From: Lysobacterales bacterium
GTDB taxonomy: Bacteria > Pseudomonadota > Gammaproteobacteria > Xanthomonadales > SZUA-36
Reading direction: 5' to 3'
Length of the DNA stretch: 64,000 nt
NCBI GenBank assembly: GCA_029859645.1
Contig: JAOUCS010000004.1
Coordinates: 1 to 64,000 of the forward strand
In this document: positions 1 through 64,000 of the stretch, one piece after another
Layout: every line of letters begins with the position of its first letter
Numbering within the stretch: position 1 is the first letter of the stretch
Made by a program: the position numbers and the translations under genes
The notes under the pieces: generated by a model
What the model saw: only the letters and a program-made list of their open reading frames with translations
Databases searched by the model: none
What the model was told of the DNA's origin: nothing

Positions 1-308
1 CACGACATGGATTGGGCCCCGTTCCCTCGCCTGATACCTTGTTTGAGTGGCTGGCTCTGCTTTTTCTATTGATATTTGCCCTGAATACGTTGTTGTTGAA
101 GCGCGTTTATTCAAAGGGCGATACCAGCGGGAGAACATTGGACCTGAACCGCGTGAGGGGCGGTATGGCGGTGGGCTTGTTCGCTGCACTCCAGGGCATT
201 ACGCGGCCTGCCGAGGTGGTCGTCATCATCGCCACTATTACCGGGATTTGTATCGGTATGGCTTTCAGAAAGGGTTTCAAGGCACCTATCAGCAACAAAC
301 AATCATGA
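1..308 (+). CDS. Small membrane protein, unknown function (partial at left edge)
   Basis: The reading frame is open to the window edge. The only in-window start before the first hydrophobic segment is a TTG at 12, so the true start may lie upstream. From that TTG the protein has 98 residues. It shows two hydrophobic stretches (about residues 11-29 and 50-85) separated by a short basic loop, so it is probably a two-span inner-membrane protein. I do not recognise a family. It ends 14 nt before the next gene and is probably cotranscribed with it. Confidence 0.5.
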   Translation, partial: RHGLGPVPSPDTLFEWLALLFLLIFALNTLLLKRVYSKGDTSGRTLDLNRVRGGMAVGLFAALQGITRPAEVVVIIATITGICIGMAFRKGFKAPISNKQS

Positions 309-322
309 AATGGGAGAATCCG

Positions 323-1171
323 ATGAATAAATGGCTTTTGACAGGTTTAGCACTGTTATTGACAACACCCTCGTTTGCAGGTGACCTGCCGCTGGACGCC
401 CGAATTGAGCGCGCCATGTTCGGCGATCACCGTTCCGAGCAAAACATCACGCGGAACCGATACAGGCACCCGGTCGGAACCCTGACGGCCCTGGGGCTTG
501 AGGACGGCATGACCGTGATGGAGATCTGGCCCGGTGGCGGCTGGTACACAGAGATCCTGGCCCCCGTGGTCCGCCATCATGGCCAATACATTATTGCCGC
601 CTATGACGTTGACGTTCCGGATCAGCCACAATACCGCTACCGTTCGCAGGATGCCCTGCTGAAAAAGTTCTCAGACCGTCCGGATATTTATGACCAGGTG
701 GCTGTCGCTGCGTTTTCTCCGCCGCAATCCGCCTCGCTCGGGGAAGCAGAATCCATTGACCTTATCCTGACGTTCCGGAATACACATGGCTGGGTAGGGG
801 ATGGGCTGGCCGAATCGATCTTCGCGGAATTTGCCCGGGTCCTCAAGCCGGGTGGAATCCTGGGCGTGGTGCAGCACAGGGCGGATGATTCTGCGGACCC
901 GGCGCAAAGTTCGGAGATGGGTTATCTTCCCGAGCGTACCGTTATAGACCTGGCCCGAAAGGCGGGCTTGTTCCTGGAGGCGCGCTCCGAAGTCAATGCC
1001 AACCCGGCCGACACGAGAGATCATGAGGGTGGTGTCTGGAATTTACCACCGGGGCTCAGCGCCTGTCGTGAATTGGACGGGGAAGATGAAATGGCGGCCT
1101 GCAAAAAGAGGTTCCAGGCTATCGGCGAAAGCGACCGGATGACCTTGAGGTTCCGTAAGCCGCTCGATTAG
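323..1171 (+). CDS. Exported class I SAM-methyltransferase-like protein
   Basis: 282 residues. The ATG at 323 is preceded by GGGAG at 312-316, six bases away, which favours it over upstream in-frame codons. Residues 1-20 form a signal peptide ending SFA, so the protein is predicted to be periplasmic. A degenerate SAM-binding loop (EIWPGGGWYTE) follows around residue 70, and a later segment (FARVLKPGG) is typical of class I methyltransferases. This matches the family annotated as predicted methyltransferase (COG4798 type). Substrate and activity are unknown, and SAM is not normally available in the periplasm, so a non-methylating role is possible. Its stop abuts the stop of the convergent yheS with no spacer. 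Confidence 0.8.
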   Translation: MNKWLLTGLALLLTTPSFAGDLPLDARIERAMFGDHRSEQNITRNRYRHPVGTLTALGLEDGMTVMEIWPGGGWYTEILAPVVRHHGQYIIAAYDVDVPDQPQYRYRSQDALLKKFSDRPDIYDQVAVAAFSPPQSASLGEAESIDLILTFRNTHGWVGDGLAESIFAEFARVLKPGGILGVVQHRADDSADPAQSSEMGYLPERTVIDLARKAGLFLEARSEVNANPADTRDHEGGVWNLPPGLSACRELDGEDEMAACKKRFQAIGESDRMTLRFRKPLD

Positions 1172-3079
1172 TTAATCCTCGGCGCTGGCCTGTTCCAACG
1201 CTTCACTGGCCTCGAGCCAAGACCATTCGAGCGTTTCGAGTGTTGCTTTCAGTTCGGTCCTTTGCTGGGTCAGGCTGTTCATTTCCTCCTTTCTTTCGGG
1301 ATCGGAATACAGGGTAACATCGGTCATTAGCTGCTCGATTTCGAGCAGTTTCCGGCGCTGGTTTTCCAGTTGTTTTTCAATCGTCCGGACGCGGTCGCGC
1401 AGCGGTTTAAGCAACAGCCGCTGTTGCGCTTCCCGTTGACGTTGAGCCTTCCTGCTGACGGGTTCTGCACGGGTGCTTTCCGCCCGCTCTGCAGTAGCGG
1501 CACTGCCCCGCACCTGCTGTTCCCGTAGCCAGGCCGGATATTCGTCAAGGCTGTACTCAAATCGTCCGACTGTGCCATCTTTGATAATCCAGAGTTCGTC
1601 GCAGACACTGCGCAACAAGTGCCGGTCGTGGGAAATAACCACCAGCGCCCCGCTGTAGTCCACCAGTGCCCGGCTCAGTGCTTGTCTCATTTCGAGATCC
1701 AGGTGGTTGGTGGGCTCGTCCAGCAGTAAAAGATTGGGCTTCTGGCGGATCATCAGGGCCAGCACCAGCCTGGCTTTTTCGCCACCGGAAAACGGCGCCA
1801 CTGGATCAAAAATTCTTTCTCCACTGAACCCGAAGCTGCCAAGGAACTTGCGCAGCTCGGATTCCCGGGCATCCCGTGCGATCGCCCGCAAGTGATCGTA
1901 TGGGCTCTGATCCGGTTCGAGCAGGTCCAGTTGGTGCTGGGCGAAATACCCGATTTTGGTTTCTCTGCTCAGGGTCCGCTCGCCCGAAAGCAAAGTGCTG
2001 CCGTCGCACAGGGCCTTCACCAGGGTGGATTTACCGGCGCCATTGACGCCCAGCAGTCCGATCCGGTCGCCGGCCGATATCAGCATATCAACGTGGCTGA
2101 GGACGGGTTCAGCGTATCCTGCAACGGCTTGCTCCAGCTTGACCAGGTGCTGCGGTTGTCTGTCCGGCTGCATGAAGTGAAATCGGAATGGAGAATCGAC
2201 ATGCGCAGGCGCGATGCGGGTCATGCGTTCCAGCATCTTCAAGCGGCTCTGGGCCTGCCTGGCCTTGGATGCCTTGTAGCGAAACCGGTCGACATAACTC
2301 TGGATGTGGCTGATCTCTTTCTGTTGTCGTTTGAACAGGGCCTGCTGCTGTGCCAATTGCTCGCTTCGCCGCTCTTCGAACTGGCTATAGTTGCCGGTGT
2401 ACAGGCGTATCTGGTGATTCTCAATGTGCGCCACGTGGTTGCATACACCGTCGAGGAAATCCCGGTCATGCGAGGCAACCATCAGGATGCCCTCATACTG
2501 CTTGAGCCAGCGTTCAAGCCAGAGAATAGCGGGTAAATCGAGATGATTGGTCGGTTCGTCCAGCAGCAGGATTTCAGATGGGCACATCAGGGCGCGTGCG
2601 AGGTTCAGCCGCATTCTCCAGCCACCTGAAAATTCCTGAACCGGTGTTCGGTGGCTGTCCTCGGCAAATCCGAGGCCGTGCAACAGCCGGGCTGCGCGCG
2701 CGTCGGCAGTAAACCCATCCAGCCGGTCCAGTTGCTCGTAAAGCAGGTCTATGCCCTGCGCGTGCCCCGCCTGCTCGGTTTTGGTAATGGCGGCCTGGAC
2801 CGAACGGAGTTCCCGGTCGCCATCAACGACATAATCCAGCGCACTGCCGGGGCCGGAAGGGCTTTCCTGCGCCACGTGGGAAAGCCGGTCTGCCGGGTTT
2901 ATGCTCAGCACGCCTTCATCAGGTTCCAGCTGTCCCAGGACCATCGCGAACAGCGAAGACTTACCACTGCCATTGGCGCCGACCAGCCCGAGACGGTTGC
3001 CAGCGTGGAGCTGAAACGTCACATCTTCAAAGAGCAGCAGTCGTCCGCGACGCAAACTCAATTGGTTGAATCCCAACAT
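1172..3079 (-). CDS. yheS: ABC-F family ATPase, YheS type
   Basis: 635 residues, the usual size for YheS (about 637). There are two ATP-binding cassettes. The first has Walker A GANGSGKSS and signature FSGGWRMRL, followed by LLLLDEPTNHLDL. The second has Walker A GVNGAGKST, signature FSGGEKARL and again LLLLDEPTNHLDL. There are no membrane segments, and a charged coiled-coil tail closes the protein. ABC-F proteins act on the ribosome; YheS is associated with translation factor activity on stalled ribosomes. I chose the ATG at 3079 because the longer reading frame adds 48 residues unlike the family and runs into the divergent gene. Confidence 0.93.
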   Translation of the reverse strand: MLGFNQLSLRRGRLLLFEDVTFQLHAGNRLGLVGANGSGKSSLFAMVLGQLEPDEGVLSINPADRLSHVAQESPSGPGSALDYVVDGDRELRSVQAAITKTEQAGHAQGIDLLYEQLDRLDGFTADARAARLLHGLGFAEDSHRTPVQEFSGGWRMRLNLARALMCPSEILLLDEPTNHLDLPAILWLERWLKQYEGILMVASHDRDFLDGVCNHVAHIENHQIRLYTGNYSQFEERRSEQLAQQQALFKRQQKEISHIQSYVDRFRYKASKARQAQSRLKMLERMTRIAPAHVDSPFRFHFMQPDRQPQHLVKLEQAVAGYAEPVLSHVDMLISAGDRIGLLGVNGAGKSTLVKALCDGSTLLSGERTLSRETKIGYFAQHQLDLLEPDQSPYDHLRAIARDARESELRKFLGSFGFSGERIFDPVAPFSGGEKARLVLALMIRQKPNLLLLDEPTNHLDLEMRQALSRALVDYSGALVVISHDRHLLRSVCDELWIIKDGTVGRFEYSLDEYPAWLREQQVRGSAATAERAESTRAEPVSRKAQRQREAQQRLLLKPLRDRVRTIEKQLENQRRKLLEIEQLMTDVTLYSDPERKEEMNSLTQQRTELKATLETLEWSWLEASEALEQASAED

Positions 3080-3131
3080 ACTGGATAATCCGGGCGGCAA
3101 GCGGTGGGGCGATATTATATGCTTCCTTTCT

Positions 3132-3725
3132 ATGAAGAAAGTGCTGTATGCCCTCGGATTCGTGGTGTTGCTGGTGGCCTGGCGGGATTGGTCGGGCCGG
3201 GAAATTATCCACCAACCCGGCATCCTGGTTTCAGAAGCGCCCCGTCAACAAGCCCTGGACGAGAGCGAACCCATCCGGGTTGGGGAGTTTCGCCTGTCCC
3301 GTCGCGCCAGCTTCGACCTGCAGGCCCGGGTCCTGTCCAGGGAGGATTACTGGTGGGGCACAGAGTCGGACCTGTCTCCCATCGACCTGGCGCTGGGGTG
3401 GGGCGTGATGTCGGACCAGGCCGTACTGGACCGGATAGAAATCACCCAGGGTTCACGCTGGTACTTTACCCGTTACCAACTGCCTGCACCCATCAGTGAT
3501 GAGCAGATCATCACCCACAGCAGCAACATGCACCTGATTCCGGCTAATGCCTGGGTGCGGGGAAAACTGAAAAAGATCCGGCGTGGACAGGTGGTTCAGT
3601 TGAAAGGTTCGCTGGTAGATGTCGACAGCGATTCCGGATTCTACTGGCGAACGTCGCTGCGACGTGACGATACCGGAAATGGTTCGTGTGAGGTCTTTTA
3701 TGTAGAAGAGATCTACATTCAGTAA
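3132..3725 (+). CDS. Single-span membrane-anchored protein of unknown function
   Basis: 197 residues. The ATG at 3132 places a Lys-Lys plus hydrophobic segment (residues 4-18) at the N-terminus, which would act as a signal anchor or uncleaved signal. The rest is soluble and rich in beta-type sequence, with a Trp-rich stretch (EDYWWGTESD) and a conserved-looking SSNMHLIPAN segment. I recall similar conserved hypothetical proteins in gammaproteobacteria but cannot name a domain. It is divergent from yheS across 52 bp, where TATTAT at 3113-3118 may serve as a -10. DUF2189 follows 24 nt downstream, so the two may be cotranscribed. Confidence 0.75.
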   Translation: MKKVLYALGFVVLLVAWRDWSGREIIHQPGILVSEAPRQQALDESEPIRVGEFRLSRRASFDLQARVLSREDYWWGTESDLSPIDLALGWGVMSDQAVLDRIEITQGSRWYFTRYQLPAPISDEQIITHSSNMHLIPANAWVRGKLKKIRRGQVVQLKGSLVDVDSDSGFYWRTSLRRDDTGNGSCEVFYVEEIYIQ

Positions 3726-3749
3726 TCAGTAAGAAAGGGAGGCGCGAGG

Positions 3750-4568
3750 TTGATTTTTGGGTCAGGCCTGGGCCACTATGTTCTGAGTATGACAGCCGAA
3801 CAAGCTAAACCGTTCGTAGCGCCTTGCCATGACCTGGACATCCGAGCACCCTTCAGGTGGCTTAAGTCCGGGTGGCAGGATTTCCGGGCAGCGCTCGGGC
3901 TCAGCCTGGCCTGGGGTGTGTTTTGCTGGCTCATTTCCACCCTGGTGACGGCGCTGGCCTGGAAGACGGGTGGTGCAATCCTGCTGCTCAGCTTTTTTTC
4001 CGGCTTTGTCTTTGTGGCGCCTTTGCTGGCTTTCGGCATGTATTCGGTCAGCCGCCAATTGTGTCTCGGCAATAAGCCTGGTCTGCTGCAAACACTAAGG
4101 GCCGCCCGCCGACCCTTTACCAACTCGCTGGTATTTGCGCTGGTACTGCTGGTGATATTCCTGCTTTGGGCCAGGGCCGGCACCATGGTTCACATCTTTT
4201 TTCCGAGCACCGGCGAAGTGAAGCTGGAGGATTTGTTTTTGTATCTTGGTGTGGGTTCTGCGGTTGGGGCTGTTTTCGCCTCGATCTGCTTCATGGCCAG
4301 CGTGTTCTCTCTGCCATTTATCGCCAACCGGGATGTCGATGTCATTACTGCCGTGGTTTCCAGCGTTAACGCCGTACTGAGAAACAGGAAGACGATGTTT
4401 TTATGGGCGGTGCTGGTGGCTTTCTTTACCGCAGTGGGATTCGTTACAGCCCTGGTAGGGTTTATCGTGATTATTCCGCTGCTGGGATATGCCACCTGGC
4501 ATGGTTACCGCGAGGCACTGGATGTCACCGGCTGGGACGTTTTACCGCAAAGCCAGCAAGGTCATTGA
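3750..4568 (+). CDS. DUF2189 family integral membrane protein
   Basis: 272 residues from a TTG at 3750. That codon is preceded by GGGAGG at 3737-3742 with 7 nt spacing, a much better ribosome site than anything before the ATG at 3789, which would give 259 residues. The sequence matches DUF2189: a conserved DIRAPFRWLKSGWQDFR segment followed by about six hydrophobic spans. The function of the family is unknown. The gene ends just before a strong hairpin at 4584-4614. Confidence 0.85.
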   Translation: MIFGSGLGHYVLSMTAEQAKPFVAPCHDLDIRAPFRWLKSGWQDFRAALGLSLAWGVFCWLISTLVTALAWKTGGAILLLSFFSGFVFVAPLLAFGMYSVSRQLCLGNKPGLLQTLRAARRPFTNSLVFALVLLVIFLLWARAGTMVHIFFPSTGEVKLEDLFLYLGVGSAVGAVFASICFMASVFSLPFIANRDVDVITAVVSSVNAVLRNRKTMFLWAVLVAFFTAVGFVTALVGFIVIIPLLGYATWHGYREALDVTGWDVLPQSQQGH

Positions 4569-4583
4569 AAACAGGCATAAAAG

Positions 4584-4614
4584 AAAGGCCGGCGTGTGGA
4601 AATTGCCGGCCTTT
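4584..4614. terminator. Bidirectional rho-independent terminator candidate
   Basis: A perfect 10-bp stem (AAAGGCCGGC at 4584-4593 with GCCGGCCTTT at 4605-4614) encloses an 11-nt loop. On the minus strand it is followed by CTTTTAT, a reasonable U-tract. On the plus strand it is followed by CGGCTTTGTC. It sits between the convergent DUF2189 and ferredoxin-NADP reductase genes and could end both transcripts. Confidence 0.65.
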
Positions 4615-4646
4615 CGGCTTTGTCAACTTTGTACCGTGGGATTCAG

Positions 4647-4709
4647 TGTGACCCACTGGGGCCGAAGCCCTTGACACAGGAAATTGGGGGGGACTGTGCG
4701 TGGGTCACA
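4647..4709 (-). other. Foldable 63-nt element in the 3' region of the reductase transcript
   Basis: A perfect 10-bp inverted repeat (TGTGACCCAC at 4647-4656, GTGGGTCACA at 4700-4709) encloses two further complementary pairs: GGGC/GCCC (4659-4662 with 4667-4670) and CACAG/CTGTG (4675-4679 with 4694-4698). Read on the minus strand this is a three-way junction whose small hairpin is closed by a canonical C(UUCG)G tetraloop. The element starts 58 nt after the reductase stop and lies ahead of the terminator, so it would be in that gene's 3' untranslated RNA. It may be a structured RNA, a 3'-derived small RNA, or a small palindromic repeat (REP/MITE-like). No matching flanking duplication is visible. 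The function is unknown. Confidence 0.5.
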
Positions 4710-4766
4710 ATCTAATCATAGGACAGATTCAGAAGTCTGCAACACGTTTTGGCTGTTTCCGTCCAT

Positions 4767-5792
4767 TCAATCTTCCACGCCCAACCGCTTGTGCATGATG
4801 GGGCTGGTGGTCGTGTATTGCAGGCGGACTTTTTGCTCCGGATGCACATGCTGCTGAACGGCAAATGCTGCCAGGGCCGCTTCGTGAAATCCACTGAGGA
4901 TTAATTTTTTCTTACCCGGGTAGGAATTGATGTCACCGACGGCGAAAACACCCGGAATGCTGGTTTGGAATTTCTCGGTATCCACACGAACCTGGCGCTT
5001 ATCCAGGTCCAGGCCCCATTCAGCGATTGGGCCAAGGTTGGGTGAAAGTCCCCAGAATACGAAGACTTCATCAGCCTCGATATGCTGCTGCTGCCCCTGC
5101 GGATCTGCGATTTCAAGTCCGCCAAACGCGCCATCCTGCTCGAAAACCCCACGCACATGGCCCTGGAACTCTCTTAGTGTTTTAGCATTGACCAGTGCTT
5201 TCATTTGCTTGACCGAAGCGGGTTGTGCCCGGTATTCGTCCCTGCGATGCACCAGGGTGATGCTGCGTACCTTGTTGTGCAACTCGAGTGTCCAGTCCAA
5301 GGCGGAATCCCCACCTCCCAGGATGATAATGTCCTTACCTGCCAGGCTTTCAGGGTTCCGAATCCGGTAATGGATGGTGCGGTTTTCCCACGCATCTGCA
5401 CCCTTGGCCCTCAGGCGCCGGGGCTGAAACGCTCCCAGCCCGGCGGCGAGTATCACCGCTGCCGTGTCGAACCGGGTGCCTGCGGATGTTTCCAGCAGGA
5501 ATCGCCCATCGTCGGTCTGTTCCAGGCTGTTGACGGTCTGGCCGAGATGAAATTCGGCATTGAATGGCTTGATCTGTTCCATCAGCCGGTCGGCCAGTTC
5601 CTGGGCACCGCATACGGGCAGCGCAGGTATGTCGTAAATGGGCTTGTCCGGGTAGAGTTCTGTGCACTGTCCACCCACCTGTCTGAGAGAATCAACAACA
5701 TGGGCGTGTATATCGAGTAACCCCAGTTCGAAAACCTGGAAAAGGCCGCAGGGGCCGGCGCCAATGATGACTACGTCGGTTTTTATCGTCAT
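4767..5792 (-). CDS. Type-2 ferredoxin--NADP+ reductase (thioredoxin-reductase-like)
   Basis: 341 residues. The ATG at 5792 puts the FAD-binding motif VIIGAGPCG at residues 7-15. A second Rossmann motif ([13 protein letters not shown]) for NADPH lies near residue 155, and a C-terminal FAD contact ([13 protein letters not shown]) near residue 285. The redox CxxC of thioredoxin reductase is absent at the NADPH domain, which together with the [17 protein letters not shown] segment indicates the YumC-like ferredoxin/flavodoxin-NADP+ reductase family. It moves electrons between NADPH and ferredoxin in the cytoplasm. It is divergent from ung. Confidence 0.88.
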
Positions 5793-5865
5793 ATCGTGTT
5801 TGCCTGATGCGATCTTTCTGCTACCTTGGGCTGATCTCCTCAGATTCAAGCCATGGGGTAAGAAA

Positions 5866-6558
5866 ATGGGCCAGGCAAGAGAGATCCGTCTCGAAGCCTC
5901 GTGGAAAGAGCGACTCGCAAGCGAGTTTTCACAAGACTACATGATTCATCTGCGCGCGTTTTTACTGCAGAGAAAACGTAGTGGGGCGGTAATTTATCCG
6001 CCCGGCGACCAGATTTTCAATGCGCTCAATTCCACACCCTTCGAAGCTGTCAAGGTCGTCATCCTTGGCCAGGATCCTTACCACGGCCCGGGCCAGGCAC
6101 ACGGCCTGTGTTTTTCGGTGCAAGACGGAATCGCTCTGCCACCGTCATTGATCAATATTTACAAGGAGCTTGAATCGGATCTTGGAATGCAACGGCCCGC
6201 CAGCGGTAATCTGCAGCGCTGGGCGGAGCAGGGCGTTTTACTGCTGAACGCGGTGTTGACGGTGGAAAGAGGCCAGGCCGGGTCGCACCAGGGTAAGGGT
6301 TGGGAGCGGTTTACTGACAACGTGGTCGGTGCCCTGAATGCTGGCCGCGAAGGGCTGGTCTTCATGTTGTGGGGTGGTTACGCCAAAAAAAAAGGTGTGG
6401 CGATCGACCGCAAAAAGCACCTGGTGCTGAGCGCGCCACATCCTTCGCCGCTATCGGCCCATCGTGGGTTCCTTGGCTGCAGACACTTCTCGAAAGCCAA
6501 CCACTGGCTTCAGCAGAAGGGTGAGGTCCCCATCGACTGGAGCGTACAGGCCGGCTAG
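5866..6558 (+). CDS. ung: Uracil-DNA glycosylase, family 1
   Basis: 230 residues, the normal size. It removes uracil from DNA at the start of base-excision repair. The water-activating motif [13 protein letters not shown] (Asp70) and the leucine-loop motif [10 protein letters not shown] are both intact. The ATG at 5866 gives the family's usual N-terminus; a longer frame running back into the reductase gene is rejected. A run of nine A at 6385-6393 encodes three Lys codons and is a frameshift-prone tract. The stop shares CTAG with the convergent GFA gene. Confidence 0.96.
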
Positions 6559-6959
6559 CCGGAAAACACTTCCAGTGCTTCGTCGATCGGCATCCAGTTC
6601 ACGTGTGCGTCGAAAAATGAATTCGCCTGGGGCCGTCGGTCGATCTCGCCATCTATACAGCCCAGGGCTACGTGGGTTTCACCAGGCCAGCGATCGGCCT
6701 CGAACAGCATCGTGCTACCGCAGTCCGAGCAAAAGCCGCGCCGGGCTCCATCAGAGGACTTATACCACTGGAGGTGATGGTCGCCTTGCAACAGGATAAA
6801 GTGATCGCTCTGGAAGCCCGCCCAGGTGACATATCCGGCGCCATGGGCTTTCCGGCACATGCCGCAATGGCAATGGGCGCACCACTTGCTGGGTAGCTGT
6901 ACTTCAAAAGTAACGGAGCCGCACAGGCAGCCGCCCCGGATGCACTTGTTTTCATTCAT
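6555..6959 (-). CDS. GFA/CENP-V family zinc protein
   Basis: 134 residues with the zinc-binding cysteine pattern of the family: GGCLCG near the N-terminus, CHCGMC around residues 30-35, and CSDCGS around 77-82. Members include glutathione-dependent formaldehyde-activating enzyme, but most have no proven substrate. The gene lies 10 nt downstream of the MAPEG gene on the same strand, which suggests a shared transcript; MAPEG proteins often handle glutathione. Its stop overlaps that of ung by 4 nt. A second, distinct GFA gene lies at 51162-51683. Confidence 0.88.
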
Positions 6960-6969
6960 GATCAGATCC

Positions 6970-7395
6970 TCAATTCATCAACAGGTACGATGCCAGCCTG
7001 ACCCACATGAACAGCAGGAACAGGCAGCTCATGAAGTAAGCAATGAACCGGTGAATCACCCGGTTGTAGGTGCACTGGACAATGCTGTGAATGACACGCA
7101 GGAGTACGAATCCCCAGGCCAGTTGAACCAGCAACGCATCCTGAATCAACAGCAGCATTGCAACCATGCAGGCCAGGTAGAAAAGAACCGGCATTTCAAA
7201 CAGGTTTTTGAGGTTGTTGGACGCTGCGGCTGAAGCGGTCAGCAATTGATGTGCCTCGGCACGGTCGCGCAAATCCTGGTGAGGAATTTTTTTGCGGCCG
7301 ATCTCGGGAATACGGACCGCAAACAGGTATATCCAGACGGCGAACGTCAACAGGACCATGCTGAGCAGAGGCAGTAAAATTGGGTTGAATGACAT
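6970..7395 (-). CDS. MAPEG family membrane protein
   Basis: 141 residues with four hydrophobic segments and an interior loop (NNLKNLFEMPVLFYL) typical of the MAPEG family (membrane-associated proteins in eicosanoid and glutathione metabolism). It is probably an inner-membrane protein. Bacterial members are mostly uncharacterised; some bind glutathione. It appears to be the first gene of a two-gene unit with the GFA gene and is divergent from icd. Confidence 0.85.
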   Translation of the reverse strand: MSFNPILLPLLSMVLLTFAVWIYLFAVRIPEIGRKKIPHQDLRDRAEAHQLLTASAAASNNLKNLFEMPVLFYLACMVAMLLLIQDALLVQLAWGFVLLRVIHSIVQCTYNRVIHRFIAYFMSCLFLLFMWVRLASYLLMN

Positions 7396-7497
7396 CAGAA
7401 GTCCTATAGACCGGGGCTAATCTTCATTTTACCAGATGGCCGGCAGCGTGATTGCTCCCCGTTGCTTTTTTGATCCGCTATTTGAGTTGGTTCGCGC

Positions 7498-7503
7498 TAT
7501 AAT
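7498..7503 (+). promoter_or_regulatory. Probable -10 element of icd
   Basis: A perfect TATAAT lies 42 nt before the icd start codon in the 150-bp divergent spacer. I find no convincing -35 hexamer at 16-18 bp spacing and no TGn extension, so an activator may be needed. The icd start is preceded by GAGG at about 7531. Confidence 0.45.
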
Positions 7504-7545
7504 CGGGGATTAATTTGTAACTGTCTTTAGTGAGGAAAAATAATC

Positions 7546-8790
7546 ATGAGCTACCGCCACGTCAAACTCCCTGAATCGGGGCAGAAAATATCCATCAGCG
7601 ACAACCGGCTGGTTGTTTCGGACAATCCTATCCTGGGTTTTATCGAAGGTGACGGTATTGGGTCTGACATCACTTCTGCAGCCATGCGGGTATGGGATGC
7701 CGCGGTTGCGAAAGCTTACGGCGGTCAGCGGAAAGTTCACTGGGCTGAGCTCTTTCTCGGTGAAAAAGCGGCGGGCATTTACGACGGCGATTATTTTCCT
7801 GCTGAAACGCTCGACGCGATCAAGGAATTAACCGTGGCTATCAAGGGTCCGCTGACGACCCCGGTGGGTGGTGGTTTTCGCTCCCTGAACGTTTCCTTGC
7901 GCCAGGAACTGGATCTTTACGCCTGTGTCAGGCCGGTAACCTATTTTTCCGGCGTCCCTTCACCGATGAAGCGGCCCGAAGACGTCGACGTGGTCATTTT
8001 CCGCGAAAATACGGAAGACGTTTACTGCGGTATCGAATACCAGTCAGGCACCCCGGAGAATGAGAAAGTCGCAAAATTCCTGAGAGAGGAAATGGGTGCG
8101 GAATTTTTCGAAGATGCCGGGATTGGTATCAAGCCGATTTCGCCTTTCGGTTCCAAGCGGCTGGTGCGCAAAGCGATCCAGTTTGCAATCGACAATGATC
8201 GCGACAGCGTCACACTGGTGCACAAAGGCAACATCATGAAGTTCACCGAGGGTGCGTTCCGCAACTGGGGTTATGAGTTGGCACGGGATGAATTCCCGGA
8301 CCAGACCATCAGCGAAGACGAGCTCTGGGAAAAATACGACGGCGAAGCGCCGGCAGGCAAGATTATCATCAAGGATCGCATCGCCGACATCATGTTCCAG
8401 TTGATGCAGTTACGCCCGGCAGAGTTTGACGTTCTGGCAACCATGAATCTGAACGGAGATTACCTGTCCGATGCCCTGGCCGCGGAAGTCGGCGGGATGG
8501 GCATCGCACCGGGCGCAAACATGGCCGATCATGTGGCTGTGTTCGAGGCCACGCACGGAACCGCTCCAAAGTATGCAAACCTGGACAAGGTCAACCCCAG
8601 CTCATTGATGTTTTCGGGTTGCATGATGTTTGATTACATTGGCTGGAGAGAGGTGTCCGCGATGATCAACCAGGCGTTCGCGAGCACCGTGGCTGCCGGG
8701 ATCGTGACCTACGATTTCGCGCGTCAGATGGACGGTGCGACCGAAGTATCGACATCCGGATTTGCCGACGCCCTGATCGAAAGGCTTTGA
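7546..8790 (+). CDS. icd: Isocitrate dehydrogenase, NADP+-dependent
   Basis: 414 residues, very close to the E. coli enzyme in length and sequence. It oxidises isocitrate to 2-oxoglutarate and CO2 with NADP+. Substrate-binding residues in [13 protein letters not shown] are present, with Ser113 at the position phosphorylated by AceK in enteric bacteria. The [10 protein letters not shown] segment carries the Lys-Tyr pair that marks NADP+ preference. No aceK is in the window, so regulation by phosphorylation is untested. The DUF455 gene begins 28 nt downstream. Confidence 0.97.
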
Positions 8791-8818
8791 GTCGCCAGCA
8801 GCATCCATCCGCCGCACC

Positions 8819-9619
8819 GTGAAGACGGGTATTTTCGAGGCAGTGCATCACTGCCTGATGATTTCCGACCCCGTCGGCAAGTGTGAACAGGTGCCGCGGC
8901 TTGCAGAATGGCTGGCTGCGGACCCGGCCATGTTCGACGAGGGCTATCCGGTTGAGCCGGTTACCATTCCGGGGCGGCCGGACCGGCCCGAACTCGTCGA
9001 CCCAATGCAGGTGCCGCGGCGGCGGCCCGGCAGCCAGCAGGGCAGGGCCGCGCTGGTCCACGCCATCGCTCACATTGAATTCAATGCGATCAACCTTGCC
9101 CTGGATGCCGCGTACCGTTTTCGGGGAATGCCGGCGCAATTCTATAGTGACTGGATTTCAGTGGCTATCGACGAGGCTCGTCATTTTGAAATGTTACAGC
9201 GTCGTTTACAGGAAATGGACTGCTGCTACGGTGATTTTCCTGCGCACAATGGATTGTGGGAGATGGCCGTCAAGACAGCCCACAGTTGCCTGGTGAGAAT
9301 GGCCCTGGTGCCCAGGGTGCTCGAAGCCCGGGGGCTGGACGTTACTCCCGGGATGGTGCAGCGTCTTTCCTCGGCCGGTGACAAGGACACCGTGGCAGTG
9401 CTGGAAATTATCCTGGCCGAAGAAGTCCGGCACGTGGCGATTGGCACCCACTGGTTCAGGTATTGCTGTCAGCTGCAGGGTAAACCGCCGCTACCCACGT
9501 TCCTGGAGTTACTGCAAAAGAACTACTCGGGCACGCTCAAGGGTCCATTCAATCTCGATGCCAGGTACCGGGCAGGGTTTACCGAGGCGGAGATGTCAGC
9601 ACTGACAGCCGGGTTATAG
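8819..9619 (+). CDS. DUF455 ferritin-like protein
   Basis: 266 residues from a GTG start. The family is COG2833/DUF455, a di-iron ferritin-like fold. Visible metal-ligand candidates are the His-Ile-Glu of AHIEFNAIN (about residue 84), DEARHF (about 121) and EEVRHV (about 203), fitting the helical-bundle pattern of two E/ExxH pairs. The biological role is not established; a distant relation to the tRNA hydroxylase MiaE has been proposed. Only 28 nt separate it from icd, so they are probably cotranscribed. Confidence 0.85.
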   Translation: MKTGIFEAVHHCLMISDPVGKCEQVPRLAEWLAADPAMFDEGYPVEPVTIPGRPDRPELVDPMQVPRRRPGSQQGRAALVHAIAHIEFNAINLALDAAYRFRGMPAQFYSDWISVAIDEARHFEMLQRRLQEMDCCYGDFPAHNGLWEMAVKTAHSCLVRMALVPRVLEARGLDVTPGMVQRLSSAGDKDTVAVLEIILAEEVRHVAIGTHWFRYCCQLQGKPPLPTFLELLQKNYSGTLKGPFNLDARYRAGFTEAEMSALTAGL

Positions 9620-9642
9620 CCGCGCAGGGCGGGACGCAATGC

Positions 9643-10368
9643 TCACGACTCGAGCCTGACTGATTCGATCCCGTCTGGTGAGGCCATAAGGTAGCTGCCG
9701 AAGTCATACCAGTCGGCCAGCACGATACGTTCAGCCGGGCCGCTTTCCAGGATTACAGCGTGTCTCGCCGGCCGGTGCGTATGGCCATGTATCATCCTGG
9801 GAACTCCGTGCCTGCGAAACGCATCGTCCACCGCAGCGGCATTCACGTCCATGATCTCCATGCTTGATGACTGCGTATGTTGCAAGCTGGCCTGACGCGC
9901 AGACTTTGCCATCTCCAGTCGCTCCTCGATCGACAGGGCCAGCACCCCCGCCTGCCACTGAGGATCCCGGACCTGCCTGCGCAGGGCCTGGTATTCGACA
10001 TCATCGGTACACAGGCTGTCCCCATGAAGCAACAGCGTGGGCGTGCCAAACAAATTGATGACCTGTTCTTCCGGCAACAGCTTCAGTCCGGCCCGTTCCG
10101 CGTAATCCCGGCCGACCAGGAAATCCCGGTTGCCATGCATGAAATAGCATTTCACACCTGCGGAGGCGAGAGCCTGCAGCGCCGTGGCGACCTGTTGTGC
10201 CGTGGTGGAAAGGGCGTCGTCACCAATCCAGAACTCAAACAGATCACCGAGAATATAGAGTTCCCCGGCCCGGGTGGCCGGTCCAGAAAGGAATGCGCCA
10301 AACCATTCTGAACGGGCCGGGACAGCATCCTCGAGATGGAGATCGGAAATAAAGAGAGTGGGCTTCAT
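9643..10368 (-). CDS. lpxH: UDP-2,3-diacylglucosamine diphosphatase
   Basis: 241 residues, as in E. coli. It hydrolyses UDP-2,3-diacylglucosamine to lipid X and UMP, the fourth step of lipid A synthesis, at the inner-membrane face. The metallophosphoesterase motifs are in order: ISDLHLED, GDLFEFWIGDD, HGNRDFLVG, LLHGDSLCTDD and HGHTHRPA. The start codon overlaps the ppiA stop by one base, a common gammaproteobacterial pairing. Together with the outer-membrane barrel at 53634 it shows an LPS-bearing envelope. Confidence 0.96.
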   Translation of the reverse strand: MKPTLFISDLHLEDAVPARSEWFGAFLSGPATRAGELYILGDLFEFWIGDDALSTTAQQVATALQALASAGVKCYFMHGNRDFLVGRDYAERAGLKLLPEEQVINLFGTPTLLLHGDSLCTDDVEYQALRRQVRDPQWQAGVLALSIEERLEMAKSARQASLQHTQSSSMEIMDVNAAAVDDAFRRHGVPRMIHGHTHRPARHAVILESGPAERIVLADWYDFGSYLMASPDGIESVRLES

Positions 10369-10964
10369 CAGCCGTCACTGATCTCCACGGATTCGATTAC
10401 GACCGGTTCTTTGGGGACGTCACTGAATCCCTGGACTCTGCCGGTTGGAACGAAACGGATGCTGTCTACCACGCTCATACCCGAGGTAACGCGCCCGAAT
10501 ACGGTATAGCCCCATTCACGCGAACTCCCTTCACCCGTGTAGTCCAGGTCGGTGTTGTCATTCACATTGATGAAAAATTGTGAGGTGGCCGAATGCGGGT
10601 TGTTGGTTCTCGCCATGGCGATGGTGCCGCGCTTGTTTTTCAATCCGTTTGCTGCTTCATTCTGAATCGGTTCACCGGTGGTTTTCTTCTGCATGTCCGG
10701 TGTGAAGCCGCCGCCCTGGATCATGAAATTGCCGATGACCCGGTGAAAAATCGTTCCATCGTAATAACCGCTTTTTGCATAATTGACAAAGTTTTCGACA
10801 GAAACAGGTGCTTTATCGGCGTAGAGTTCCAGTTGGATTTCCCCCATGCTGGTGCGTATGACGGCTGATGGATTGCCCTCCGCGAGGAGTGTCGGCGGCG
10901 TCAGCAGGGTGAGCAGTATGGCGAGACCGGCGAGCCGGTTCAGGACAGCTTGGTGCTTGTTCAT
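10368..10964 (-). CDS. ppiA: Periplasmic cyclophilin-type peptidyl-prolyl isomerase
   Basis: 198 residues. A signal peptide covers about residues 1-28 (ending LLAEG), so it is periplasmic. The cyclophilin core is clear: [24 protein letters not shown] and SQFFINV, with the catalytic Arg in FHRV. It catalyses cis-trans isomerisation of proline bonds in exported proteins. It is cotranscribed with lpxH and divergent from gyrA across 245 bp. Confidence 0.94.
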
Positions 10965-11091
10965 TATGAGATTCCCAGTTCAGTAGTAAGGCATAAAAAT
11001 GGAATGATACTGGTGCTTGGCAGACCGGGCCAGTAATTTCCGAAAACCATTGGTTTTTTGTCGTCTAAAAAGCGGATAAACCACGGATTTA

Positions 11092-11100
11092 TGGTATAAT
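11092..11100 (+). promoter_or_regulatory. Extended -10 promoter of gyrA
   Basis: TGGTATAAT at 11092-11100 is a consensus extended -10 (TGn plus TATAAT). No good -35 hexamer is seen at 17 bp. Transcription from here would give a leader of about 100 nt, A/T-rich just before the gene. A ribosome site (CGGAGA) lies near 11191, upstream of the ATG at 11210. An imperfect AAAACC/GGTTTT dyad at about 11043-11058 lies upstream. Confidence 0.6.
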
Positions 11101-11209
11101 TCTCTGATTAATGCGCAGGCTTTCTGGCTCGTGCTTCTCGCCTTAGTATGAAAATTTAAAATAAAAATAAATCAATTAGTTATGAGTAATTTCGGAGAAA
11201 TATTCTAAT

Positions 11210-13768
11210 ATGGCTGAACTTGCCAAAGAAGTGCTTCAGGTAAACCTCGAAGACGAAATGCGGCAGTCCTACCTGGACTATGCCATGAGCGTGATCGTAG
11301 GAAGGGCTCTGCCCGATGTAAGGGACGGCCTGAAGCCGGTTCATCGGCGTGTTCTTTTCGCCATGAGCGAGCTCGGTAACGACTGGAACAAGGCTTACAA
11401 GAAGTCTGCCCGAGTGGTGGGTGACGTGATTGGTAAGTATCACCCCCACGGCGATACCGCGGTGTACGACACGATAGTCCGGATGGCCCAGCCGTTCGCC
11501 ATGCGTTACATGCTGGTCGATGGCCAGGGCAATTTTGGCTCGGTAGACGGTGATGCTCCTGCAGCCATGCGTTATACCGAAGTGCGCATGTCACGGCTGG
11601 CGCACGAACTGCTGTCCGACCTGGAAAAGGAAACCGTCGATTACGTTCCCAACTACGACGAAAGTGAATATGAACCGCGCGTATTGCCAACCCGCACGCC
11701 AAACCTCCTGGTCAATGGTTCGGCCGGCATCGCTGTTGGAATGGCGACCAATATCCCCCCGCACAATCTGAACGAAGTCATCAATGCAACGATTGCACTG
11801 ATTGACAACCCGGAGCTGTCCGTGGAGGAACTCATGGACCACCTCCCCGGGCCGGATTTTCCAACGGCGGGGATTATCAACGGTGCGCAGGGGATTCACG
11901 AGGCCTATCACACCGGGCGTGGGCGCATCTATGTTCGGGCGCGGTCGAATATCGAAACCACTGAATCTTCAGGCAAGCAGGCGATCATCGTCACGGAACT
12001 GCCTTACCAGGTCAACAAGGCCCGCTTGCTTGAGAAAATAGCGGAGCTGGTCAAGGAGAAAAAGCTCGAGGGCATTACTGAACTGCGCGACGAGTCCGAC
12101 AAGGACGGCATGCGGGTGGTGATCGAATTACGCCGGGGCGATGTCCCGGAAGTGATTCTGAATAACCTTTACAAGCAAACCGCGATGCAAAGTGTTTTTG
12201 GTATCAACATGGTTGCGCTGGTAGAAGGGCAACCCCGGTTGTTGAACCTGCAAGAAATCCTCAGCGCCTTCATCAGTCACCGCCGCGAAGTGGTCACCCG
12301 CAGGACGCTGTTCGAGCTGCGCAAAGCGCGTGCTCGCGCCCACGTGCTGGAAGGTTTAACGGTTGCGCTGGCGAACCTGGATGAAGTGATCGAAATGATC
12401 AAGGCCTCGCCGACGCCGGCAGAGGCCAAAAGCCGATTGCTGGCACGGTTGTGGGAGCCTGGACTGGTCCGTGCCATGCTCGGCCAGGGGGGTGCCGAGA
12501 CTTCGCGACCCGAAAACCTCGAGCTCGAATTCGGTTTGCAGGAGGAAGGCTACCAGTTGTCGCCGGTACAGGCGCAGGAAATTCTCAATATGCGACTGCA
12601 CCGCCTGACCGGACTGGAGCAGGAAAAGCTGACCAAAGAATATGAAGACATCCTCGAGCAGGTCAAGGCGCTCCTGCTGATCCTGTCTGAACCCGCCCGT
12701 TTGCTGGCAGTGATCCGGGAGGAGCTGGCAGCCGTGCTGGAGCAGTTCGGCGATGAGCGCCGGACCGAAATCCTGCAGGACCGGCTGGACCTCAGCCTGG
12801 AAGACCTGATCACCGAAGAAGACGTCGTGGTCACTTTGTCGCATGGCGGCTATGCAAAATCACAGCCATTGGACCGCTACCAGGCACAGCGCCGGGGCGG
12901 AACCGGTAAATCGGCGACCAAGATGAAGGATGAGGACTTCATTGAGCGTCTGTTCGTCGCCAATACTCACGATATGCTGCTGTGTTTTACCAGCAGGGGT
13001 AAAATTCACTGGCTCAAGGTCTACCAGCTGCCGCAGGCCAGTCATGCCAGCCGGGGCAAACCCATAGTCAACCTGCTACCGCTGGAAAAAGGTGAGCGCG
13101 TTAATGCGGTATTGCCGGTTCGGGACTATCCGGATGATCTGTTTGTGTTTTTTGCAACCCGTAACGGCATTGTCAAGAAAACGCCATTGTCGGACTACTC
13201 GCGTCCGCGCGCCAATGGAATCTGGGCTATTGACCTCCCTGACGATGACGAACTGGTCAACGTAAGCCTGACGGACGGCGCACAAGACATCATGCTGTTT
13301 TCCAGTTCAGGTAAATGCATCAGGTTCGCAGAAAAAGACGTGCGTTCCATGGGCCGTGTTGCCAGGGGTGTTATCGGAATCCGCGTGCCCGGGGGACAGC
13401 AGGTTGTTTCGATGCTGGTTCTGGGTGCCGGCGATATCCTGACGGTGACTGAGAACGGGTTCGGTAAGCGAACGGCTCCGGACGACTATCCCAGGCAGGG
13501 CAGGGGTGGGCAGGGTGTCATTGGTATCCAGACTTCCGACCGCAATGGTGCGTTGATTTCCGCCATTCAGGTCAAGGCCGACGACGACATCATGTTGATC
13601 TCTGATGGAGGTACGCTGGTCCGCACCAGTGCCGCCGAAATCTCGACGCTGGGCAGGAATACCCAGGGCGTGACACTGATTCGCCTGCGCAAAGATGAAA
13701 AGCTGGTCGGGCTGGCGCGCATCGCGGCCGATACCGCCTCTGAAGATGGGCAGGAGGCTGGCGACTAG
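11210..13768 (+). CDS. gyrA: DNA gyrase subunit A
   Basis: 852 residues. With GyrB it introduces negative supercoils. The active-site Tyr is Tyr122 (RYTEVRM). The quinolone-resistance region has the same numbering as E. coli, with Thr83 in place of Ser83 and a conserved Asp87; Thr at 83 is also the natural residue in Pseudomonas and is not by itself a resistance mutation. The GyrA-box is QRRGGTG, starting the C-terminal beta-pinwheel. The acidic tail is short compared with E. coli. The stop shares CTAG with the convergent gene. Confidence 0.98.
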
Positions 13769-14331
13769 TCCAGCAGGCTGGTGACCACGAAGGCGCCGCG
13801 AATATCGCCTTCGCGGTAACCTACAGCCTTGTCATGCGGGTAGAGTTCAGCGAGCTTATCCGCGACCTCCGCTGGAATTGCGGTGCCGTGGCATTGCAGG
13901 CACAGGCCGTCTGTCGGAATGGCTTTCATAAAGCGAAACTCCGGCCCCCCTGAAGTTTCTGCCGTTTCAGTCCAGCTCAAGGTGTTCGCTTTTTCCCCTG
14001 CACTCCGTCGTTCCTCAAAAGTTTCAAGCACCGCAATCTGCCAATCCCGTGCTGCATTGTCCGGGTTTCTGTTGAATGTGCTTACCCGTGACAATTGCAT
14101 CCCTGATTGCTGGGAAATCTGCCGGGCAATCACTTCAGCGCGACTGTGGCATACTTCGATCGCGTTAACGGGCCCACCCGCCTGCATGGTGCTCACCAGT
14201 TCAGATTTCAGAGACTGGGCGAAAAGTGCTATGGCCTGTTTCGCGCGGGTGACTTCCTGACCGGTTTCACCAGCCCAAAGTGCGGCGGGTAACGTGGTGC
14301 TCAGAATCAGCACGCAGATCAGCTTTTTCAT
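13765..14331 (-). CDS. Tll0287-like (DUF3365) periplasmic c-type haem protein
   Basis: 188 residues with a signal peptide (residues 1-20, ending LWAGE). One c-type haem motif, LCLQCHGT, lies near residue 143. The preceding helical part (MKAIP, with [15 protein letters not shown] upstream) matches the Tll0287-like domain, formerly DUF3365, found in haem sensors and stand-alone periplasmic proteins. No kinase or transmembrane output domain is attached, so it probably works as a small soluble redox or ligand-binding protein. It overlaps osmC-like by 4 nt, which implies translational coupling. Confidence 0.82.
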
Positions 14332-14765
14332 GCGTCGATAATGATGTGAGTGTCGAGTATGGTTTCGCCGTTGAGGGAATTGGTCACCAGGCAGACGTGA
14401 TCAGATTTCTCAATTAAACGTTCGGCCTTGTTCGTGTCGGAACCGGGCGGAACATGCAGGGTGACCTTGACATGGTACCTGGTAAACCGGGTTACATTGT
14501 CGACCCGGTCAAGTATCCCGGCAACTTCGCAGTTCACCGAGTTCCATTCGAACCGGGAACCGCGGGCAATGGCTCTGAACGTCAGGATGAAACAATCAGC
14601 GACTGATGCCACCAGGAATGTTTCGGGTGACCAAAGGTCGCCTGGGCCGCCGAACTCGGCTGGAGCCAGTGAAGGCAGCGTTTGCAAACCAGGACTGCTG
14701 ACGGTGATTTCGCCCGTGGCCGGAGCCTCGGCGCTCACCTCGTAACGGTGCGGATAATCTTGCAT
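14328..14765 (-). CDS. OsmC family peroxide-detoxifying protein
   Basis: 145 residues of the OsmC/Ohr fold. The two redox cysteines are visible: one in SVADCFILTF (about residue 59) and one in DHVCLVTNS (about 125). Family members reduce organic or fatty-acid hydroperoxides. The exact subfamily (OsmC, Ohr or YhfA) is unclear. It starts 11 nt after the peroxiredoxin gene and overlaps the next gene by 4 nt, so it sits in the middle of a redox operon. Confidence 0.88.
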   Translation of the reverse strand: MQDYPHRYEVSAEAPATGEITVSSPGLQTLPSLAPAEFGGPGDLWSPETFLVASVADCFILTFRAIARGSRFEWNSVNCEVAGILDRVDNVTRFTRYHVKVTLHVPPGSDTNKAERLIEKSDHVCLVTNSLNGETILDTHIIIDA

Positions 14766-14776
14766 CTCTTCAAATC

Positions 14777-15253
14777 TTACAGGTTGGAAAGGACGTATTC
14801 GGCGCTGCTGACCTTGAATTCGCCCGGTGCTTCCACGAATAACCGGGTTACGACGCCATCGTCAGCGACTAAAGCGAAGCGCTGAGATCGCATTCCCATT
14901 CCGAAAGCGGAAGCGTCCATTTCAAGGCCCAGCAGTTTGGCAAAATCAGCATTGCCGTCGGCCAGCATCAGAATGTGATCTGCGTTGGCGCTCTTGCCCC
15001 AGGCATTCATCACGAAAACGTCGTTGACAGCGACGCAGGCAATGGTGTCGACACCTTTCGCGTGAAGCTGTCCGGCCTGTTCGACAAAGCCCGGTAAATG
15101 CCTGGCGGAGCAGGTTGGGGTAAACGCTCCGGGTACTGAAAAAAGTACGACTTTTTTGCCACCAAACAGTTCTTCTGTGCTGAGGGAGGCGGGACCGTTT
15201 TCACGCATGGTTGTCAGCGTGGCCTCGGGGATACGGTTTCCAACTTCAATCAT
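14777..15253 (-). CDS. Peroxiredoxin, Prx5/AhpE-type (type II peroxiredoxin)
   Basis: 158 residues. The peroxidatic motif PGAFTPTCSARHLPGF holds the active Cys near residue 49. A second Cys in DTIACVAVN (about 72) could be the resolving residue of an atypical two-Cys enzyme. No glutaredoxin domain is fused. It reduces peroxides using thioredoxin or glutaredoxin/glutathione. It lies 4 nt after a receiver-domain gene. Confidence 0.93.
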   Translation of the reverse strand: MIEVGNRIPEATLTTMRENGPASLSTEELFGGKKVVLFSVPGAFTPTCSARHLPGFVEQAGQLHAKGVDTIACVAVNDVFVMNAWGKSANADHILMLADGNADFAKLLGLEMDASAFGMGMRSQRFALVADDGVVTRLFVEAPGEFKVSSAEYVLSNL

Positions 15254-15257
15254 GATT

Positions 15258-15623
15258 TCAGGCTGCCATTGCCTCTGAAATAGCGGTTAACAACAGGGCT
15301 GGATTGACCGGCTTGGTGACATATTCCCTGGCACCCTGGCGCAGGCCCCATACACGGTCGGCTTCGCCGTCTTTGCTGGTTACGAAAATAACCGGTATGT
15401 GCCGCGTGGAATCTGTTTTGCCCAACCGGCGTTTGGCCTGGTAGCCGCTCATGCCGGGCATGACAATATCCATCAGGATGACAGCAGGATTTTCATCTGC
15501 AGCAAGCTCGAGTGCTTGCTCCCCGGAAGCAGCCGTCAGAGTCTGATGTCCACCGCCTTCAACGATTTGCCGCAGGCTGTAAAGCTGCGTTGGTGAGTCG
15601 TCGACAATGAGAATTTTAGACAT
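15258..15623 (-). CDS. Single-domain response regulator, PilH-like
   Basis: 121 residues from the ATG at 15623; the upstream in-frame start would add an unconserved tail. It is a stand-alone receiver: DD at residues 8-9, phospho-acceptor Asp in LMDIVMPG (about 52), Thr in FVTSKDGE and Lys in YVTKPVNP. Length and the RVWGLRQGAREYVTKP segment resemble PilH, the twitching-motility receiver. No pil or che genes are nearby, so the PilH role is by similarity only. It is joined to the peroxiredoxin gene by a 4-nt gap. Confidence 0.82.
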   Translation of the reverse strand: MSKILIVDDSPTQLYSLRQIVEGGGHQTLTAASGEQALELAADENPAVILMDIVMPGMSGYQAKRRLGKTDSTRHIPVIFVTSKDGEADRVWGLRQGAREYVTKPVNPALLLTAISEAMAA

Positions 15624-15698
15624 GCCTGCTCCCGCATCCGGCGTTAAATTCATCCTCTGTGCGCTCATTATGCCGTAAATTCATGATAATTTGTAAGA

Positions 15699-16712
15699 TC
15701 AATCTTCAATATCGGAGATTTTCACCACGGTCCGGCCAAGCGAGCGGCTCTCCATCATGTCGTTGAATACCGGTTCCATCGTCTCGAGAGTGACTTCGCG
15801 GGTGATGATTTCATCCAGGTGGTCCGGCTTCCATTCATGGCCGAGGCGGTTCCAGAGCATTCTGCGCATCTCGATACTGCAGTTTGCCGAACTGATGCCC
15901 AGCAGGCTGACCCCCCTCAGGATCAGAGGGAATACGGTCGTATGCAGCCCATGTCCGCCGGCCATCCCACAGCAGGCGATGCTTCCCCACAGGTCAGTTA
16001 CGGCGGCGATTCCCGCCAGCATATCGCCACCAACACTGTCTATGCATCCGGCCCAGCGGGTTCGGTCCAGCGGTTTTTTTCCCCAATGCAGGTCATGGCG
16101 GGAAATACACTGGGTTGCGCCCAGGTGCTCCAGCCAGTCAAATTCTTCCGTCTTGCCGGTAATGGCATGCACTTCGTAACCGGCCCTGGTCAGCAGGTCG
16201 ATGGCGACACTGCCAACACCGCCACTGGCGCCGGTGACGACAATCGGCCCCATTTCGGGTTGCTGGCCGTTCGCCTCCATCCGGTAGAGGCTCATGGCGG
16301 CAGTAAAGCCCGCTGTACCCAGTCCCATGGCTTCACGGAGGGTCAGTGAGTCAGGCACGGGGACAACGATGTCACTCGAAAGGCGCAGGTATTGCGAATA
16401 TCCGCCATCCCGCACTTCCGACAGGCCGCTGCCATTAGCGAGTACCCGGTCGCCCGCGACCACGTGATCGCAGCTGGATTCGACCACCACGCCTGCCACA
16501 TCAATACCTCCGGTCAGCGGATACTGCCGGAGTATTTTCCCTTTTCCGGTTGCCGCCAGTGCGTCCTTGAAGTTGATGCCCGACCATGCCACCTGGATGG
16601 TGACTTCACCTTCGCTGAGATCGTCTATCGATACGGTTTCCAGTCCGGAGCGAAATCCGTCTTCGTCATCATGTATGCGGAAGGCGTTGAATTGGGAAGG
16701 TAGGGTGTTCAT
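15699..16712 (-). CDS. acuI: YhdH/AcuI family NADPH-dependent acrylyl-CoA/quinone reductase
   Basis: 337 residues, zinc-free medium-chain dehydrogenase/reductase. Key features are SGINFKDALAATGKG near residue 50 and the NADPH loop GASGGVGSVA near residue 158. The family reduces acryloyl-CoA to propionyl-CoA, protecting cells from acryloyl-CoA and taking part in DMSP or 3-hydroxypropionate metabolism. It lies 12 nt downstream of lpdA on the same strand, so it could be read from the suc operon. A run of seven T (reverse strand A7) occurs near 16074-16080. Confidence 0.85.
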   Translation of the reverse strand: MNTLPSQFNAFRIHDDEDGFRSGLETVSIDDLSEGEVTIQVAWSGINFKDALAATGKGKILRQYPLTGGIDVAGVVVESSCDHVVAGDRVLANGSGLSEVRDGGYSQYLRLSSDIVVPVPDSLTLREAMGLGTAGFTAAMSLYRMEANGQQPEMGPIVVTGASGGVGSVAIDLLTRAGYEVHAITGKTEEFDWLEHLGATQCISRHDLHWGKKPLDRTRWAGCIDSVGGDMLAGIAAVTDLWGSIACCGMAGGHGLHTTVFPLILRGVSLLGISSANCSIEMRRMLWNRLGHEWKPDHLDEIITREVTLETMEPVFNDMMESRSLGRTVVKISDIED

Positions 16713-16724
16713 GATCGGGTTCCT

Positions 16725-18152
16725 CTAGTTGCCACGGTGAATGGCGCGGCCGTCAAGATGAAGGGCTGCCTCGTGAATGGCTTCCGACAGGGTCGGGTGC
16801 GCGTGAATGATGCGGGCCAGGTCTTCGCTGGAGCCCTGGAATTCCATGGCCACGACGCATTCCGCAATCAACTCCGACGCATTGGCGCCGAAAATATGCA
16901 CGCCGAGAATCTCGTCGGTTTCTGAGTCCGCCAGTATTTTAACCATTCCGGCGCCCTGTCCACCCGCGAGCGCTCTTCCGTTGGCCGCAAAAGGAAAGGA
17001 ACCGGTTTTGTAGCTTGCGCCGGCCGCTTCGAGTTCCTGTTCGGATTTGCCGACCCAGGCTATTTCCGGGTCGGTGTAGACCACCCAGGGCACTGTATCG
17101 AAGTGAATATGCGCAGGTTTACCCGCGATCAATTCCGCTACTGCCACGCCTTCTTCCGAAGCCTTGTGCGCAAGCATTGGGCCCCGCACGCAGTCACCGA
17201 TGGCCCATACGCCCGGGGCAGAAGTACGGGATTGTTCATCCACGTCGATCTGGCCGCGGTCCGTCAGGCTGACTCCGCTGTCTTCGCTCAATAATCCCTC
17301 GGTATAGGGCTTGCGGCCAACACTGACCAGCAGGCGATCGAAGCTGTGCTGGCTTTGGCCGTTGGCATCTTCAACCGTCACGTTGACCTTGCCGTCCTCA
17401 AGCTGCGCGCTTTTTACCAGGGTTCCGAGGCGGACATCCAGCCCCTGTTTCTTGAATTCCCGCGCGGCCTGCTTGCTGATGTCGCGATCGGCAAGCGGCA
17501 GGAAGTCAGCCAGCGCCTCCAGCAGGACGACAGAGGCGCCAAGCCGGTTCCAGACCGAGCCGAGTTCCAGCCCGATAACTCCGGCGCCGATGACACCCAG
17601 CGTGGCAGGCACCTGGTCGAAATCCAGTGCGCCGGTGTTATCGACGATGTATTCACCGTCGAAAGGAATGCCGGGAATTTCAATCGGCACCGAACCGCTG
17701 GCAAGAATAACGTTTTCGGCCTGCAGCGCTATGACATCACCGCCATCCTGCGGAGTGACTTTAACAGAACGATTGGCGCCCAGCCGGCCATTGCCGTGAT
17801 AGAACGTGACCTTGTTGCCCTTCAGCAACTGGCTGACACCGCCGGTCAGTTTTTTGACCACGCCATCTTTGCGGGCAATCATTTTCGGCACATCGATGGC
17901 CACTGCAGAAATACTGATGCCGTGATTTCCATAGTCGTGTTGCAGATGGTAGTAGTGCTTGCTGGAGTCCAGCAGGGCCTTGGACGGAATACAGCCCACA
18001 TTGAGACAGGTCCCGCCGGGAGCCGCCTTGCCGTCTTTGCCGATAAAGTTGTCGATACAGGCCGTTTTAAGTCCGAGTTGCGCTGCGCGAATGGCTGCCA
18101 CATAGCCCCCGGGTCCGCCGCCGATGACAATTACGTCGAATTTTTCAGACAT
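16725..18152 (-). CDS. lpdA: Dihydrolipoyl dehydrogenase (E3)
   Basis: 475 residues. FAD motif VIGGGPGGYVAA at the N-terminus, redox disulfide GGTCLNVGCIPSKALL around residues 45-60, NAD motif GVIGAGVIGLELGSVW near 185, and C-terminal catalytic His-Glu in HAHPTLSEAIHE. It reoxidises dihydrolipoamide on SucB and passes electrons to NAD+. It follows sucB by 12 nt, completing a sucA-sucB-lpdA operon. Confidence 0.97.
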   Translation of the reverse strand: MSEKFDVIVIGGGPGGYVAAIRAAQLGLKTACIDNFIGKDGKAAPGGTCLNVGCIPSKALLDSSKHYYHLQHDYGNHGISISAVAIDVPKMIARKDGVVKKLTGGVSQLLKGNKVTFYHGNGRLGANRSVKVTPQDGGDVIALQAENVILASGSVPIEIPGIPFDGEYIVDNTGALDFDQVPATLGVIGAGVIGLELGSVWNRLGASVVLLEALADFLPLADRDISKQAAREFKKQGLDVRLGTLVKSAQLEDGKVNVTVEDANGQSQHSFDRLLVSVGRKPYTEGLLSEDSGVSLTDRGQIDVDEQSRTSAPGVWAIGDCVRGPMLAHKASEEGVAVAELIAGKPAHIHFDTVPWVVYTDPEIAWVGKSEQELEAAGASYKTGSFPFAANGRALAGGQGAGMVKILADSETDEILGVHIFGANASELIAECVVAMEFQGSSEDLARIIHAHPTLSEAIHEAALHLDGRAIHRGN

Positions 18153-18164
18153 GGGTGATTTCCT

Positions 18165-19334
18165 CTACAGTCCCAGCAGCAACCGGGCAGGGTCTTCCAG
18201 GGTTTCCTTGATCGCAACCAGGAACTGCACGGCGTCTTTGCCGTCAATCAGGCGATGGTCATAGCTGATTGCGAGGTACATCATGGGCCTTGCCACGATC
18301 TCGCCATCCACGACCACCGGCCGTTCCTTGATCGTATGCATACCGAGGATGGCGCTCTGAGGTGGGTTCAGTAACGGAGTGGAAACCAATGATCCAAACA
18401 CGCCGCCGTTGGTGATTGAAAAAGTACCACCCTGGAGGTCTTCCAGTGAAATGGAGCCGTCCCGGGCTTTCTGGGCAAAATGGGCAATACTCTGTTCAAT
18501 GTCCGCAAGGCCCATGTTTTCCGCATTGCGAATCACCGGCACCATCAGGCCACGCTCCGTGGATACCGCGATACCAATATCCTGGTAGTTGTGATAAACG
18601 ATTTCATCGCCATCGATCGACGCATTCACAACCGGATGTTTCCTCAAGGCTTCACAACAGGCCTTGACAAAAAAGGACATCAGTCCGAGCTTGATCCCAT
18701 GCCGGGCGGTAAACTGGTCCTGGTACTTCCGCCGCAGATCCATTACCGCTTTCAGGTCGACCTCGTTGAAGGATGTCAGGATGGCTGCAGTGTTTTGCGC
18801 CTCTTTCATGCGTTCTGCGACACGACTGCGCAAGCGCGTCATCTTGACCCGTTCTTCCAGCCGCGAACCTCCGCCCTTGACGAAATTCAATACATCGCTC
18901 TTGGTGACTCTTCCGCCACGTCCGGTGCCTTCCACGCTGCCTGGATCGACGTTTTCCTCTGCCGCAACCCGTCGCGCGGAAGGGCTGAGTTTTGGAGATT
19001 CGGCAGCCGCTGGCGCAGCCGCAACCGCGGCGGGCGCGACATCAGTCGGCGTTTCCTGAGCAGGCTTCGCAGCGGGTTCGGGGGCGGCTTCGACGGCGCC
19101 CTCTTCGATGATCGCGATGACATCGTCGCTGTTGACCGTATCGCCCTCCGACGCCTTGAGTTCCTTCACCGTACCATCGACAGGAGCAGGCACTTCGAGC
19201 ACGACCTTGTCTGTTTCCAGGTCTACCAGGTTTTCATCACGCCGAATGGTGTCTCCCGGCTGCTTGTGCCAACCGGCGATAGTGGCATCTTCAACCGATT
19301 CGGGTAATACAGGTACTTTTACTTCAATAGTCAT
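18165..19334 (-). CDS. sucB: Dihydrolipoyllysine succinyltransferase (E2 of 2-oxoglutarate dehydrogenase)
   Basis: 389 residues from the ATG at 19334. Domain order: lipoyl domain with the lipoylated Lys in [12 protein letters not shown] (about residue 43), an Ala/Pro-rich flexible linker (about 85-115), a peripheral E3-binding domain ([16 protein letters not shown]), and the catalytic acyltransferase core ending in the [13 protein letters not shown] active site. It transfers succinyl groups to CoA. Nineteen nt separate it from sucA. Confidence 0.97.
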
Positions 19335-19353
19335 GTAACGGATTCCATTGCAT

Positions 19354-22161
19354 TTATTCAGGGCATGGCATGATGGCTTCATTGACCAGTTGCTGTTGCT
19401 CTTCGAGATGCCGCGTGTAGTAGCCAACGGCCGGTGAGGCGGAGTGTGGCCGGCCCACGTACTTCAATGTGTGCTGTTCGGAAATGCAGGCCTGCAAATG
19501 ATGCCTGATCTGGTACCAGGCGCCCTGGTTCTGCGGCTCTTCCTGGCACCATACAACTTCGGTTGCATGGGGGAATTCATTCACGAAGCCCCGTAAATCG
19601 TCCTCCGGGAACGGGTACAACTGTTCCGCTCGCATCACCGCGACCGAGCGGATGTTTTCCTCATCGCGCTTCTCAGCCAATTCGTAGTACACCTTGCCAG
19701 AGCAAAATACGACCCGTTTGATCTCTTCCGCATCACCGGGGCCGCGGTCGCCGATGACCTGTTGAAAGCGGCCTTCGGAAAGAACTTTCAGGACACTGGT
19801 GGCTGCCTTGCTGCGCAGCAGGCTCTTGGGTGTCATCACGATCAGGGGCTTGCGGGTAGGTTGCAGCATCTGGCGTCGCAACAGGTGAAACATCTGCGCC
19901 GGTGTAGAAGGCACGCAGACCTGGATGTTGTGATTCGCGCAAAGTTGCATGAAACGTTCCAGGCGGGCACTGGAATGTTCCGGCCCCTGTCCTTCATAGC
20001 CATGCGGAAGAAACAGCGTGAGTCCGCACAAGCGCCCCCATTTTGCTTCACCCGAAGTGATGAACTGGTCGATCACCACCTGGGCGCCGTTGGCGAAATC
20101 GCCAAACTGGCCTTCCCAGATTACCAGTGTCTCCGGAGCGGCCGTGGCATAGCCATACTCGAAGCCGAGCACCGCCTCTTCCGACAACAGAGAATCGATG
20201 ACGGTGACCTTGATGTCAGGGTTGATATGAGCCAGTGGCGTATAGGTGCTGGCATCATCCTGATTATGCAAAACGGCATGACGGTGAAAGAACGTACCGC
20301 GCCCCGAATCCTGACCGACCAGCCGCAAGCGCTTACCTTCACGGATCAGGGTTGCATAGGCCATCGTTTCGGCGAAGCCCCAATCGAGCGGCAGTTCACC
20401 GGCTGCCATTTTTTTTCGGTCTTCAATGATCCGCTTGACCCGGTTGTGCAGCTTGAATCCTTCAGGCAGCGTCGTCAGCTGCTCGGCAAGACTGCGAATC
20501 TCTTCCAGCGGAATGGCGGTGTCGAGATCACAGGGTTTGTCGACGTGATCAAAGCTGTGCCAGTTCGCCGCGTATTCATTGGTGCGCGGTTCGGTTTCCA
20601 CGTCTGCGACCTGGTCTCCCCGGTCGAGATGTTCGCGGTATTCGTCCATCAGCCGCTGTGCCGTATCCTGCCCGATCAGGCCGCGTTCGAGCAATTGATC
20701 GGCGTATTTTTGCCGGGTGGTTTTCATGCTGCGAATTTTTTTGTACATCAACGGCTGGGTAACCGCCGGCTCATCCGCCTCGTTATGCCCATGACGGCGA
20801 TAACACACCAGGTCGATCACCACGTCGCGTTTGAACCGGGTCCTGAAGTCGCAGGCGATTTTCATAACATGATGCACCGCTTCGGGATCATCGCCATTGA
20901 CATGAAAGATGGGTGCATGAACCATTTTTGCGATTGTCGTGCAGTACAGCGTCGAGCGCATATCATCGGGATTGCTGGTGGTGAAACCGATCTGGTTGTT
21001 GACGACGATGTGCAACGTTCCTCCGACGGCGAAACCCCGCGTTTCTGACATCTGAAACAACTCCATCACAACACCCTGTCCCGAAAACGATGCATCACCG
21101 TGAATCAGGATCGGCATGACCTTATCGTGACTGGTGTCTTTGCGGCGGACTTGCCGGGCTCGGGCGGATCCCAATACGACCGGGTCGACGATTTCGAGGT
21201 GGGACGGATTGAAGGCCATCGCCATGTGCAAGGGTCCGCCTGGCGTCTGGATGTCAGACGCAAAACCCAGGTGGTATTTCACATCGCCTGAGCGCAATGG
21301 ATTCTGTTCCTTGAGATTGCCTTCAAATTCAGCAAAAAGCATTTCCGGTGATTTACCGAGGATATTGACCAGTACGTTCAGGCGCCCGCGGTGCGCCATT
21401 CCCATCACCACTTCTTCGACACCCCGCTCGCCGGCGTGCAGCATGGTTTCATGCAGCAGGGGTATCAGGCTGTCACCACCTTCCAGCGAAAATCGCTTCT
21501 GTCCGACATAGCGCGTGTGCAGGTACTTTTCCAAACCTTCCGCTGCGGTCAGCAGCTCCAGGATCCGCATGCGTTCCTCGTCGTTCACGTCATAAACGCC
21601 ACCGCCGGACTCGAGCCGTTCCTGCAACCAGCGTCGCTTGGACGTGTCGGTGATGTGTACCGATTCGATACCAATACTGCGGCAATACACCTTGTCGCAC
21701 AGCGCAATGATATCCCGCAGTTTCATCCGGTCGGGCGCAAACAAAGCCGCCGTGTCGAACTCCCGGTCCAGGTCCTCTGCACTCAGGCCGTGGAACGCAG
21801 GGTCGAGATCGCCCACCGGTGCGTGATGTGGTTCGCCCAGCGGGTTCAGATCGGCGACCTCGTGGCCACGAATCCGGTAAGCCGTTATCAGTTTTACGAC
21901 GCTGGCTTCCTTATGCTGGGAATCTTCCATGCCGGAAGTGATAACGGCAGGTAAGTTACCCAGTTGCCGAAACTTCTCCTGTACATCAAGGTGGCCGGTT
22001 TCGGCGTCTTCTCCACTCTGCCATGAGGAGAACAAGTCTGACCAATGAGCCGGCACGCTGTCTTTGTCTGCGAGCCAGTCTTCGTAGTACGCCTCTATGT
22101 AAGCAGCATTACCGCCCGAGAGATGTGATGATTTATAGAATTCCTGCAGCTTTCGCTTCAC
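19354..22161 (-). CDS. sucA: 2-oxoglutarate dehydrogenase E1 component
   Basis: 935 residues (E. coli 933). A GTG at 22161 is the first possible start because the codon before it is a stop. It binds thiamine diphosphate and decarboxylates 2-oxoglutarate in the TCA cycle. Recognisable blocks are the [20 protein letters not shown]-terminus, [17 protein letters not shown] near residue 255, and [12 protein letters not shown] near 360. It heads the suc operon. No sdh genes lie upstream, unlike E. coli; the upstream gene is roxA, ending in its own terminator. Confidence 0.97.
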
Positions 22162-22208
22162 TTATTTTTCCGTTTCGGCCATTCGGAACGAGGCTTAAAA
22201 AGTCAAAA

Positions 22209-22236
22209 ACGCCGGAACCTCAAAACACTCCGGCGT
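22209..22236 (-). terminator. Rho-independent terminator of the purB-roxA transcript
   Basis: On the minus strand, a perfect 8-bp stem (ACGCCGGA / TCCGGCGT, loop 12 nt) starts 10 nt after the roxA stop and is followed by TTTTTGACTTTTT. It separates roxA from sucA, which therefore needs its own promoter within about 75 bp. Confidence 0.8.
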
Positions 22237-22245
22237 AAACCATCA

Positions 22246-24814
<2,569 letters not shown>

Positions 24815-24890
24815 TTATGATTCACTCCAAGATCAGGGAATTGGATACAATCCCAACATTGAATTCCCGATGGCCAGCGTGGAGCAGTTA

Positions 24891-26276
24891 ATGAGTACGG
24901 AGTTTCGGACAGAAAGCGACAGCATGGGTGAACTGGAAGTCCCGGTGGACGCCCTGTGGGGCGCCCAGACCCAGCGCGCGGTGCAGAACTTTCCCATCAG
25001 CGGTTTAGTGATGCCGCGCGCTTTCATCAGGGCAATTGGGCTGATCAAGCAGGCGGCTGCGATGACCCACCTGGAACTGGGTTTGCTCGATGAGGTTCGG
25101 GCCACGGCGATCATCAACGCGTCCCGGCAAGTGGCTGCCGGAGCGTTTGACGAACACTTTCCGGCAGATGTGTTCCAGACCGGTTCCGGCACGTCGACGA
25201 ACATGAATGCCAACGAGGTGATTGCTTCATTGGCCGCACGGGAATGCGAGGAACCGATTCATCCCAATGATCACGTCAATATGGGGCAGAGTTCCAACGA
25301 TGTTATTCCAACATCGATCCAAGTCGCTGCCGCCCTGGTGACTTATGAGGACCTGCTGCCTTCGCTGCTGCACCTGGCTGAAACGATCGATATCAAGGCC
25401 GAAGAACTGGAAGGCGTGGTCAAAACCGGCCGAACTCACCTGATGGATGCGATGCCACTTACATTCGGCCAGGAACTGGCTTGCTGGTCACAGCAAATCC
25501 GGTCGAACATCAAGCGGCTGAAGAGTTCGATGAAACGTGTCCGGAAATTGCCGTTAGGCGGAACCGCCGTTGGCACCGGTATCAATACGCACCCGGATTT
25601 CGGCAGTCGCGCCTCGACGGTCCTTGCGCAACTCTCGGGAGTGAAATTCCGGTCATCGCCAAATGCCTTCGAAGGCATCAGCTCACAGGATGTTTCGGTG
25701 GAGCTGTCAGGTCAGTTGAAGACCCTGGCCTGCAGCCTGATGAAAATAGCCAATGACCTGCGGCTGATGAACTCCGGCCCGCTGGCCGGCATTGCCGAAA
25801 TCGAACTGCCGGCCCTGCAGCCCGGATCATCGATTATGCCGGGCAAGGTCAACCCGGTGATTCCCGAAGCGCTCTGCATGGTGTGCGCGCAGGTGATTGG
25901 CAATGACAGCACGATCACTGTTGCGGGGCAATCGGGCTCATTCCAGCTTAACGTGATGCTGCCGGTGGTGGCGTTTAACCTGCTGCAGAGTCTGCAGATA
26001 CTATCCTCCGGCTGTGATCTGCTGGCTGACAACGCAATCTCCGGGTTTACTGTGCGCACCGGGAACATCGAGGCCGCGCTGAAGCGCAATCCGGTGCTGG
26101 TTACTGCCCTGAACCCGGTCATCGGCTACGAGTTGGGCGCCAGAGCTGCCAAGCAGGCATACGAGCAGGGCAGGCCCATCAGCGACGTTGCACAGGAATT
26201 GACGGGATTGTCGAAAAAGGAATTGAAAAAATTGCTCGATCCATTGACTCTTACGAAAGGCGGTATTCCGAAGTAG
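24891..26276 (+). CDS. fumC: Fumarate hydratase, class II
   Basis: 461 residues from the ATG at 24891, which is preceded by GGAG about 6 nt away. Earlier in-frame starts add a non-homologous tail and overlap the purB start. The enzyme converts fumarate to malate without an iron-sulfur cluster. Signature GSSIMPGKVNPVIPE, substrate loop TGSGTSTNMNANEV and the His in GRTHLMDAMPLT are all present. Aspartase was considered, but the N-terminal block GELEVPVDALWGAQTQRAVQ fits FumC. The 121-bp divergent spacer has a weak TACAAT at 24846-24851. Confidence 0.95.
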   Translation: MSTEFRTESDSMGELEVPVDALWGAQTQRAVQNFPISGLVMPRAFIRAIGLIKQAAAMTHLELGLLDEVRATAIINASRQVAAGAFDEHFPADVFQTGSGTSTNMNANEVIASLAARECEEPIHPNDHVNMGQSSNDVIPTSIQVAAALVTYEDLLPSLLHLAETIDIKAEELEGVVKTGRTHLMDAMPLTFGQELACWSQQIRSNIKRLKSSMKRVRKLPLGGTAVGTGINTHPDFGSRASTVLAQLSGVKFRSSPNAFEGISSQDVSVELSGQLKTLACSLMKIANDLRLMNSGPLAGIAEIELPALQPGSSIMPGKVNPVIPEALCMVCAQVIGNDSTITVAGQSGSFQLNVMLPVVAFNLLQSLQILSSGCDLLADNAISGFTVRTGNIEAALKRNPVLVTALNPVIGYELGARAAKQAYEQGRPISDVAQELTGLSKKELKKLLDPLTLTKGGIPK

Positions 26277-26309
26277 GATGTACCTGATCCTTTCCAGCGA
26301 GGTAGAACA

Positions 26310-27059
26310 TTGAAACACAGGCTATTCCTGGCAATTTCACTGGGGGCGTTGATTTTCAGCGGCGTTCAAGCAGCAGAGTCGGGGGCTCACTGGAGTTATG
26401 AAGGCGATGATGGCCCTGAGCACTGGGGCGAGCTGTCGGACGAGTTTTCACGCTGCAAGGATGGACAGAACCAGTCTCCGGTGGACCTGGTGGCAGATTT
26501 CCACGTGGAATTGCCCGAGCTGGTTTTTGAATACCATGGTACGCCGATTCGGGAAACGAATAACGGGCATACCATCCTGCTGAATTCCGTGCCTGGAAAT
26601 TTCCTGGCCATCCCCGAAAAAGGTTGGAAATACGAGTTGCAGCAAGGGCATTTTCACAGCCCCAGCGAGCATACGGTCAATGGTCAACATTACCCGATGG
26701 AAATTCACCTCGTGCACACGGATGATAAGGGGCAGTTGGTCGTTGTTGGCGTGATGGTCGAAGCAGGCGAAGAGAATGAGATGCTGAATAAAATCTGGTC
26801 CTTCATGCCCGAGCAGGTGGGCGAAACCAGGGAATCGCCAATCTCAGTGTTCGAAGCCGGCGTCCTGCCGCCAACCCGCGACTACTTTTCATACGGCGGC
26901 TCATTGACTACTCCCCCGTGTTCCGAAGGCGTCAGCTGGATCGTGTTGCAGCAGCCTTTGACGGCGTCAATGGAGCAGGTGGAGAGGTTCAAGCAACGGG
27001 TTGGTCAGGCAACCAATCGACCGGTACAGAAAAAATACGCCCGGTCGATTCTCGACTAA
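26310..27059 (+). CDS. Alpha-type carbonic anhydrase, periplasmic
   Basis: 249 residues from a TTG at 26310 with GAGG upstream. A signal peptide (ending VQAAE at about residue 22) sends it to the periplasm. The three zinc-binding histidines are visible in GHFHSPSEH (two) and EIHLVH (one), and the TTPPCSEGVSWIVL motif is typical of alpha enzymes. It interconverts CO2 and bicarbonate. It starts 33 nt after fumC and may be cotranscribed. Its stop overlaps the convergent permease stop by 4 nt. Confidence 0.93.
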   Translation: MKHRLFLAISLGALIFSGVQAAESGAHWSYEGDDGPEHWGELSDEFSRCKDGQNQSPVDLVADFHVELPELVFEYHGTPIRETNNGHTILLNSVPGNFLAIPEKGWKYELQQGHFHSPSEHTVNGQHYPMEIHLVHTDDKGQLVVVGVMVEAGEENEMLNKIWSFMPEQVGETRESPISVFEAGVLPPTRDYFSYGGSLTTPPCSEGVSWIVLQQPLTASMEQVERFKQRVGQATNRPVQKKYARSILD

Positions 27060-28003
27060 CTTTCCGTTGCCCGATGCCGGAGCCACAGCGCACCGGCCAG
27101 GAAAACGGCCGAAACCACCAGACCTGACAGCATCTGGACGGAGAACAGCCGGTCGAGGATATTGGCCAGCGTGATCGCATGATCGAAATCTCCGGTCAAT
27201 GGGACGCCCAGGCCCAGGAGGGTTTCACCGCCATGTTCCCCGCCGACAAAAATGGCAGGACTGTTGGCTACCCAGTCACCAATCAGGCCGAACAGGCTGG
27301 TGTTGAGCGTGAAGGTTTTCAGGAACGTAATCCAGATCTGTAATACCGCAAACACCACGGGTGGCAGAATCGCGAACAGCAGAGGAATTCGCGGCGCGAA
27401 AGACGATACCAGCAGCAGCCAGCTATGCAGCGGCAGGAACCATATGGACGCGGCCAGGTAAGTGACCAGCAGCATGGCCCAGGCCTTGAAGGGGTTGACC
27501 ACCGAGAAGATCAGGGTCCATGGGTTTTCACCGACTGACAGGATCATTAACGAAGCGATGATGGCCATCACGACCTGGGTGAAGATAAAAACCACCCAGA
27601 AAATCAGTGGAGTCAGCACCATGGCGGTCATCAGCTTGGACACTATAGTTACCGTGTCGCTTGCCGGCAGGGATTTCCAGAACAGGATGCTGCGGTCCTT
27701 GCGGTCGTCATAAAGTGCACCGAGCAGGTAGAAAAACACCACGAAAGCCAGCACGACCGTGAAAAATATGGAACTGCCCAGGATCACCTCGTAGCCATGC
27801 GTGGCACGGAACTCCACGGGTTGAGTTGCCAGGAAGCGGATCGCTTCCCTGAACGTGTACAAGTCGTTGTCGAAGTGTGCCGTGGTGAAAATCGACATCA
27901 AAAGACCGGCGATATAAAGACCGCCTATTACCAGCGGTGTTGTGCGCAGGGCACCCTTGTTTTCCCAGAACTCGCGTCGTACCAGCGCCAATAAACGGTT
28001 CAT
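27056..28003 (-). CDS. ABC-2 type transporter permease
   Basis: 315 residues with about six hydrophobic segments, one at residues 23-41 and others between about 80 and 300, and no ATP-binding motif. The N-terminus (LALVRREFWENKG) is typical of ABC-2 permeases of the YtrC/D kind. It overlaps the ATPase gene by 4 nt and is the last gene of a four-gene operon controlled by a GntR/YtrA-like regulator. The substrate is unknown; related operons respond to cell-wall antibiotics in Firmicutes. Confidence 0.87.
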   Translation of the reverse strand: MNRLLALVRREFWENKGALRTTPLVIGGLYIAGLLMSIFTTAHFDNDLYTFREAIRFLATQPVEFRATHGYEVILGSSIFFTVVLAFVVFFYLLGALYDDRKDRSILFWKSLPASDTVTIVSKLMTAMVLTPLIFWVVFIFTQVVMAIIASLMILSVGENPWTLIFSVVNPFKAWAMLLVTYLAASIWFLPLHSWLLLVSSFAPRIPLLFAILPPVVFAVLQIWITFLKTFTLNTSLFGLIGDWVANSPAIFVGGEHGGETLLGLGVPLTGDFDHAITLANILDRLFSVQMLSGLVVSAVFLAGALWLRHRATES

Positions 28004-28857
28004 GACTGGCCTCCTTTCATCGTGGCCACGAACAGGTCGGCAACGCTGGGTGTATGGATCTCTCCCAGTCCGGCAAGTTGTTCTCTGGCGACGTTGTCAT
28101 AGAGGAAAATATGCCGGCCGAAAAGCTCGCGTTCGTACAAGGGCCCGAGGGTCCTGGCTTGTTCGGCATTCTCCGGCCTGACCATCAACTCGACGTAGCG
28201 TCTCTCCACCTCTTCCATGGAGGATTCCAGGGCAATTTTCCCATCCTGGATGAACACCAGGTCGGTGAGAATGTGCTCCACTTCCTCGACCTGGTGGGTA
28301 GTGATCAGGATCGTTCGCTGTTCGTCAAAGTAGTCGTTCAGCAGGCTGGAATAAAACTGTTTGCGGTACAGGATATCCAGGCCAAGCGTGGGCTCATCCA
28401 GCACCAGCAGTTTCGCGTCGATCGCCATGACCAGCGCGAGGTGCAATTGAGCGACCATGCCCTTGGACAGCTGTTTTACCTTGTGATCCAGCGTGATCTT
28501 GGTTTGCTTCAGGTACTCCATGCAGGTTTCGCGGGTAAAGCCTGCATGGAGTTTCTCGGTTATGTCGATCAACTGCCAAACACGGGCCCAGCGCGGCAAT
28601 ACCGCCACATCAGCGATAAAACAGACGTCCTCCATCAGCGCTGCCCGGTCCCGGGAAGGATTTTTACCCAACACGGATAATTCACCTTCGAACGTTGCCA
28701 GGCCGAGGATGGCTTTCAGGGCCGAAGTTTTTCCGGCTCCGTTCGGACCGATCAGGCCCACGATTTTGCCCGGGGGGATTTCCAGGTCAATGTGATCGAC
28801 GGCGGTTGTGCGCCCGTACCGCTTGGTCAGTCCGCGTGCAGAAATTATCGGGGTCAT
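28000..28857 (-). CDS. ABC transporter ATP-binding protein, YtrB-like
   Basis: 285 residues. Walker A GPNGAGKTS, Walker B LLVLDEPTLGLD and H-loop ITTHQ are clear; the signature segment reads QLSKGMVAQLHLAL, a degenerate LSGGQ typical of this ABC-2 subgroup. It powers the adjacent permease. Its ATG shares one base with the stop of the regulator gene, so translation is likely coupled. Confidence 0.92.
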   Translation of the reverse strand: MTPIISARGLTKRYGRTTAVDHIDLEIPPGKIVGLIGPNGAGKTSALKAILGLATFEGELSVLGKNPSRDRAALMEDVCFIADVAVLPRWARVWQLIDITEKLHAGFTRETCMEYLKQTKITLDHKVKQLSKGMVAQLHLALVMAIDAKLLVLDEPTLGLDILYRKQFYSSLLNDYFDEQRTILITTHQVEEVEHILTDLVFIQDGKIALESSMEEVERRYVELMVRPENAEQARTLGPLYERELFGRHIFLYDNVAREQLAGLGEIHTPSVADLFVATMKGGQS

Positions 28858-29228
28858 CAGCTGTCGCTCTCTTTGGTTACAGCGGCCTTGAGCAGGTCTT
28901 CAATGTTCAGGCCCAGTTGTTCGATACGGCTCAGCATGGCGGGCCATTCATCAGTCAGGAATTTATTTCGTTCAGACGCGACCAGGCTCTTGCGTGCGCC
29001 CGTTTTGACAAACATGCCCAGTCCCCGCCTTTTCTCAACCAGCCCGTCATCCACCAAGGCCTGGTATGACTTGGAGACGGTTATCGGGTTGAGATGAAAT
29101 TCGGAAGCCACAGTGCGCACAGAGGGCAGTGCTTCACCCTCATCCAGCGTCCCGTCCAGGATCATGGCCACCGTGCGTTCTTTCAGTTGCCAGTATATGG
29201 GCTGGCTGTCGTTCCAGTGGGTGGACAT
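28857..29228 (-). CDS. GntR family regulator, YtrA subfamily
   Basis: 123 residues. A winged helix covers the first 75 residues (PSVRTVASEFHLNPITVSKSYQAL is the recognition region, given here as two overlapping motifs: PSVRTVASEF and NPITVSKSYQ). The short C-terminal helical tail, with no large effector domain, defines the YtrA subfamily, whose members usually repress their own ABC operon. It directly follows the small exported-protein gene with no spacer. A 24-bp dyad at 29493-29516 is the likely operator. Confidence 0.9.
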   Translation of the reverse strand: MSTHWNDSQPIYWQLKERTVAMILDGTLDEGEALPSVRTVASEFHLNPITVSKSYQALVDDGLVEKRRGLGMFVKTGARKSLVASERNKFLTDEWPAMLSRIEQLGLNIEDLLKAAVTKESDS

Positions 29229-29456
29229 CTACTTGTTGTGTCGAAACAGCAACAGGCTGACTTTGAAGCCCCTGGAACGAATGCTCACAGGTGTGCTTCT
29301 GTCGGTCGTTTCAGAGGCAACGCTGGTTGCAGCACTGTACGAAGTGAGCGCCGAGCCGCCGGCTCCGGCGAGCGAGGTGACCACCAGCAGCAGTGCAGCA
29401 AAAATTGCCAGGCGATTTGAGATTCGTGAAGTTCGTTTTCCGGTGAGTCTCAGCAT
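29229..29456 (-). CDS. Small membrane or exported protein heading the GntR/ABC operon
   Basis: 75 residues from the ATG at 29456. A basic N-terminus is followed by a hydrophobic segment (about residues 14-31: LAIFAALLLVVTSLAGAG), then a Ser/Thr-rich region and a basic, hydrophobic tail (FKVSLLLFRHNK). This could be a cleaved signal or a membrane anchor. It has no family I recognise. It is the first gene of the operon and touches the regulator gene with no spacer, so a role in sensing or as a transported peptide is possible but unproven. Confidence 0.6.
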   Translation of the reverse strand: MLRLTGKRTSRISNRLAIFAALLLVVTSLAGAGGSALTSYSAATSVASETTDRSTPVSIRSRGFKVSLLLFRHNK

Positions 29457-29492
29457 GGTTGTTTCCGCGGTCAATTCCTGTCTTAGTTATAG

Positions 29493-29516
29493 GGTGTTGT
29501 AGTTAAGTATAACACC
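29493..29516. promoter_or_regulatory. 24-bp dyad: probable operator of the GntR/YtrA-like regulator
   Basis: Perfect arms GGTGTT (29493-29498) and AACACC (29511-29516) with a central TTAA; 20 of 24 positions are symmetric. It lies 36 bp upstream of the small-protein start. On the minus strand a TATACT (-10 like, 29511-29506) falls inside the dyad, with TTGCAT 16 bp further upstream, so a bound repressor would block the promoter. Confidence 0.65.
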
Positions 29517-29541
29517 ATGACCGCAAAATGCAAGCCTCTGG

Positions 29542-30942
29542 TTATCCGATCTTTCTGCTCCCCATCCATGCCAGGCCCAGGGCTATGGCCAGCGGAACCA
29601 GCCGCTCCACCCAATCGCCGGGAGAGTCGACAGTCCAGCTCAGGGTAACGGTCAGCAGAAATCCTGTCGCGAGCGCCGCAATACGCCAGGCGGGCAGTAC
29701 CGTTCCACGCCACAGGGTGATGACCAGCAATGGACCAAAGGCTGCTGCCAGTGCCTGCCAGGCAAACAGCACGCGGCTGAAAATACGATCCGGAAAACCA
29801 ATAGCCAGTGCAACTGCCAGGATGCCGATCAGCAGAACCACTCCGCGCGCGCGCACCAGGCCGGGAGCCGCAGCTGTCTCGTGGTCGTGAAGGTCATGGC
29901 TAACGCTTGAAGCCGCGACCAGCAACTGGCTGTCTGCGGTGGACATGATGGCAGACAGAATCGCGGACACCACGACACCAGCCAACAGGGCCGGCAATAA
30001 AAGCGTGGCCAGTACAAAAAGCAGTTGCTCGCCGTCACCGAGTCCGTCGACCAGCAGGCGTCCGCACCAGCCCAGCAAAACCATCCCGGTGTAAATGATG
30101 CATGCCCAGGTCAGCGCGATTCGCCTTCCCTGGGTAATGGCCCTGGGGCTCTCAATTGCCATGAAACGGTTGACGACATGAGGCTGTCCGGGATAACCCA
30201 GCCCGATACCGAACAGGCCACACACGAATCCGATGGCTGCGGGCAGGCTGGCCTGGCCGGTCCACAAGACGTAGCCTCCGGCTGATCCTGCTCCCAGGCT
30301 GTCGAAAAGACTTGCTGGCCCACCCACCGCAACAATGGCCAGTGCTGGTAGAACCAGGGCGCTAAGCGCCATCAGCACGCCTTGCACGCTATCGGAGATG
30401 CTCGCTGCCCAAAATCCGCCCATCCAGACGTAGGCCAGGACCACGGCGGCACCTACCAGGATCGCGGTGTTCTGATTGATACCCAGAACGCTGGCGAAGG
30501 TCGTGCCGGCTGCCTGGAACTGGGCTGCGATGTAAAAAGTGAACGAAAACAGGATTACCGCGGCTCCCATGCGCATGATGGTCATGCGGGCCGGGTCACC
30601 AGGGGGGCCGGCGATGAATTCCGTCAGTGTCAGGGCGCCGTTTTTTCGGCTCTGGCTAAAAAGTCTCGGCGCAATCAGGTACCAGTTGATCAAGAATCCG
30701 GTCAGCGTTGCGGGGATCAACCAGATAGCGGGCAAGCCCCAGGCGAATGCGGCGCCGCTGACCCCCAGCAGGCTCCAGGCAGACGATGAACTGGCGGACG
30801 CGCTCAGCGCAGCGACGGCCGGTCCAAGCTTGCGCCCGCCCAGGTAATAGTCCTCGCTGTCGGAGGTTCTCTTACTGGCCCACCAGCCAATGCCCAGCAT
30901 CAGGACCTGGTAAGAGATCAGGGTGATCAGGATTCCGTTCAC
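29542..30942 (-). CDS. Sodium:solute symporter family (SSS) transporter
   Basis: 466 residues from a GTG at 30942, which has GGAGG 12 nt upstream; a TTG at 30984 would add 14 acidic residues unlike the family. About twelve hydrophobic segments are visible. The motifs SDSEDYYLGGRKLGP and GYPGQPHVVNRFMA are typical of PutP-like symporters, so proline or a related amino acid is plausible as substrate. The gene is divergent from the TetR gene and shares its regulatory region. Confidence 0.87.
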   Translation of the reverse strand: MNGILITLISYQVLMLGIGWWASKRTSDSEDYYLGGRKLGPAVAALSASASSSSAWSLLGVSGAAFAWGLPAIWLIPATLTGFLINWYLIAPRLFSQSRKNGALTLTEFIAGPPGDPARMTIMRMGAAVILFSFTFYIAAQFQAAGTTFASVLGINQNTAILVGAAVVLAYVWMGGFWAASISDSVQGVLMALSALVLPALAIVAVGGPASLFDSLGAGSAGGYVLWTGQASLPAAIGFVCGLFGIGLGYPGQPHVVNRFMAIESPRAITQGRRIALTWACIIYTGMVLLGWCGRLLVDGLGDGEQLLFVLATLLLPALLAGVVVSAILSAIMSTADSQLLVAASSVSHDLHDHETAAAPGLVRARGVVLLIGILAVALAIGFPDRIFSRVLFAWQALAAAFGPLLVITLWRGTVLPAWRIAALATGFLLTVTLSWTVDSPGDWVERLVPLAIALGLAWMGSRKIG

Positions 30943-30985
30943 CCCGGAAGGATACCCTCCGAAGCAGTCATCGTCATCATGCAAC

Positions 30986-31014
30986 TTGACGCGTGCTCTG
31001 GCTGGAAATACTAT
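30986..31014 (+). promoter_or_regulatory. Promoter of the tetR-efflux operon
   Basis: TTGACG at 30986-30991 and TACTAT at 31009-31014 are separated by exactly 17 bp, a good sigma-70 match. Transcription would begin near 31021, inside the dyad at 31012-31035. Confidence 0.6.
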
Positions 31015-31035
31015 TTATTGAACGTTCGGTAAATA
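31012..31035. promoter_or_regulatory. 24-bp dyad: probable TetR operator
   Basis: The centre GAACGTTC (31020-31027) is a perfect palindrome and is flanked by TATTTA and TAAATA arms (31012-31017, 31030-31035); 20 of 24 positions are symmetric. It overlaps the -10 and the predicted start site of the tetR promoter, the classic arrangement for autorepression. It lies 13 bp before the tetR start codon. Confidence 0.7.
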
Positions 31036-31048
31036 TAAGGATTCAAAC

Positions 31049-31657
31049 GTGACTGCAGTCAAAAGGCGTCCTCGCGATGCGGAGGCGACGCGTTCTCAAA
31101 TACTGGAAGCGGCAGAGAACCTGTTTGCTGTACAGGGGTTCGGTTCAACCTCTCTCGCACAAATTGCGAAAAGAAGTCATTGTCATAAAAGTCTCATCCT
31201 TCATCATTTTCGCAGCAAGAACGATTTGTGGCAGATCGTCAAGGAGCGGCGGTTCAGTCAGTTCGTCGGTGAACGCAAGGCGCAGTTCAATGTAAAAGAG
31301 GTCTCTCTCGAAGAAATTCGTAATTCCCTGCGGGCATACTTCGAGTTGCTGCGGGATGATCCGGTGCTGGTGCAGTTGCTTACCCGGGCGGAACTCGAAC
31401 AGGACCTGAGCTGCAGCCAGTACGACGAAGAACGTTTGCAACCATTCGTCGCACGGATGCGGGATGCCCAGCAAGCCGGCCTGCTGCGAAATGACGTGCC
31501 TGCCGCCCACCTGTTACTGATCGTTACCAATGTCATCACGCAGTGGTTTGAGGCTCGCGCCATGTTCGCCGGGTGGAGCGAGTTGCAAGGGGACGATCCG
31601 GACAGCCTGTTCCTGGAAAGCGTGGAAAAAGTATTTTTTGAAGGGGCGGCGGCATGA
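31049..31657 (+). CDS. TetR/AcrR family transcriptional regulator
   Basis: 202 residues from a GTG at 31049. The N-terminal helix-turn-helix is clear (TSLAQIAKRSHCHKSLILHH, with FRSKNDLW after it). The C-terminal ligand domain is helical and unassigned. It overlaps the adaptor gene by 4 nt, so it is the first gene of an efflux operon that it probably represses through the dyad in its own promoter. Confidence 0.93.
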   Translation: MTAVKRRPRDAEATRSQILEAAENLFAVQGFGSTSLAQIAKRSHCHKSLILHHFRSKNDLWQIVKERRFSQFVGERKAQFNVKEVSLEEIRNSLRAYFELLRDDPVLVQLLTRAELEQDLSCSQYDEERLQPFVARMRDAQQAGLLRNDVPAAHLLLIVTNVITQWFEARAMFAGWSELQGDDPDSLFLESVEKVFFEGAAA

Positions 31658-32730
31658 GCGGAAAAGTCCTGGCCTTACTGGCATGCCTGGTCCTGTTGAA
31701 TGCCTGTGAGCCGGCAGGGGTCACAGGCGAATCTTCGGTCCAGCTGGTCAGAACGGTCAGCGTTCGCGAGGACCGCTTGCATCACCGGCTATCGTTTCAT
31801 GGCGTGCTGTTGCCCGTGGTCAGGGCCCGCCTGTCGTTCCAGTCGTCGGGTGTGTTGAAGACCCGGCCAGCGCAGATGGGGCAGGCGGTGCGTGCAGGGG
31901 AGCTGCTGGCCACACTGGACAATCCGGAACTGGGTCCGGCGCAGCGAGCAGCAGCTGCCAGGTTACAAGAGAGCCTGACGCAGCGGGACCAGGCGAAGCG
32001 GGAACTGGTCCGGCAGAGAGCGCTTTCAGAAACCGGCGCTGTGGGAGAAGAGACGGTGGAGCGCCAGGCCGCGGAGCTGGCCTCGCTCGAGGCCACCGTA
32101 GCACAGGCCGAAGCCGACCTGGCCGGGACCCGGCAGAGGCTGGAAGACGCCACCCTGCTGGCGCCGTTTGATGGTGTTATTTCATCGGTCATTGTCGAGC
32201 CCGGGGAGTTTGTGTCCGCCGGCCAGGCCGTCATGTCGATAGGCGGCCTGGACAAGGTCGAGGTTCGGGTGTTGCTGCCCGCATCGCTGGTAAGTGAGCT
32301 GCGGACCGGGGAACAGCTCACGGTGCGGGTTCCACAGCTGGGAGAAGACGAGTTCGTCGGTATCGTGACGGAACTGTCGACGATCGGGGAAAAGGACACG
32401 GGCCTGTTTCCGGTGACCGTGGAAATTGCGGTCGATCCATTGCAGAGTATGATCCGCGCAGGGATGCAGGCCGAAGTGCTGGTGGATTATGCCGATGTAG
32501 AGGGGCTGATCGTGCCACTGGGCGCTATTGTCGATCCCGTCGGCGGTTCGCCTGAACTGTTTATCGTCAGGGAAGGCCGGGTGGTGGAGATCCCGGTGTC
32601 CATCCTGGCCATTGCCAATGGTGAGGTGGCTGTGGTTACCGAAGGCTCGTTGATCAGCAGCGGCGACCAGGTGATAACGGCAGGACACCGGTCGCTGACG
32701 GACGGACAGCAGGTCAGAACCACGCAATGA
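31654..32730 (+). CDS. RND efflux periplasmic adaptor (membrane fusion) lipoprotein
   Basis: 358 residues. The lipobox LLNAC places a lipidated Cys near residue 18, so it is anchored in the inner membrane. Two half-lipoyl segments (around residues 66-85, and LLAPFDGVISSV near 170) flank an alpha-helical hairpin rich in Gln, Ala and Glu. It bridges the RND pump to an outer-membrane channel. Overlaps of 4 nt on both sides tie it to tetR and the pump gene. Confidence 0.93.
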   Translation: MSGKVLALLACLVLLNACEPAGVTGESSVQLVRTVSVREDRLHHRLSFHGVLLPVVRARLSFQSSGVLKTRPAQMGQAVRAGELLATLDNPELGPAQRAAAARLQESLTQRDQAKRELVRQRALSETGAVGEETVERQAAELASLEATVAQAEADLAGTRQRLEDATLLAPFDGVISSVIVEPGEFVSAGQAVMSIGGLDKVEVRVLLPASLVSELRTGEQLTVRVPQLGEDEFVGIVTELSTIGEKDTGLFPVTVEIAVDPLQSMIRAGMQAEVLVDYADVEGLIVPLGAIVDPVGGSPELFIVREGRVVEIPVSILAIANGEVAVVTEGSLISSGDQVITAGHRSLTDGQQVRTTQ

Positions 32731-35700
32731 AATGGCTGGCGCGCTCACTGGATCAGCGGCGAATGATCATTTCGCTGGTGCTGTTACTTTCTCTGACCGG
32801 GCTGGTCGCATGGTTGGGAATGGTTCGGCAGGAAGATCCGGCGTTTCCGTACCGCTATGGTTACGTGATGGTGCAGTTCCCCGGGGCGGACGTAGAACAG
32901 GTTGAGCACCTGGTAGCCCGGCCGCTGGAGGAGGAGATCAGCGAGGTCGAAGAGGTTGACGAGATCAAAACGACCATTCGGGCAGGATTTCTGCATGCCA
33001 TTATCGGCATGAAGCAGACGGTCTACGATACCGACAACGTCTGGGACCGTCTGCGCGTGGCAGTTTCACGCGCGCAGAGCCGCTTCCCCGACGGTGTCTT
33101 GCCTGCCGTGATCGATGACCGGCAGGTCGATGCTGCAACGGCCGTGCTGGCCGTCAGCGGCAGTGACGACATCGAGGAGTTGCAACGGGCGGCGGAACGT
33201 CTGAAAAACCGGCTCTATTCACTCAAGGCAGTTTCGAGAGTCAGGTTGTTCGGGGATTCTGGTGAACAGGTGACGGTCGCGATTGACGATGCACGCATCC
33301 AGACGCTGGGGCTGACGCCCGAAATCATCATGGGGCAACTGAAGTCCCGTAACGAAATCGTCCCGGGCGGGTTTGTCGAAGTGGATGGCAGGCAGACCCT
33401 GGTTCGGCCGCAGACAGAGTTCCGCAGTATCGAGGAAATAGCCAATACCCCGATGGTGTTGAGCGGGGGTCAGTCGGTGCCCCTTTCGTCAATTGCGGAT
33501 GTCCGCCTGGAAGTAGCCGACCCGCCGGTTCAGACGGCCTGGATGAACGGCACCCAGGTTGTTGCTGTGGCGATCACGGTGGCTCGAAACGAGGTCAATG
33601 TCGTACGTTTCGGTGATCAGCTGCGACGCTTTGTAGACGGCATCAGGCCCGAGTTTGCACCGCTGACGATCGAGGAAATGTTCTTTCAGCCGGAACATGT
33701 CGAAGCCCGACTCAGTGAACTGGGCTATTCGCTATTGCTGGGTGTGTTGATCGTGGGAACTGTGCTGCTGGTGCTGATGGGGCCCCGCATGGGTTTTGTC
33801 GTCGCACTGATCGTGCCCCTGGTTACGCTTTCGTCCCTGTCTGTATTCGCAATGGGGGGAGGTGTGCTGCACCAGATGGCAGTCGCCGGCCTGGTCATTG
33901 CGCTGGGCATGCTGGTGGATAATGCGATCGTGATGGTGGAGAACATCCAGTGGCACATGGATCGTGGCGCGAGCGCTGTCGAAGCCGCCGTGATGTCAGT
34001 GATCGAACTGGCCAGGCCGCTGGGCGCCGCGACTGGCACGACACTTGCCGTGTTCGTGCCGATGGCTATTTCGCGCGGAGACACGGCCGACTTTACCCGC
34101 GGTATTCCAATCACGATCCTGATCATGCTCAGCATGAGTTACCTGTTTGCGATCCTGGTAACACCCCTGATCAGCCAGGTGGTGTTGCGGCCTCGTGCGG
34201 GTTCAGATCACAAGCAGAGGATGGCTCGTGCCGGAGAATGGATCGGCCGGTTCTCCGTCCGTCATGGTCCCAGGGTGATCATGGTGGCGATTGTGCTGGT
34301 GATTGTCGCGGCAATTGGCGGGCGCGAGGTCGGGCAGGAGTTCTTCCCGGACACTGATCGACGGCAGATGGTAGTGGATATCTATTATCCGGAGGGCACG
34401 CCTATTGATGTAACAACGGGTTTCGCGACAGCGCTGGCCAGCGAATTGGCCGGGTTCGAGGAAAGTGTTGACGTGTTTACATTTTCCGGTAACTCCGGCC
34501 CCCGTTTTTTCTACAACCTCAACGAAAATCCGAGAGCGCCGCAGATTGGGCGCGTGGTCGTCAATACCCGCCGCATCGAGGACCTGCCGACCCTGATGAA
34601 CTGGGTCCGCCAGCAGGCCTCCAGCCGCTGGCCGGAAGTTCAGATCGTAGCCAGGCGCCTGTCACAAGGCCCACCGGCGCCGGCGCCGGTAGAACTCAGG
34701 ATCGTAGGCCAGGACCGGCTTGCACTGGCCCGGTTCACCGAAACGCTTACGGCCATGTTGCGCGACATACCGGGAACAGTCGATGTCCGTCACAACCTGG
34801 GTATCGGCATTCCCAGTTTGCGTTTTGAATTCAACGATTCGATCGCCGATGCGCGTGGATTGAGCCGGACCCAGTTGGCACAGGCCCTGGCGAGGCAAAC
34901 CCAGGGCCTATTCATCGGCCACTTCCGTGCCGGTGAGGATCCGGTGCCAATTGTGCTGCGGTCCCGCGAGGGCAGCCGCTTCGACCTTGGGCAACTGCTG
35001 GCGGTCAATGCTTACGCCGATGTCAACCAGGCCATTCCTGTAATGGATACCGGCCAGTCCAGCATGGAGTGGCAAGCGGCAGTGATTCATCATCTTAACC
35101 TCGAGCCTGTCGTTACGGTTTACAGCGAGCTGAAGGAGGGTGCTACCTACCCGGAGATATACGAAGAAGTCTTTAGCCGGCTGGCCGAGACAGGTCTTCC
35201 GCCAGGCCTCCGCGTGGTCCCGGGAGGCTATGCAGAGTCATCCGGTGAAGCCAATAGCGCGCTGTTCAAGACGCTTCCGATCGGGCTGATCCTGCTGCTG
35301 TTTTTTCTGCTGCTGCAGTTCAATTCGTATCGCCGGGTCCTGATCATACTGGTCACCGTACCGCTGGCGATTACCGGGGTTGTTCCGGGTTTGCTGTTAT
35401 CGGGTTATTCATTCGGATTTACCGCCATGCTGGGCGTCATCACGCTGATGGGCATCGTCGTTAACAACGCCATTGTTCTGATTGACACGATCGATGGCCA
35501 CCTGGATTCGGGGATGGATTCCTCCGAAGCGGTTGCCCGCGCCGTCAGTCGCAGAACCCGGCCGATTCTGCTGACCACGCTGACCACGGTCGCCGGGCTG
35601 TTGCCGCTGACTTTTGCCAGTAGTACGCTCTGGCCTCCCATGGCATGGTCGATCATTTCAGGTCTGCTGGCTGCTACGATCCTCACGCTGGGTGTTGTTC

Positions 35701-35741
35701 CGACGCTGAGTCACTGGCTGCTCAAGACTCCACCGCGCTGA
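32727..35741 (+). CDS. RND family efflux permease
   Basis: 1004 residues. The layout is standard: one N-terminal membrane span, a large periplasmic part, a membrane bundle, a second periplasmic part and a final bundle. The proton-relay helix reads VIALGMLVDNAIVMVEN, with a single Asp followed by Asn where AcrB has Asp-Asp. It exports substrates by proton antiport. No outer-membrane TolC-like gene is next to it, so a channel encoded elsewhere must be used. A GC stem (35737-35752) covers the stop but lacks a T-tract. Confidence 0.94.
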   Translation: MKWLARSLDQRRMIISLVLLLSLTGLVAWLGMVRQEDPAFPYRYGYVMVQFPGADVEQVEHLVARPLEEEISEVEEVDEIKTTIRAGFLHAIIGMKQTVYDTDNVWDRLRVAVSRAQSRFPDGVLPAVIDDRQVDAATAVLAVSGSDDIEELQRAAERLKNRLYSLKAVSRVRLFGDSGEQVTVAIDDARIQTLGLTPEIIMGQLKSRNEIVPGGFVEVDGRQTLVRPQTEFRSIEEIANTPMVLSGGQSVPLSSIADVRLEVADPPVQTAWMNGTQVVAVAITVARNEVNVVRFGDQLRRFVDGIRPEFAPLTIEEMFFQPEHVEARLSELGYSLLLGVLIVGTVLLVLMGPRMGFVVALIVPLVTLSSLSVFAMGGGVLHQMAVAGLVIALGMLVDNAIVMVENIQWHMDRGASAVEAAVMSVIELARPLGAATGTTLAVFVPMAISRGDTADFTRGIPITILIMLSMSYLFAILVTPLISQVVLRPRAGSDHKQRMARAGEWIGRFSVRHGPRVIMVAIVLVIVAAIGGREVGQEFFPDTDRRQMVVDIYYPEGTPIDVTTGFATALASELAGFEESVDVFTFSGNSGPRFFYNLNENPRAPQIGRVVVNTRRIEDLPTLMNWVRQQASSRWPEVQIVARRLSQGPPAPAPVELRIVGQDRLALARFTETLTAMLRDIPGTVDVRHNLGIGIPSLRFEFNDSIADARGLSRTQLAQALARQTQGLFIGHFRAGEDPVPIVLRSREGSRFDLGQLLAVNAYADVNQAIPVMDTGQSSMEWQAAVIHHLNLEPVVTVYSELKEGATYPEIYEEVFSRLAETGLPPGLRVVPGGYAESSGEANSALFKTLPIGLILLLFFLLLQFNSYRRVLIILVTVPLAITGVVPGLLLSGYSFGFTAMLGVITLMGIVVNNAIVLIDTIDGHLDSGMDSSEAVARAVSRRTRPILLTTLTTVAGLLPLTFASSTLWPPMAWSIISGLLAATILTLGVVPTLSHWLLKTPPR

Positions 35742-35769
35742 CCGGAGTCAGCCGGACCGGCAGAGACCA

Positions 35770-35798
35770 TTGCCTCGCTCGCGAGATTAGAGGACAAT
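35770..35798 (+). promoter_or_regulatory. Possible promoter of the FKBP gene
   Basis: TTGCCT (35770-35775) and GACAAT (35793-35798) are 17 bp apart. A strong ribosome site, AAAGGAG, lies at about 35810-35815 ahead of the ATG at 35827. Confidence 0.35.
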
Positions 35799-35826
35799 TC
35801 GCGCTTCACAAAGGAGACTGACACAA

Positions 35827-36510
35827 ATGAAACACACTTTCATCAAGGGAGCGCTGTTGTCGGCTGCCCTCGTAAGCACCACGGTGACGGCGGCGGAGCT
35901 GGAAACCGAAGCCCAGAAACTCGGCTATATCATCGGTATGGATATCGGCAACTCCCTGAAAGAGCAAGGCACGCCAATGGATATCGATACGCTGCTCGAA
36001 GCCATCAAGGCGACTTACAACAACGAACCACTGGCACTGACGCCGGAACAGGCGGCGTCCATCCGCGAAGAGTTTATCGCTGCCAGGCGCGCTGAAGCCG
36101 AGCAACAACGCGCCAGCATGGCGTCGATCAATGCTGCCGAAGGCGATAAGTTCCTGCTGGAAAACGGCACAAAAGAAGGTGTCCAGGTCACCGATTCCGG
36201 CTTGCAGTACAAAGTCGTCGTGATGGGTGACGGCGCCAAACCCGCCGCCAGCGACAAGGTCACCGTGCACTATCGCGGAACCCTGCTAAATGGGGAAGAA
36301 TTCGACAGTTCGTACTCTCGCAATCAACCCACCAGTTTTCAGCTGGACCAGGTTATCCCCGGCTGGACGGAAGGCTTACAGATGATGCCGGTCGGCAGCA
36401 AATTCATGTTCTACATCCCGCCGAACCTGGCTTATGGTCCTAATGGCGGCGGCCCGATTGGTCCGAATTCAACCCTGATTTTTGAAGTTGAACTGCTCAG
36501 CATCGACTAA
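35827..36510 (+). CDS. FKBP-type peptidyl-prolyl isomerase, exported
   Basis: 227 residues. A signal peptide ends near residue 21 (VTAAE). An N-terminal helical dimerisation domain (about 25-110) is followed by the FKBP domain (about 125-227), with VTVHYRGTLLNGEEFDSSY, given here as VTVHYRGTLL and GEEFDSSY, and the FYIPPNLAYG loop. This matches the periplasmic FkpA/Mip group. It folds envelope proteins. Six nt separate it from ugd; a functional link is not obvious. Confidence 0.93.
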   Translation: MKHTFIKGALLSAALVSTTVTAAELETEAQKLGYIIGMDIGNSLKEQGTPMDIDTLLEAIKATYNNEPLALTPEQAASIREEFIAARRAEAEQQRASMASINAAEGDKFLLENGTKEGVQVTDSGLQYKVVVMGDGAKPAASDKVTVHYRGTLLNGEEFDSSYSRNQPTSFQLDQVIPGWTEGLQMMPVGSKFMFYIPPNLAYGPNGGGPIGPNSTLIFEVELLSID

Positions 36511-36516
36511 AAAGCC

Positions 36517-37839
36517 ATGAGAGTCTCGATTGTAGGCAGCGGTTATGTTGGCCTGGTCAGTGGTGCCGGCCTGTCGGATGTTGGACATCATGTGGTCTGC
36601 ATGGATATTGACGAGGCCCGCATTGACGGCCTGAAGAAGGGTGTGGTGCCCATTTTCGAGCCGGGCCTGGAAAAAATGCTGATGCGTAATTCCAGCCAGG
36701 GCCGATTGGAATTTACCACCTCAATTGCAGATGCTGTGACGCACGCCGAAGTATTGTTTATCGCCGTGGGTACTCCGCCGGATGAAGATGGCTCAGCAGA
36801 CCTCAGCCATGTGCTGGCAGTGGCAGCTGCAGTGGGCGAGCATCTCGAGAGCCCACTGCTGGTGGTGGTCAAGTCGACCGTGCCGGTGGGTACCTGTGAG
36901 CGGGTGAGTGCCGCGATCAATAAAAGCCTTCAGCAGCGAGGCATCAGTGTCGAATATTCGGTTGCATCCAATCCTGAGTTTCTGAAGGAGGGTGCCGCCA
37001 TCGCAGATTTCATGAAACCGGACCGGATCGTGGTGGGTGTGGATAATGAATCTGCGGAAGCCCTGTTGCGCGAACTGTATGCGCCTTTCAATCGCAATCA
37101 TCAGAAATTGTTGTGCATGGACGTGCGCTCCTCGGAACTGACCAAGTATGCAGCCAACGCCATGCTGGCGACCAAGATCAGCCTGATGAACGAATTGTCC
37201 AATGTCGCCGCCCATGTAGGCGCCGACATTGAGCATGTTCGTAACGGCATCGGTTCAGACCCCAGGATAGGCTACTCTTTCATCTACCCCGGGGCCGGTT
37301 ACGGCGGGTCATGCTTTCCCAAGGATGTGCGGGCGCTTGAACGCACGGCCCATGAAGCGGGTTATAGCGCCGAGATTCTGCAAGCTGTTGAGGCTGTTAA
37401 CAATCGACAGAAAAACAAGCCATTTGAGTTACTTATAAATCACTTTAAAGGTAATGTATCCGGATTGCGCATTGCCCTTTGGGGGTTGTCCTTCAAACCC
37501 AATACCGATGACATGCGTGAGGCGCCCAGCGTCGTCCTGGTCGAGTCCATCCTGGGCGCCGGTGGCTCTGTTATCGCTCATGATCCCGAGGCGGCGCACG
37601 AGGCCAACCGCCTGCTGCAGGGGCGTGATGGTTTCCAGACGGTTGATGACCCCTACAACGCAGCCCGCGGTGCTGATGCACTGGTGCTGATCACGGAATG
37701 GAAATTATTCTGGGCGCCTGATTTTGATCGCCTGGCACGGGAGATGAACCAGGCGGTGATCGTCGATGGCCGGAATATCTGGTCACCCGAGGTCGTCAGG
37801 CGCCGGGGTATAGACTACTATTCGATCGGCAGACCCTGA
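36517..37839 (+). CDS. ugd: UDP-glucose/nucleotide-sugar 6-dehydrogenase
   Basis: 440 residues. NAD motif [13 protein letters not shown] at the N-terminus, catalytic Cys in YGGSCFPKD (about residue 265), and the C-terminal UDP-binding domain [18 protein letters not shown]. It oxidises UDP-glucose to UDP-glucuronate with two NAD+. It is followed by gmd and fcl within 12 nt each, which makes it part of a sugar-nucleotide supply operon. A local A/T-rich, rare-codon patch at about 37397-37462 sits at the boundary before the C-terminal domain. Confidence 0.93.
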
Positions 37840-37850
37840 GGTGGCCGTAC

Positions 37851-38951
37851 ATGACTAAATCAGCACTGATCACAGGCATTACCGGCCAGGACGGGGCCTA
37901 CCTGGCTGAATTTCTACTGGAAAAGGGCTACGAAGTTCACGGTATCAAGCGCAGAGCTTCGCTGATCAACACGGCGCGTATCGATCATCTGTACTCCGAC
38001 CCCCACGTTGAAAGCACGCGCCTGACACTGCATTACGGCGACATGACTGACAGTTCCAGCCTGCAAAGGACCATTCAGCGTGTTCAGCCTGATGAAATTT
38101 ACAATCTTGCTGCCCAGAGTCATGTTGCGGTGTCGTTCGAGGAACCTGAATACACCGCTGAATCTGATGCAGTCGGAACCTTGAGAATCCTCGAGGCCAT
38201 GCGCAACCTGGGTCTTGAAGACAGCTGCAGGTTTTACCAGGCATCGACCTCGGAGCTTTTCGGTAAAGTGCAGGAGACACCGCAGAAGGAAACCACGCCC
38301 TTTTATCCGCGCTCTCCCTACGGTGTCGCCAAGCTTTATGCCTACTGGATCGTTGTAAATTATCGCGAGTCCTACGGGATGTTCGCCTGCAACGGAATCC
38401 TGTTCAATCACGAGTCGCCGTTACGTGGCGAGACCTTCGTTACGCGAAAGATCACGCGTGGCCTGGCGCGGATCGGCTGGGGGCTGGACGAATGCGTCTA
38501 TCTCGGCAATCTTGACGCACGCCGCGATTGGGGTCATGCCCGGGATTATGTCGAAGCGCAATGGCTGATGCTGCAACACGACAAGCCGGTTGACTTCGTT
38601 ATTGCTTCCGGCAAGCAGTATTCGGTGAGGGATTTCGTCAATACCGCGGCTGAGAGCATGGGACTGCAACTGGAATGGAAAGGGACCGGGACCGAAGAGT
38701 GTGCGGTGGTCGCCTGGTCGGAGAACGATGATCTTTCTTTCCGCGCTGGTGACGTCGTTGTGCAGATCGATCCCCGCTACTATCGTCCCGCTGAAGTGGA
38801 AACGCTGCTGGGCGACGCAAGCCTGGCGCGGGAGAAACTCGGCTGGTCACCACGCACATCATTCAGTCAACTGGTCAATGAAATGGTTGAGAACGACCTT
38901 CGCCTGGCCCGTGAAGAAGCGCTGATCGACCAGGATCGGTCGCAAGCCTGA
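37851..38951 (+). CDS. gmd: GDP-mannose 4,6-dehydratase
   Basis: 366 residues of the extended short-chain dehydrogenase fold. NADP motif [16 protein letters not shown], the GIKRRAS block, catalytic Thr/Glu in [11 protein letters not shown] and Tyr-Lys in [10 protein letters not shown] are all in place. It converts GDP-mannose to GDP-4-keto-6-deoxymannose, the precursor of GDP-fucose, GDP-rhamnose and related sugars. The next gene uses its product. Confidence 0.96.
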
Positions 38952-38961
38952 GGCCGGAAGC

Positions 38962-39912
38962 ATGGACTTTGTCGCAGGTCACAACGGCATGGTCGGTTCC
39001 GCCCTGGTAAGGCATTTGCGGGCCGCCGGCAACAGCGAGCCAATAACACAGACGCGCCGTGAACTGGACCTGACCCGGCAGGCGGAGGTTGAGGCATTTT
39101 TCGCGGACACAAAAATTTCCACGGTCTACCTGGCGGCTGCCAGGGTAGGGGGCATCAAGGCAAATAGCGAGTCCCCGGCGGATTTCATCCGCGAAAACCT
39201 GCAGATTCAAACCAATATCATCGAAGCCGCGCATCGTGCCGGAGTCGAGCGCCTGTTGTTTCTCGGAAGCTCATGCATCTATCCGCGCCTGGCCGATCAG
39301 CCGATAGCGGAAGAGGCCTTGATGACCGGCCCTCTTGAGCCTACCAATGATGCTTACGCTGTGGCCAAAATTGCCGGCATCAAGATGTGCGAGGCGTACC
39401 GCCGGCAACACGGCAGTGATTTCAGAAGCGTGATGCCCACCAACCTGTATGGACCCGGCGATAATTTCGACCTGGAAACCAGCCACGTTTTACCGGCGTT
39501 GTTGCGAAAGTTTCACGAGGCCGCGGTGCAGGGTGAGCCCTTGGTTCAGGTTTGGGGCAGCGGCAAGCCGCGCAGGGAGTTTTTACATGTCGACGACATG
39601 GCGTCTGCTTGCGGTCACCTGATGACGATCCCCGAGGGAGTCTACTGGAGTGCTGTTTCTGACCACTGTTCGCATGTAAACGTAGGTTGCGGCTCGGATA
39701 TCAGCATTGCCGCCCTGGCAGAGTTGATGGCTGCGACCTGTGGCTTCAGCGGCCGGATCGAATATGACCCGTCTATGCCCGATGGAACACCCAGAAAGCT
39801 GTTGGACGTCAGCCGGATGTCAGCCCTGGGCTGGAACGCATCCATAACCCTGGAAGAGGGCGTTCGGCAAACATTCGACTGGATGAGGAAACATTGGGAC
39901 GAGGTGAGCTGA
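38962..39912 (+). CDS. fcl: GDP-L-fucose synthase
   Basis: 316 residues (E. coli 321). N-terminal NADP motif VAGHNGMVGSALV, where Asn replaces the usual Arg; catalytic Ser in GSSCIYPRLADQP and Tyr-Lys in AYAVAKIAGIKMCE; substrate block MPTNLYGPGDNFD. It epimerises and reduces the Gmd product to GDP-L-fucose. It starts 10 nt after gmd. No glycosyltransferase follows. Confidence 0.95.
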   Translation: MDFVAGHNGMVGSALVRHLRAAGNSEPITQTRRELDLTRQAEVEAFFADTKISTVYLAAARVGGIKANSESPADFIRENLQIQTNIIEAAHRAGVERLLFLGSSCIYPRLADQPIAEEALMTGPLEPTNDAYAVAKIAGIKMCEAYRRQHGSDFRSVMPTNLYGPGDNFDLETSHVLPALLRKFHEAAVQGEPLVQVWGSGKPRREFLHVDDMASACGHLMTIPEGVYWSAVSDHCSHVNVGCGSDISIAALAELMAATCGFSGRIEYDPSMPDGTPRKLLDVSRMSALGWNASITLEEGVRQTFDWMRKHWDEVS

Positions 39913-39913
39913 G

Positions 39914-40456
39914 TTGAGTGATTCGCTTCAGGACCAGTTGCGGGCCCTGGGACTGGCAAAGAAAACCGCCGGCCGCAAAAAGCAGGCGGTTGCTGGAAAA
40001 CGGGCTAAACCCCGTGGCGGAAAACGCTCTGCAAAAGCAGGCCCGCCCGGTGAAATGTCACTCGAAAAAGCCTATGCGCTGAAAAAGCGCGATGAGCAAA
40101 AAAAGGCTGAACTGGTGCGCCGCACCAAGCAGGAGGAAGACCGCAAACGCCGCCTGCTGAATAACCAGATCCGGGATATCGTTAAAGCCAATCGCCTGAA
40201 TCACCCGGATGCCGAAATTGCGCGGAATTTCATGTTCAGGGGACGTATCCGCAAGATCAATGTAAACCCTGATCAACTCAAGGCGTTGAACGCCGGCGAG
40301 TTGGGCATCGTATACCTCTCCGGCGGCTATCACCTGCTGACCCTTGAATTTGCGGACCAGGTCAGGGCGATCTCCGCCGAACATGTCGTAGACCTGGACA
40401 CATGCGACTCCGGCGATGACGAGGAATTCCCGGTTCCGGATGATTTGAGCTGGTAA
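39914..40456 (+). CDS. DUF2058 family basic protein
   Basis: 180 residues from a TTG at 39914, with GAGGTGAG at 39901-39908 as ribosome site; it begins one base after the fcl stop. The first 80 residues are very rich in Lys, Arg, Gly and Ala with a predicted coiled coil (KKRDEQKKAELVRRTKQEED). The C-terminal half matches DUF2058 (E. coli YaiL type). The family's role is unknown; nucleic-acid binding is suggested by composition only. It is convergent with metH across 16 bp. Confidence 0.85.
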   Translation: MSDSLQDQLRALGLAKKTAGRKKQAVAGKRAKPRGGKRSAKAGPPGEMSLEKAYALKKRDEQKKAELVRRTKQEEDRKRRLLNNQIRDIVKANRLNHPDAEIARNFMFRGRIRKINVNPDQLKALNAGELGIVYLSGGYHLLTLEFADQVRAISAEHVVDLDTCDSGDDEEFPVPDDLSW

Positions 40457-40472
40457 CCTTGCTGCTTCGCTC

Positions 40473-43400
40473 TCAGGGCTGAAAATTCGCCGGTAGCAGG
40501 CGCTGCATGTCTTCCAGGTTGCAGCCTTTGCGCCGGGCGTAATCTTCGGCCTGGTCCTCCAGTATTGGGCCCAGCACGAAATACTCCGCCTGCGGATGCG
40601 AGAAATAATAACCACAGACCGATGCCGCCGGCAGCATCGCGAAACCACTGGTCAGTTCCATGCCGGCATGGGCCGGCGCTTCCAGCAAGCGAAAGATCTT
40701 TTCCTTTTCACTGTGGTCAGGGCAAGCGGGGTAACCGGGGGCGGGGCGAATGCCCTGGTATTTTTCACCGATAAGCTCATCGTTTTCCAGCGACTCCTGT
40801 GCGGCATAACCCCAGGAATCACGCCGCACGTGCAGGTGCAGGTACTCGGCGAGGGCTTCCGCCAGGCGGTCGGCCAGCGCTTTGAGTAAAATGGCCTGGT
40901 AGTCGTCGTGGACTGCTTCGAATTCTGCAATTTTTTTCTCGATGCCCAGGCCTGCGGTCACCGCAAACAAGCCGGCATAGTCGCCAACCCCTGCTGCTGC
41001 CGGCGCTACATAATCGGCAAGGCAGCGGCTGGCGCGGCCATCGGCCTTGGCCCTTTGCTGGCGCAGAAACAGCAGTTTTTCAATCACTTTTTGCCGATTT
41101 TCATCCTGGTAAAGGATGACATCATCACCGTCCGCAGCCGCCGGGTAAACGCACCAGACAGCCCTTGCTCGCAACCATTTTCCGGCAATGATCGAATCGA
41201 GCATCTCACGCGCATCGGCATAAAGATTGCTGGCCGTTTCTCCGACGACCGGATCACGCAGGATATCGGGAAACCGTCCGGCGAGTTCCCAGGTTTGGAA
41301 AAAAGGCGTCCAGTCAATGAATGGCACCAGATGTTCCAGGTCAAAATCTTCCAGTACCTGGAGCCCCGATTCATTCGGTTTGCTGATGGCCGCTTCCTGC
41401 CAGTTGATCTGTAGGCGGTTAGCGCGGGCGGATTCGATGGAAACCGGCGGTTTGCGGCGGCTGCCCTTGCTGCGGCGCTCGCGCATATCCTGATAGTCCT
41501 GCGCCGTTTTTTGCATCAGCTCTGTGCGGCTTTGGGGACTGATCAGCTTACGGGCGACACCCACTGCGCGCGAAGCGTCTTTAACCCAGAACACACCGTT
41601 GTCGTATTCAGGTTCAATTCTGAGGGCAGTGTGGATGGGAGATGTCGTTGCGCCGCCGATCATCAGCGGCTGGTTCAGGCCCTGGCGTTTCATTTCCGCC
41701 GCCACCAGGCGCATTTCTTCCAACGAAGGTGTAATGAGGCCCGACAGCCCGATGATGTCTGCATTTTCCTTCACGGCTGTAGAAATAATGGTTTCACCTG
41801 GAACCATCACGCCGAGGTCGGTTACTTCAAAATTATTGCAGCGCAGTACGACCCCAACGATATTTTTACCGATGTCGTGGACGTCGCCTTTGACGGTGGC
41901 CATGACGATGTGTCCCTGGCTGCTTGCGGTATCCCCGCTGCGCCGCTTCTCTTCCTCGATGTGCGGAATCAGCACGGCAACCGCCTGTTTCATGACCCGG
42001 GCGCTCTTCACCACCTGTGGCAGGAACATTTTGCCGGCTCCAAACAGGTCGCCAACCACGTTCATGCCGTCCATCAAGGGGCCTTCGATTACGTCCAGTG
42101 CACGGCTCGACTGCTGCCGGGCTTCCTCCGTATCTTCTTCGATGTGGCTGTTAATGCCTTTGACCAGCGCATGGGTGATGCGGTCATGAAGTGGCAGTTC
42201 ACGCCATTCCTCGGTAGCGGCCTCCTTGCGGTTTTCTCCCTGGAAAGACTGGGCAATTTCCAGCAGGCGGTCGGTGGCGTCTTCACTGCGGTTCAGCACC
42301 ACGTCTTCAACCGCATCCCGCAATTCAGGGTTGATTTCGTCGTAGATTTCCAGCTGGCCTGCGTTGACAATGGCCATGTCCAGGCCAGCCTTGATCGCGT
42401 GATAAAGGAACACGGAATGGATGGCTTCACGTACCCGGTCCTGACCACGAAAAGAAAATGAAATATTACTCAGGCCACCCGAAATCATTGCACCTGGGCA
42501 GGCTCGTTTTATTGCTCGGGTCGCCTCAATGAAATCCACGCCGTAGCTGTTGTGTTCGGCAATACCGGTAGCGACCGCGAAAATATTCGGATCGAAGATG
42601 ATATCTTCAGGAGGAAATCCGACTTCTTCAGTCAGGATTTTCCAGGCGCGCTTGCAGATCTCTACCCGGCGCTCGAGCGTGTCAGCCTGGCCTTTTTCAT
42701 CAAAAGCCATAACGATCACCGCTGCGCCGTAACGCAGCACGGTGCGGGCTTGTTCGATAAACGGCTCAACGCCCTCTTTCATGCTGATCGAATTGACCAC
42801 GCCTTTACCTTGCAGGCATCGCAGTCCCGCCTCAAGCACGTCCCAGCGCGACGAGTCGATCATGACAGGCACCCTGGCGATATCCGGTTCGGATGCGATC
42901 AGGTTTAGAAAGGTGGTCATCGCCTGAGGGCCGTCCAGCAGCCCTTCGTCCATATTCACATCAATGATCTGGGCGCCATTTTCCACTTGCTGGCGCGCCA
43001 CCTGCAGTGCGGCAGGGTAATCGTCGTTCTGGATCAGCCGGCGAAAAATGGCGGACCCGGTGACATTGGTTCGCTCACCGATATTGAGAAAATTCAGATC
43101 GGGCGTGATGGTCAGGGGTTCCAGGCCGGAAAGACGGCACCAGGGACTGTTGCCGGGTATATCGCGCGGTTTCCTGTTGCTGACCGACCTGGCAATGGCC
43201 TGGATGTGCGCCGGTGTCGTGCCGCAACAGCCGCCGACGATGTTGATCAGGCCGTCGTTGGCGAATTCACCCAGCAGCTGCGCCATGTTTTGGGGCGTGT
43301 CGTCGTATTCACCCAGTTCATTGGGCAATCCCGCATTGGGATACAGGCTCACGGGGCAGTCGGCCACCCTGGACAGCTCCTGGATCCAGGGCCGGATTTC

Positions 43401-44177
43401 CGCCGCACCCAGTGCGCAATTCAAGCCGACCGCAAATGGCCGTGCGTGCCGGATAGAATTCCAGAATGCTTCCACGGTCTGCCCGGACAGCGTCCGTCCA
43501 CTGGCGTCGACGATGGTGCCGGAGATGATCACGGGCAGGCGATACCCGAGTGTTTCAAAGACTTCGGAAATTCCAAAGAGCGCCGCCTTGCAGTTCAATG
43601 TGTCGAAAACGGTTTCGACCATCAGCAAATCCGCACCACCCTCAATCAGGCCGGTGGCTGCCTCGGCATAGGCAGCTGAGAGTTGCTGGAAATCGACATT
43701 GCGATATTCCGGCCGGTTGACATCAGGGGAGAGCGAAGCAGTCCGGTTAGTGGGTCCGAGCGCACCGGCCACGTAGCGCTCGGTGCCCGGATGTGCTGCC
43801 ATGTACTCGTCCGCTGCCGCCCGCGCGAGCTGCGCACTTTGCCGGTTGATTTCGAATACCAGGTCACCTGTCCCGTAATCGGCCTGTGCAATGGATGTTG
43901 CGTTGAACGTGTTGGTCTCCAGTATTTCCGCCCCGGCATCGAGGAAATTTCGATGGATGTCCTGGATCACGACGGGCTGCGTCAGGCTGAGTAAATCGTT
44001 ATTACCCTTCTGCGGTTGAGGGTGGTCAGCCAGGCGCTGACCGCGATAGTCCTGCTCATCCAGTCGCCGGTCCTGGATCATGGTGCCCATGGCGCCGTCA
44101 ACGATCAGGATCCGTTTTTCGAGTTCAGACTGGAGCCGCGCAACCCGGTCCGGGTTCCGATAAGGAAGTGTTTTCAT
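40473..44177 (-). CDS. metH: Cobalamin-dependent methionine synthase
   Basis: 1234 residues from the ATG at 44177 (E. coli 1227). Domain order: homocysteine domain with zinc ligands in GLNCALGA and GGCCGTTP; folate domain ([11 protein letters not shown]); cobalamin domain with [12 protein letters not shown], whose His ligates cobalt; and the C-terminal SAM reactivation domain ending [15 protein letters not shown]. It remethylates homocysteine using methyl-tetrahydrofolate. Its start overlaps the ArsR-methyltransferase gene by 4 nt. No cobalamin riboswitch is visible between them because there is no spacer. Confidence 0.97.
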
Positions 44178-45127
44178 TGTTTGATCGCAGAAAGTGACAG
44201 AACAGAAAAATTGGGCGTGCGTTTCTCGATGGCTGAAACGGCACAATGCTGAACCACCAGGCCGGCCAATCTGCAGAAGTTTTCCAGCTGTGCGGTGGTG
44301 AATCCCAGGTTCACATGGTTGTAAGGTTCCACCGCCTTGGCATGCTGGTGCTTTTGCAGGGTTACAGCCAGCAAGCGGCCGTTTTTCCTGAGCACCCGGG
44401 CTGCCTCCGAGAACACCTGCTGCGGCTCCTTTGTGTAAGTCAGGGCGTGCATCAGCAGGACCGTATCGAAGCTCCTGTCCCGCACGGCAAGTGAATGCAT
44501 ATCCCCCAGCTCAAACTTTACATGTGGAAAAGCGCTCACCCGCGTGCGGCCAGCCTCGACTACCCGTTCGCTGATGTCCAGGCAGACAATGCTTTTTGCC
44601 GTTGGCGCCAGTAATTCTGCCAGCACACCATCGCCGGACGCGATGTCCAGAACGTCGCCAGGATTCAACAGGTGCACCAGCCCCCTGGCTGTTGCTTCCC
44701 AGGTGCGACCCGGTGAATAGTGCCTGGCCATATCCCCCGCCACGCTGTCAGCCCAGGTAGAGACACCCCTGCGCTTGTTCAGTACCTGCTTGACTCGCTC
44801 CCTGTCCTGCAGCAACAGGGGGTCCGAGGTGTGTTTGCGCAACAATTGCCATAACTGGTCCAGCGACTTGTCCTGCACGCCGGTGGCAATGCGGTAGTAG
44901 ACAAAAACGCCATCGCGGCGATCGCTGACCAACCCGGCATCTTTCAATTTGGCCAGGTGGGTCGAAACGCGTGGCTGCGCCAGTTGCGTTATGGCGGACA
45001 GTTCTGCGACACTGAGTTCTTCAATTTCAAGCAGAAGAAGCAATCGCAGGCGCGTGGAGTCGGCGAGTAATCGACAGTGATGACTTGCCAGCTGCAAATC
45101 CATGCCGGACTGTTTTTGATCAATCAT
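44174..45127 (-). CDS. ArsR-family regulator fused to a SAM-dependent methyltransferase domain (SahR-like)
   Basis: 317 residues from the ATG at 45127; an in-frame ATG at 45103 is an alternative. The first 100 residues are an ArsR winged helix ([32 protein letters not shown]). From about residue 130 there is a class I methyltransferase fold with [17 protein letters not shown] and the [12 protein letters not shown] block. This fusion matches SahR, an S-adenosylhomocysteine-responsive repressor of methionine-cycle genes in Proteobacteria. The 4-nt overlap with metH supports that role here. It lacks the metal-binding cysteine pair of classic ArsR. Confidence 0.85.
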
Positions 45128-45129
45128 AC

Positions 45130-45191
45130 ATATCTTTATATCATGATCCAGAGATAAGGTGCAGACTATCGCCTGCTCCGGCAAAGGTCAA
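45130..45191 (-). promoter_or_regulatory. Promoter and possible operator of the sahR-like/metH operon
   Basis: On the minus strand, TTGACC (45191-45186) and TAGTCT (45168-45163) are 17 bp apart. Downstream, between promoter and start codon, is an A/T-rich segment with ATAT-N4-ATAT symmetry (45130-45141) followed by a perfect ATCATGAT palindrome (45140-45147). These could bind the ArsR domain as a roadblock operator. Confidence 0.35.
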
Positions 45192-45204
45192 TAGCAATTG
45201 TTCT

Positions 45205-45220
45205 AGGGAATTAATTTCCT
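45205..45220. promoter_or_regulatory. 16-bp dyad upstream of the glutamate dehydrogenase promoter
   Basis: AGGGAATTAATTTCCT is symmetric at 14 of 16 positions (AGG-N-AATTAATT-N-CCT). It lies 8 bp upstream of the TATAAT at 45229, covering the -35 region. It is a candidate binding site for a regulator of gdhB or of the divergent gene. Confidence 0.5.
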
Positions 45221-45228
45221 GTGATGGC

Positions 45229-45234
45229 TATAAT
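45229..45234 (+). promoter_or_regulatory. -10 element of gdhB
   Basis: A perfect TATAAT, 46 nt before the chosen ATG at 45281. No standard -35 is found, because that region is occupied by the dyad. If real, it rules out the ATG codons at 45221-45224 as starts because they would precede the transcript. Confidence 0.45.
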
Positions 45235-45280
45235 TCCCAACGCAAGCAGTGCGTTGCAGCATCGACGGGAAAAAGAACAT

Positions 45281-48200
45281 ATGAGCCTCGACAAAGACCA
45301 GCAGAAAGCTGCGTTGACCCAGCAGGTCATCGCCCACCTGAAAAAAAGTTTGACGGCAGAGAAGGCGGAAATGGCTGCCTGTTACGTTCAACAGTGTTTC
45401 CGGCGTGTGCCAGTTGAAGATCTGGCATTGGAGGCGCCGCAGACATTGGCGGGTATCGTTGTCGGTCAGCTGGACTTGCTCAGCAAGAAAGCGCCGGGTG
45501 AAGTGCTGATCCGCATTTTCAATCCGACCCTCGAGTCGCATGGTTGGGATTCGCCGCACACGATCGTGGAGATTGTCAATGATGATGCTCCTTTCCTGGT
45601 GGACTCGGCCTCACTGGCCTTCTCTGAAATGGATATCGGTGTCCACCTGATCATGCACCCGGTGATCAGGGTAGGCCGCAGCAAGGCGGGTGTTCTGCAG
45701 GCCGTCTACCCAAAAAAGGAGAACCGGGGAAGCGCCGAGTCGGTCATGCAGTTCCAGGTGGACCGGAAAACGTCAGAGCGGGAACTGGAGTCGATCCGGG
45801 GCATGCTCGAAGAGGTTTTTTGTGATGTGCACCAGGCCGTTGGAGACTGGCGCAAGATGGAGCGCAGTGCTGCTCAGGCGGCGGCAAGCCTGAAAGAGTG
45901 GGCTCCGAACGCAGATGAAGCCTGGACGGAAGAATGCCAGGCGTTTCTGCAATGGCTGCTGGACGATCATTTCATTTTTCTGGGCGTTCGGGATTACGAA
46001 GTGGTGCGAGACAAGGATGGCGGGGAACTTCGGGTCCGTGATGGATCCGGACTGGGGATCCTGCGAGAAACATCCGACCTGGTGAGGACTCGCCCGCTGG
46101 CCAGCCTGGCGATCAACCAGCAAAAGCGACAGCCCTTGCCGTTGATTATCACCAAAACAAACGCACGTTCGACGGTGCACCGCCGTGGATACATGGACTA
46201 CATAGGTGTTTTGAAATTCGATAAAGAAGGAAGCACCATCGGCGAAAGACGGTTTCTCGGGATGTTTACCTCGTCGGCCTATAACCTCAATGCAATGGAC
46301 ACGCCACTGGTGAGCGTGCGGGCTCGAAAGGTACTGGATAATCTCGGCCTGGTGCAGGGCAGCCATGCATGGAAGTCCATGGTTCATATCCTGGAAACCC
46401 TGCCCAGGGATGAACTCTACCAGGCCAGTTCCAAAGAGTTACGGGATACCGCACTGGGCGTGCTTAACCTGCAGGAGCGCCAACGGGTCAGGTTATTCAT
46501 CCGCAGGGAGCGCTTTGGCAGGTTCTACTCCTGCCTCGTTTATATACCCAGGGAGCGTTTCAATACCGAGAATCGTGAAAAAATACAGGATATTCTGAGG
46601 CGCGCTTTGAAGGGCGTTCGCCTGGACTACGAGGTCCATGTCTCCGAATCCAGGTTAGCGCGCTTAAAGGTTATCGTCCGGCCACGCCCGGGCGCATCGA
46701 TCCAATTTGATGTGGCTGCGGTGGAACGGAAAATTGTCGATGCGGTTCGTTCCTGGACCGACGGATTGCGGGAGATCCTGGTTGAAAAACTGGGCGAGGC
46801 GGCTGGGCTGGAAGCTGCAGGCCTGTTCGGACGTGCTTTTCCGGAAGCCTACAAGGAAGATATCTCGCCCTGGGTAGCCGCTTTTGACGTTGAAAACCTG
46901 GCAGCCGTTCACGGGGGCGCGGACCTGCGAATGAGCCTGTATCGGCCCAGAAAGCCGCGTGGCGGAATCATCCGGTTCAAGGTGTTTCAGCGCAATGAGC
47001 CGATTCCCTTGTCTGACATTCTGCCGATGCTCGAGAATCTCGGCCTTCATATTGTCAGCGAACGACCGTATGAATTGAAGCTTCCGGACGAGCAGCGTTT
47101 GTGGATCCAGGATTTCGACATGATTCCGGCGGTTGAACGTGAGCTGGATCTCGAATCGATCAGGGGTTTGTTCAAAGAAGCCTTTGAGAAGGCCTTGAGA
47201 GGCGAAGCGGACAGTGACGGGTTCAACCGCCTGGTAATCGCTTCTCACATGACCTGGCAGCAGGTGAGGGTGCTGAGAGCCTACTGCAAGTATCTGCTGC
47301 AGACCGGTATTCCATTCTCGATGTCCTATATGGCGGAGACCCTGGCCAGGCACCCGGCCATCGCGCGGCTGCTGATCGAGCTGTTTGAAGCCCTGTTCGA
47401 TCCTGTGCGGGACGATGAGTCCGCCTACCGCAGGGAAATGGCCGCGAAAAAGATGCGGCGCCGGTTCGACATCATGATGGCCAGCCCATTGACTGATGAT
47501 CCGGTATTGGTGGACATGATCGCCGAATGCGCCGCCGCCAGGAAAAAGGATCGCGAATACCAGGTCGAGATGCTGAAGGAGACATTCCGGCGGGCGCTGG
47601 AATCTGTTTCCAGTCTTGATGAAGACCGAATGCTGTTCGCGTTTTACGAGGTGATCAAGGCTACTTTGAGAACTAACCGGTTTCAGCTGACCGAAACGGG
47701 AGGAATCAAGGAATGCCTCAGTTTCAAGCTGGATTCTCAGGCCTTGCCCGATCTGCCGCTGCCGCGGCCTTTCCGGGAAATCTGGGTTTACTCGGCCCGG
47801 GTTGAAGGCATTCACCTGCGTGGCGGTAAGATCGCCAGGGGCGGTTTACGCTGGTCAGATCGCCGTGAGGACTTCAGAACAGAAGTGCTGGGGCTGATGA
47901 AAGCCCAGAGCGTCAAGAATACGATGATCGTGCCGGTGGGAGCGAAAGGCGGTTTCGTCGTGAAGCGCATGCCCGAGGATGGCAGCAGGGAAGCCGTAAT
48001 GAAGGAGGGCGTTGATTGTTATAAATTATTTATCAATGGGTTATTGGATATTACTGATAATTTAGATAAAGACGATACTGTGCCTCCGATGAATGTTGTT
48101 CGGCGCGATGAAGATGATCCCTACCTGGTGGTTGCCGCCGACAAGGGTACGGCCACTTTTTCAGACACCGCCAATGCGGTTGCAGCTGAGCACGGCTTCT

Positions 48201-50233
48201 GGCTCGGCGATGCGTTCGCGTCGGGCGGATCGGTGGGTTACGACCACAAGGGTATGGGCATTACAGCTCGCGGCGCCTGGGAAGGCGTCAAGCGGCATTT
48301 CCAGGAAATGGGCGTCAATATTCAGCGCGAGGCATTCAGCGTCGTGGGAATTGGCGATATGAGCGGAGATGTTTTTGGTAATGGCATGCTGCTGTCGAAA
48401 CATATCCTGCTCAAGGCCGCGTTCAATCATCAGCACATTTTTCTCGATCCCAATCCGGATGCGGCCTCCAGCTTTCGGGAGCGCCGGCGTCTGTTTCGCA
48501 TGCCCCGTTCCAGCTGGACCGATTATAAAACGGGGCTGATCTCAAAAGGCGGCGGTATTTTCTCCCGGCTGGACAAGACCATTCCACTGAGCCCGGAGAT
48601 CCGAAAGTGGCTCGGAATAGAGGAGCAACAGATGACGCCGAATGCCCTGATAAAGGTGCTGCTGCAGGCGCCCGTTGACCTGTTATGGAATGGTGGTATC
48701 GGCACCTATGTGAAATCGTCCTCCGAATCACATGCGGATGTCGGAGATCTCATCAATAATGTGTTACGGGTGGATGGCAAAGACCTGCAGTGCAAAGTAG
48801 TGGGCGAGGGCGGAAATCTCGGTGTTACACAACTTGGCCGAATCGAGTATGCCCGGGCGGGCGGTCGGATCAACACCGATTTTATCGACAACTCGGCAGG
48901 AGTAGATACCTCTGACCACGAGGTTAATATCAAAATCCTGCTGAACCAGGCAATGCGGTCCGGCAAACTGAAACCGGACGAGAGAAATCAAATATTGGCC
49001 GAGATGACCGACGAGGTCGGGGACCTGGTGCTGCGCAGCAATTATCTACAGACCCAGGCCATTTCCATGATGGCCCGGTTTTCCGGGCCGCGCCTGGGCG
49101 CAAAACAGCATTTCATCAGGGTGCTGGAAGAACAGGGCCAGCTTGACCGGGAGCTGGAATTCCTGCCGGACGATGAAGAGCTGAGCGAGCGCAAGGACCA
49201 GGGAGAAGGCCTGGCCAGGCCTGAACTGGCGGTACTTCTTTCGTACAGCAAAATCACCTTGTACCAGCAATTGCTGGCGTCGGACATTCCCGAGGATGGC
49301 TATCTTTCCGGTGAACTGATCCGATATTTTCCGCGGCTGTTACAGCAGCGGTTCAGCAAGCTGATGCCGCAGCACCGGCTGAAACGCGAGATCATAGCGA
49401 CCCAGGTTACCAACAGCCTGGTCAACCGAATGGGTGCTTCGTTTGCTCTGAGGATGACCGAAGATACCGGCGCCTCGCCGAGCGAAGTGGCCAGGGCTTA
49501 CACGATCGCACGGGAAGTATTCGACGCCCGGGAATTCTGGCTGAAGATTGAAGCCCTGGACAACAAGGTGGACAGTGAACTGCAGATTTCGGCGTTTATC
49601 TGCATGTGGCGTCTGTTACGCCAGGCGACCCGCTGGTTACTGAATCTGGAGGGCAGGAGGCTGGATATCCAGCATATGATCAAACGGCTTGCGCCCGGTC
49701 TCAAGGTTCTCGAGAAATCCATCGCAGAAACACTGACAGCCGATGAGAAAGCGGAACTGAAACGCCGGGCAGATGTTTTCGTGGAAGGCGGTTTCACGCG
49801 TAAACTGGCGAATCATACCGTTCTGCTGGAACGCCTGTTCCCGTCTCTTGACGTGGTAGAGACGGCAGCCCGGCGCCGGACTGACGTCAAGCGGGTAGCA
49901 AGGGTGTTTTTCGGGCTCGGCGACGAGCTGGAGCTGAACTGGCTGAGAAGCCAGGTGGAATCTCTGCATGTGGTGGGCCAATGGCATGCGATTTCGAGGG
50001 CTAACCTGCGTGACCAGTTGTTTACAGTGCACAACCAACTGGTTGATTGCGTGTTGCGAACCGACGGCCGCAAGAAGGACCCGGTACAAGCCTGGATGGA
50101 CCGGCAACAACAGGAGCTGAAGCCCGTGATCCATATGTTGAAAGACATGAAGAGCCATTACGAGATGGACTATCCAACTGTTTCAGTCGCCGTCCGGGCG
50201 CTTGAACAACTGGCAAGGGAGTCGCAACCGTGA
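45281..50233 (+). CDS. gdhB: NAD-specific glutamate dehydrogenase, large (180-kDa class)
   Basis: 1650 residues from the ATG at 45281, close to Pseudomonas GdhB (about 1620). The N-terminal third has ACT-like regulatory segments. The catalytic block is at about residues 845-890, with GGLRWSDRREDFRTE then VPVGAKGGFVVKR, whose Lys residues bind glutamate. The nucleotide-binding fold follows (VVGEGGNLGVTQLGR near 1180). It deaminates glutamate to 2-oxoglutarate, usually for amino-acid catabolism, under allosteric control. A very A/T-rich patch occurs at 48018-48079. Its stop overlaps the NAD kinase start by 4 nt. Confidence 0.96.
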   Translation: MSLDKDQQKAALTQQVIAHLKKSLTAEKAEMAACYVQQCFRRVPVEDLALEAPQTLAGIVVGQLDLLSKKAPGEVLIRIFNPTLESHGWDSPHTIVEIVNDDAPFLVDSASLAFSEMDIGVHLIMHPVIRVGRSKAGVLQAVYPKKENRGSAESVMQFQVDRKTSERELESIRGMLEEVFCDVHQAVGDWRKMERSAAQAAASLKEWAPNADEAWTEECQAFLQWLLDDHFIFLGVRDYEVVRDKDGGELRVRDGSGLGILRETSDLVRTRPLASLAINQQKRQPLPLIITKTNARSTVHRRGYMDYIGVLKFDKEGSTIGERRFLGMFTSSAYNLNAMDTPLVSVRARKVLDNLGLVQGSHAWKSMVHILETLPRDELYQASSKELRDTALGVLNLQERQRVRLFIRRERFGRFYSCLVYIPRERFNTENREKIQDILRRALKGVRLDYEVHVSESRLARLKVIVRPRPGASIQFDVAAVERKIVDAVRSWTDGLREILVEKLGEAAGLEAAGLFGRAFPEAYKEDISPWVAAFDVENLAAVHGGADLRMSLYRPRKPRGGIIRFKVFQRNEPIPLSDILPMLENLGLHIVSERPYELKLPDEQRLWIQDFDMIPAVERELDLESIRGLFKEAFEKALRGEADSDGFNRLVIASHMTWQQVRVLRAYCKYLLQTGIPFSMSYMAETLARHPAIARLLIELFEALFDPVRDDESAYRREMAAKKMRRRFDIMMASPLTDDPVLVDMIAECAAARKKDREYQVEMLKETFRRALESVSSLDEDRMLFAFYEVIKATLRTNRFQLTETGGIKECLSFKLDSQALPDLPLPRPFREIWVYSARVEGIHLRGGKIARGGLRWSDRREDFRTEVLGLMKAQSVKNTMIVPVGAKGGFVVKRMPEDGSREAVMKEGVDCYKLFINGLLDITDNLDKDDTVPPMNVVRRDEDDPYLVVAADKGTATFSDTANAVAAEHGFWLGDAFASGGSVGYDHKGMGITARGAWEGVKRHFQEMGVNIQREAFSVVGIGDMSGDVFGNGMLLSKHILLKAAFNHQHIFLDPNPDAASSFRERRRLFRMPRSSWTDYKTGLISKGGGIFSRLDKTIPLSPEIRKWLGIEEQQMTPNALIKVLLQAPVDLLWNGGIGTYVKSSSESHADVGDLINNVLRVDGKDLQCKVVGEGGNLGVTQLGRIEYARAGGRINTDFIDNSAGVDTSDHEVNIKILLNQAMRSGKLKPDERNQILAEMTDEVGDLVLRSNYLQTQAISMMARFSGPRLGAKQHFIRVLEEQGQLDRELEFLPDDEELSERKDQGEGLARPELAVLLSYSKITLYQQLLASDIPEDGYLSGELIRYFPRLLQQRFSKLMPQHRLKREIIATQVTNSLVNRMGASFALRMTEDTGASPSEVARAYTIAREVFDAREFWLKIEALDNKVDSELQISAFICMWRLLRQATRWLLNLEGRRLDIQHMIKRLAPGLKVLEKSIAETLTADEKAELKRRADVFVEGGFTRKLANHTVLLERLFPSLDVVETAARRRTDVKRVARVFFGLGDELELNWLRSQVESLHVVGQWHAISRANLRDQLFTVHNQLVDCVLRTDGRKKDPVQAWMDRQQQELKPVIHMLKDMKSHYEMDYPTVSVAVRALEQLARESQP

Positions 50234-50997
50234 ATGGCCCGAGAAAAATCCACTTTGTCGCCGCCCAGATCGAGGAGGCTGCCGCCGCCATGTCTGCGCT
50301 GCAGGACACCTACGGCCAGTACGAACTGGATGATGCGGATGTGATCGTTGCGCTGGGAGGCGATGGATTCATGTTGCGGACCTTGCACCGGTTTCTGCCC
50401 GCCGATTTGCCGGTCTATGGCATGAAGCTCGGTAATGTCGGCTTCCTGATGAACCGCTTCAGGGAAGATGGGCTGCACGAACGGTTGAATGAAGCCGACG
50501 TAGTGGGATTGAATCCCTTGTCCATGATCGCCGTCACTGAGGCAGGTAACGAATCAAGGGCGCTGGCAATCAACGAGGTCTCCCTGTTACGACAAGTGAA
50601 CCAGGCGGCCCATATCCGGATCCTGATCAATGGTTCGGTGAAAGTCGAAGAACTGGTCTGCGATGGCGTCCTGGTGTCCACGGCAGCAGGAAGTTCCGCT
50701 TACAACCTGTCAGTGCAGGGGCCAATCCTGCCGTTGGGTTCAGATGCGTTGGCGCTGACCCCGATTTCGCCGTTCAGGCCCAGGCGTTGGCGTGGTGCGG
50801 TATTGCCGTCCAGCGTCCATATTCGTTTCGAAGTGCTGGACAACTACAAGCGTCCGGTCAGTGCGACAGCCGACGCCGAGGAGATTCGCAACGTGATCAG
50901 CGTGGATGTGTACGAAGAAAAGGAGGTCACGTTGAAAATGATGTTCGACCCCGATCACTCGCTGGAACAACGCATCCTGGATGAACAGTTTTTGTAG
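50230..50997 (+). CDS. nadK: NAD kinase, alphaproteobacterial type
   Basis: 255 residues from a GTG that overlaps gdhB by 4 nt. It phosphorylates NAD to NADP. Motifs: ADVIVALGGDGFMLRTLHRF, given as VALGGDGFML; YGMKLGNVGFLMN; INEVSLLRQ; and VSTAAGSSAYNLSVQGPILPL, given as TAAGSSAYNLS. The order and wording (YGMxxGxVGFLMN, LTPISPFRPRRWRGA) resemble the short NadK of alphaproteobacteria rather than the E. coli form. The usual TPAGSTAY is TAAGSSAY here. Confidence 0.92.
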   Translation: MNGPRKIHFVAAQIEEAAAAMSALQDTYGQYELDDADVIVALGGDGFMLRTLHRFLPADLPVYGMKLGNVGFLMNRFREDGLHERLNEADVVGLNPLSMIAVTEAGNESRALAINEVSLLRQVNQAAHIRILINGSVKVEELVCDGVLVSTAAGSSAYNLSVQGPILPLGSDALALTPISPFRPRRWRGAVLPSSVHIRFEVLDNYKRPVSATADAEEIRNVISVDVYEEKEVTLKMMFDPDHSLEQRILDEQFL

Positions 50998-51161
50998 AGG
51001 ATGGACATTCAGACGCACACTGATGGAAACAGGCGAGTTCCGGCATTTGGGCAATATTAGCCGACACTTGTTAACGGGTTGCCATCAAAAACGCCGGGCG
51101 TTCGGTGAGGCTATCATCGATCGGCGGGATTCAACTCGTCGAATGAAGGAAAGTAACCAGA

Positions 51162-51683
51162 ATGAAACTCAATGGATCATGTCACTGTGGAGCCGTGCAT
51201 TTTAGTGTCCAGTCGCCGCATCCCTACCCATTCAATCTTTGTTATTGTTCGATCTGCAGGAAAACGGCTGGCGGAGGAGGATACGCTATCAACCTTGGGG
51301 CGAATTACTCGACAATCGAGGTTTCAGGGGAAGACAAGATATCCGTTTTTCACGCCACCACCAGGGATAAAGAGACTGGAATTGTCGATGAAAGCCCTGC
51401 GGAACGGCGATTTTGCAGTCTTTGCGGCAGCGCCTTGTGGGTCTGGGATCCTCGCTGGCCTGAGTTGGTACATCCCTTCGCTTCGGCGATCGATACGGAA
51501 CTGCCCGTACCACCGCAGCACACCCATATGATGCTGTCCTCGAAGCCTGCGTGGGTCTGCTTTCCGGTTGCAAAGGACGACAAGTCCTTCGCGGCTTATC
51601 CCGACGAGTCACTGGCCGAATGGCACCGGCGTCTGGGCCTGGAAGATTCAGAGGGTCGTAATCGGCCCCAGGAGCACCGCTGA
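51162..51683 (+). CDS. GFA/CENP-V family zinc protein (second copy, divergent)
   Basis: 173 residues. It has the family cysteine pattern GSCHCGAV, CYCSICRK and CSLCGS, but with a longer C-terminal part than the copy at 6555. The segment SSKPAWVCFP holds an extra Cys. The substrate is unknown; some members act on S-hydroxymethylglutathione. Its stop is immediately followed by the ATG of the phosphatase gene, so they are cotranscribed. The 164 nt upstream show no clear feature. Confidence 0.87.
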   Translation: MKLNGSCHCGAVHFSVQSPHPYPFNLCYCSICRKTAGGGGYAINLGANYSTIEVSGEDKISVFHATTRDKETGIVDESPAERRFCSLCGSALWVWDPRWPELVHPFASAIDTELPVPPQHTHMMLSSKPAWVCFPVAKDDKSFAAYPDESLAEWHRRLGLEDSEGRNRPQEHR

Positions 51684-52139
51684 ATGACTCAATCCATCTT
51701 ATTTGTATGCATGGGCAATATCTGCCGTTCGCCGACCGCTGAAGGGGTATTTCGCCACCTTGTGGATGCAGCCGGCAGGAGCGAAGAATTCGACATAGAC
51801 TCTGCCGGAACCATCGGTTACCACCAGGGTGACAGGGCTGATCCGAGAATGCGCGCTGCGGCCAGCAGCAGGGGGTACTCGCTGGACGGCAGGGCGCGGC
51901 GAATCGAGATTTCCGACTTCGACCGTTTCGACCTGATCGTCACGATGGACGAGGACAATTTTCGCGATGTGGAGCAGCTGAACCCGGGCTCGCGGGCTCG
52001 CGTGGTTCGCATGTGTGACTATTGCGAAGTGCATGAAGTGCCGGAGGTCCCGGATCCCTACTATGGTGGCGAAAAGGGATTTCACACGGTCATCGACATC
52101 CTGGAAGACTCATGCGGAAACCTGCTGCGTCAGCTTTAG
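51684..52139 (+). CDS. Low-molecular-weight protein-tyrosine-phosphatase family
   Basis: 151 residues. The P-loop VCMGNICRSPTAEG supplies the nucleophile Cys and Arg (C-X5-R), and the general acid is the Asp in VPDPYYGG. No capsule-kinase genes are nearby. It overlaps a fructosamine-kinase-family gene by 28 nt. Human LMW-PTP-A acts as a ribulosamine-5-phosphatase, so here it may dephosphorylate sugar adducts on proteins instead of phosphotyrosine. Confidence 0.93.
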   Translation: MTQSILFVCMGNICRSPTAEGVFRHLVDAAGRSEEFDIDSAGTIGYHQGDRADPRMRAAASSRGYSLDGRARRIEISDFDRFDLIVTMDEDNFRDVEQLNPGSRARVVRMCDYCEVHEVPEVPDPYYGGEKGFHTVIDILEDSCGNLLRQL

Positions 52140-52987
52140 CCGTCCCGCAACTGCTGAACAAACTGGGACGGGGTGCGCCGGTTTCCATGAAAGCCGTGGG
52201 TGGTGGCTGTATCGCCCGAGCTTCAATCGCTACTTTTGCCGATGGTTTGACCGTTTTCGTTAAAACGAAACAGGGTTCACCCGGTATGTTCGAACGCGAA
52301 GCAGAGGGATTGGCTGCGCTGGCAGAAGCAGACGCCATTCGTGTCCCTGCAGTACTGGCAGTCGGAGAAGGAGTGCTGGTTCTCGAGGCGATTCAATCCG
52401 CTCCGAAGTGCGCAGGATTTGCCGAGTTATTCGGCGAGCAGTTTGCCAGCTTGCACCGGCATCAGGGTTCTTTTTTCGGTTTTTACAGCGACAATTTCAT
52501 TGGCGCAACCGAACAGCTCAATAGCCGGGTTGGCAATGGTGATTGCTGGCCGGATTTCTTTTTTGAACGCCGGTTGCTTTACCAGGTGAAACTCGCTGCC
52601 CGGAATGGCTATGGACATGAACTCCAGCAGTTATTGCTCTCCGGACAACGACAGATCATGGAGTTGCTGGCCGCATCCGATGAGCTGCCCAGTATCCTGC
52701 ATGGCGATTTATGGGGCGGTAATTACCTGGCCGACGAGCAGGGCAGGCCCTGCCTGATTGATCCGGCAGTCTACTTCGGGCACCGTGAAGCGGACCTGGC
52801 GATGACCCGTTTGTTCGGTGGCTTCGAAGCGGGGTTTTATCGAGCCTACAACGAGGCGTGGCCATTGGCGCCGGGCCATGAAGAACGGCTGCATCTGTAC
52901 CAGCTATATCACCTGCTGAATCACCTGAACCTGTTTGGAATGTCTTATTACGGCCAATGCAGGCAAATCCTGCAACGCTACGCCTGA
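52112..52987 (+). CDS. Fructosamine/ribulosamine kinase family protein
   Basis: 291 residues with an aminoglycoside-kinase-like fold. The catalytic loop is LHGDLWGGNYL (Asp about residue 199) and the metal-binding Asp lies in CLIDPAVYFGHREADLAM, given as LIDPAVYFGH. Bacterial members phosphorylate ribulosamines or erythrulosamines on glycated proteins so that they break down. The start lies inside the phosphatase gene, implying coupled translation. Its stop forms TGATCA with the convergent yceH stop. Confidence 0.9.
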   Translation: MRKPAASALAVPQLLNKLGRGAPVSMKAVGGGCIARASIATFADGLTVFVKTKQGSPGMFEREAEGLAALAEADAIRVPAVLAVGEGVLVLEAIQSAPKCAGFAELFGEQFASLHRHQGSFFGFYSDNFIGATEQLNSRVGNGDCWPDFFFERRLLYQVKLAARNGYGHELQQLLLSGQRQIMELLAASDELPSILHGDLWGGNYLADEQGRPCLIDPAVYFGHREADLAMTRLFGGFEAGFYRAYNEAWPLAPGHEERLHLYQLYHLLNHLNLFGMSYYGQCRQILQRYA

Positions 52988-53614
52988 TCAGCTTTCGAGG
53001 CGCGATTTCAAGACTTCGATTTCCTGCCTGAGTTCTGCGACCTCGGCCTCCAGCGTCTCGATCCTGTCCGCCAGGGGGCCGCCTGCGGCGCCTGAAGCCT
53101 GCCGGGGTGCCGGTTCAGGGATATCAGGCTCACCGCATAACAGGTGGGCAAAACGCACTTCTTTTTGCCCGGGCTGGCGCGGTAAGGTGGTCACCAGCGG
53201 AGGTTCATGCTCGGCAAGACGATCCAGCATGTATTGAACATCATCAAGGTCGTCGAATTCATATAGCCGATGTGAGTTGGTTCTCAGTTCACTCAGCGTC
53301 TGGGGTCCGCGCAACATCAATGGACAAAGCAAAGCCAGGCCCTTGCTGTGGACACCGATAACCTTGCCTGCCTGGTGTTCGTACTTTGCAACCCGAGCGC
53401 CCCAGGCTTCCCGCACCATCCCCATCGATTCGAGTTCTCTCAAGGTGTGTCCGATGTCGCCTTCATGATATGCCGTCACCGGATTCCGGGCTGTTTTTTG
53501 ATTGCAGGCGTTTTTCAATGCATTGAGCGTTAGCGGATATTGCTCCGGCGTCGTTTCCTTCTTTTCGATCAGGCAGCCCAGCACGCGGGCCTGGATCGGG
53601 GTCAACTCGTTCAT
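52988..53614 (-). CDS. yceH: YceH family (DUF480) protein
   Basis: 208 residues from the ATG at 53614, which has AAGGAG about 10 nt upstream. DUF480 proteins contain two winged-helix domains: here TPIQARVLGCLIEKKETTP opens the first, given as TPIQARVLGCLIEK, and MLRGPQTLSELRTNS, given as LRGPQTLSEL, marks the second. The C-terminus is a predicted coiled coil (about 180-205). The function is unknown; DNA binding is likely from the fold. It is 19 nt downstream of the outer-membrane barrel gene and could be read with it. Confidence 0.9.
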   Translation of the reverse strand: MNELTPIQARVLGCLIEKKETTPEQYPLTLNALKNACNQKTARNPVTAYHEGDIGHTLRELESMGMVREAWGARVAKYEHQAGKVIGVHSKGLALLCPLMLRGPQTLSELRTNSHRLYEFDDLDDVQYMLDRLAEHEPPLVTTLPRQPGQKEVRFAHLLCGEPDIPEPAPRQASGAAGGPLADRIETLEAEVAELRQEIEVLKSRLES

Positions 53615-53633
53615 TTGTTTTTTATCTCCTTGC

Positions 53634-54914
53634 TCAGAAGTACCACGCCAATTGCGCGAATACACTTGGACCGGTAGCAAAGTACAAGCCATCCACGGGC
53701 GATTCAATGCCGCCGTATTCGCTGCCGTCGGGACCGACGGGCAGGTTGAGCGCACCCAGCACCAGCAGGTTCTGTTTCCAATCGTACTGTACAACCAACT
53801 GCGCCAGTGCTGAAGGATCTTCGAGGTTGATGAAAAAATTCGGGACCAGGATCAGCAGAGGATTCATTTCAATTGATGCGGAAAGTGCAACATAGTTCCG
53901 CGACAGCGTGAACAGTTCACCGCGTTCCAGTCGTCTCAGCAAATCCGGGTTCTGCAGCAGTTCGGAAGGCGCATACTCGCCATTCTTCTGCCCGAAACCG
54001 CTGTAATAGTATTCCAGAACGCCACTCACGTTTTTGCCTCCCCATACCCAGGAATAGCTCAGACTGGTCACCAGAGAGATGACTCTGTCGCGGTCGGTAT
54101 GGGTCCAGGTCAGGTCCCCCCGCCAGACAGCGCCGCCGAGGTTGGTGATGCCGCCGACACCGAGGATCTGGTCGTCAAAGTGCTGGGCCGCCAGCAGGTC
54201 GATTTCGTTCTGCCCCAGGAAGCCATGGTATTTAAAGGCGAGCGATGACTGGTCCGATTCCACATTACCGGTCAACGGGTCGCGCCGGACAATGGCGACG
54301 CCCTGCAGGTCATTGCCGCTGTCAAACAGGTACTGCCCATACAGCATGTCATCACCGGTCTTGTATTCCTTGTCCACTGCCGCGGGGTCAAAGGGGTTGA
54401 ACACATCCATCGGGGTGAAAATCATCCCGTTTCCCCAGCTGATGGCCTGGCGGCCGAAGCGCCAGGCCGTGTGTTCGGTCGTGTACCCGACGTTCAGCCG
54501 GTCCAGGCGGTGGATGAAAGCCGCCTTTTTGTCATTGCCAAATGAGTAGGTGAGGTCCCACCAGCGCCGGTCATCGCTGATGACGCGGTTGATAGGCAGC
54601 GCGGAGCCCGGCAGTTCATCGGCCAGTTGGAGGGCGTCGGAATAAATCCCGATAAACTGGTAGTCCGCCTTGAAATCCCAGTTGTCCCGGCGGCCGCTCA
54701 GTTTAAGGCGGGTTTCCAGGCTGTTGTCCAGCGAACCGGAACCCACCAGGTCCCGGAAAATGCTGTTATCGGGATAATGCATGAAAGTGGCCTGGTACTT
54801 GAGGTGCCCGCCAAATGTCCATTCGGTCTCGCTGGCAACGATGGCAGGACTGAACAACAGCAACAGCAAACTGGCGCAGATCAACCCGCCGAGTTTGCGC
54901 CGGATGCGGCACAT
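53634..54914 (-). CDS. Outer-membrane beta-barrel protein (DUF1302-like)
   Basis: 426 residues from the ATG at 54914, one base after the ATPase stop; a longer start at 54944 would overlap it. A signal peptide ends near residue 27 (AIVASE). The rest alternates polar and hydrophobic residues with many aromatics and ends AQLAWYF, the C-terminal Phe of outer-membrane barrels. The FGRQAISWGNGMIF segment resembles DUF1302/alginate-export-like porins. It is the last gene of the LolA-ABC operon and may be its outer-membrane partner. Confidence 0.78.
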   Translation of the reverse strand: MCRIRRKLGGLICASLLLLLFSPAIVASETEWTFGGHLKYQATFMHYPDNSIFRDLVGSGSLDNSLETRLKLSGRRDNWDFKADYQFIGIYSDALQLADELPGSALPINRVISDDRRWWDLTYSFGNDKKAAFIHRLDRLNVGYTTEHTAWRFGRQAISWGNGMIFTPMDVFNPFDPAAVDKEYKTGDDMLYGQYLFDSGNDLQGVAIVRRDPLTGNVESDQSSLAFKYHGFLGQNEIDLLAAQHFDDQILGVGGITNLGGAVWRGDLTWTHTDRDRVISLVTSLSYSWVWGGKNVSGVLEYYYSGFGQKNGEYAPSELLQNPDLLRRLERGELFTLSRNYVALSASIEMNPLLILVPNFFINLEDPSALAQLVVQYDWKQNLLVLGALNLPVGPDGSEYGGIESPVDGLYFATGPSVFAQLAWYF

Positions 54915-54915
54915 T

Positions 54916-55608
54916 TCAGGATGGCTCCTGTTCCCGGTCTTCAATGATCTTTCCGTCCTGCATCTTGATCAACCGTTTGGCGTACCGCATGACCCGTTCG
55001 TCGTGGGTTGCAATCAGGAAGGTCACGCCGTGGGTTGAATTCAATGCGCAGAACAGCTCCATCAGGTGGGTGGCGGACACGGAGTCGAGGTTGGCGGTGG
55101 GCTCATCAGCCAGCACCAGTTTGGGCTGGCTGACAATGGCGCGGGCGACGGCGACCCGTTGCTGCTGGCCGCCGGACAACTCGGCGGGCCGACGATGTTC
55201 CATGCCCTCCAGGCCTACTTCGCGAAGAATGTCCAATGCCTTTTTCTTGCGCTCCTTTGCCGGGACGCCCTGGACCTGCATGACGAATTCGACATTTTCC
55301 TGCGCGGTCAGCACCGGGATCAGGTTGTAAGCCTGGAATACGAATCCGATGTGATGCAGGCGCAGGTCGGCCAGCGGGCCCTTTCCAAGCAAGTCGACCC
55401 TTTCGCCATCAATGCTGATTTGTCCACTGTCCAGTTCGTCCAGGCCGCCGATCATGTTCAGCAGGGTTGTCTTGCCGGATCCTGATGGGCCGGAAAGGCA
55501 CAGGAAGGAACCTTGCTCGATGTCGATCGTGACGTGATCAAGGGCCTTGATCACGGCATCGCCTTGCTGGTAGTCCTTGCAGAGTTCAACGCACTTGATT
55601 TCAGCCAT
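54916..55608 (-). CDS. ABC transporter ATPase, LolD/MacB type
   Basis: 230 residues from the ATG at 55608. Walker A GPSGSGKTT, signature LSGGQQQRVAVARA, Walker B LVLADEPTANLD and H-loop IATHDERV are all intact. The YQQGDAVIKALDHV start and its size match the LolD/MacB/FtsE group that drives mechanotransmission-type permeases. It sits between two upstream permeases and the barrel gene with gaps of 10 and 1 nt. Confidence 0.95.
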   Translation of the reverse strand: MAEIKCVELCKDYQQGDAVIKALDHVTIDIEQGSFLCLSGPSGSGKTTLLNMIGGLDELDSGQISIDGERVDLLGKGPLADLRLHHIGFVFQAYNLIPVLTAQENVEFVMQVQGVPAKERKKKALDILREVGLEGMEHRRPAELSGGQQQRVAVARAIVSQPKLVLADEPTANLDSVSATHLMELFCALNSTHGVTFLIATHDERVMRYAKRLIKMQDGKIIEDREQEPS

Positions 55609-55618
55609 GAGAATTCCT

Positions 55619-56860
55619 TCAGATCTTTGCGATGGCCTCGACAGGCCGGTATTGGGAAGCACGCCAGGCCGGCAGCAGGCTGGTCAGGATGCCCAGCACG
55701 ATGACCACCGTGTTGGCCATCAACAGATCCTTGAGTTTCAATGCCGGGTAAAGCACGCTGGATGCCCCCATCATTTCCATGCCTTCGGCCACTGCGGACA
55801 CGTCGATACCGTCCTGGACGGGCAGGATGCTGGCGACCGCCAGCACATTGCCTGCCAACAGCCCCAGGGTTAGCAGCATCAGCGATTCGAGCAGGATCTG
55901 GTAGAGAATGGCCGAAGGTTTCATACCCAGCGCCTGCATCAGGCCGATCTCGCGGATCCGTTCGAACACCGCCATCATGAGCGTGTTAGCCAGGCCAAAA
56001 CTCAATGCCAGGAAAATCACGATGATCCAGACCAGTACGAAGCCGTCCATCATCTTCAGCATCATCCCCAGGTAGGTCTCAAGTTCCATCCAGGGCAAAG
56101 TTTCGAAACCTTCGCCATAAACACCGGAAACAAGGCGGTACACCGCGTCTATGTCACGGTAGTCATGGCCGGTGACGGCTATTTCGGAGACTTCCCCCGG
56201 CACCTCCAACAGCGCCTGGATGGTGGTCAGCCCACCATAGATGAAGGCTTCCTCCAGGCTGCTCAGCTTGGCCTTGTAGACACCCACGATCCGGAATCCG
56301 CGATCTGCAATGTTGTTCTCCGGGTCCTGGCTCATGACCACCACGCGCTTGCCCAGCCGGGTTTCCAGGCGTTCGAGCAGCTTTGCGCCCACTACCAGGC
56401 CATTGTCGTCCACCGATTCGAGGAAGCGGCCCTCGATGATGCTGTGCGGATCGAAGCCCAGTGCAATTTCACCCTGCGGGTCAACGCCCAGCAGAGTGAC
56501 GCCGCGGTTGTTGCGCTCGCTGGATATCATCGCCGGAACGCGCAATCGTGAGGTCCAGCCGGACACTTCGGGACTCTGCAGGCCCCGGGCTTTCCCGGCA
56601 TCCGGTTGCGGTATCCGGTGATCGATACTCGGGTCGTCGCGAAACGCCGGATGATGCACCTGGACCTGGCCGGGCAGTGCATCGATACCGTCCTCGATCA
56701 TCTGGTCGACCATGCCGCGCATCAGGGCGGTCATGAAAATCATTGCCCACACGCCGACTGCAATAGCCAGTAGCATGATCGCAGTACGCCGGTGGTTCCG
56801 CCACAGGTTCCGCCAGGCCAGCCGTGACATTGCGCCGAAGGGCAGATGGCTGGACGACAT
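55619..56860 (-). CDS. ABC permease, FtsX/LolC-like (second of pair)
   Basis: 413 residues from the ATG at 56860; a GTG just before it overlaps the upstream stop. There is one N-terminal span (about 27-48), a large periplasmic domain (about 50-275) and three C-terminal spans (about 280-395), which is the type VII/MacB topology. The WRNLWRNHRRTAIMLLAIAV start is typical, given as WRNLWRNHRRT. It is related to, but clearly distinct from, the preceding permease, so the pair may form a LolC-LolE-like heterodimer. Confidence 0.9.
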   Translation of the reverse strand: MSSSHLPFGAMSRLAWRNLWRNHRRTAIMLLAIAVGVWAMIFMTALMRGMVDQMIEDGIDALPGQVQVHHPAFRDDPSIDHRIPQPDAGKARGLQSPEVSGWTSRLRVPAMISSERNNRGVTLLGVDPQGEIALGFDPHSIIEGRFLESVDDNGLVVGAKLLERLETRLGKRVVVMSQDPENNIADRGFRIVGVYKAKLSSLEEAFIYGGLTTIQALLEVPGEVSEIAVTGHDYRDIDAVYRLVSGVYGEGFETLPWMELETYLGMMLKMMDGFVLVWIIVIFLALSFGLANTLMMAVFERIREIGLMQALGMKPSAILYQILLESLMLLTLGLLAGNVLAVASILPVQDGIDVSAVAEGMEMMGASSVLYPALKLKDLLMANTVVIVLGILTSLLPAWRASQYRPVEAIAKI

Positions 56861-56862
56861 CA

Positions 56863-58092
56863 CTACACGGCCCTCATGGCTTCGACCGGCCTTAACCTGA
56901 ACAGGCGAAGGGCAGGGTAGATGGAGGCCAGCAGGCAGAACAGGAAAACGACTGCCGGCCCCAATAACAGCGAAATGACTGATACGCTGGGATAAATACT
57001 TGCCGGTAAATTGAATCGTACGGCCATCTCATCCATCCCCGGATAAGAAAAACCGGCAGCATTGAAATAGAGAGCGACCAGGGCACCGAGAAGAACACCG
57101 ATGGCGAGCCCGATCGCAGCCATCAGTGCAGTTTCGAGCATCACCAATGAGGCCAGTCTGGAGGGTTTGATTCCCAGCGCGGTGATCACGCCAAATTCCC
57201 GGGTTCGTTCCAGTACCGACATCAATTGCGTATTCAATACACTGAATGCCACCAGGATGATCAGCACCCCGTACATGAACCAGGCGCTGGAAAAATCCGC
57301 CTTGATCGCCTGTTGCAATCCGGGATGCAGCGCGGTCCAGTCGAGCAATACGAGAGCATCCTGTCCCGCAATGATGTTGTTCACACGCCCGGAGGCCGCC
57401 GGTATCTGTTCAAGGTTGTCCGTACTGATGGCGATACTGTTGCCATGGCCTTCCATCGCAAACGTATCCTGGAAGTAACCCAGTGGTATTTCAGCCAAAC
57501 TGCGGTCCATGTCGACTGAACTGCTGTTGAAGATGCCGACGACGGTGACCACGCCAGCCGCAAATGAACCGTCCCGGCCGCTGCCCAGCAAGGTCAGTTC
57601 GTCGCCCGTTGTGACTTTCAGGTTTCTGGCCAGCACACCACCGATAACGATTTCTGCCGCATCGGGGTCCTGCAGGAAGCGTCCTTCCTGAACCAGGCCG
57701 GGCAGGGTAGAGACCCGGGGCTCATGATCGGGTTGCACGCCAATGACCTGGATACCGACAGAACGGAGTTCGCTGGAGGCCAGCGCAAATGCCGCGGCCC
57801 GGGCCGTCACACCGGCACCGGGCAGGGCCTGTCTTACCTGTTCAGCCAGCGCCAGCACCGAGGGAATGCTGGTTCTGAGCTTGGGGTTATGGTTGTAGCC
57901 GTCGTGTTGCACCTGCAGATGACCGCTGAAGGCCTGCAGCGTGTTGTTGATCATCATGTCGTAGGACCCCAACTGCAGGGAGATCATGAAGATCAGCAGT
58001 ACGTTTGAGAAGATCATCGCGGTGGCCGTCAACCAGGTCCGTCGCTTGTGACGCCAAAGGTTGCGCCACGCCATGCGAAGATCGAGTGTCAT
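56863..58092 (-). CDS. ABC permease, FtsX/LolC-like (first of pair)
   Basis: 409 residues with the same topology as its neighbour: one span near residues 20-42, a periplasmic domain of some 220 residues, then three spans. The N-terminus LRMAWRNLWRHKRRTWL resembles that of the partner. It overlaps the LolA-like gene by 4 nt (ATGA) and precedes the second permease by 2 nt. Confidence 0.9.
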   Translation of the reverse strand: MTLDLRMAWRNLWRHKRRTWLTATAMIFSNVLLIFMISLQLGSYDMMINNTLQAFSGHLQVQHDGYNHNPKLRTSIPSVLALAEQVRQALPGAGVTARAAAFALASSELRSVGIQVIGVQPDHEPRVSTLPGLVQEGRFLQDPDAAEIVIGGVLARNLKVTTGDELTLLGSGRDGSFAAGVVTVVGIFNSSSVDMDRSLAEIPLGYFQDTFAMEGHGNSIAISTDNLEQIPAASGRVNNIIAGQDALVLLDWTALHPGLQQAIKADFSSAWFMYGVLIILVAFSVLNTQLMSVLERTREFGVITALGIKPSRLASLVMLETALMAAIGLAIGVLLGALVALYFNAAGFSYPGMDEMAVRFNLPASIYPSVSVISLLLGPAVVFLFCLLASIYPALRLFRLRPVEAMRAV

Positions 58093-58835
58093 TGGCGCGG
58101 ATTCCGCAGGTTGGACAGGGTGAACACGTTATTGGCCAGTTCGACATCGAATTCAATCGAGTTGGCGGTCATTTGAGTCCACTCTTCGGGCGTGTCGGTT
58201 TTGGACATCCGCATCACTTTGGCCACGCTGCGTCCCCCCATTTCTTCCACTTCAAGGGTCTTGAGCGTCTTCACCAGGATACCGTCCTGGTCCCAGAACT
58301 GTTGTTCCATCAGCACGTAGTCGTCGCGAACAACCAGCACCTCCCTGCCCCAGACCACTGCGGCATCCTCATGGGGAATCGAGGTAATGGTGTAATGCAA
58401 GCGGCCGTCCTTTTCCTCGGTGGCCGTCAATTCGTGATCATACTGGTCAATGATGTCAGTGGATTTGCTAATGTCCTTGTTCGAGAAGTCACTGCCCATC
58501 CAGCTTTGCGACATCATTGACGACGGCACCTTGATGATGCGGTTTATCTTGGGCGTGTAGGTCCACATGTTGTTGTCGTCCAGCAAGGTCCCGTTGCCGG
58601 CGTCTTTCCTGGGTTCGATCACTCGCACCAGTGACTGCTTGTCGCCCTTGCTCCAGGATTCCATGGTCATGGTCCTTTCCCAGTCCGGGCGGTGAATGAT
58701 CATGGTCATGTTGGAATGCGAGGTGAGCCCGCGCCAGTGATCCATGGCATTTCGCACCAGTTGGGTCGCATCTGATTCCTGGGCTGCGGATGAGGATAGA
58801 AAGAGCAGTCCAAGCCACAGCATTGATTTATGCAT
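58089..58835 (-). CDS. LolA-like outer-membrane lipoprotein-sorting protein
   Basis: 248 residues. A signal peptide ends near residue 18 (SSAAQES), so it is periplasmic or, since no lipobox Cys is visible, soluble. The WRGLTSHSNMTMIIHRPDW segment, given as GLTSHSNMTM, the MWTYTPKINRIIKVP block and DFSNKDI match proteins labelled outer membrane lipoprotein-sorting protein (LolA-like fold). It would carry a hydrophobic cargo from the permeases. A GAGGTG ribosome site precedes the ATG. It heads the operon and is divergent from the nucleotidase gene. Confidence 0.87.
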   Translation of the reverse strand: MHKSMLWLGLLFLSSSAAQESDATQLVRNAMDHWRGLTSHSNMTMIIHRPDWERTMTMESWSKGDKQSLVRVIEPRKDAGNGTLLDDNNMWTYTPKINRIIKVPSSMMSQSWMGSDFSNKDISKSTDIIDQYDHELTATEEKDGRLHYTITSIPHEDAAVVWGREVLVVRDDYVLMEQQFWDQDGILVKTLKTLEVEEMGGRSVAKVMRMSKTDTPEEWTQMTANSIEFDVELANNVFTLSNLRNPRQ

Positions 58836-58837
58836 TT

Positions 58838-58866
58838 TTCACCTCTTCAATTTCATAGCGTACAAT
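58838..58866 (+). promoter_or_regulatory. Promoter of the 5'-nucleotidase gene, possibly leaderless
   Basis: TTCACC (58838-58843) and TACAAT (58861-58866) are 17 bp apart. Transcription would start near 58873, at or next to the ATG at 58874, and no Shine-Dalgarno is seen before that ATG. Confidence 0.45.
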
Positions 58867-58873
58867 TCACGAG

Positions 58874-59773
58874 ATGAAAGAACCAGATTTATTGGTGATC
58901 GGAATCTCGTCCCGGGCCCTGTTCGACCTGGGGCAGAGCCACGCCATATTCGAAGCCGAAGGGCTACAGGCTTACGCCGATTACCAGATGAAACACGAAG
59001 ACCGGTTTCTCAAGCCCGGCGTGGCATTTCCACTGGTGAAAAAGCTGCTGGCGCTGAACGAGGACGAGGTAGAGCATCCGGGAGTGGAAGTCATTCTGCT
59101 GTCAAGGAACAGTGCAGATACGGGGCTGCGCATTTTCAATACGATCGAGCACTATGGGCTCAACATCGAACGGGCTGCGTTTACCGGCGGTGACAGCCCC
59201 TACAAGTACATGGAAGCCTACGGCGCCGACCTGCTTCTTTCGACCAACGCCGGTGACGTGCGCAAGGCGCTCGAAAGGGGTTACGCAGCCGCCACCATCC
59301 TGCCGGGCAGATCCAGCGGTGAGGGCGTCGGCCAATTACGCATTGCTTTCGATGGTGACGCCGTGATTTTCGGCGACGAGGCCGAACGCATTTTCCAGGA
59401 AAGCGGTCTGGATGCATTTTCAGACAGCGAACGCGAAGCCGCAGCCCAGCCCCTGTCCGGTGGGCCTTTCAAACCGGTATTGGAGGCACTGCATAAGATC
59501 CAGTCGGCCTACCCGATAGACGATAATCCGATCCGCACCGCGCTGGTGACGGCGCGTTCTGCGCCCGCCCATAAGCGGGTAGTGCTGACGCTCAGGGAGT
59601 GGGGAATCCGGATCGACGAAGCCCTTTTTCTGGGCGGCAAGTCGAAAGGCGAATTCCTCAAGACTTTTGGGGCAGACATCTTCTTCGACGACCAGCAGGT
59701 TCATATCGAATCGGCCAGGGCTCACGTCGCCTCGGCACATGTTCCCGCCGGCGTCGCCAACGAGTTAAAATAG
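58874..59773 (+). CDS. Cytosolic 5'-nucleotidase family protein
   Basis: 299 residues matching the bacterial 5'-nucleotidase family related to cN-I (PF06189). Recognisable parts are ISSRALFDL at the start, LLSRNSADTGLRIFNTI near residue 75, FTGGDSPYKYMEA, and DGDAVIFGDEAERIF near 157, with Asp residues that would bind Mg2+. It dephosphorylates nucleoside monophosphates. The ATG at 58874 has no Shine-Dalgarno, consistent with a leaderless message. Confidence 0.88.
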   Translation: MKEPDLLVIGISSRALFDLGQSHAIFEAEGLQAYADYQMKHEDRFLKPGVAFPLVKKLLALNEDEVEHPGVEVILLSRNSADTGLRIFNTIEHYGLNIERAAFTGGDSPYKYMEAYGADLLLSTNAGDVRKALERGYAAATILPGRSSGEGVGQLRIAFDGDAVIFGDEAERIFQESGLDAFSDSEREAAAQPLSGGPFKPVLEALHKIQSAYPIDDNPIRTALVTARSAPAHKRVVLTLREWGIRIDEALFLGGKSKGEFLKTFGADIFFDDQQVHIESARAHVASAHVPAGVANELK

Positions 59774-59806
59774 GCCGCTTTACCGAACCACTTTCTGGAG
59801 CGCCGG

Positions 59807-60970
59807 ATGGCCAAGCTGAATCCTTTTGATCTTTACGACGTTGCATCGCTGCTCAGTGAAGAGGAGCTGATGATAAAAGACAGCGTCGCGCGTTTTGTCG
59901 ACGAACGAGCCATGCCGGTGATCGCGAAGCATTTCGACGAGGCCACGTTTCCGCAGGAACTGGTGCCCGAAATCGCGGAAATGGGGCTGCTGGGGTCCAG
60001 CATTGAGGGTTATGGCTGCGCTGGCCTGAACTCGGTTTCCTATGGCCTGATCTGCCAGGAAATGGAGCGCTGCGATTCCGGGCTGAGGAGTTTTGTCTCG
60101 GTCCAGTCCAGCCTATGCATGTATCCGATTTACGCTTACGGCTCCGAGGAACAGAAACAGCGCTGGCTGCCTGGCATGGCGGCCGGAGAGATTATTGGCT
60201 GTTTCGGGCTAACCGAGTCTCATGGCGGGTCCGATCCGGCCAATATGAAAACGCACGCACGCAGGGACGGAGACGACTGGATTGTCAACGGCTCCAAGAT
60301 GTGGATTACCAATGGCAACCTGGCCGATATCGCGATTGTCTGGGCGAAAACGGAACAGGGCATCATGGGTTTCGTGCTGGAAAAGGGTATGTCTGGCTTT
60401 GAGGCTCGCGAGATCAAATCCAAAATGTCGCTGCGCGCCTCGGTGACCTCTGAACTTTACTTCGATAACGTCCGGGTGCCGGAAGCCAATCGCCTGCCGA
60501 ACGTGGTGGGGCTTAAGGGACCACTGGGCTGTCTGACGCAGGCACGTTACGGCATCACCTGGGGCCCGATCGGATCGGCCATCGCCTGCCTGTCTGAAGT
60601 AATTGACTATACCTCCGATCGTGTCCTGTTCGGTCGTCCGCTGGCGGCCAACCAGGCCATCCAGTTGCGCCTGGCGGACATGGCGCGCAGGATCACGTCG
60701 GCCCAGTTGCTTTCACTGCAATTGGGCAGGATGAAAGATGCGGGCACCATGCAGCCAACCCAGGTCAGTATCGCCAAGTGGAATAATGTGCGCATGGCGC
60801 TGGATATCGCCAGGGATTGCAGGGACATCCTGGGCGGTAGCGGCATCACCACGGAATATCATGCCATCCGTCACATGCTGAACCTGGAAAGCGTGATTAC
60901 TTACGAAGGCACCGAAACCGTTCATCAGTTGGTCGTTGGCAGGGAGTTGACAGGTATTAACGCCTTCTGA
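59807..60970 (+). CDS. gcdH: Glutaryl-CoA dehydrogenase
   Basis: 387 residues of the acyl-CoA dehydrogenase family. FAD and substrate motifs: GCFGLTESHGGSDPANM and MWITNGNLADIAIVWAK; the catalytic Glu lies in TYEGTETVHQLVVGRELTG, given as TYEGTETVHQL. The close match to glutaryl-CoA dehydrogenase indicates conversion of glutaryl-CoA to crotonyl-CoA, the end of lysine and tryptophan breakdown. Its stop abuts murB (TGATCA). An ALDH7-type gene 2 kb away may belong to the same pathway. Confidence 0.92.
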   Translation: MAKLNPFDLYDVASLLSEEELMIKDSVARFVDERAMPVIAKHFDEATFPQELVPEIAEMGLLGSSIEGYGCAGLNSVSYGLICQEMERCDSGLRSFVSVQSSLCMYPIYAYGSEEQKQRWLPGMAAGEIIGCFGLTESHGGSDPANMKTHARRDGDDWIVNGSKMWITNGNLADIAIVWAKTEQGIMGFVLEKGMSGFEAREIKSKMSLRASVTSELYFDNVRVPEANRLPNVVGLKGPLGCLTQARYGITWGPIGSAIACLSEVIDYTSDRVLFGRPLAANQAIQLRLADMARRITSAQLLSLQLGRMKDAGTMQPTQVSIAKWNNVRMALDIARDCRDILGGSGITTEYHAIRHMLNLESVITYEGTETVHQLVVGRELTGINAF

Positions 60971-61990
60971 TCAGGCCCGGAAATCGATGATTTTAGGTTC
61001 GGTTTCCAGTTCGATGTCAAATTCATTCCTGACGGTCGATTGAATTTCCCGGGCCAGTTCGAGGATTTCAGCACCGCTGGCATTTCCGTGATTGACCATC
61101 ACCAGCGCGTGTTTTTCAGAAACGCCGGCGTCACCGGCCCGGCAGCCTTTGAAGCCGCAATGCTCAATCATCCATGCCGCTGAGCATTTGCTGGAGCCCT
61201 CCGTCGCTTGCCATTGCGGTAAATCGGGATAACGTTTCGCCAGCGCAGACGCGGCAGCATGTCCAAGCAGTGGGTTTTTAAAGAAGCTTCCTGCATTTCC
61301 GAGCTTGGCCGGATCAGGCAGTTTACGCCTACGCAATCGCGTAACGGCATGGCTAACGTCCAGTGCGTTGGGCTGTGAAATTCCCATCGCGTCCAGTTCC
61401 TTTGCCAGTCCCGCATAGTCAAGACGGGGCTGAAACCTCCGGTCCAGGCGCAGGCGGATTGAAGTGATGAAAAAGCGGTCCGGTTCAACCGTTTTGAAAT
61501 AGCTGTCCCGATAGGCCGGTTGACAGTCCTTGGCAGAAAAGACGGTCCAGATTGCACGGTCCATATCCCAGGCGGTGACGCTATCCAGCACCGAGGCCAG
61601 TTCGACACCGTACGCACCGATATTCTGGATTGGCGCAGCGCCGGCAAGTCCTGGAATCATGGTGAGGTTTTCCAGGCCGGACAAGCCGTTTTCCAGGGTC
61701 CAGTGAACCAGCTCATTCCAGTTTTCCCCGGCGCCGGCATCCACCCAGGCATGGCTGCTGTCCTGGCGGACGATGCTCCGGCCTTGCAGCCGATTGAGCA
61801 AAATCGTGCCGGGTACATCACTGGCGAACAGTACATTGCTGCCGCCGCCCAGCAACACGTCCGTGTCCGGGTTGAACCGTGGCAGGGTCAGCAGGTCCTC
61901 CTCCTGCTCCAGCGTGACCATCAGCCGGGCGCTGGATTCGACCCCAAAACTGTTCAAAGCCTTCAGGGAAGGGTGTTCAGTGACTTTCAT
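60971..61990 (-). CDS. murB: UDP-N-acetylenolpyruvoylglucosamine reductase
   Basis: 339 residues from the ATG at 61990 (E. coli 342), type I MurB. The FAD-binding block LLGGGSNVLFASD and GLENLTMIPGLAGAAPIQNIGAYG, given as MIPGLAGAAPIQNIGAYG, are clear; the catalytic Ser lies in AGSFFKNP. It completes UDP-MurNAc synthesis for peptidoglycan. The start overlaps the pyrD stop by 4 nt. Confidence 0.96.
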   Translation of the reverse strand: MKVTEHPSLKALNSFGVESSARLMVTLEQEEDLLTLPRFNPDTDVLLGGGSNVLFASDVPGTILLNRLQGRSIVRQDSSHAWVDAGAGENWNELVHWTLENGLSGLENLTMIPGLAGAAPIQNIGAYGVELASVLDSVTAWDMDRAIWTVFSAKDCQPAYRDSYFKTVEPDRFFITSIRLRLDRRFQPRLDYAGLAKELDAMGISQPNALDVSHAVTRLRRRKLPDPAKLGNAGSFFKNPLLGHAAASALAKRYPDLPQWQATEGSSKCSAAWMIEHCGFKGCRAGDAGVSEKHALVMVNHGNASGAEILELAREIQSTVRNEFDIELETEPKIIDFRA

Positions 61991-63012
61991 TGATGCCCGC
62001 GTTTGGCGATTTCCTGCAGACACTCGTTCAGCAGGTCAGGGCCGCGATAGACCATGCCTGTATAAAACTGGACCAGGTCGGCGCCGAGATCCAGCTTGTC
62101 CACCGCATCCTGGCCCGTGGTGATTCCGCCCACGCCGATCATGGCGATTTCTTTGGGCAACAACTTGCGCAATGCCGCCAGCACATGGTCGGCCTTTGCT
62201 TTCAGCGGAGCGCCGGACAATCCGCCGGCCTCTGCGGAGTGTTTCATGCCTTTCACCGCCTCGCGGCTGATGGTCGTGTTGGTGGCGATCACCGCGTCGA
62301 AGCCGTGATGGTCTACCGTCTGAGCAATCGCAGGCAAAGCATCGTCTTCAAGATCCGGGGCTACTTTTAATGCTATGGGCACTCGTTGACCACAGGCATC
62401 TGCAAGCTCTTCGCGCTTGGCATTGATTCGTCCCAGCAGCTTGTTCAATTCCTCCTCACCCTGCAGGTCACGCAGGTTTTTCGTGTTGGGCGAGGAGATA
62501 TTGACGGTGATGTAATCGGCGTGCGGGTAGACCTTCTCGAAACAATGCAGGTAATCATCCACCGCATTTTCGTTCGGCGTATCGAAATTCTTGCCGATAT
62601 TGATACCGAGTACGCCCTTGAACTGGCGCTTTTTTACCTGGCGGACGAGATGATCGACCCCCTTGTTGTTGAAACCGAGCCGGTTAATCATCGCCTGTGC
62701 TTCCGTCAGGCGGAAAACCCGAGGCTTGGGATTGCCCGGCTGCGGCCTGGGCGTCACGGTGCCGATCTCGACAAAACCGAAGCCCAGCCCTCCCAGCGCC
62801 TCGAAGTAATCTCCGTTTTTGTCCAGCCCGGGAGCGACGCCCACCGGGTTGGGGAACTCCAGACCCATGCAGAAGAGCGGCTGGCTGCGAGCCTTGCACA
62901 GCAGCCGGGTGGCGCCCAGGCGATGCGCCATCAGCAGGCCCTCCATGCTCAGCTCATGCGCGACCTCCGGATCGGTTGCGAACAGGACTTTCCGGGCCAG
63001 GTCATAGAACAT
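61987..63012 (-). CDS. pyrD: Dihydroorotate dehydrogenase, class 2 (quinone)
   Basis: 341 residues from the ATG at 63012. The extended N-terminal helix (MFYDLARKVLF) is the membrane-associating part of class 2 enzymes. FMN and active-site motifs: VGVAPGLDKNGDYFEALGGLG, given as GLDKNGDYFEALG; NISSPNTKNLRDLQ with the catalytic Ser; and IGVGGITTGQDA. It oxidises dihydroorotate using quinone. One base separates it from the upstream aldehyde dehydrogenase stop. Confidence 0.96.
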   Translation of the reverse strand: MFYDLARKVLFATDPEVAHELSMEGLLMAHRLGATRLLCKARSQPLFCMGLEFPNPVGVAPGLDKNGDYFEALGGLGFGFVEIGTVTPRPQPGNPKPRVFRLTEAQAMINRLGFNNKGVDHLVRQVKKRQFKGVLGINIGKNFDTPNENAVDDYLHCFEKVYPHADYITVNISSPNTKNLRDLQGEEELNKLLGRINAKREELADACGQRVPIALKVAPDLEDDALPAIAQTVDHHGFDAVIATNTTISREAVKGMKHSAEAGGLSGAPLKAKADHVLAALRKLLPKEIAMIGVGGITTGQDAVDKLDLGADLVQFYTGMVYRGPDLLNECLQEIAKRGHQ

Positions 63013-63013
63013 G

Positions 63014-64000
63014 TCAGAGATCGAACTTGATACCCTGGGCCAACGGCAATTCCTTACCCCAGTTGATGGTGTTGGTCTGCCGACGCATGTAAACCTTCCA
63101 GGCGTCCGAGCCGGACTCGCGGCCGCCGCCCGTTTCCTTCTCGCCACCAAAAGCGCCACCGATCTCGGCGCCGGAGGTGCCGATATTGACATTGGCGATG
63201 CCGCAATCGGAGCCGGCAGCGGACAGGAACAGTTCAGAATTGCGGACGTCGGTGGTAAAAATGGCGGACGACAGGCCTTGCGGCACTGCGTTGTTCATCC
63301 GGATAGCGTCCTCGATCCCGGTGAACGGAATGACGTAGAGAATGGGTACAAAAGTCTCTGTCTGTACTATGTCCCAGTCATTCTCAGCCATCACGATGGT
63401 CGGTTCCACAAAGGAACCCGGCCGGTCGATTCTCGAGCCGCCCGTGAGGATTGTTCCACCTGCTTTACCAACCGCTGCAATGGCCCCTTCGAAATCCCGC
63501 ACCGCGGATTCATCCACCAGCGGCCCCATCAGCGTGTTGCAGTCCAGAGCCTCACCAATACGTACCTGCTGGTAGGCATCGACCAGCAGGCCGGTGACTT
63601 TTTCGAGAATCGATTGATGAACAAACAGGCGCCGGGTGGTGGTGCAACGCTGCCCGGCGGTGCCAACAGCGCCAAAAACGATGCCGGGGATAGCCATTTT
63701 CAGGTCAGCCGTTTCATCCAGGATGATGGCGTTGTTGCCGCCGAGTTCAAGCAGGCTGCGCCCGAAGCGCTCGGCCACGCGCGTGCCGACTTTCCTGCCG
63801 ACCCAGGTAGAACCGGTAAAGGAAACCAGCCGCACGCGTTCATCATCGACAAAACGGTTGGCAAGGTCATGGCCACTGGCCATGAAACTCAGAAAAATCG
63901 GTGGAAAGCCGCCTTCTTCCAATGCCTGGTTACAGATATTTTGCACCGCTACGCAACACAGGGGGCACTTGGAGGAGGGCTTCCAGACGGTCACGTTTCC
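63014..64000 (-). CDS. ALDH7-type aldehyde dehydrogenase (partial at right edge)
   Basis: The frame is open to the window edge; 329 C-terminal residues are seen and the N-terminal third is missing. Motifs: ELGGNNAII with the general-base Glu, GQRCTTTRR with the catalytic Cys, and the ALDH7A1-specific ending [20 protein letters not shown] plus [21 protein letters not shown]7A1 and bacterial AmaB oxidise alpha-aminoadipic semialdehyde/piperideine-6-carboxylate in lysine breakdown, which would fit with gcdH nearby. It leads into pyrD-murB with almost no spacer. Confidence 0.9.

Follow-up and report, generated by a model that had tools for sequence, protein, structure and literature searches.

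The closest described relatives of the operon reported here combine an inner-membrane engine, a carrier of the LolA superfamily and an outer-membrane barrel. AmeABCD of Castellaniella defragrans and the P. putida PP_0765/0766/2018/2019 set consist of a DUF1302 barrel, a DUF1329 carrier, an HAE3 RND or efflux transporter, and a fourth part (AmeC or PP_2018). Hydrophobic substrates are implicated for both: according to the available excerpts of the reports, deletion of AmeABCD lowers monoterpene tolerance (PMC6394551), and the P. putida DUF1302/DUF1329 proteins, which are predicted to bind one another, are required on Tween 20 (PMC10866462). In Thalassolituus, an excerpt of PMC6304351 describes a porin, TOL_3188, seen only on n-C28 alkane and an MMPL-LolA protein, TOL_3187, that was up 42-fold. 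Among ABC-driven systems, the Borrelia BBJ23-29 cluster joins a type VII ABC transporter to an Omp85 barrel and a LolA-like protein, and a non-polar cargo has been proposed in the available part of a 2026 account (PMC13078400). The Lol pathway (LolCDE-LolA-LolB) likewise couples a type VII ABC transporter to a LolA-fold periplasmic carrier; LolC carries the Hook, a hairpin on which LolA docks, as stated in an excerpt of PMC9457489.

The operon studied here resembles each of these in part. It shares a profile-related barrel, a LolA-superfamily carrier, an inner-membrane engine and a proposed hydrophobic substrate with AmeABCD and the P. putida set, but its engine is a type VII ABC transporter, its carrier belongs to PF17131, and its barrel is 426 aa long against 605 aa for AmeA. 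No RND engine was found by Pfam among its five genes. With Borrelia it shares a LolA-like protein, a type VII ABC permease and ATPase, and a barrel in one cluster, whereas the spirochete cluster has an Omp85 barrel, two TPR proteins and a single (homodimeric) permease. YbbAP-TesA (PMC12646458) differs in having a 10-span permease and a hydrolase partner and neither carrier nor barrel. A characterization of the ABC-carrier-barrel operon was not found in open-licence PMC papers, a collection that excludes most subscription papers and preprints. The original suggestion of an undescribed system has to be qualified, the same logic having appeared in print with RND engines (PMC6394551, PMC10866462) and with an ABC/Omp85 pair in Borrelia (PMC13078400), as far as the excerpts of those papers go.

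Results

Five minus-strand genes occupy positions 53634 to 58835 of the window (the whole 64,000-nucleotide stretch of DNA that was analyzed), as judged from open reading frames and direct reading of the sequence. The carrier gene (58089 to 58835; 248 aa) overlaps that of permease A (56863 to 58092; 409 aa) by 4 nt (ATGA), and gaps of 2, 10 and 1 nt separate permease A, permease B (55619 to 56860; 413 aa), the ABC ATPase (54916 to 55608; 230 aa) and the barrel (53634 to 54914; 426 aa), all in agreement with the junctions originally predicted. The last three genes start with ATG at 56860, 55608 and 54914, respectively; the open reading frame listing allows longer alternative starts for three of the five genes. 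Pfam matches confirmed the predicted LolA-like protein (PF17131, LolA_like; E, 3.9e-47) and ATPase (PF00005, ABC_tran; 2.9e-34). They also identified permease A as FtsX type (PF02687; 1e-17) and permease B as FtsX/MacB_PCD type (PF12704, 7.1e-19; PF02687, 1.5e-14). In hydropathy plots a single span near the N terminus of each permease was followed, after about 225 residues, by three more toward the C terminus, a pattern that together with these matches verified the prediction of two four-span permeases with large periplasmic domains. The barrel, for which a terminal Phe had been noted, indeed ends in Phe, begins with a signal-like N terminus and was modeled by AF2 with 18 strands.

With an FtsX domain, a MacB-type ATPase and four spans, the first two of which flank a large periplasmic domain, the engine is a type VII ABC transporter (MacB/LolCDE/FtsX superfamily). 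Its permeases are 28% identical to each other, and among solved chains phmmer related permease A to LolF (3.7e-17) and LolE (1.5e-12) and permease B to LolF (5.5e-16). The ATPase, which is LolD/DevA-like, keeps Walker A, the Q-loop, LSGGQ, Walker B and the H-loop.

The engine is distinct from that of the housekeeping Lol system. Against the lolCE equivalog model (cut-off, 362.45 bits) the permeases scored 115.6 and 122.1 bits and the genome's housekeeping LolC/E copy 491 bits; against the LolD model (cut-off, 307.75 bits) the ATPase scored 215.7 bits, and the housekeeping LolD itself, at 307.2 bits, also fell just below. A putative Hook region, defined by the residues that we take to form the LolA-docking Hook when LolC and LolE are aligned with the permeases of this system, showed a gap of 5 to 6 residues in the six system permeases aligned versus LolC, LolE and the LolC/E-type protein of this genome; these permeases may have a shorter hairpin. 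The operon contains no LolB, the genome's only LolB match lying on contig C166, and the genome's PF03548 (LolA) protein is also encoded outside the operon. Because a separate LolA, LolB and LolC/E-LolD pair lie elsewhere in the genome, we rejected the reading of the operon as the housekeeping Lol system, and the predicted separateness was borne out. The operon thus coexists with a full Lol pathway, from which it differs in its carrier family, in permeases and an ATPase that score under the Lol cut-offs, and in ending at a barrel rather than at LolB.

The carrier has a signal-like N-terminal stretch without a lipobox, as judged by eye. PF17131 was its only Pfam family at an E value of 0.001 or better, so PF03548 (the LolA family) gave no match at that threshold. 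As modeled by AF2 (pLDDT, 91.1), the carrier has a LolA-superfamily fold: the model aligned with LolA3 (9tp6_B; Z, 26.7; rmsd, 2.3; 224 aligned) and 4z48_A (Z, 26.6; rmsd, 2.6; 225 aligned), PF17131-type structures in the PDB gave Z values of 23 to 27, and LolA ranked directly behind them with Z values of 13.0 or less.

Sequence searches placed the barrel in no family, with no Pfam match up to an E value of 10, no NCBIfam match and a single chance match in the PDB (E, 1.1). Its AF2 model (pLDDT, 93.3; pTM, 0.88) is a confident OprD/AlgE-like barrel of 18 long strands. The best-ranked folds among the matches listed were Occ/OprD, AlgE and MOMP, including OccAB4 (Z, 23.8; rmsd, 3.1; 310 aligned) and AlgE (Z, 22.8; rmsd, 3.5; 308 aligned); Omp85 was absent from those matches, although a family outside the list may also fit. 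The most conserved part, together with a preceding GRQ, lies between model strands 5 and 6 (54354 to 54446, minus strand; motif GRQ..SWG....P.D..NPF.P..D.EYK.G.D) and, assuming a periplasmic N terminus, would be the third of the outer loops. Residues 148 to 195, which comprise this region and its flanking strands, hold 24 of the 88 invariant columns in alignment A1 (13 barrels) and five of the eight in A3 (45 barrels).

The conserved motif region is common to DUF1302-type barrels. By hhalign, the barrel profile matched a profile of four long DUF1302-type barrels (of the three that were scanned, two lay above the DUF1302 cut-off and one below) at 96.4% and an E value of 1.2e-9 over 77 columns, and two relatives of the barrel gave DUF1302 below the cut-off (E, 0.034 and 0.0047). 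The profile of ABC-linked barrels matched that of RND-linked barrels at 94.5%. These profile matches indicate a distant relationship of the barrel to both groups. Since a direct match between DUF1302-type and RND-linked profiles was not found (1.7%), the link between those two runs only through the ABC-linked barrels.

The ABC-carrier-barrel gene set is real and widespread, with partial precedents in AmeABCD and Borrelia BBJ23-29. Ten of the 13 named loci carry the complete five-gene unit, and contig ends truncate the remaining three. Among 369 genomes of the class, 32 had a barrel match at E<1e-40, as did 55 of 398 in a phylum sample. Annotated plasmid records yielded two matches in 72,556, which serve as named examples. 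We fetched 20 regions around weak barrel matches in the class (four, G239, G056, G193 and G244, chosen for an adjoining PF17131 match and the rest blind) and 20 from the 55 genomes with strong matches. Among 91 loci fetched around barrel matches, analyzed with barrel and carrier profiles that already contain most of L011-L023 and L069-L102, barrel, carrier and engine were contiguous in 73, 11 were cut by ends and seven were incomplete. The incomplete loci comprised one with the barrel 5.2 kb off (L077), one with carrier and barrel but RND on the opposite strand (L111), one with a 1.1-kb gap and no carrier in the fetched stretch (L152), one with ATPase and barrel (L154), one with RND but no carrier match (L103) and two with no partner match (L105 and L106). 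Gene orders in the whole loci (A, carrier; P, permease; D, ATPase; B, barrel) were A-P-P-D-B in 49, D-P-A-B in 11, A-D-fused PP-B in seven, RND-A-B in three, P-P-A-B-D in two and A-P-D-B in one; L083 has a single-permease variant and L084-L088 fused-permease variants. Across 43 operons, the distances of barrel, carrier and ATPase correlated with Mantel r values of 0.94, 0.90 and 0.89, to which shared genome descent contributes and which 0 of 1,000 permutations reached. The recurrence of the gene set and these correlations show that the five-gene association exceeds chance.

Counts from the carrier side agreed. Of 37 carriers scoring at least 295 bits, 30 of which are in the carrier profile (A4) and had been collected through their barrels, 31 were contiguous with a barrel, one had a barrel 5.2 kb away and five were cut, so that none of the 32 uncut close homologs lacked the barrel. 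The seven outside A4 were G153 (contiguous), G311 (5.2 kb) and G336, G123, G033, G126 and G052 (cut). We rejected the possibility that the barrel is a passing neighbor on these carrier-side tests and on its kept position in all 10 uncut named loci and across several arrangements; the prediction that it belongs to the operon held. A divergent operon in G350 (L161; carrier, 198 bits) has the order carrier-permease-permease-ATPase with no barrel detected. YceH/DUF480 was rejected as a sixth part, since L014, a locus of equal reach, lacks it behind the barrel, where L011, L012 and L016 have it.

The next 40 carriers, taken in strict rank order without selection, are mostly RND-linked (an RND gene was near in 32) and thus bear on the carrier-barrel module to a greater degree than on the ABC operon. 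A same-strand barrel was found by profile in 25, of which L188, L195 and L197 belong to the RND-barrel profile and several others reached only 17 to 35 bits. Seven more had a putative barrel-like ORF and eight had neither, two of these being cut, which leaves six uncut carriers without a barrel. Five of the ten loci L025-L034 supplied the RND-linked barrel profile, so that only L027, L029, L031 and L034 are independent of it; the 1.5-kb flank of L026 showed no barrel. Haliovirga abyssi encodes, 1.1 kb away from an MMPL-LolA_like pair, a barrel that reached 132 bits against the ABC-barrel profile. The RND-PF17131-barrel sets (Thalassolituus TOL_3187/3188; L028, L032 and L113) share with the operon a LolA_like carrier and a barrel related by profile (hhalign, 94.5%) but have an RND engine and neither ATPase nor FtsX permease. 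One carrier-barrel module thus seems to be driven by either a type VII ABC transporter or an RND pump.

Discussion

The best reading of the operon is a dedicated inner-to-outer membrane route for a hydrophobic cargo, the cargo, direction and hand-over being those that we infer. It is probable that the five genes encode a trans-envelope exporter of a lipid-like molecule, one that parallels the RND/LolA-superfamily/DUF1302-clan machines but is powered by an ABC transporter. The engine would extract a fatty molecule from the inner membrane, and the PF17131 carrier, given its modeled fold, may take it into a LolA-type cavity, cross the periplasm and pass it to the 18-strand barrel. There the conserved third-loop region might serve as a gate or docking site, and the barrel would insert the cargo in, or release it through, the outer membrane. 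Several points weigh against this reading: the scanned flanks hold no common cargo gene and only single lipid-related neighbors, the divergent G350 operon and six uncut carriers of the next 40 show no barrel, the DUF1302-type match spans just 77 columns, strand alternation in the carrier sequence is only moderate, and an OprD/AlgE-type barrel could also carry polar molecules.

The operon could instead be a second lipoprotein-sorting line, with the ABC transporter extracting special lipoproteins for the LolA-like protein to carry and the barrel to place on the cell surface, an arrangement proposed for Borrelia BBJ23-29 in the available part of PMC13078400. The permeases, closest to LolF/LolE among solved chains, and the place of LolA next after PF17131 structures in the fold ranking both fit such a line. 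We nevertheless consider it unlikely: permeases and ATPase score far below the Lol cut-offs, the presumed LolA-docking Hook region appears shortened in the six aligned permeases, no recurrent lipoprotein gene was seen beside the operon, and the RND-driven relatives are tied in print to hydrocarbons and a detergent. The MacB periplasmic core of permease B recalls MacAB-TolC and raises a different idea, an efflux pump for a toxic or signaling hydrophobic small molecule in which the carrier takes the adaptor's role and the barrel provides the exit pore. In its fold the barrel does resemble substrate channels and the exporter AlgE, and Ame lowers monoterpene toxicity (PMC6394551, excerpt). MacAB itself was rejected, with neither adaptor nor duct found in the operon, and a pump of its kind is quite improbable, given that no adaptor or TolC family was among the Pfam/NCBIfam matches listed for the five genes, that the ATPase is a separate ORF not fused to a permease, and that the LolA fold is that of a soluble carrier. 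Inward traffic of hydrophobic nutrients or lipids could explain why growth on Tween 20 requires a DUF1302/DUF1329 pair (PMC10866462) and why an MMPL-LolA/porin pair is induced on a long-chain alkane (PMC6304351), as excerpts of those papers report. However, type VII ABC transporters typically move no substrate across the cytoplasmic membrane and act at its outer face (PMC12646458, excerpt), and no catabolic family recurred among 34 scanned flanking ORFs, which makes uptake highly doubtful.

Outward export of a hydrophobic molecule, our preferred reading, matters for the passage of lipids beyond lipoproteins and LPS to and across the outer membrane, in that one conserved operon packs extractor, carrier and outer-membrane barrel. 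On a broader proposal we are evenly divided: that these loci represent a widespread class of envelope exporters without a name, in which a PF17131 carrier and an 18-strand barrel from a clan related to DUF1302 sit on interchangeable engines, either type VII ABC (in at least four arrangements) or RND. If true, this class would constitute outer-membrane lipid export parallel to Lol, Lpt and Mla, ending at a barrel and present in some genomes as several cargo-specific copies. A carrier-barrel module shared by ABC- and RND-linked sets would also offer a working hypothesis for DUF1302/DUF1329 pairs and for many genes that carry the annotation "outer membrane lipoprotein-sorting protein."

Second, differently arranged copies within one genome (G057, G194, G368, G346 and G075) suggest cargo-specific systems. 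No common cargo gene was found beside the operon among the 34 of 153 flanking ORFs that were scanned; families seen twice there, phosphoglucose isomerase (L075/L078) and UPF0149 (L096/L097), occurred only in same-genus pairs. Single lipid-related neighbors were a fatty-acid hydroxylase (L083), a START domain protein (L093), LpxC (L091) and an acyl-CoA dehydrogenase (L087).

Operon and Its Separation from the Housekeeping Lol Pathway

The operon consists of five minus-strand genes (window 53634-58835), and reading of the sequence bore out both the placement given in the original prediction and its junctions (a 4-nt overlap and then 2, 10, and 1 nt). The first gene encodes a carrier that belongs to Pfam PF17131 (LolA_like; E = 3.9e-47), not to the LolA family PF03548. 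It is followed by two FtsX-type permeases, each with four spans by hydropathy and the second also with a MacB periplasmic core, by an ABC ATPase with a full set of nucleotide-site motifs, and by a barrel with a signal-like N-terminal stretch and a C-terminal Phe, which had no match in Pfam or NCBIfam. Solved relatives of the permeases include LolF, LolE, LolC, and MacB, and the nearest relatives are MAGs of Lysobacterales/Xanthomonadales. A YceH/DUF480 gene (window 52988-53614) lies 19 nt after the barrel on the same strand, a position kept in the fetched loci L011, L012, and L016 but not in L014.

This operon is not the housekeeping Lol system: in this genome, LolA, a LolC/E-LolD pair, and LolB were all located outside it. 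The PF03548 LolA is on contig C7, as is the one LolC/E-type permease (491 bits), which adjoins LolD, and the single LolB match in the genome is on contig C166. The two permeases of the operon reach 115.6 and 122.1 bits, where the LolC/E cut-off is 362.45, and the ATPase scores 215.7 bits against a LolD cut-off of 307.75, which is strict, since the housekeeping LolD itself scores 307.2. PF17131 has a single match in the genome. Six system permeases were aligned with the LolC/E-type protein of this genome and with LolC and LolE of Escherichia coli, and all six are 5 to 6 residues shorter in the region taken as the Hook, described as the part by which LolC recruits LolA (PMC9457489).

Occurrence of the Barrel

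The barrel goes with the system. Included in the operon by the original prediction, it is not absent from orthologous operons: all five genes are whole in 10 of 13 named loci found via the barrel, the other 3 being cut by contig ends, and among 91 loci around barrel matches, barrel, carrier, and engine are contiguous in 73, with another 11 truncated where a contig or region ends and 7 incomplete. In the class, 369 genomes were searched; 37 matched with 13 barrels as query and 64 with 45 barrels (32 at E < 1e-40). Of 39 genomes in the family of the window, 22 match, four of these only at E values of 4.8e-4 to 8.4e-4 on frames of >600 aa, and in a sample of the phylum, 94 of 398 match (55 at E < 1e-40), many from one family of another class.

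Because the 91 loci had been picked via the barrel, the same 369 genomes were searched with a carrier profile, which gave gapped scores: 37 carriers at or above 295 bits, one at 198, and the next at 115. Thirty-one of the 37 are contiguous with a barrel, in one (genome G311) the barrel lies 5.2 kb further downstream, and contig ends cut the other five (G336, G123, G033, G126, and G052), a test less independent than it appears because 30 of the 37 belong to the search profile. The next 40 carriers were therefore taken by rank, unselected. An RND gene is nearby in 32 of them; a same-strand barrel was detected by profile in 25 (three being members of that profile), only an unproved barrel-like ORF in 7, and neither in 8, two of which are cut by contig ends. 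In the G311 locus (L167, 3556-8759), the ATPase and barrel are ~5 kb apart, with other genes in between.

The carrier at 198 bits (G350) is a genuine exception, with no barrel detected; its locus has a carrier-permease-permease-ATPase operon (L161, 3349-7647), the outer-membrane part being either lost or unrecognised.

Modularity and Related Barrels

The gene set is modular. With A for carrier, P for permease, D for ATPase, B for barrel, and R for RND, the 91 loci include A-P-P-D-B in 49 (among them L016), D-P-A-B in 11, and A-D-fused PP-B in 7, and more rarely R-A-B (3), P-P-A-B-D (2), and A-P-D-B (1). Vibrio campbellii LJC015 is a named example with the window's gene order, and five genomes (G057, G194, G368, G346, and G075) each hold two differently arranged copies. 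Pairwise distances among barrel, carrier, and ATPase in 43 A-P-P-D-B operons correlate (r = 0.94, 0.90, and 0.89), in part because the genomes share descent. For PF17131, the 10 best matches across 274 genomes of the class (L025 to L034) were viewed with 1.5-kb flanks, which include an RND gene in 8 cases and a barrel in 9.

In the fused-permease variant (L082, L084, L085, L087, L088, L149, and L150), the two permeases form one protein of ~840 to 950 aa in the five measured, and the protein of L085 has two cores each of the FtsX and MacB types. The ATPase of L079 (3334-4336) and a permease of L164 (3181-4454) are each split over two frames, by true decay or sequencing error. One 19-kb stretch, L152, holds barrel fragments plus a whole barrel (2353-2595, 6105-6563, and 13806-14978), which may reflect duplication and decay.

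ABC-linked barrels match these RND-linked ones in profile comparison at 94.5% probability. They also match an alignment of four long DUF1302-type barrels (two above the DUF1302 cut-off, one below, and one unscanned) at 96.4%; the 77 columns of this match surround the motif R.GRQ...WG. No direct match was found between the DUF1302-type and RND-linked barrels. Haliovirga abyssi (Fusobacteriota) supplies a case in which an MMPL-LolA_like pair is followed, first by a ferredoxin gene and then at a distance of 1.1 kb, by a barrel that reaches 132 bits against the ABC-barrel profile; this suggests that a single barrel family can adjoin either engine, ABC or RND. That locus (L169, plasmid pHIC) has two divergent MMPL-LolA_like sets (2371-7852 and 10218-14813), one with the ABC-type barrel after the ferredoxin gene and the other adjoining an ABC-domain gene. 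The window's own genome also has a DUF1302 fragment truncated by a contig end (end of L108; C62:61496-61858), and the 12 kb fetched before it gave no profile match to a carrier, an RND gene, or an ABC gene.

Structure Models

The carrier is modeled with a LolA fold (pLDDT 91) closest to Porphyromonas gingivalis LolA3 (9tp6; Z 26.7, rmsd 2.3, 224 residues aligned) and to 4z48 (Z 26.6, rmsd 2.6, 225 aligned), whose title names a DUF1329 family protein, with LolB and LolA proteins next in the ranking at Z 14.3 and less. A segment PSSMM..SWMGSDFSN is conserved in the carrier. The barrel model has 18 long strands (pLDDT 93, pTM 0.88). It resembles OprD/Occ channels, with OccAB4 at Z 23.8 (rmsd 3.1 over 310 residues); AlgE, which exports alginate, at Z 22.8 (rmsd 3.5 over 308); and MOMP at Z 22.2 (rmsd 4.3 over 316). 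Conservation is densest in or beside the strand 5-6 region, which holds 24 of 88 invariant columns among 13 barrels and 5 of 8 among 45. Since this region would be outer loop 3 if the N terminus is periplasmic, and outer loop 3 is the loop that constricts porins, we infer that it is a gate or docking site.

Proposed Mechanism and Precedents

Type VII ABC transporters are described as typically acting at the periplasmic face instead of carrying substrate across the membrane; lipoproteins are extracted by LolCDE, and extraction of hydrophobic molecules has been proposed for YbbAP-TesA (PMC12646458). Given this mode of action and the LolA cavity, reported to hold acyl chains (PMC9457489), we propose, as the most likely way of working, a scheme of extraction, shuttle, and hand-over. 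The ABC transporter would extract the cargo and the carrier would shuttle it and then pass it to the barrel; the kind of cargo, the direction of transport, and the contacts between the parts are all putative.

The analogues with RND engines have phenotypes with hydrophobic compounds. Deletion of AmeABCD is reported to lower monoterpene tolerance (PMC6394551); PP_0765 (DUF1302) and PP_0766 (DUF1329) are required on Tween 20, with mutual binding predicted (PMC10866462); and the predicted porin TOL_3188, whose gene lies downstream of that for an MMPL-LolA protein, is reported as detected only on n-C28 alkane (PMC6304351). P. gingivalis PG1175-81, described within an iron stimulon, brings together MMPL and a LolA_like protein with ABC proteins (PMC10434189). 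A 2026 proposal for Borrelia BBJ23-29 already combined a barrel and a type VII ABC transporter with a LolA-like protein, but there the barrel is of the Omp85 type and TPR proteins are included (PMC13078400); no description of the present gene set or of the shared carrier-barrel module was found in the open-licence literature.

Flanking ORFs, 34 of which were scanned of 153 listed, indicated no common cargo. A fatty acid hydroxylase-family gene (L083, 5993-7018) lies immediately upstream of an operon variant that has one permease and is a possible hint of cargo.
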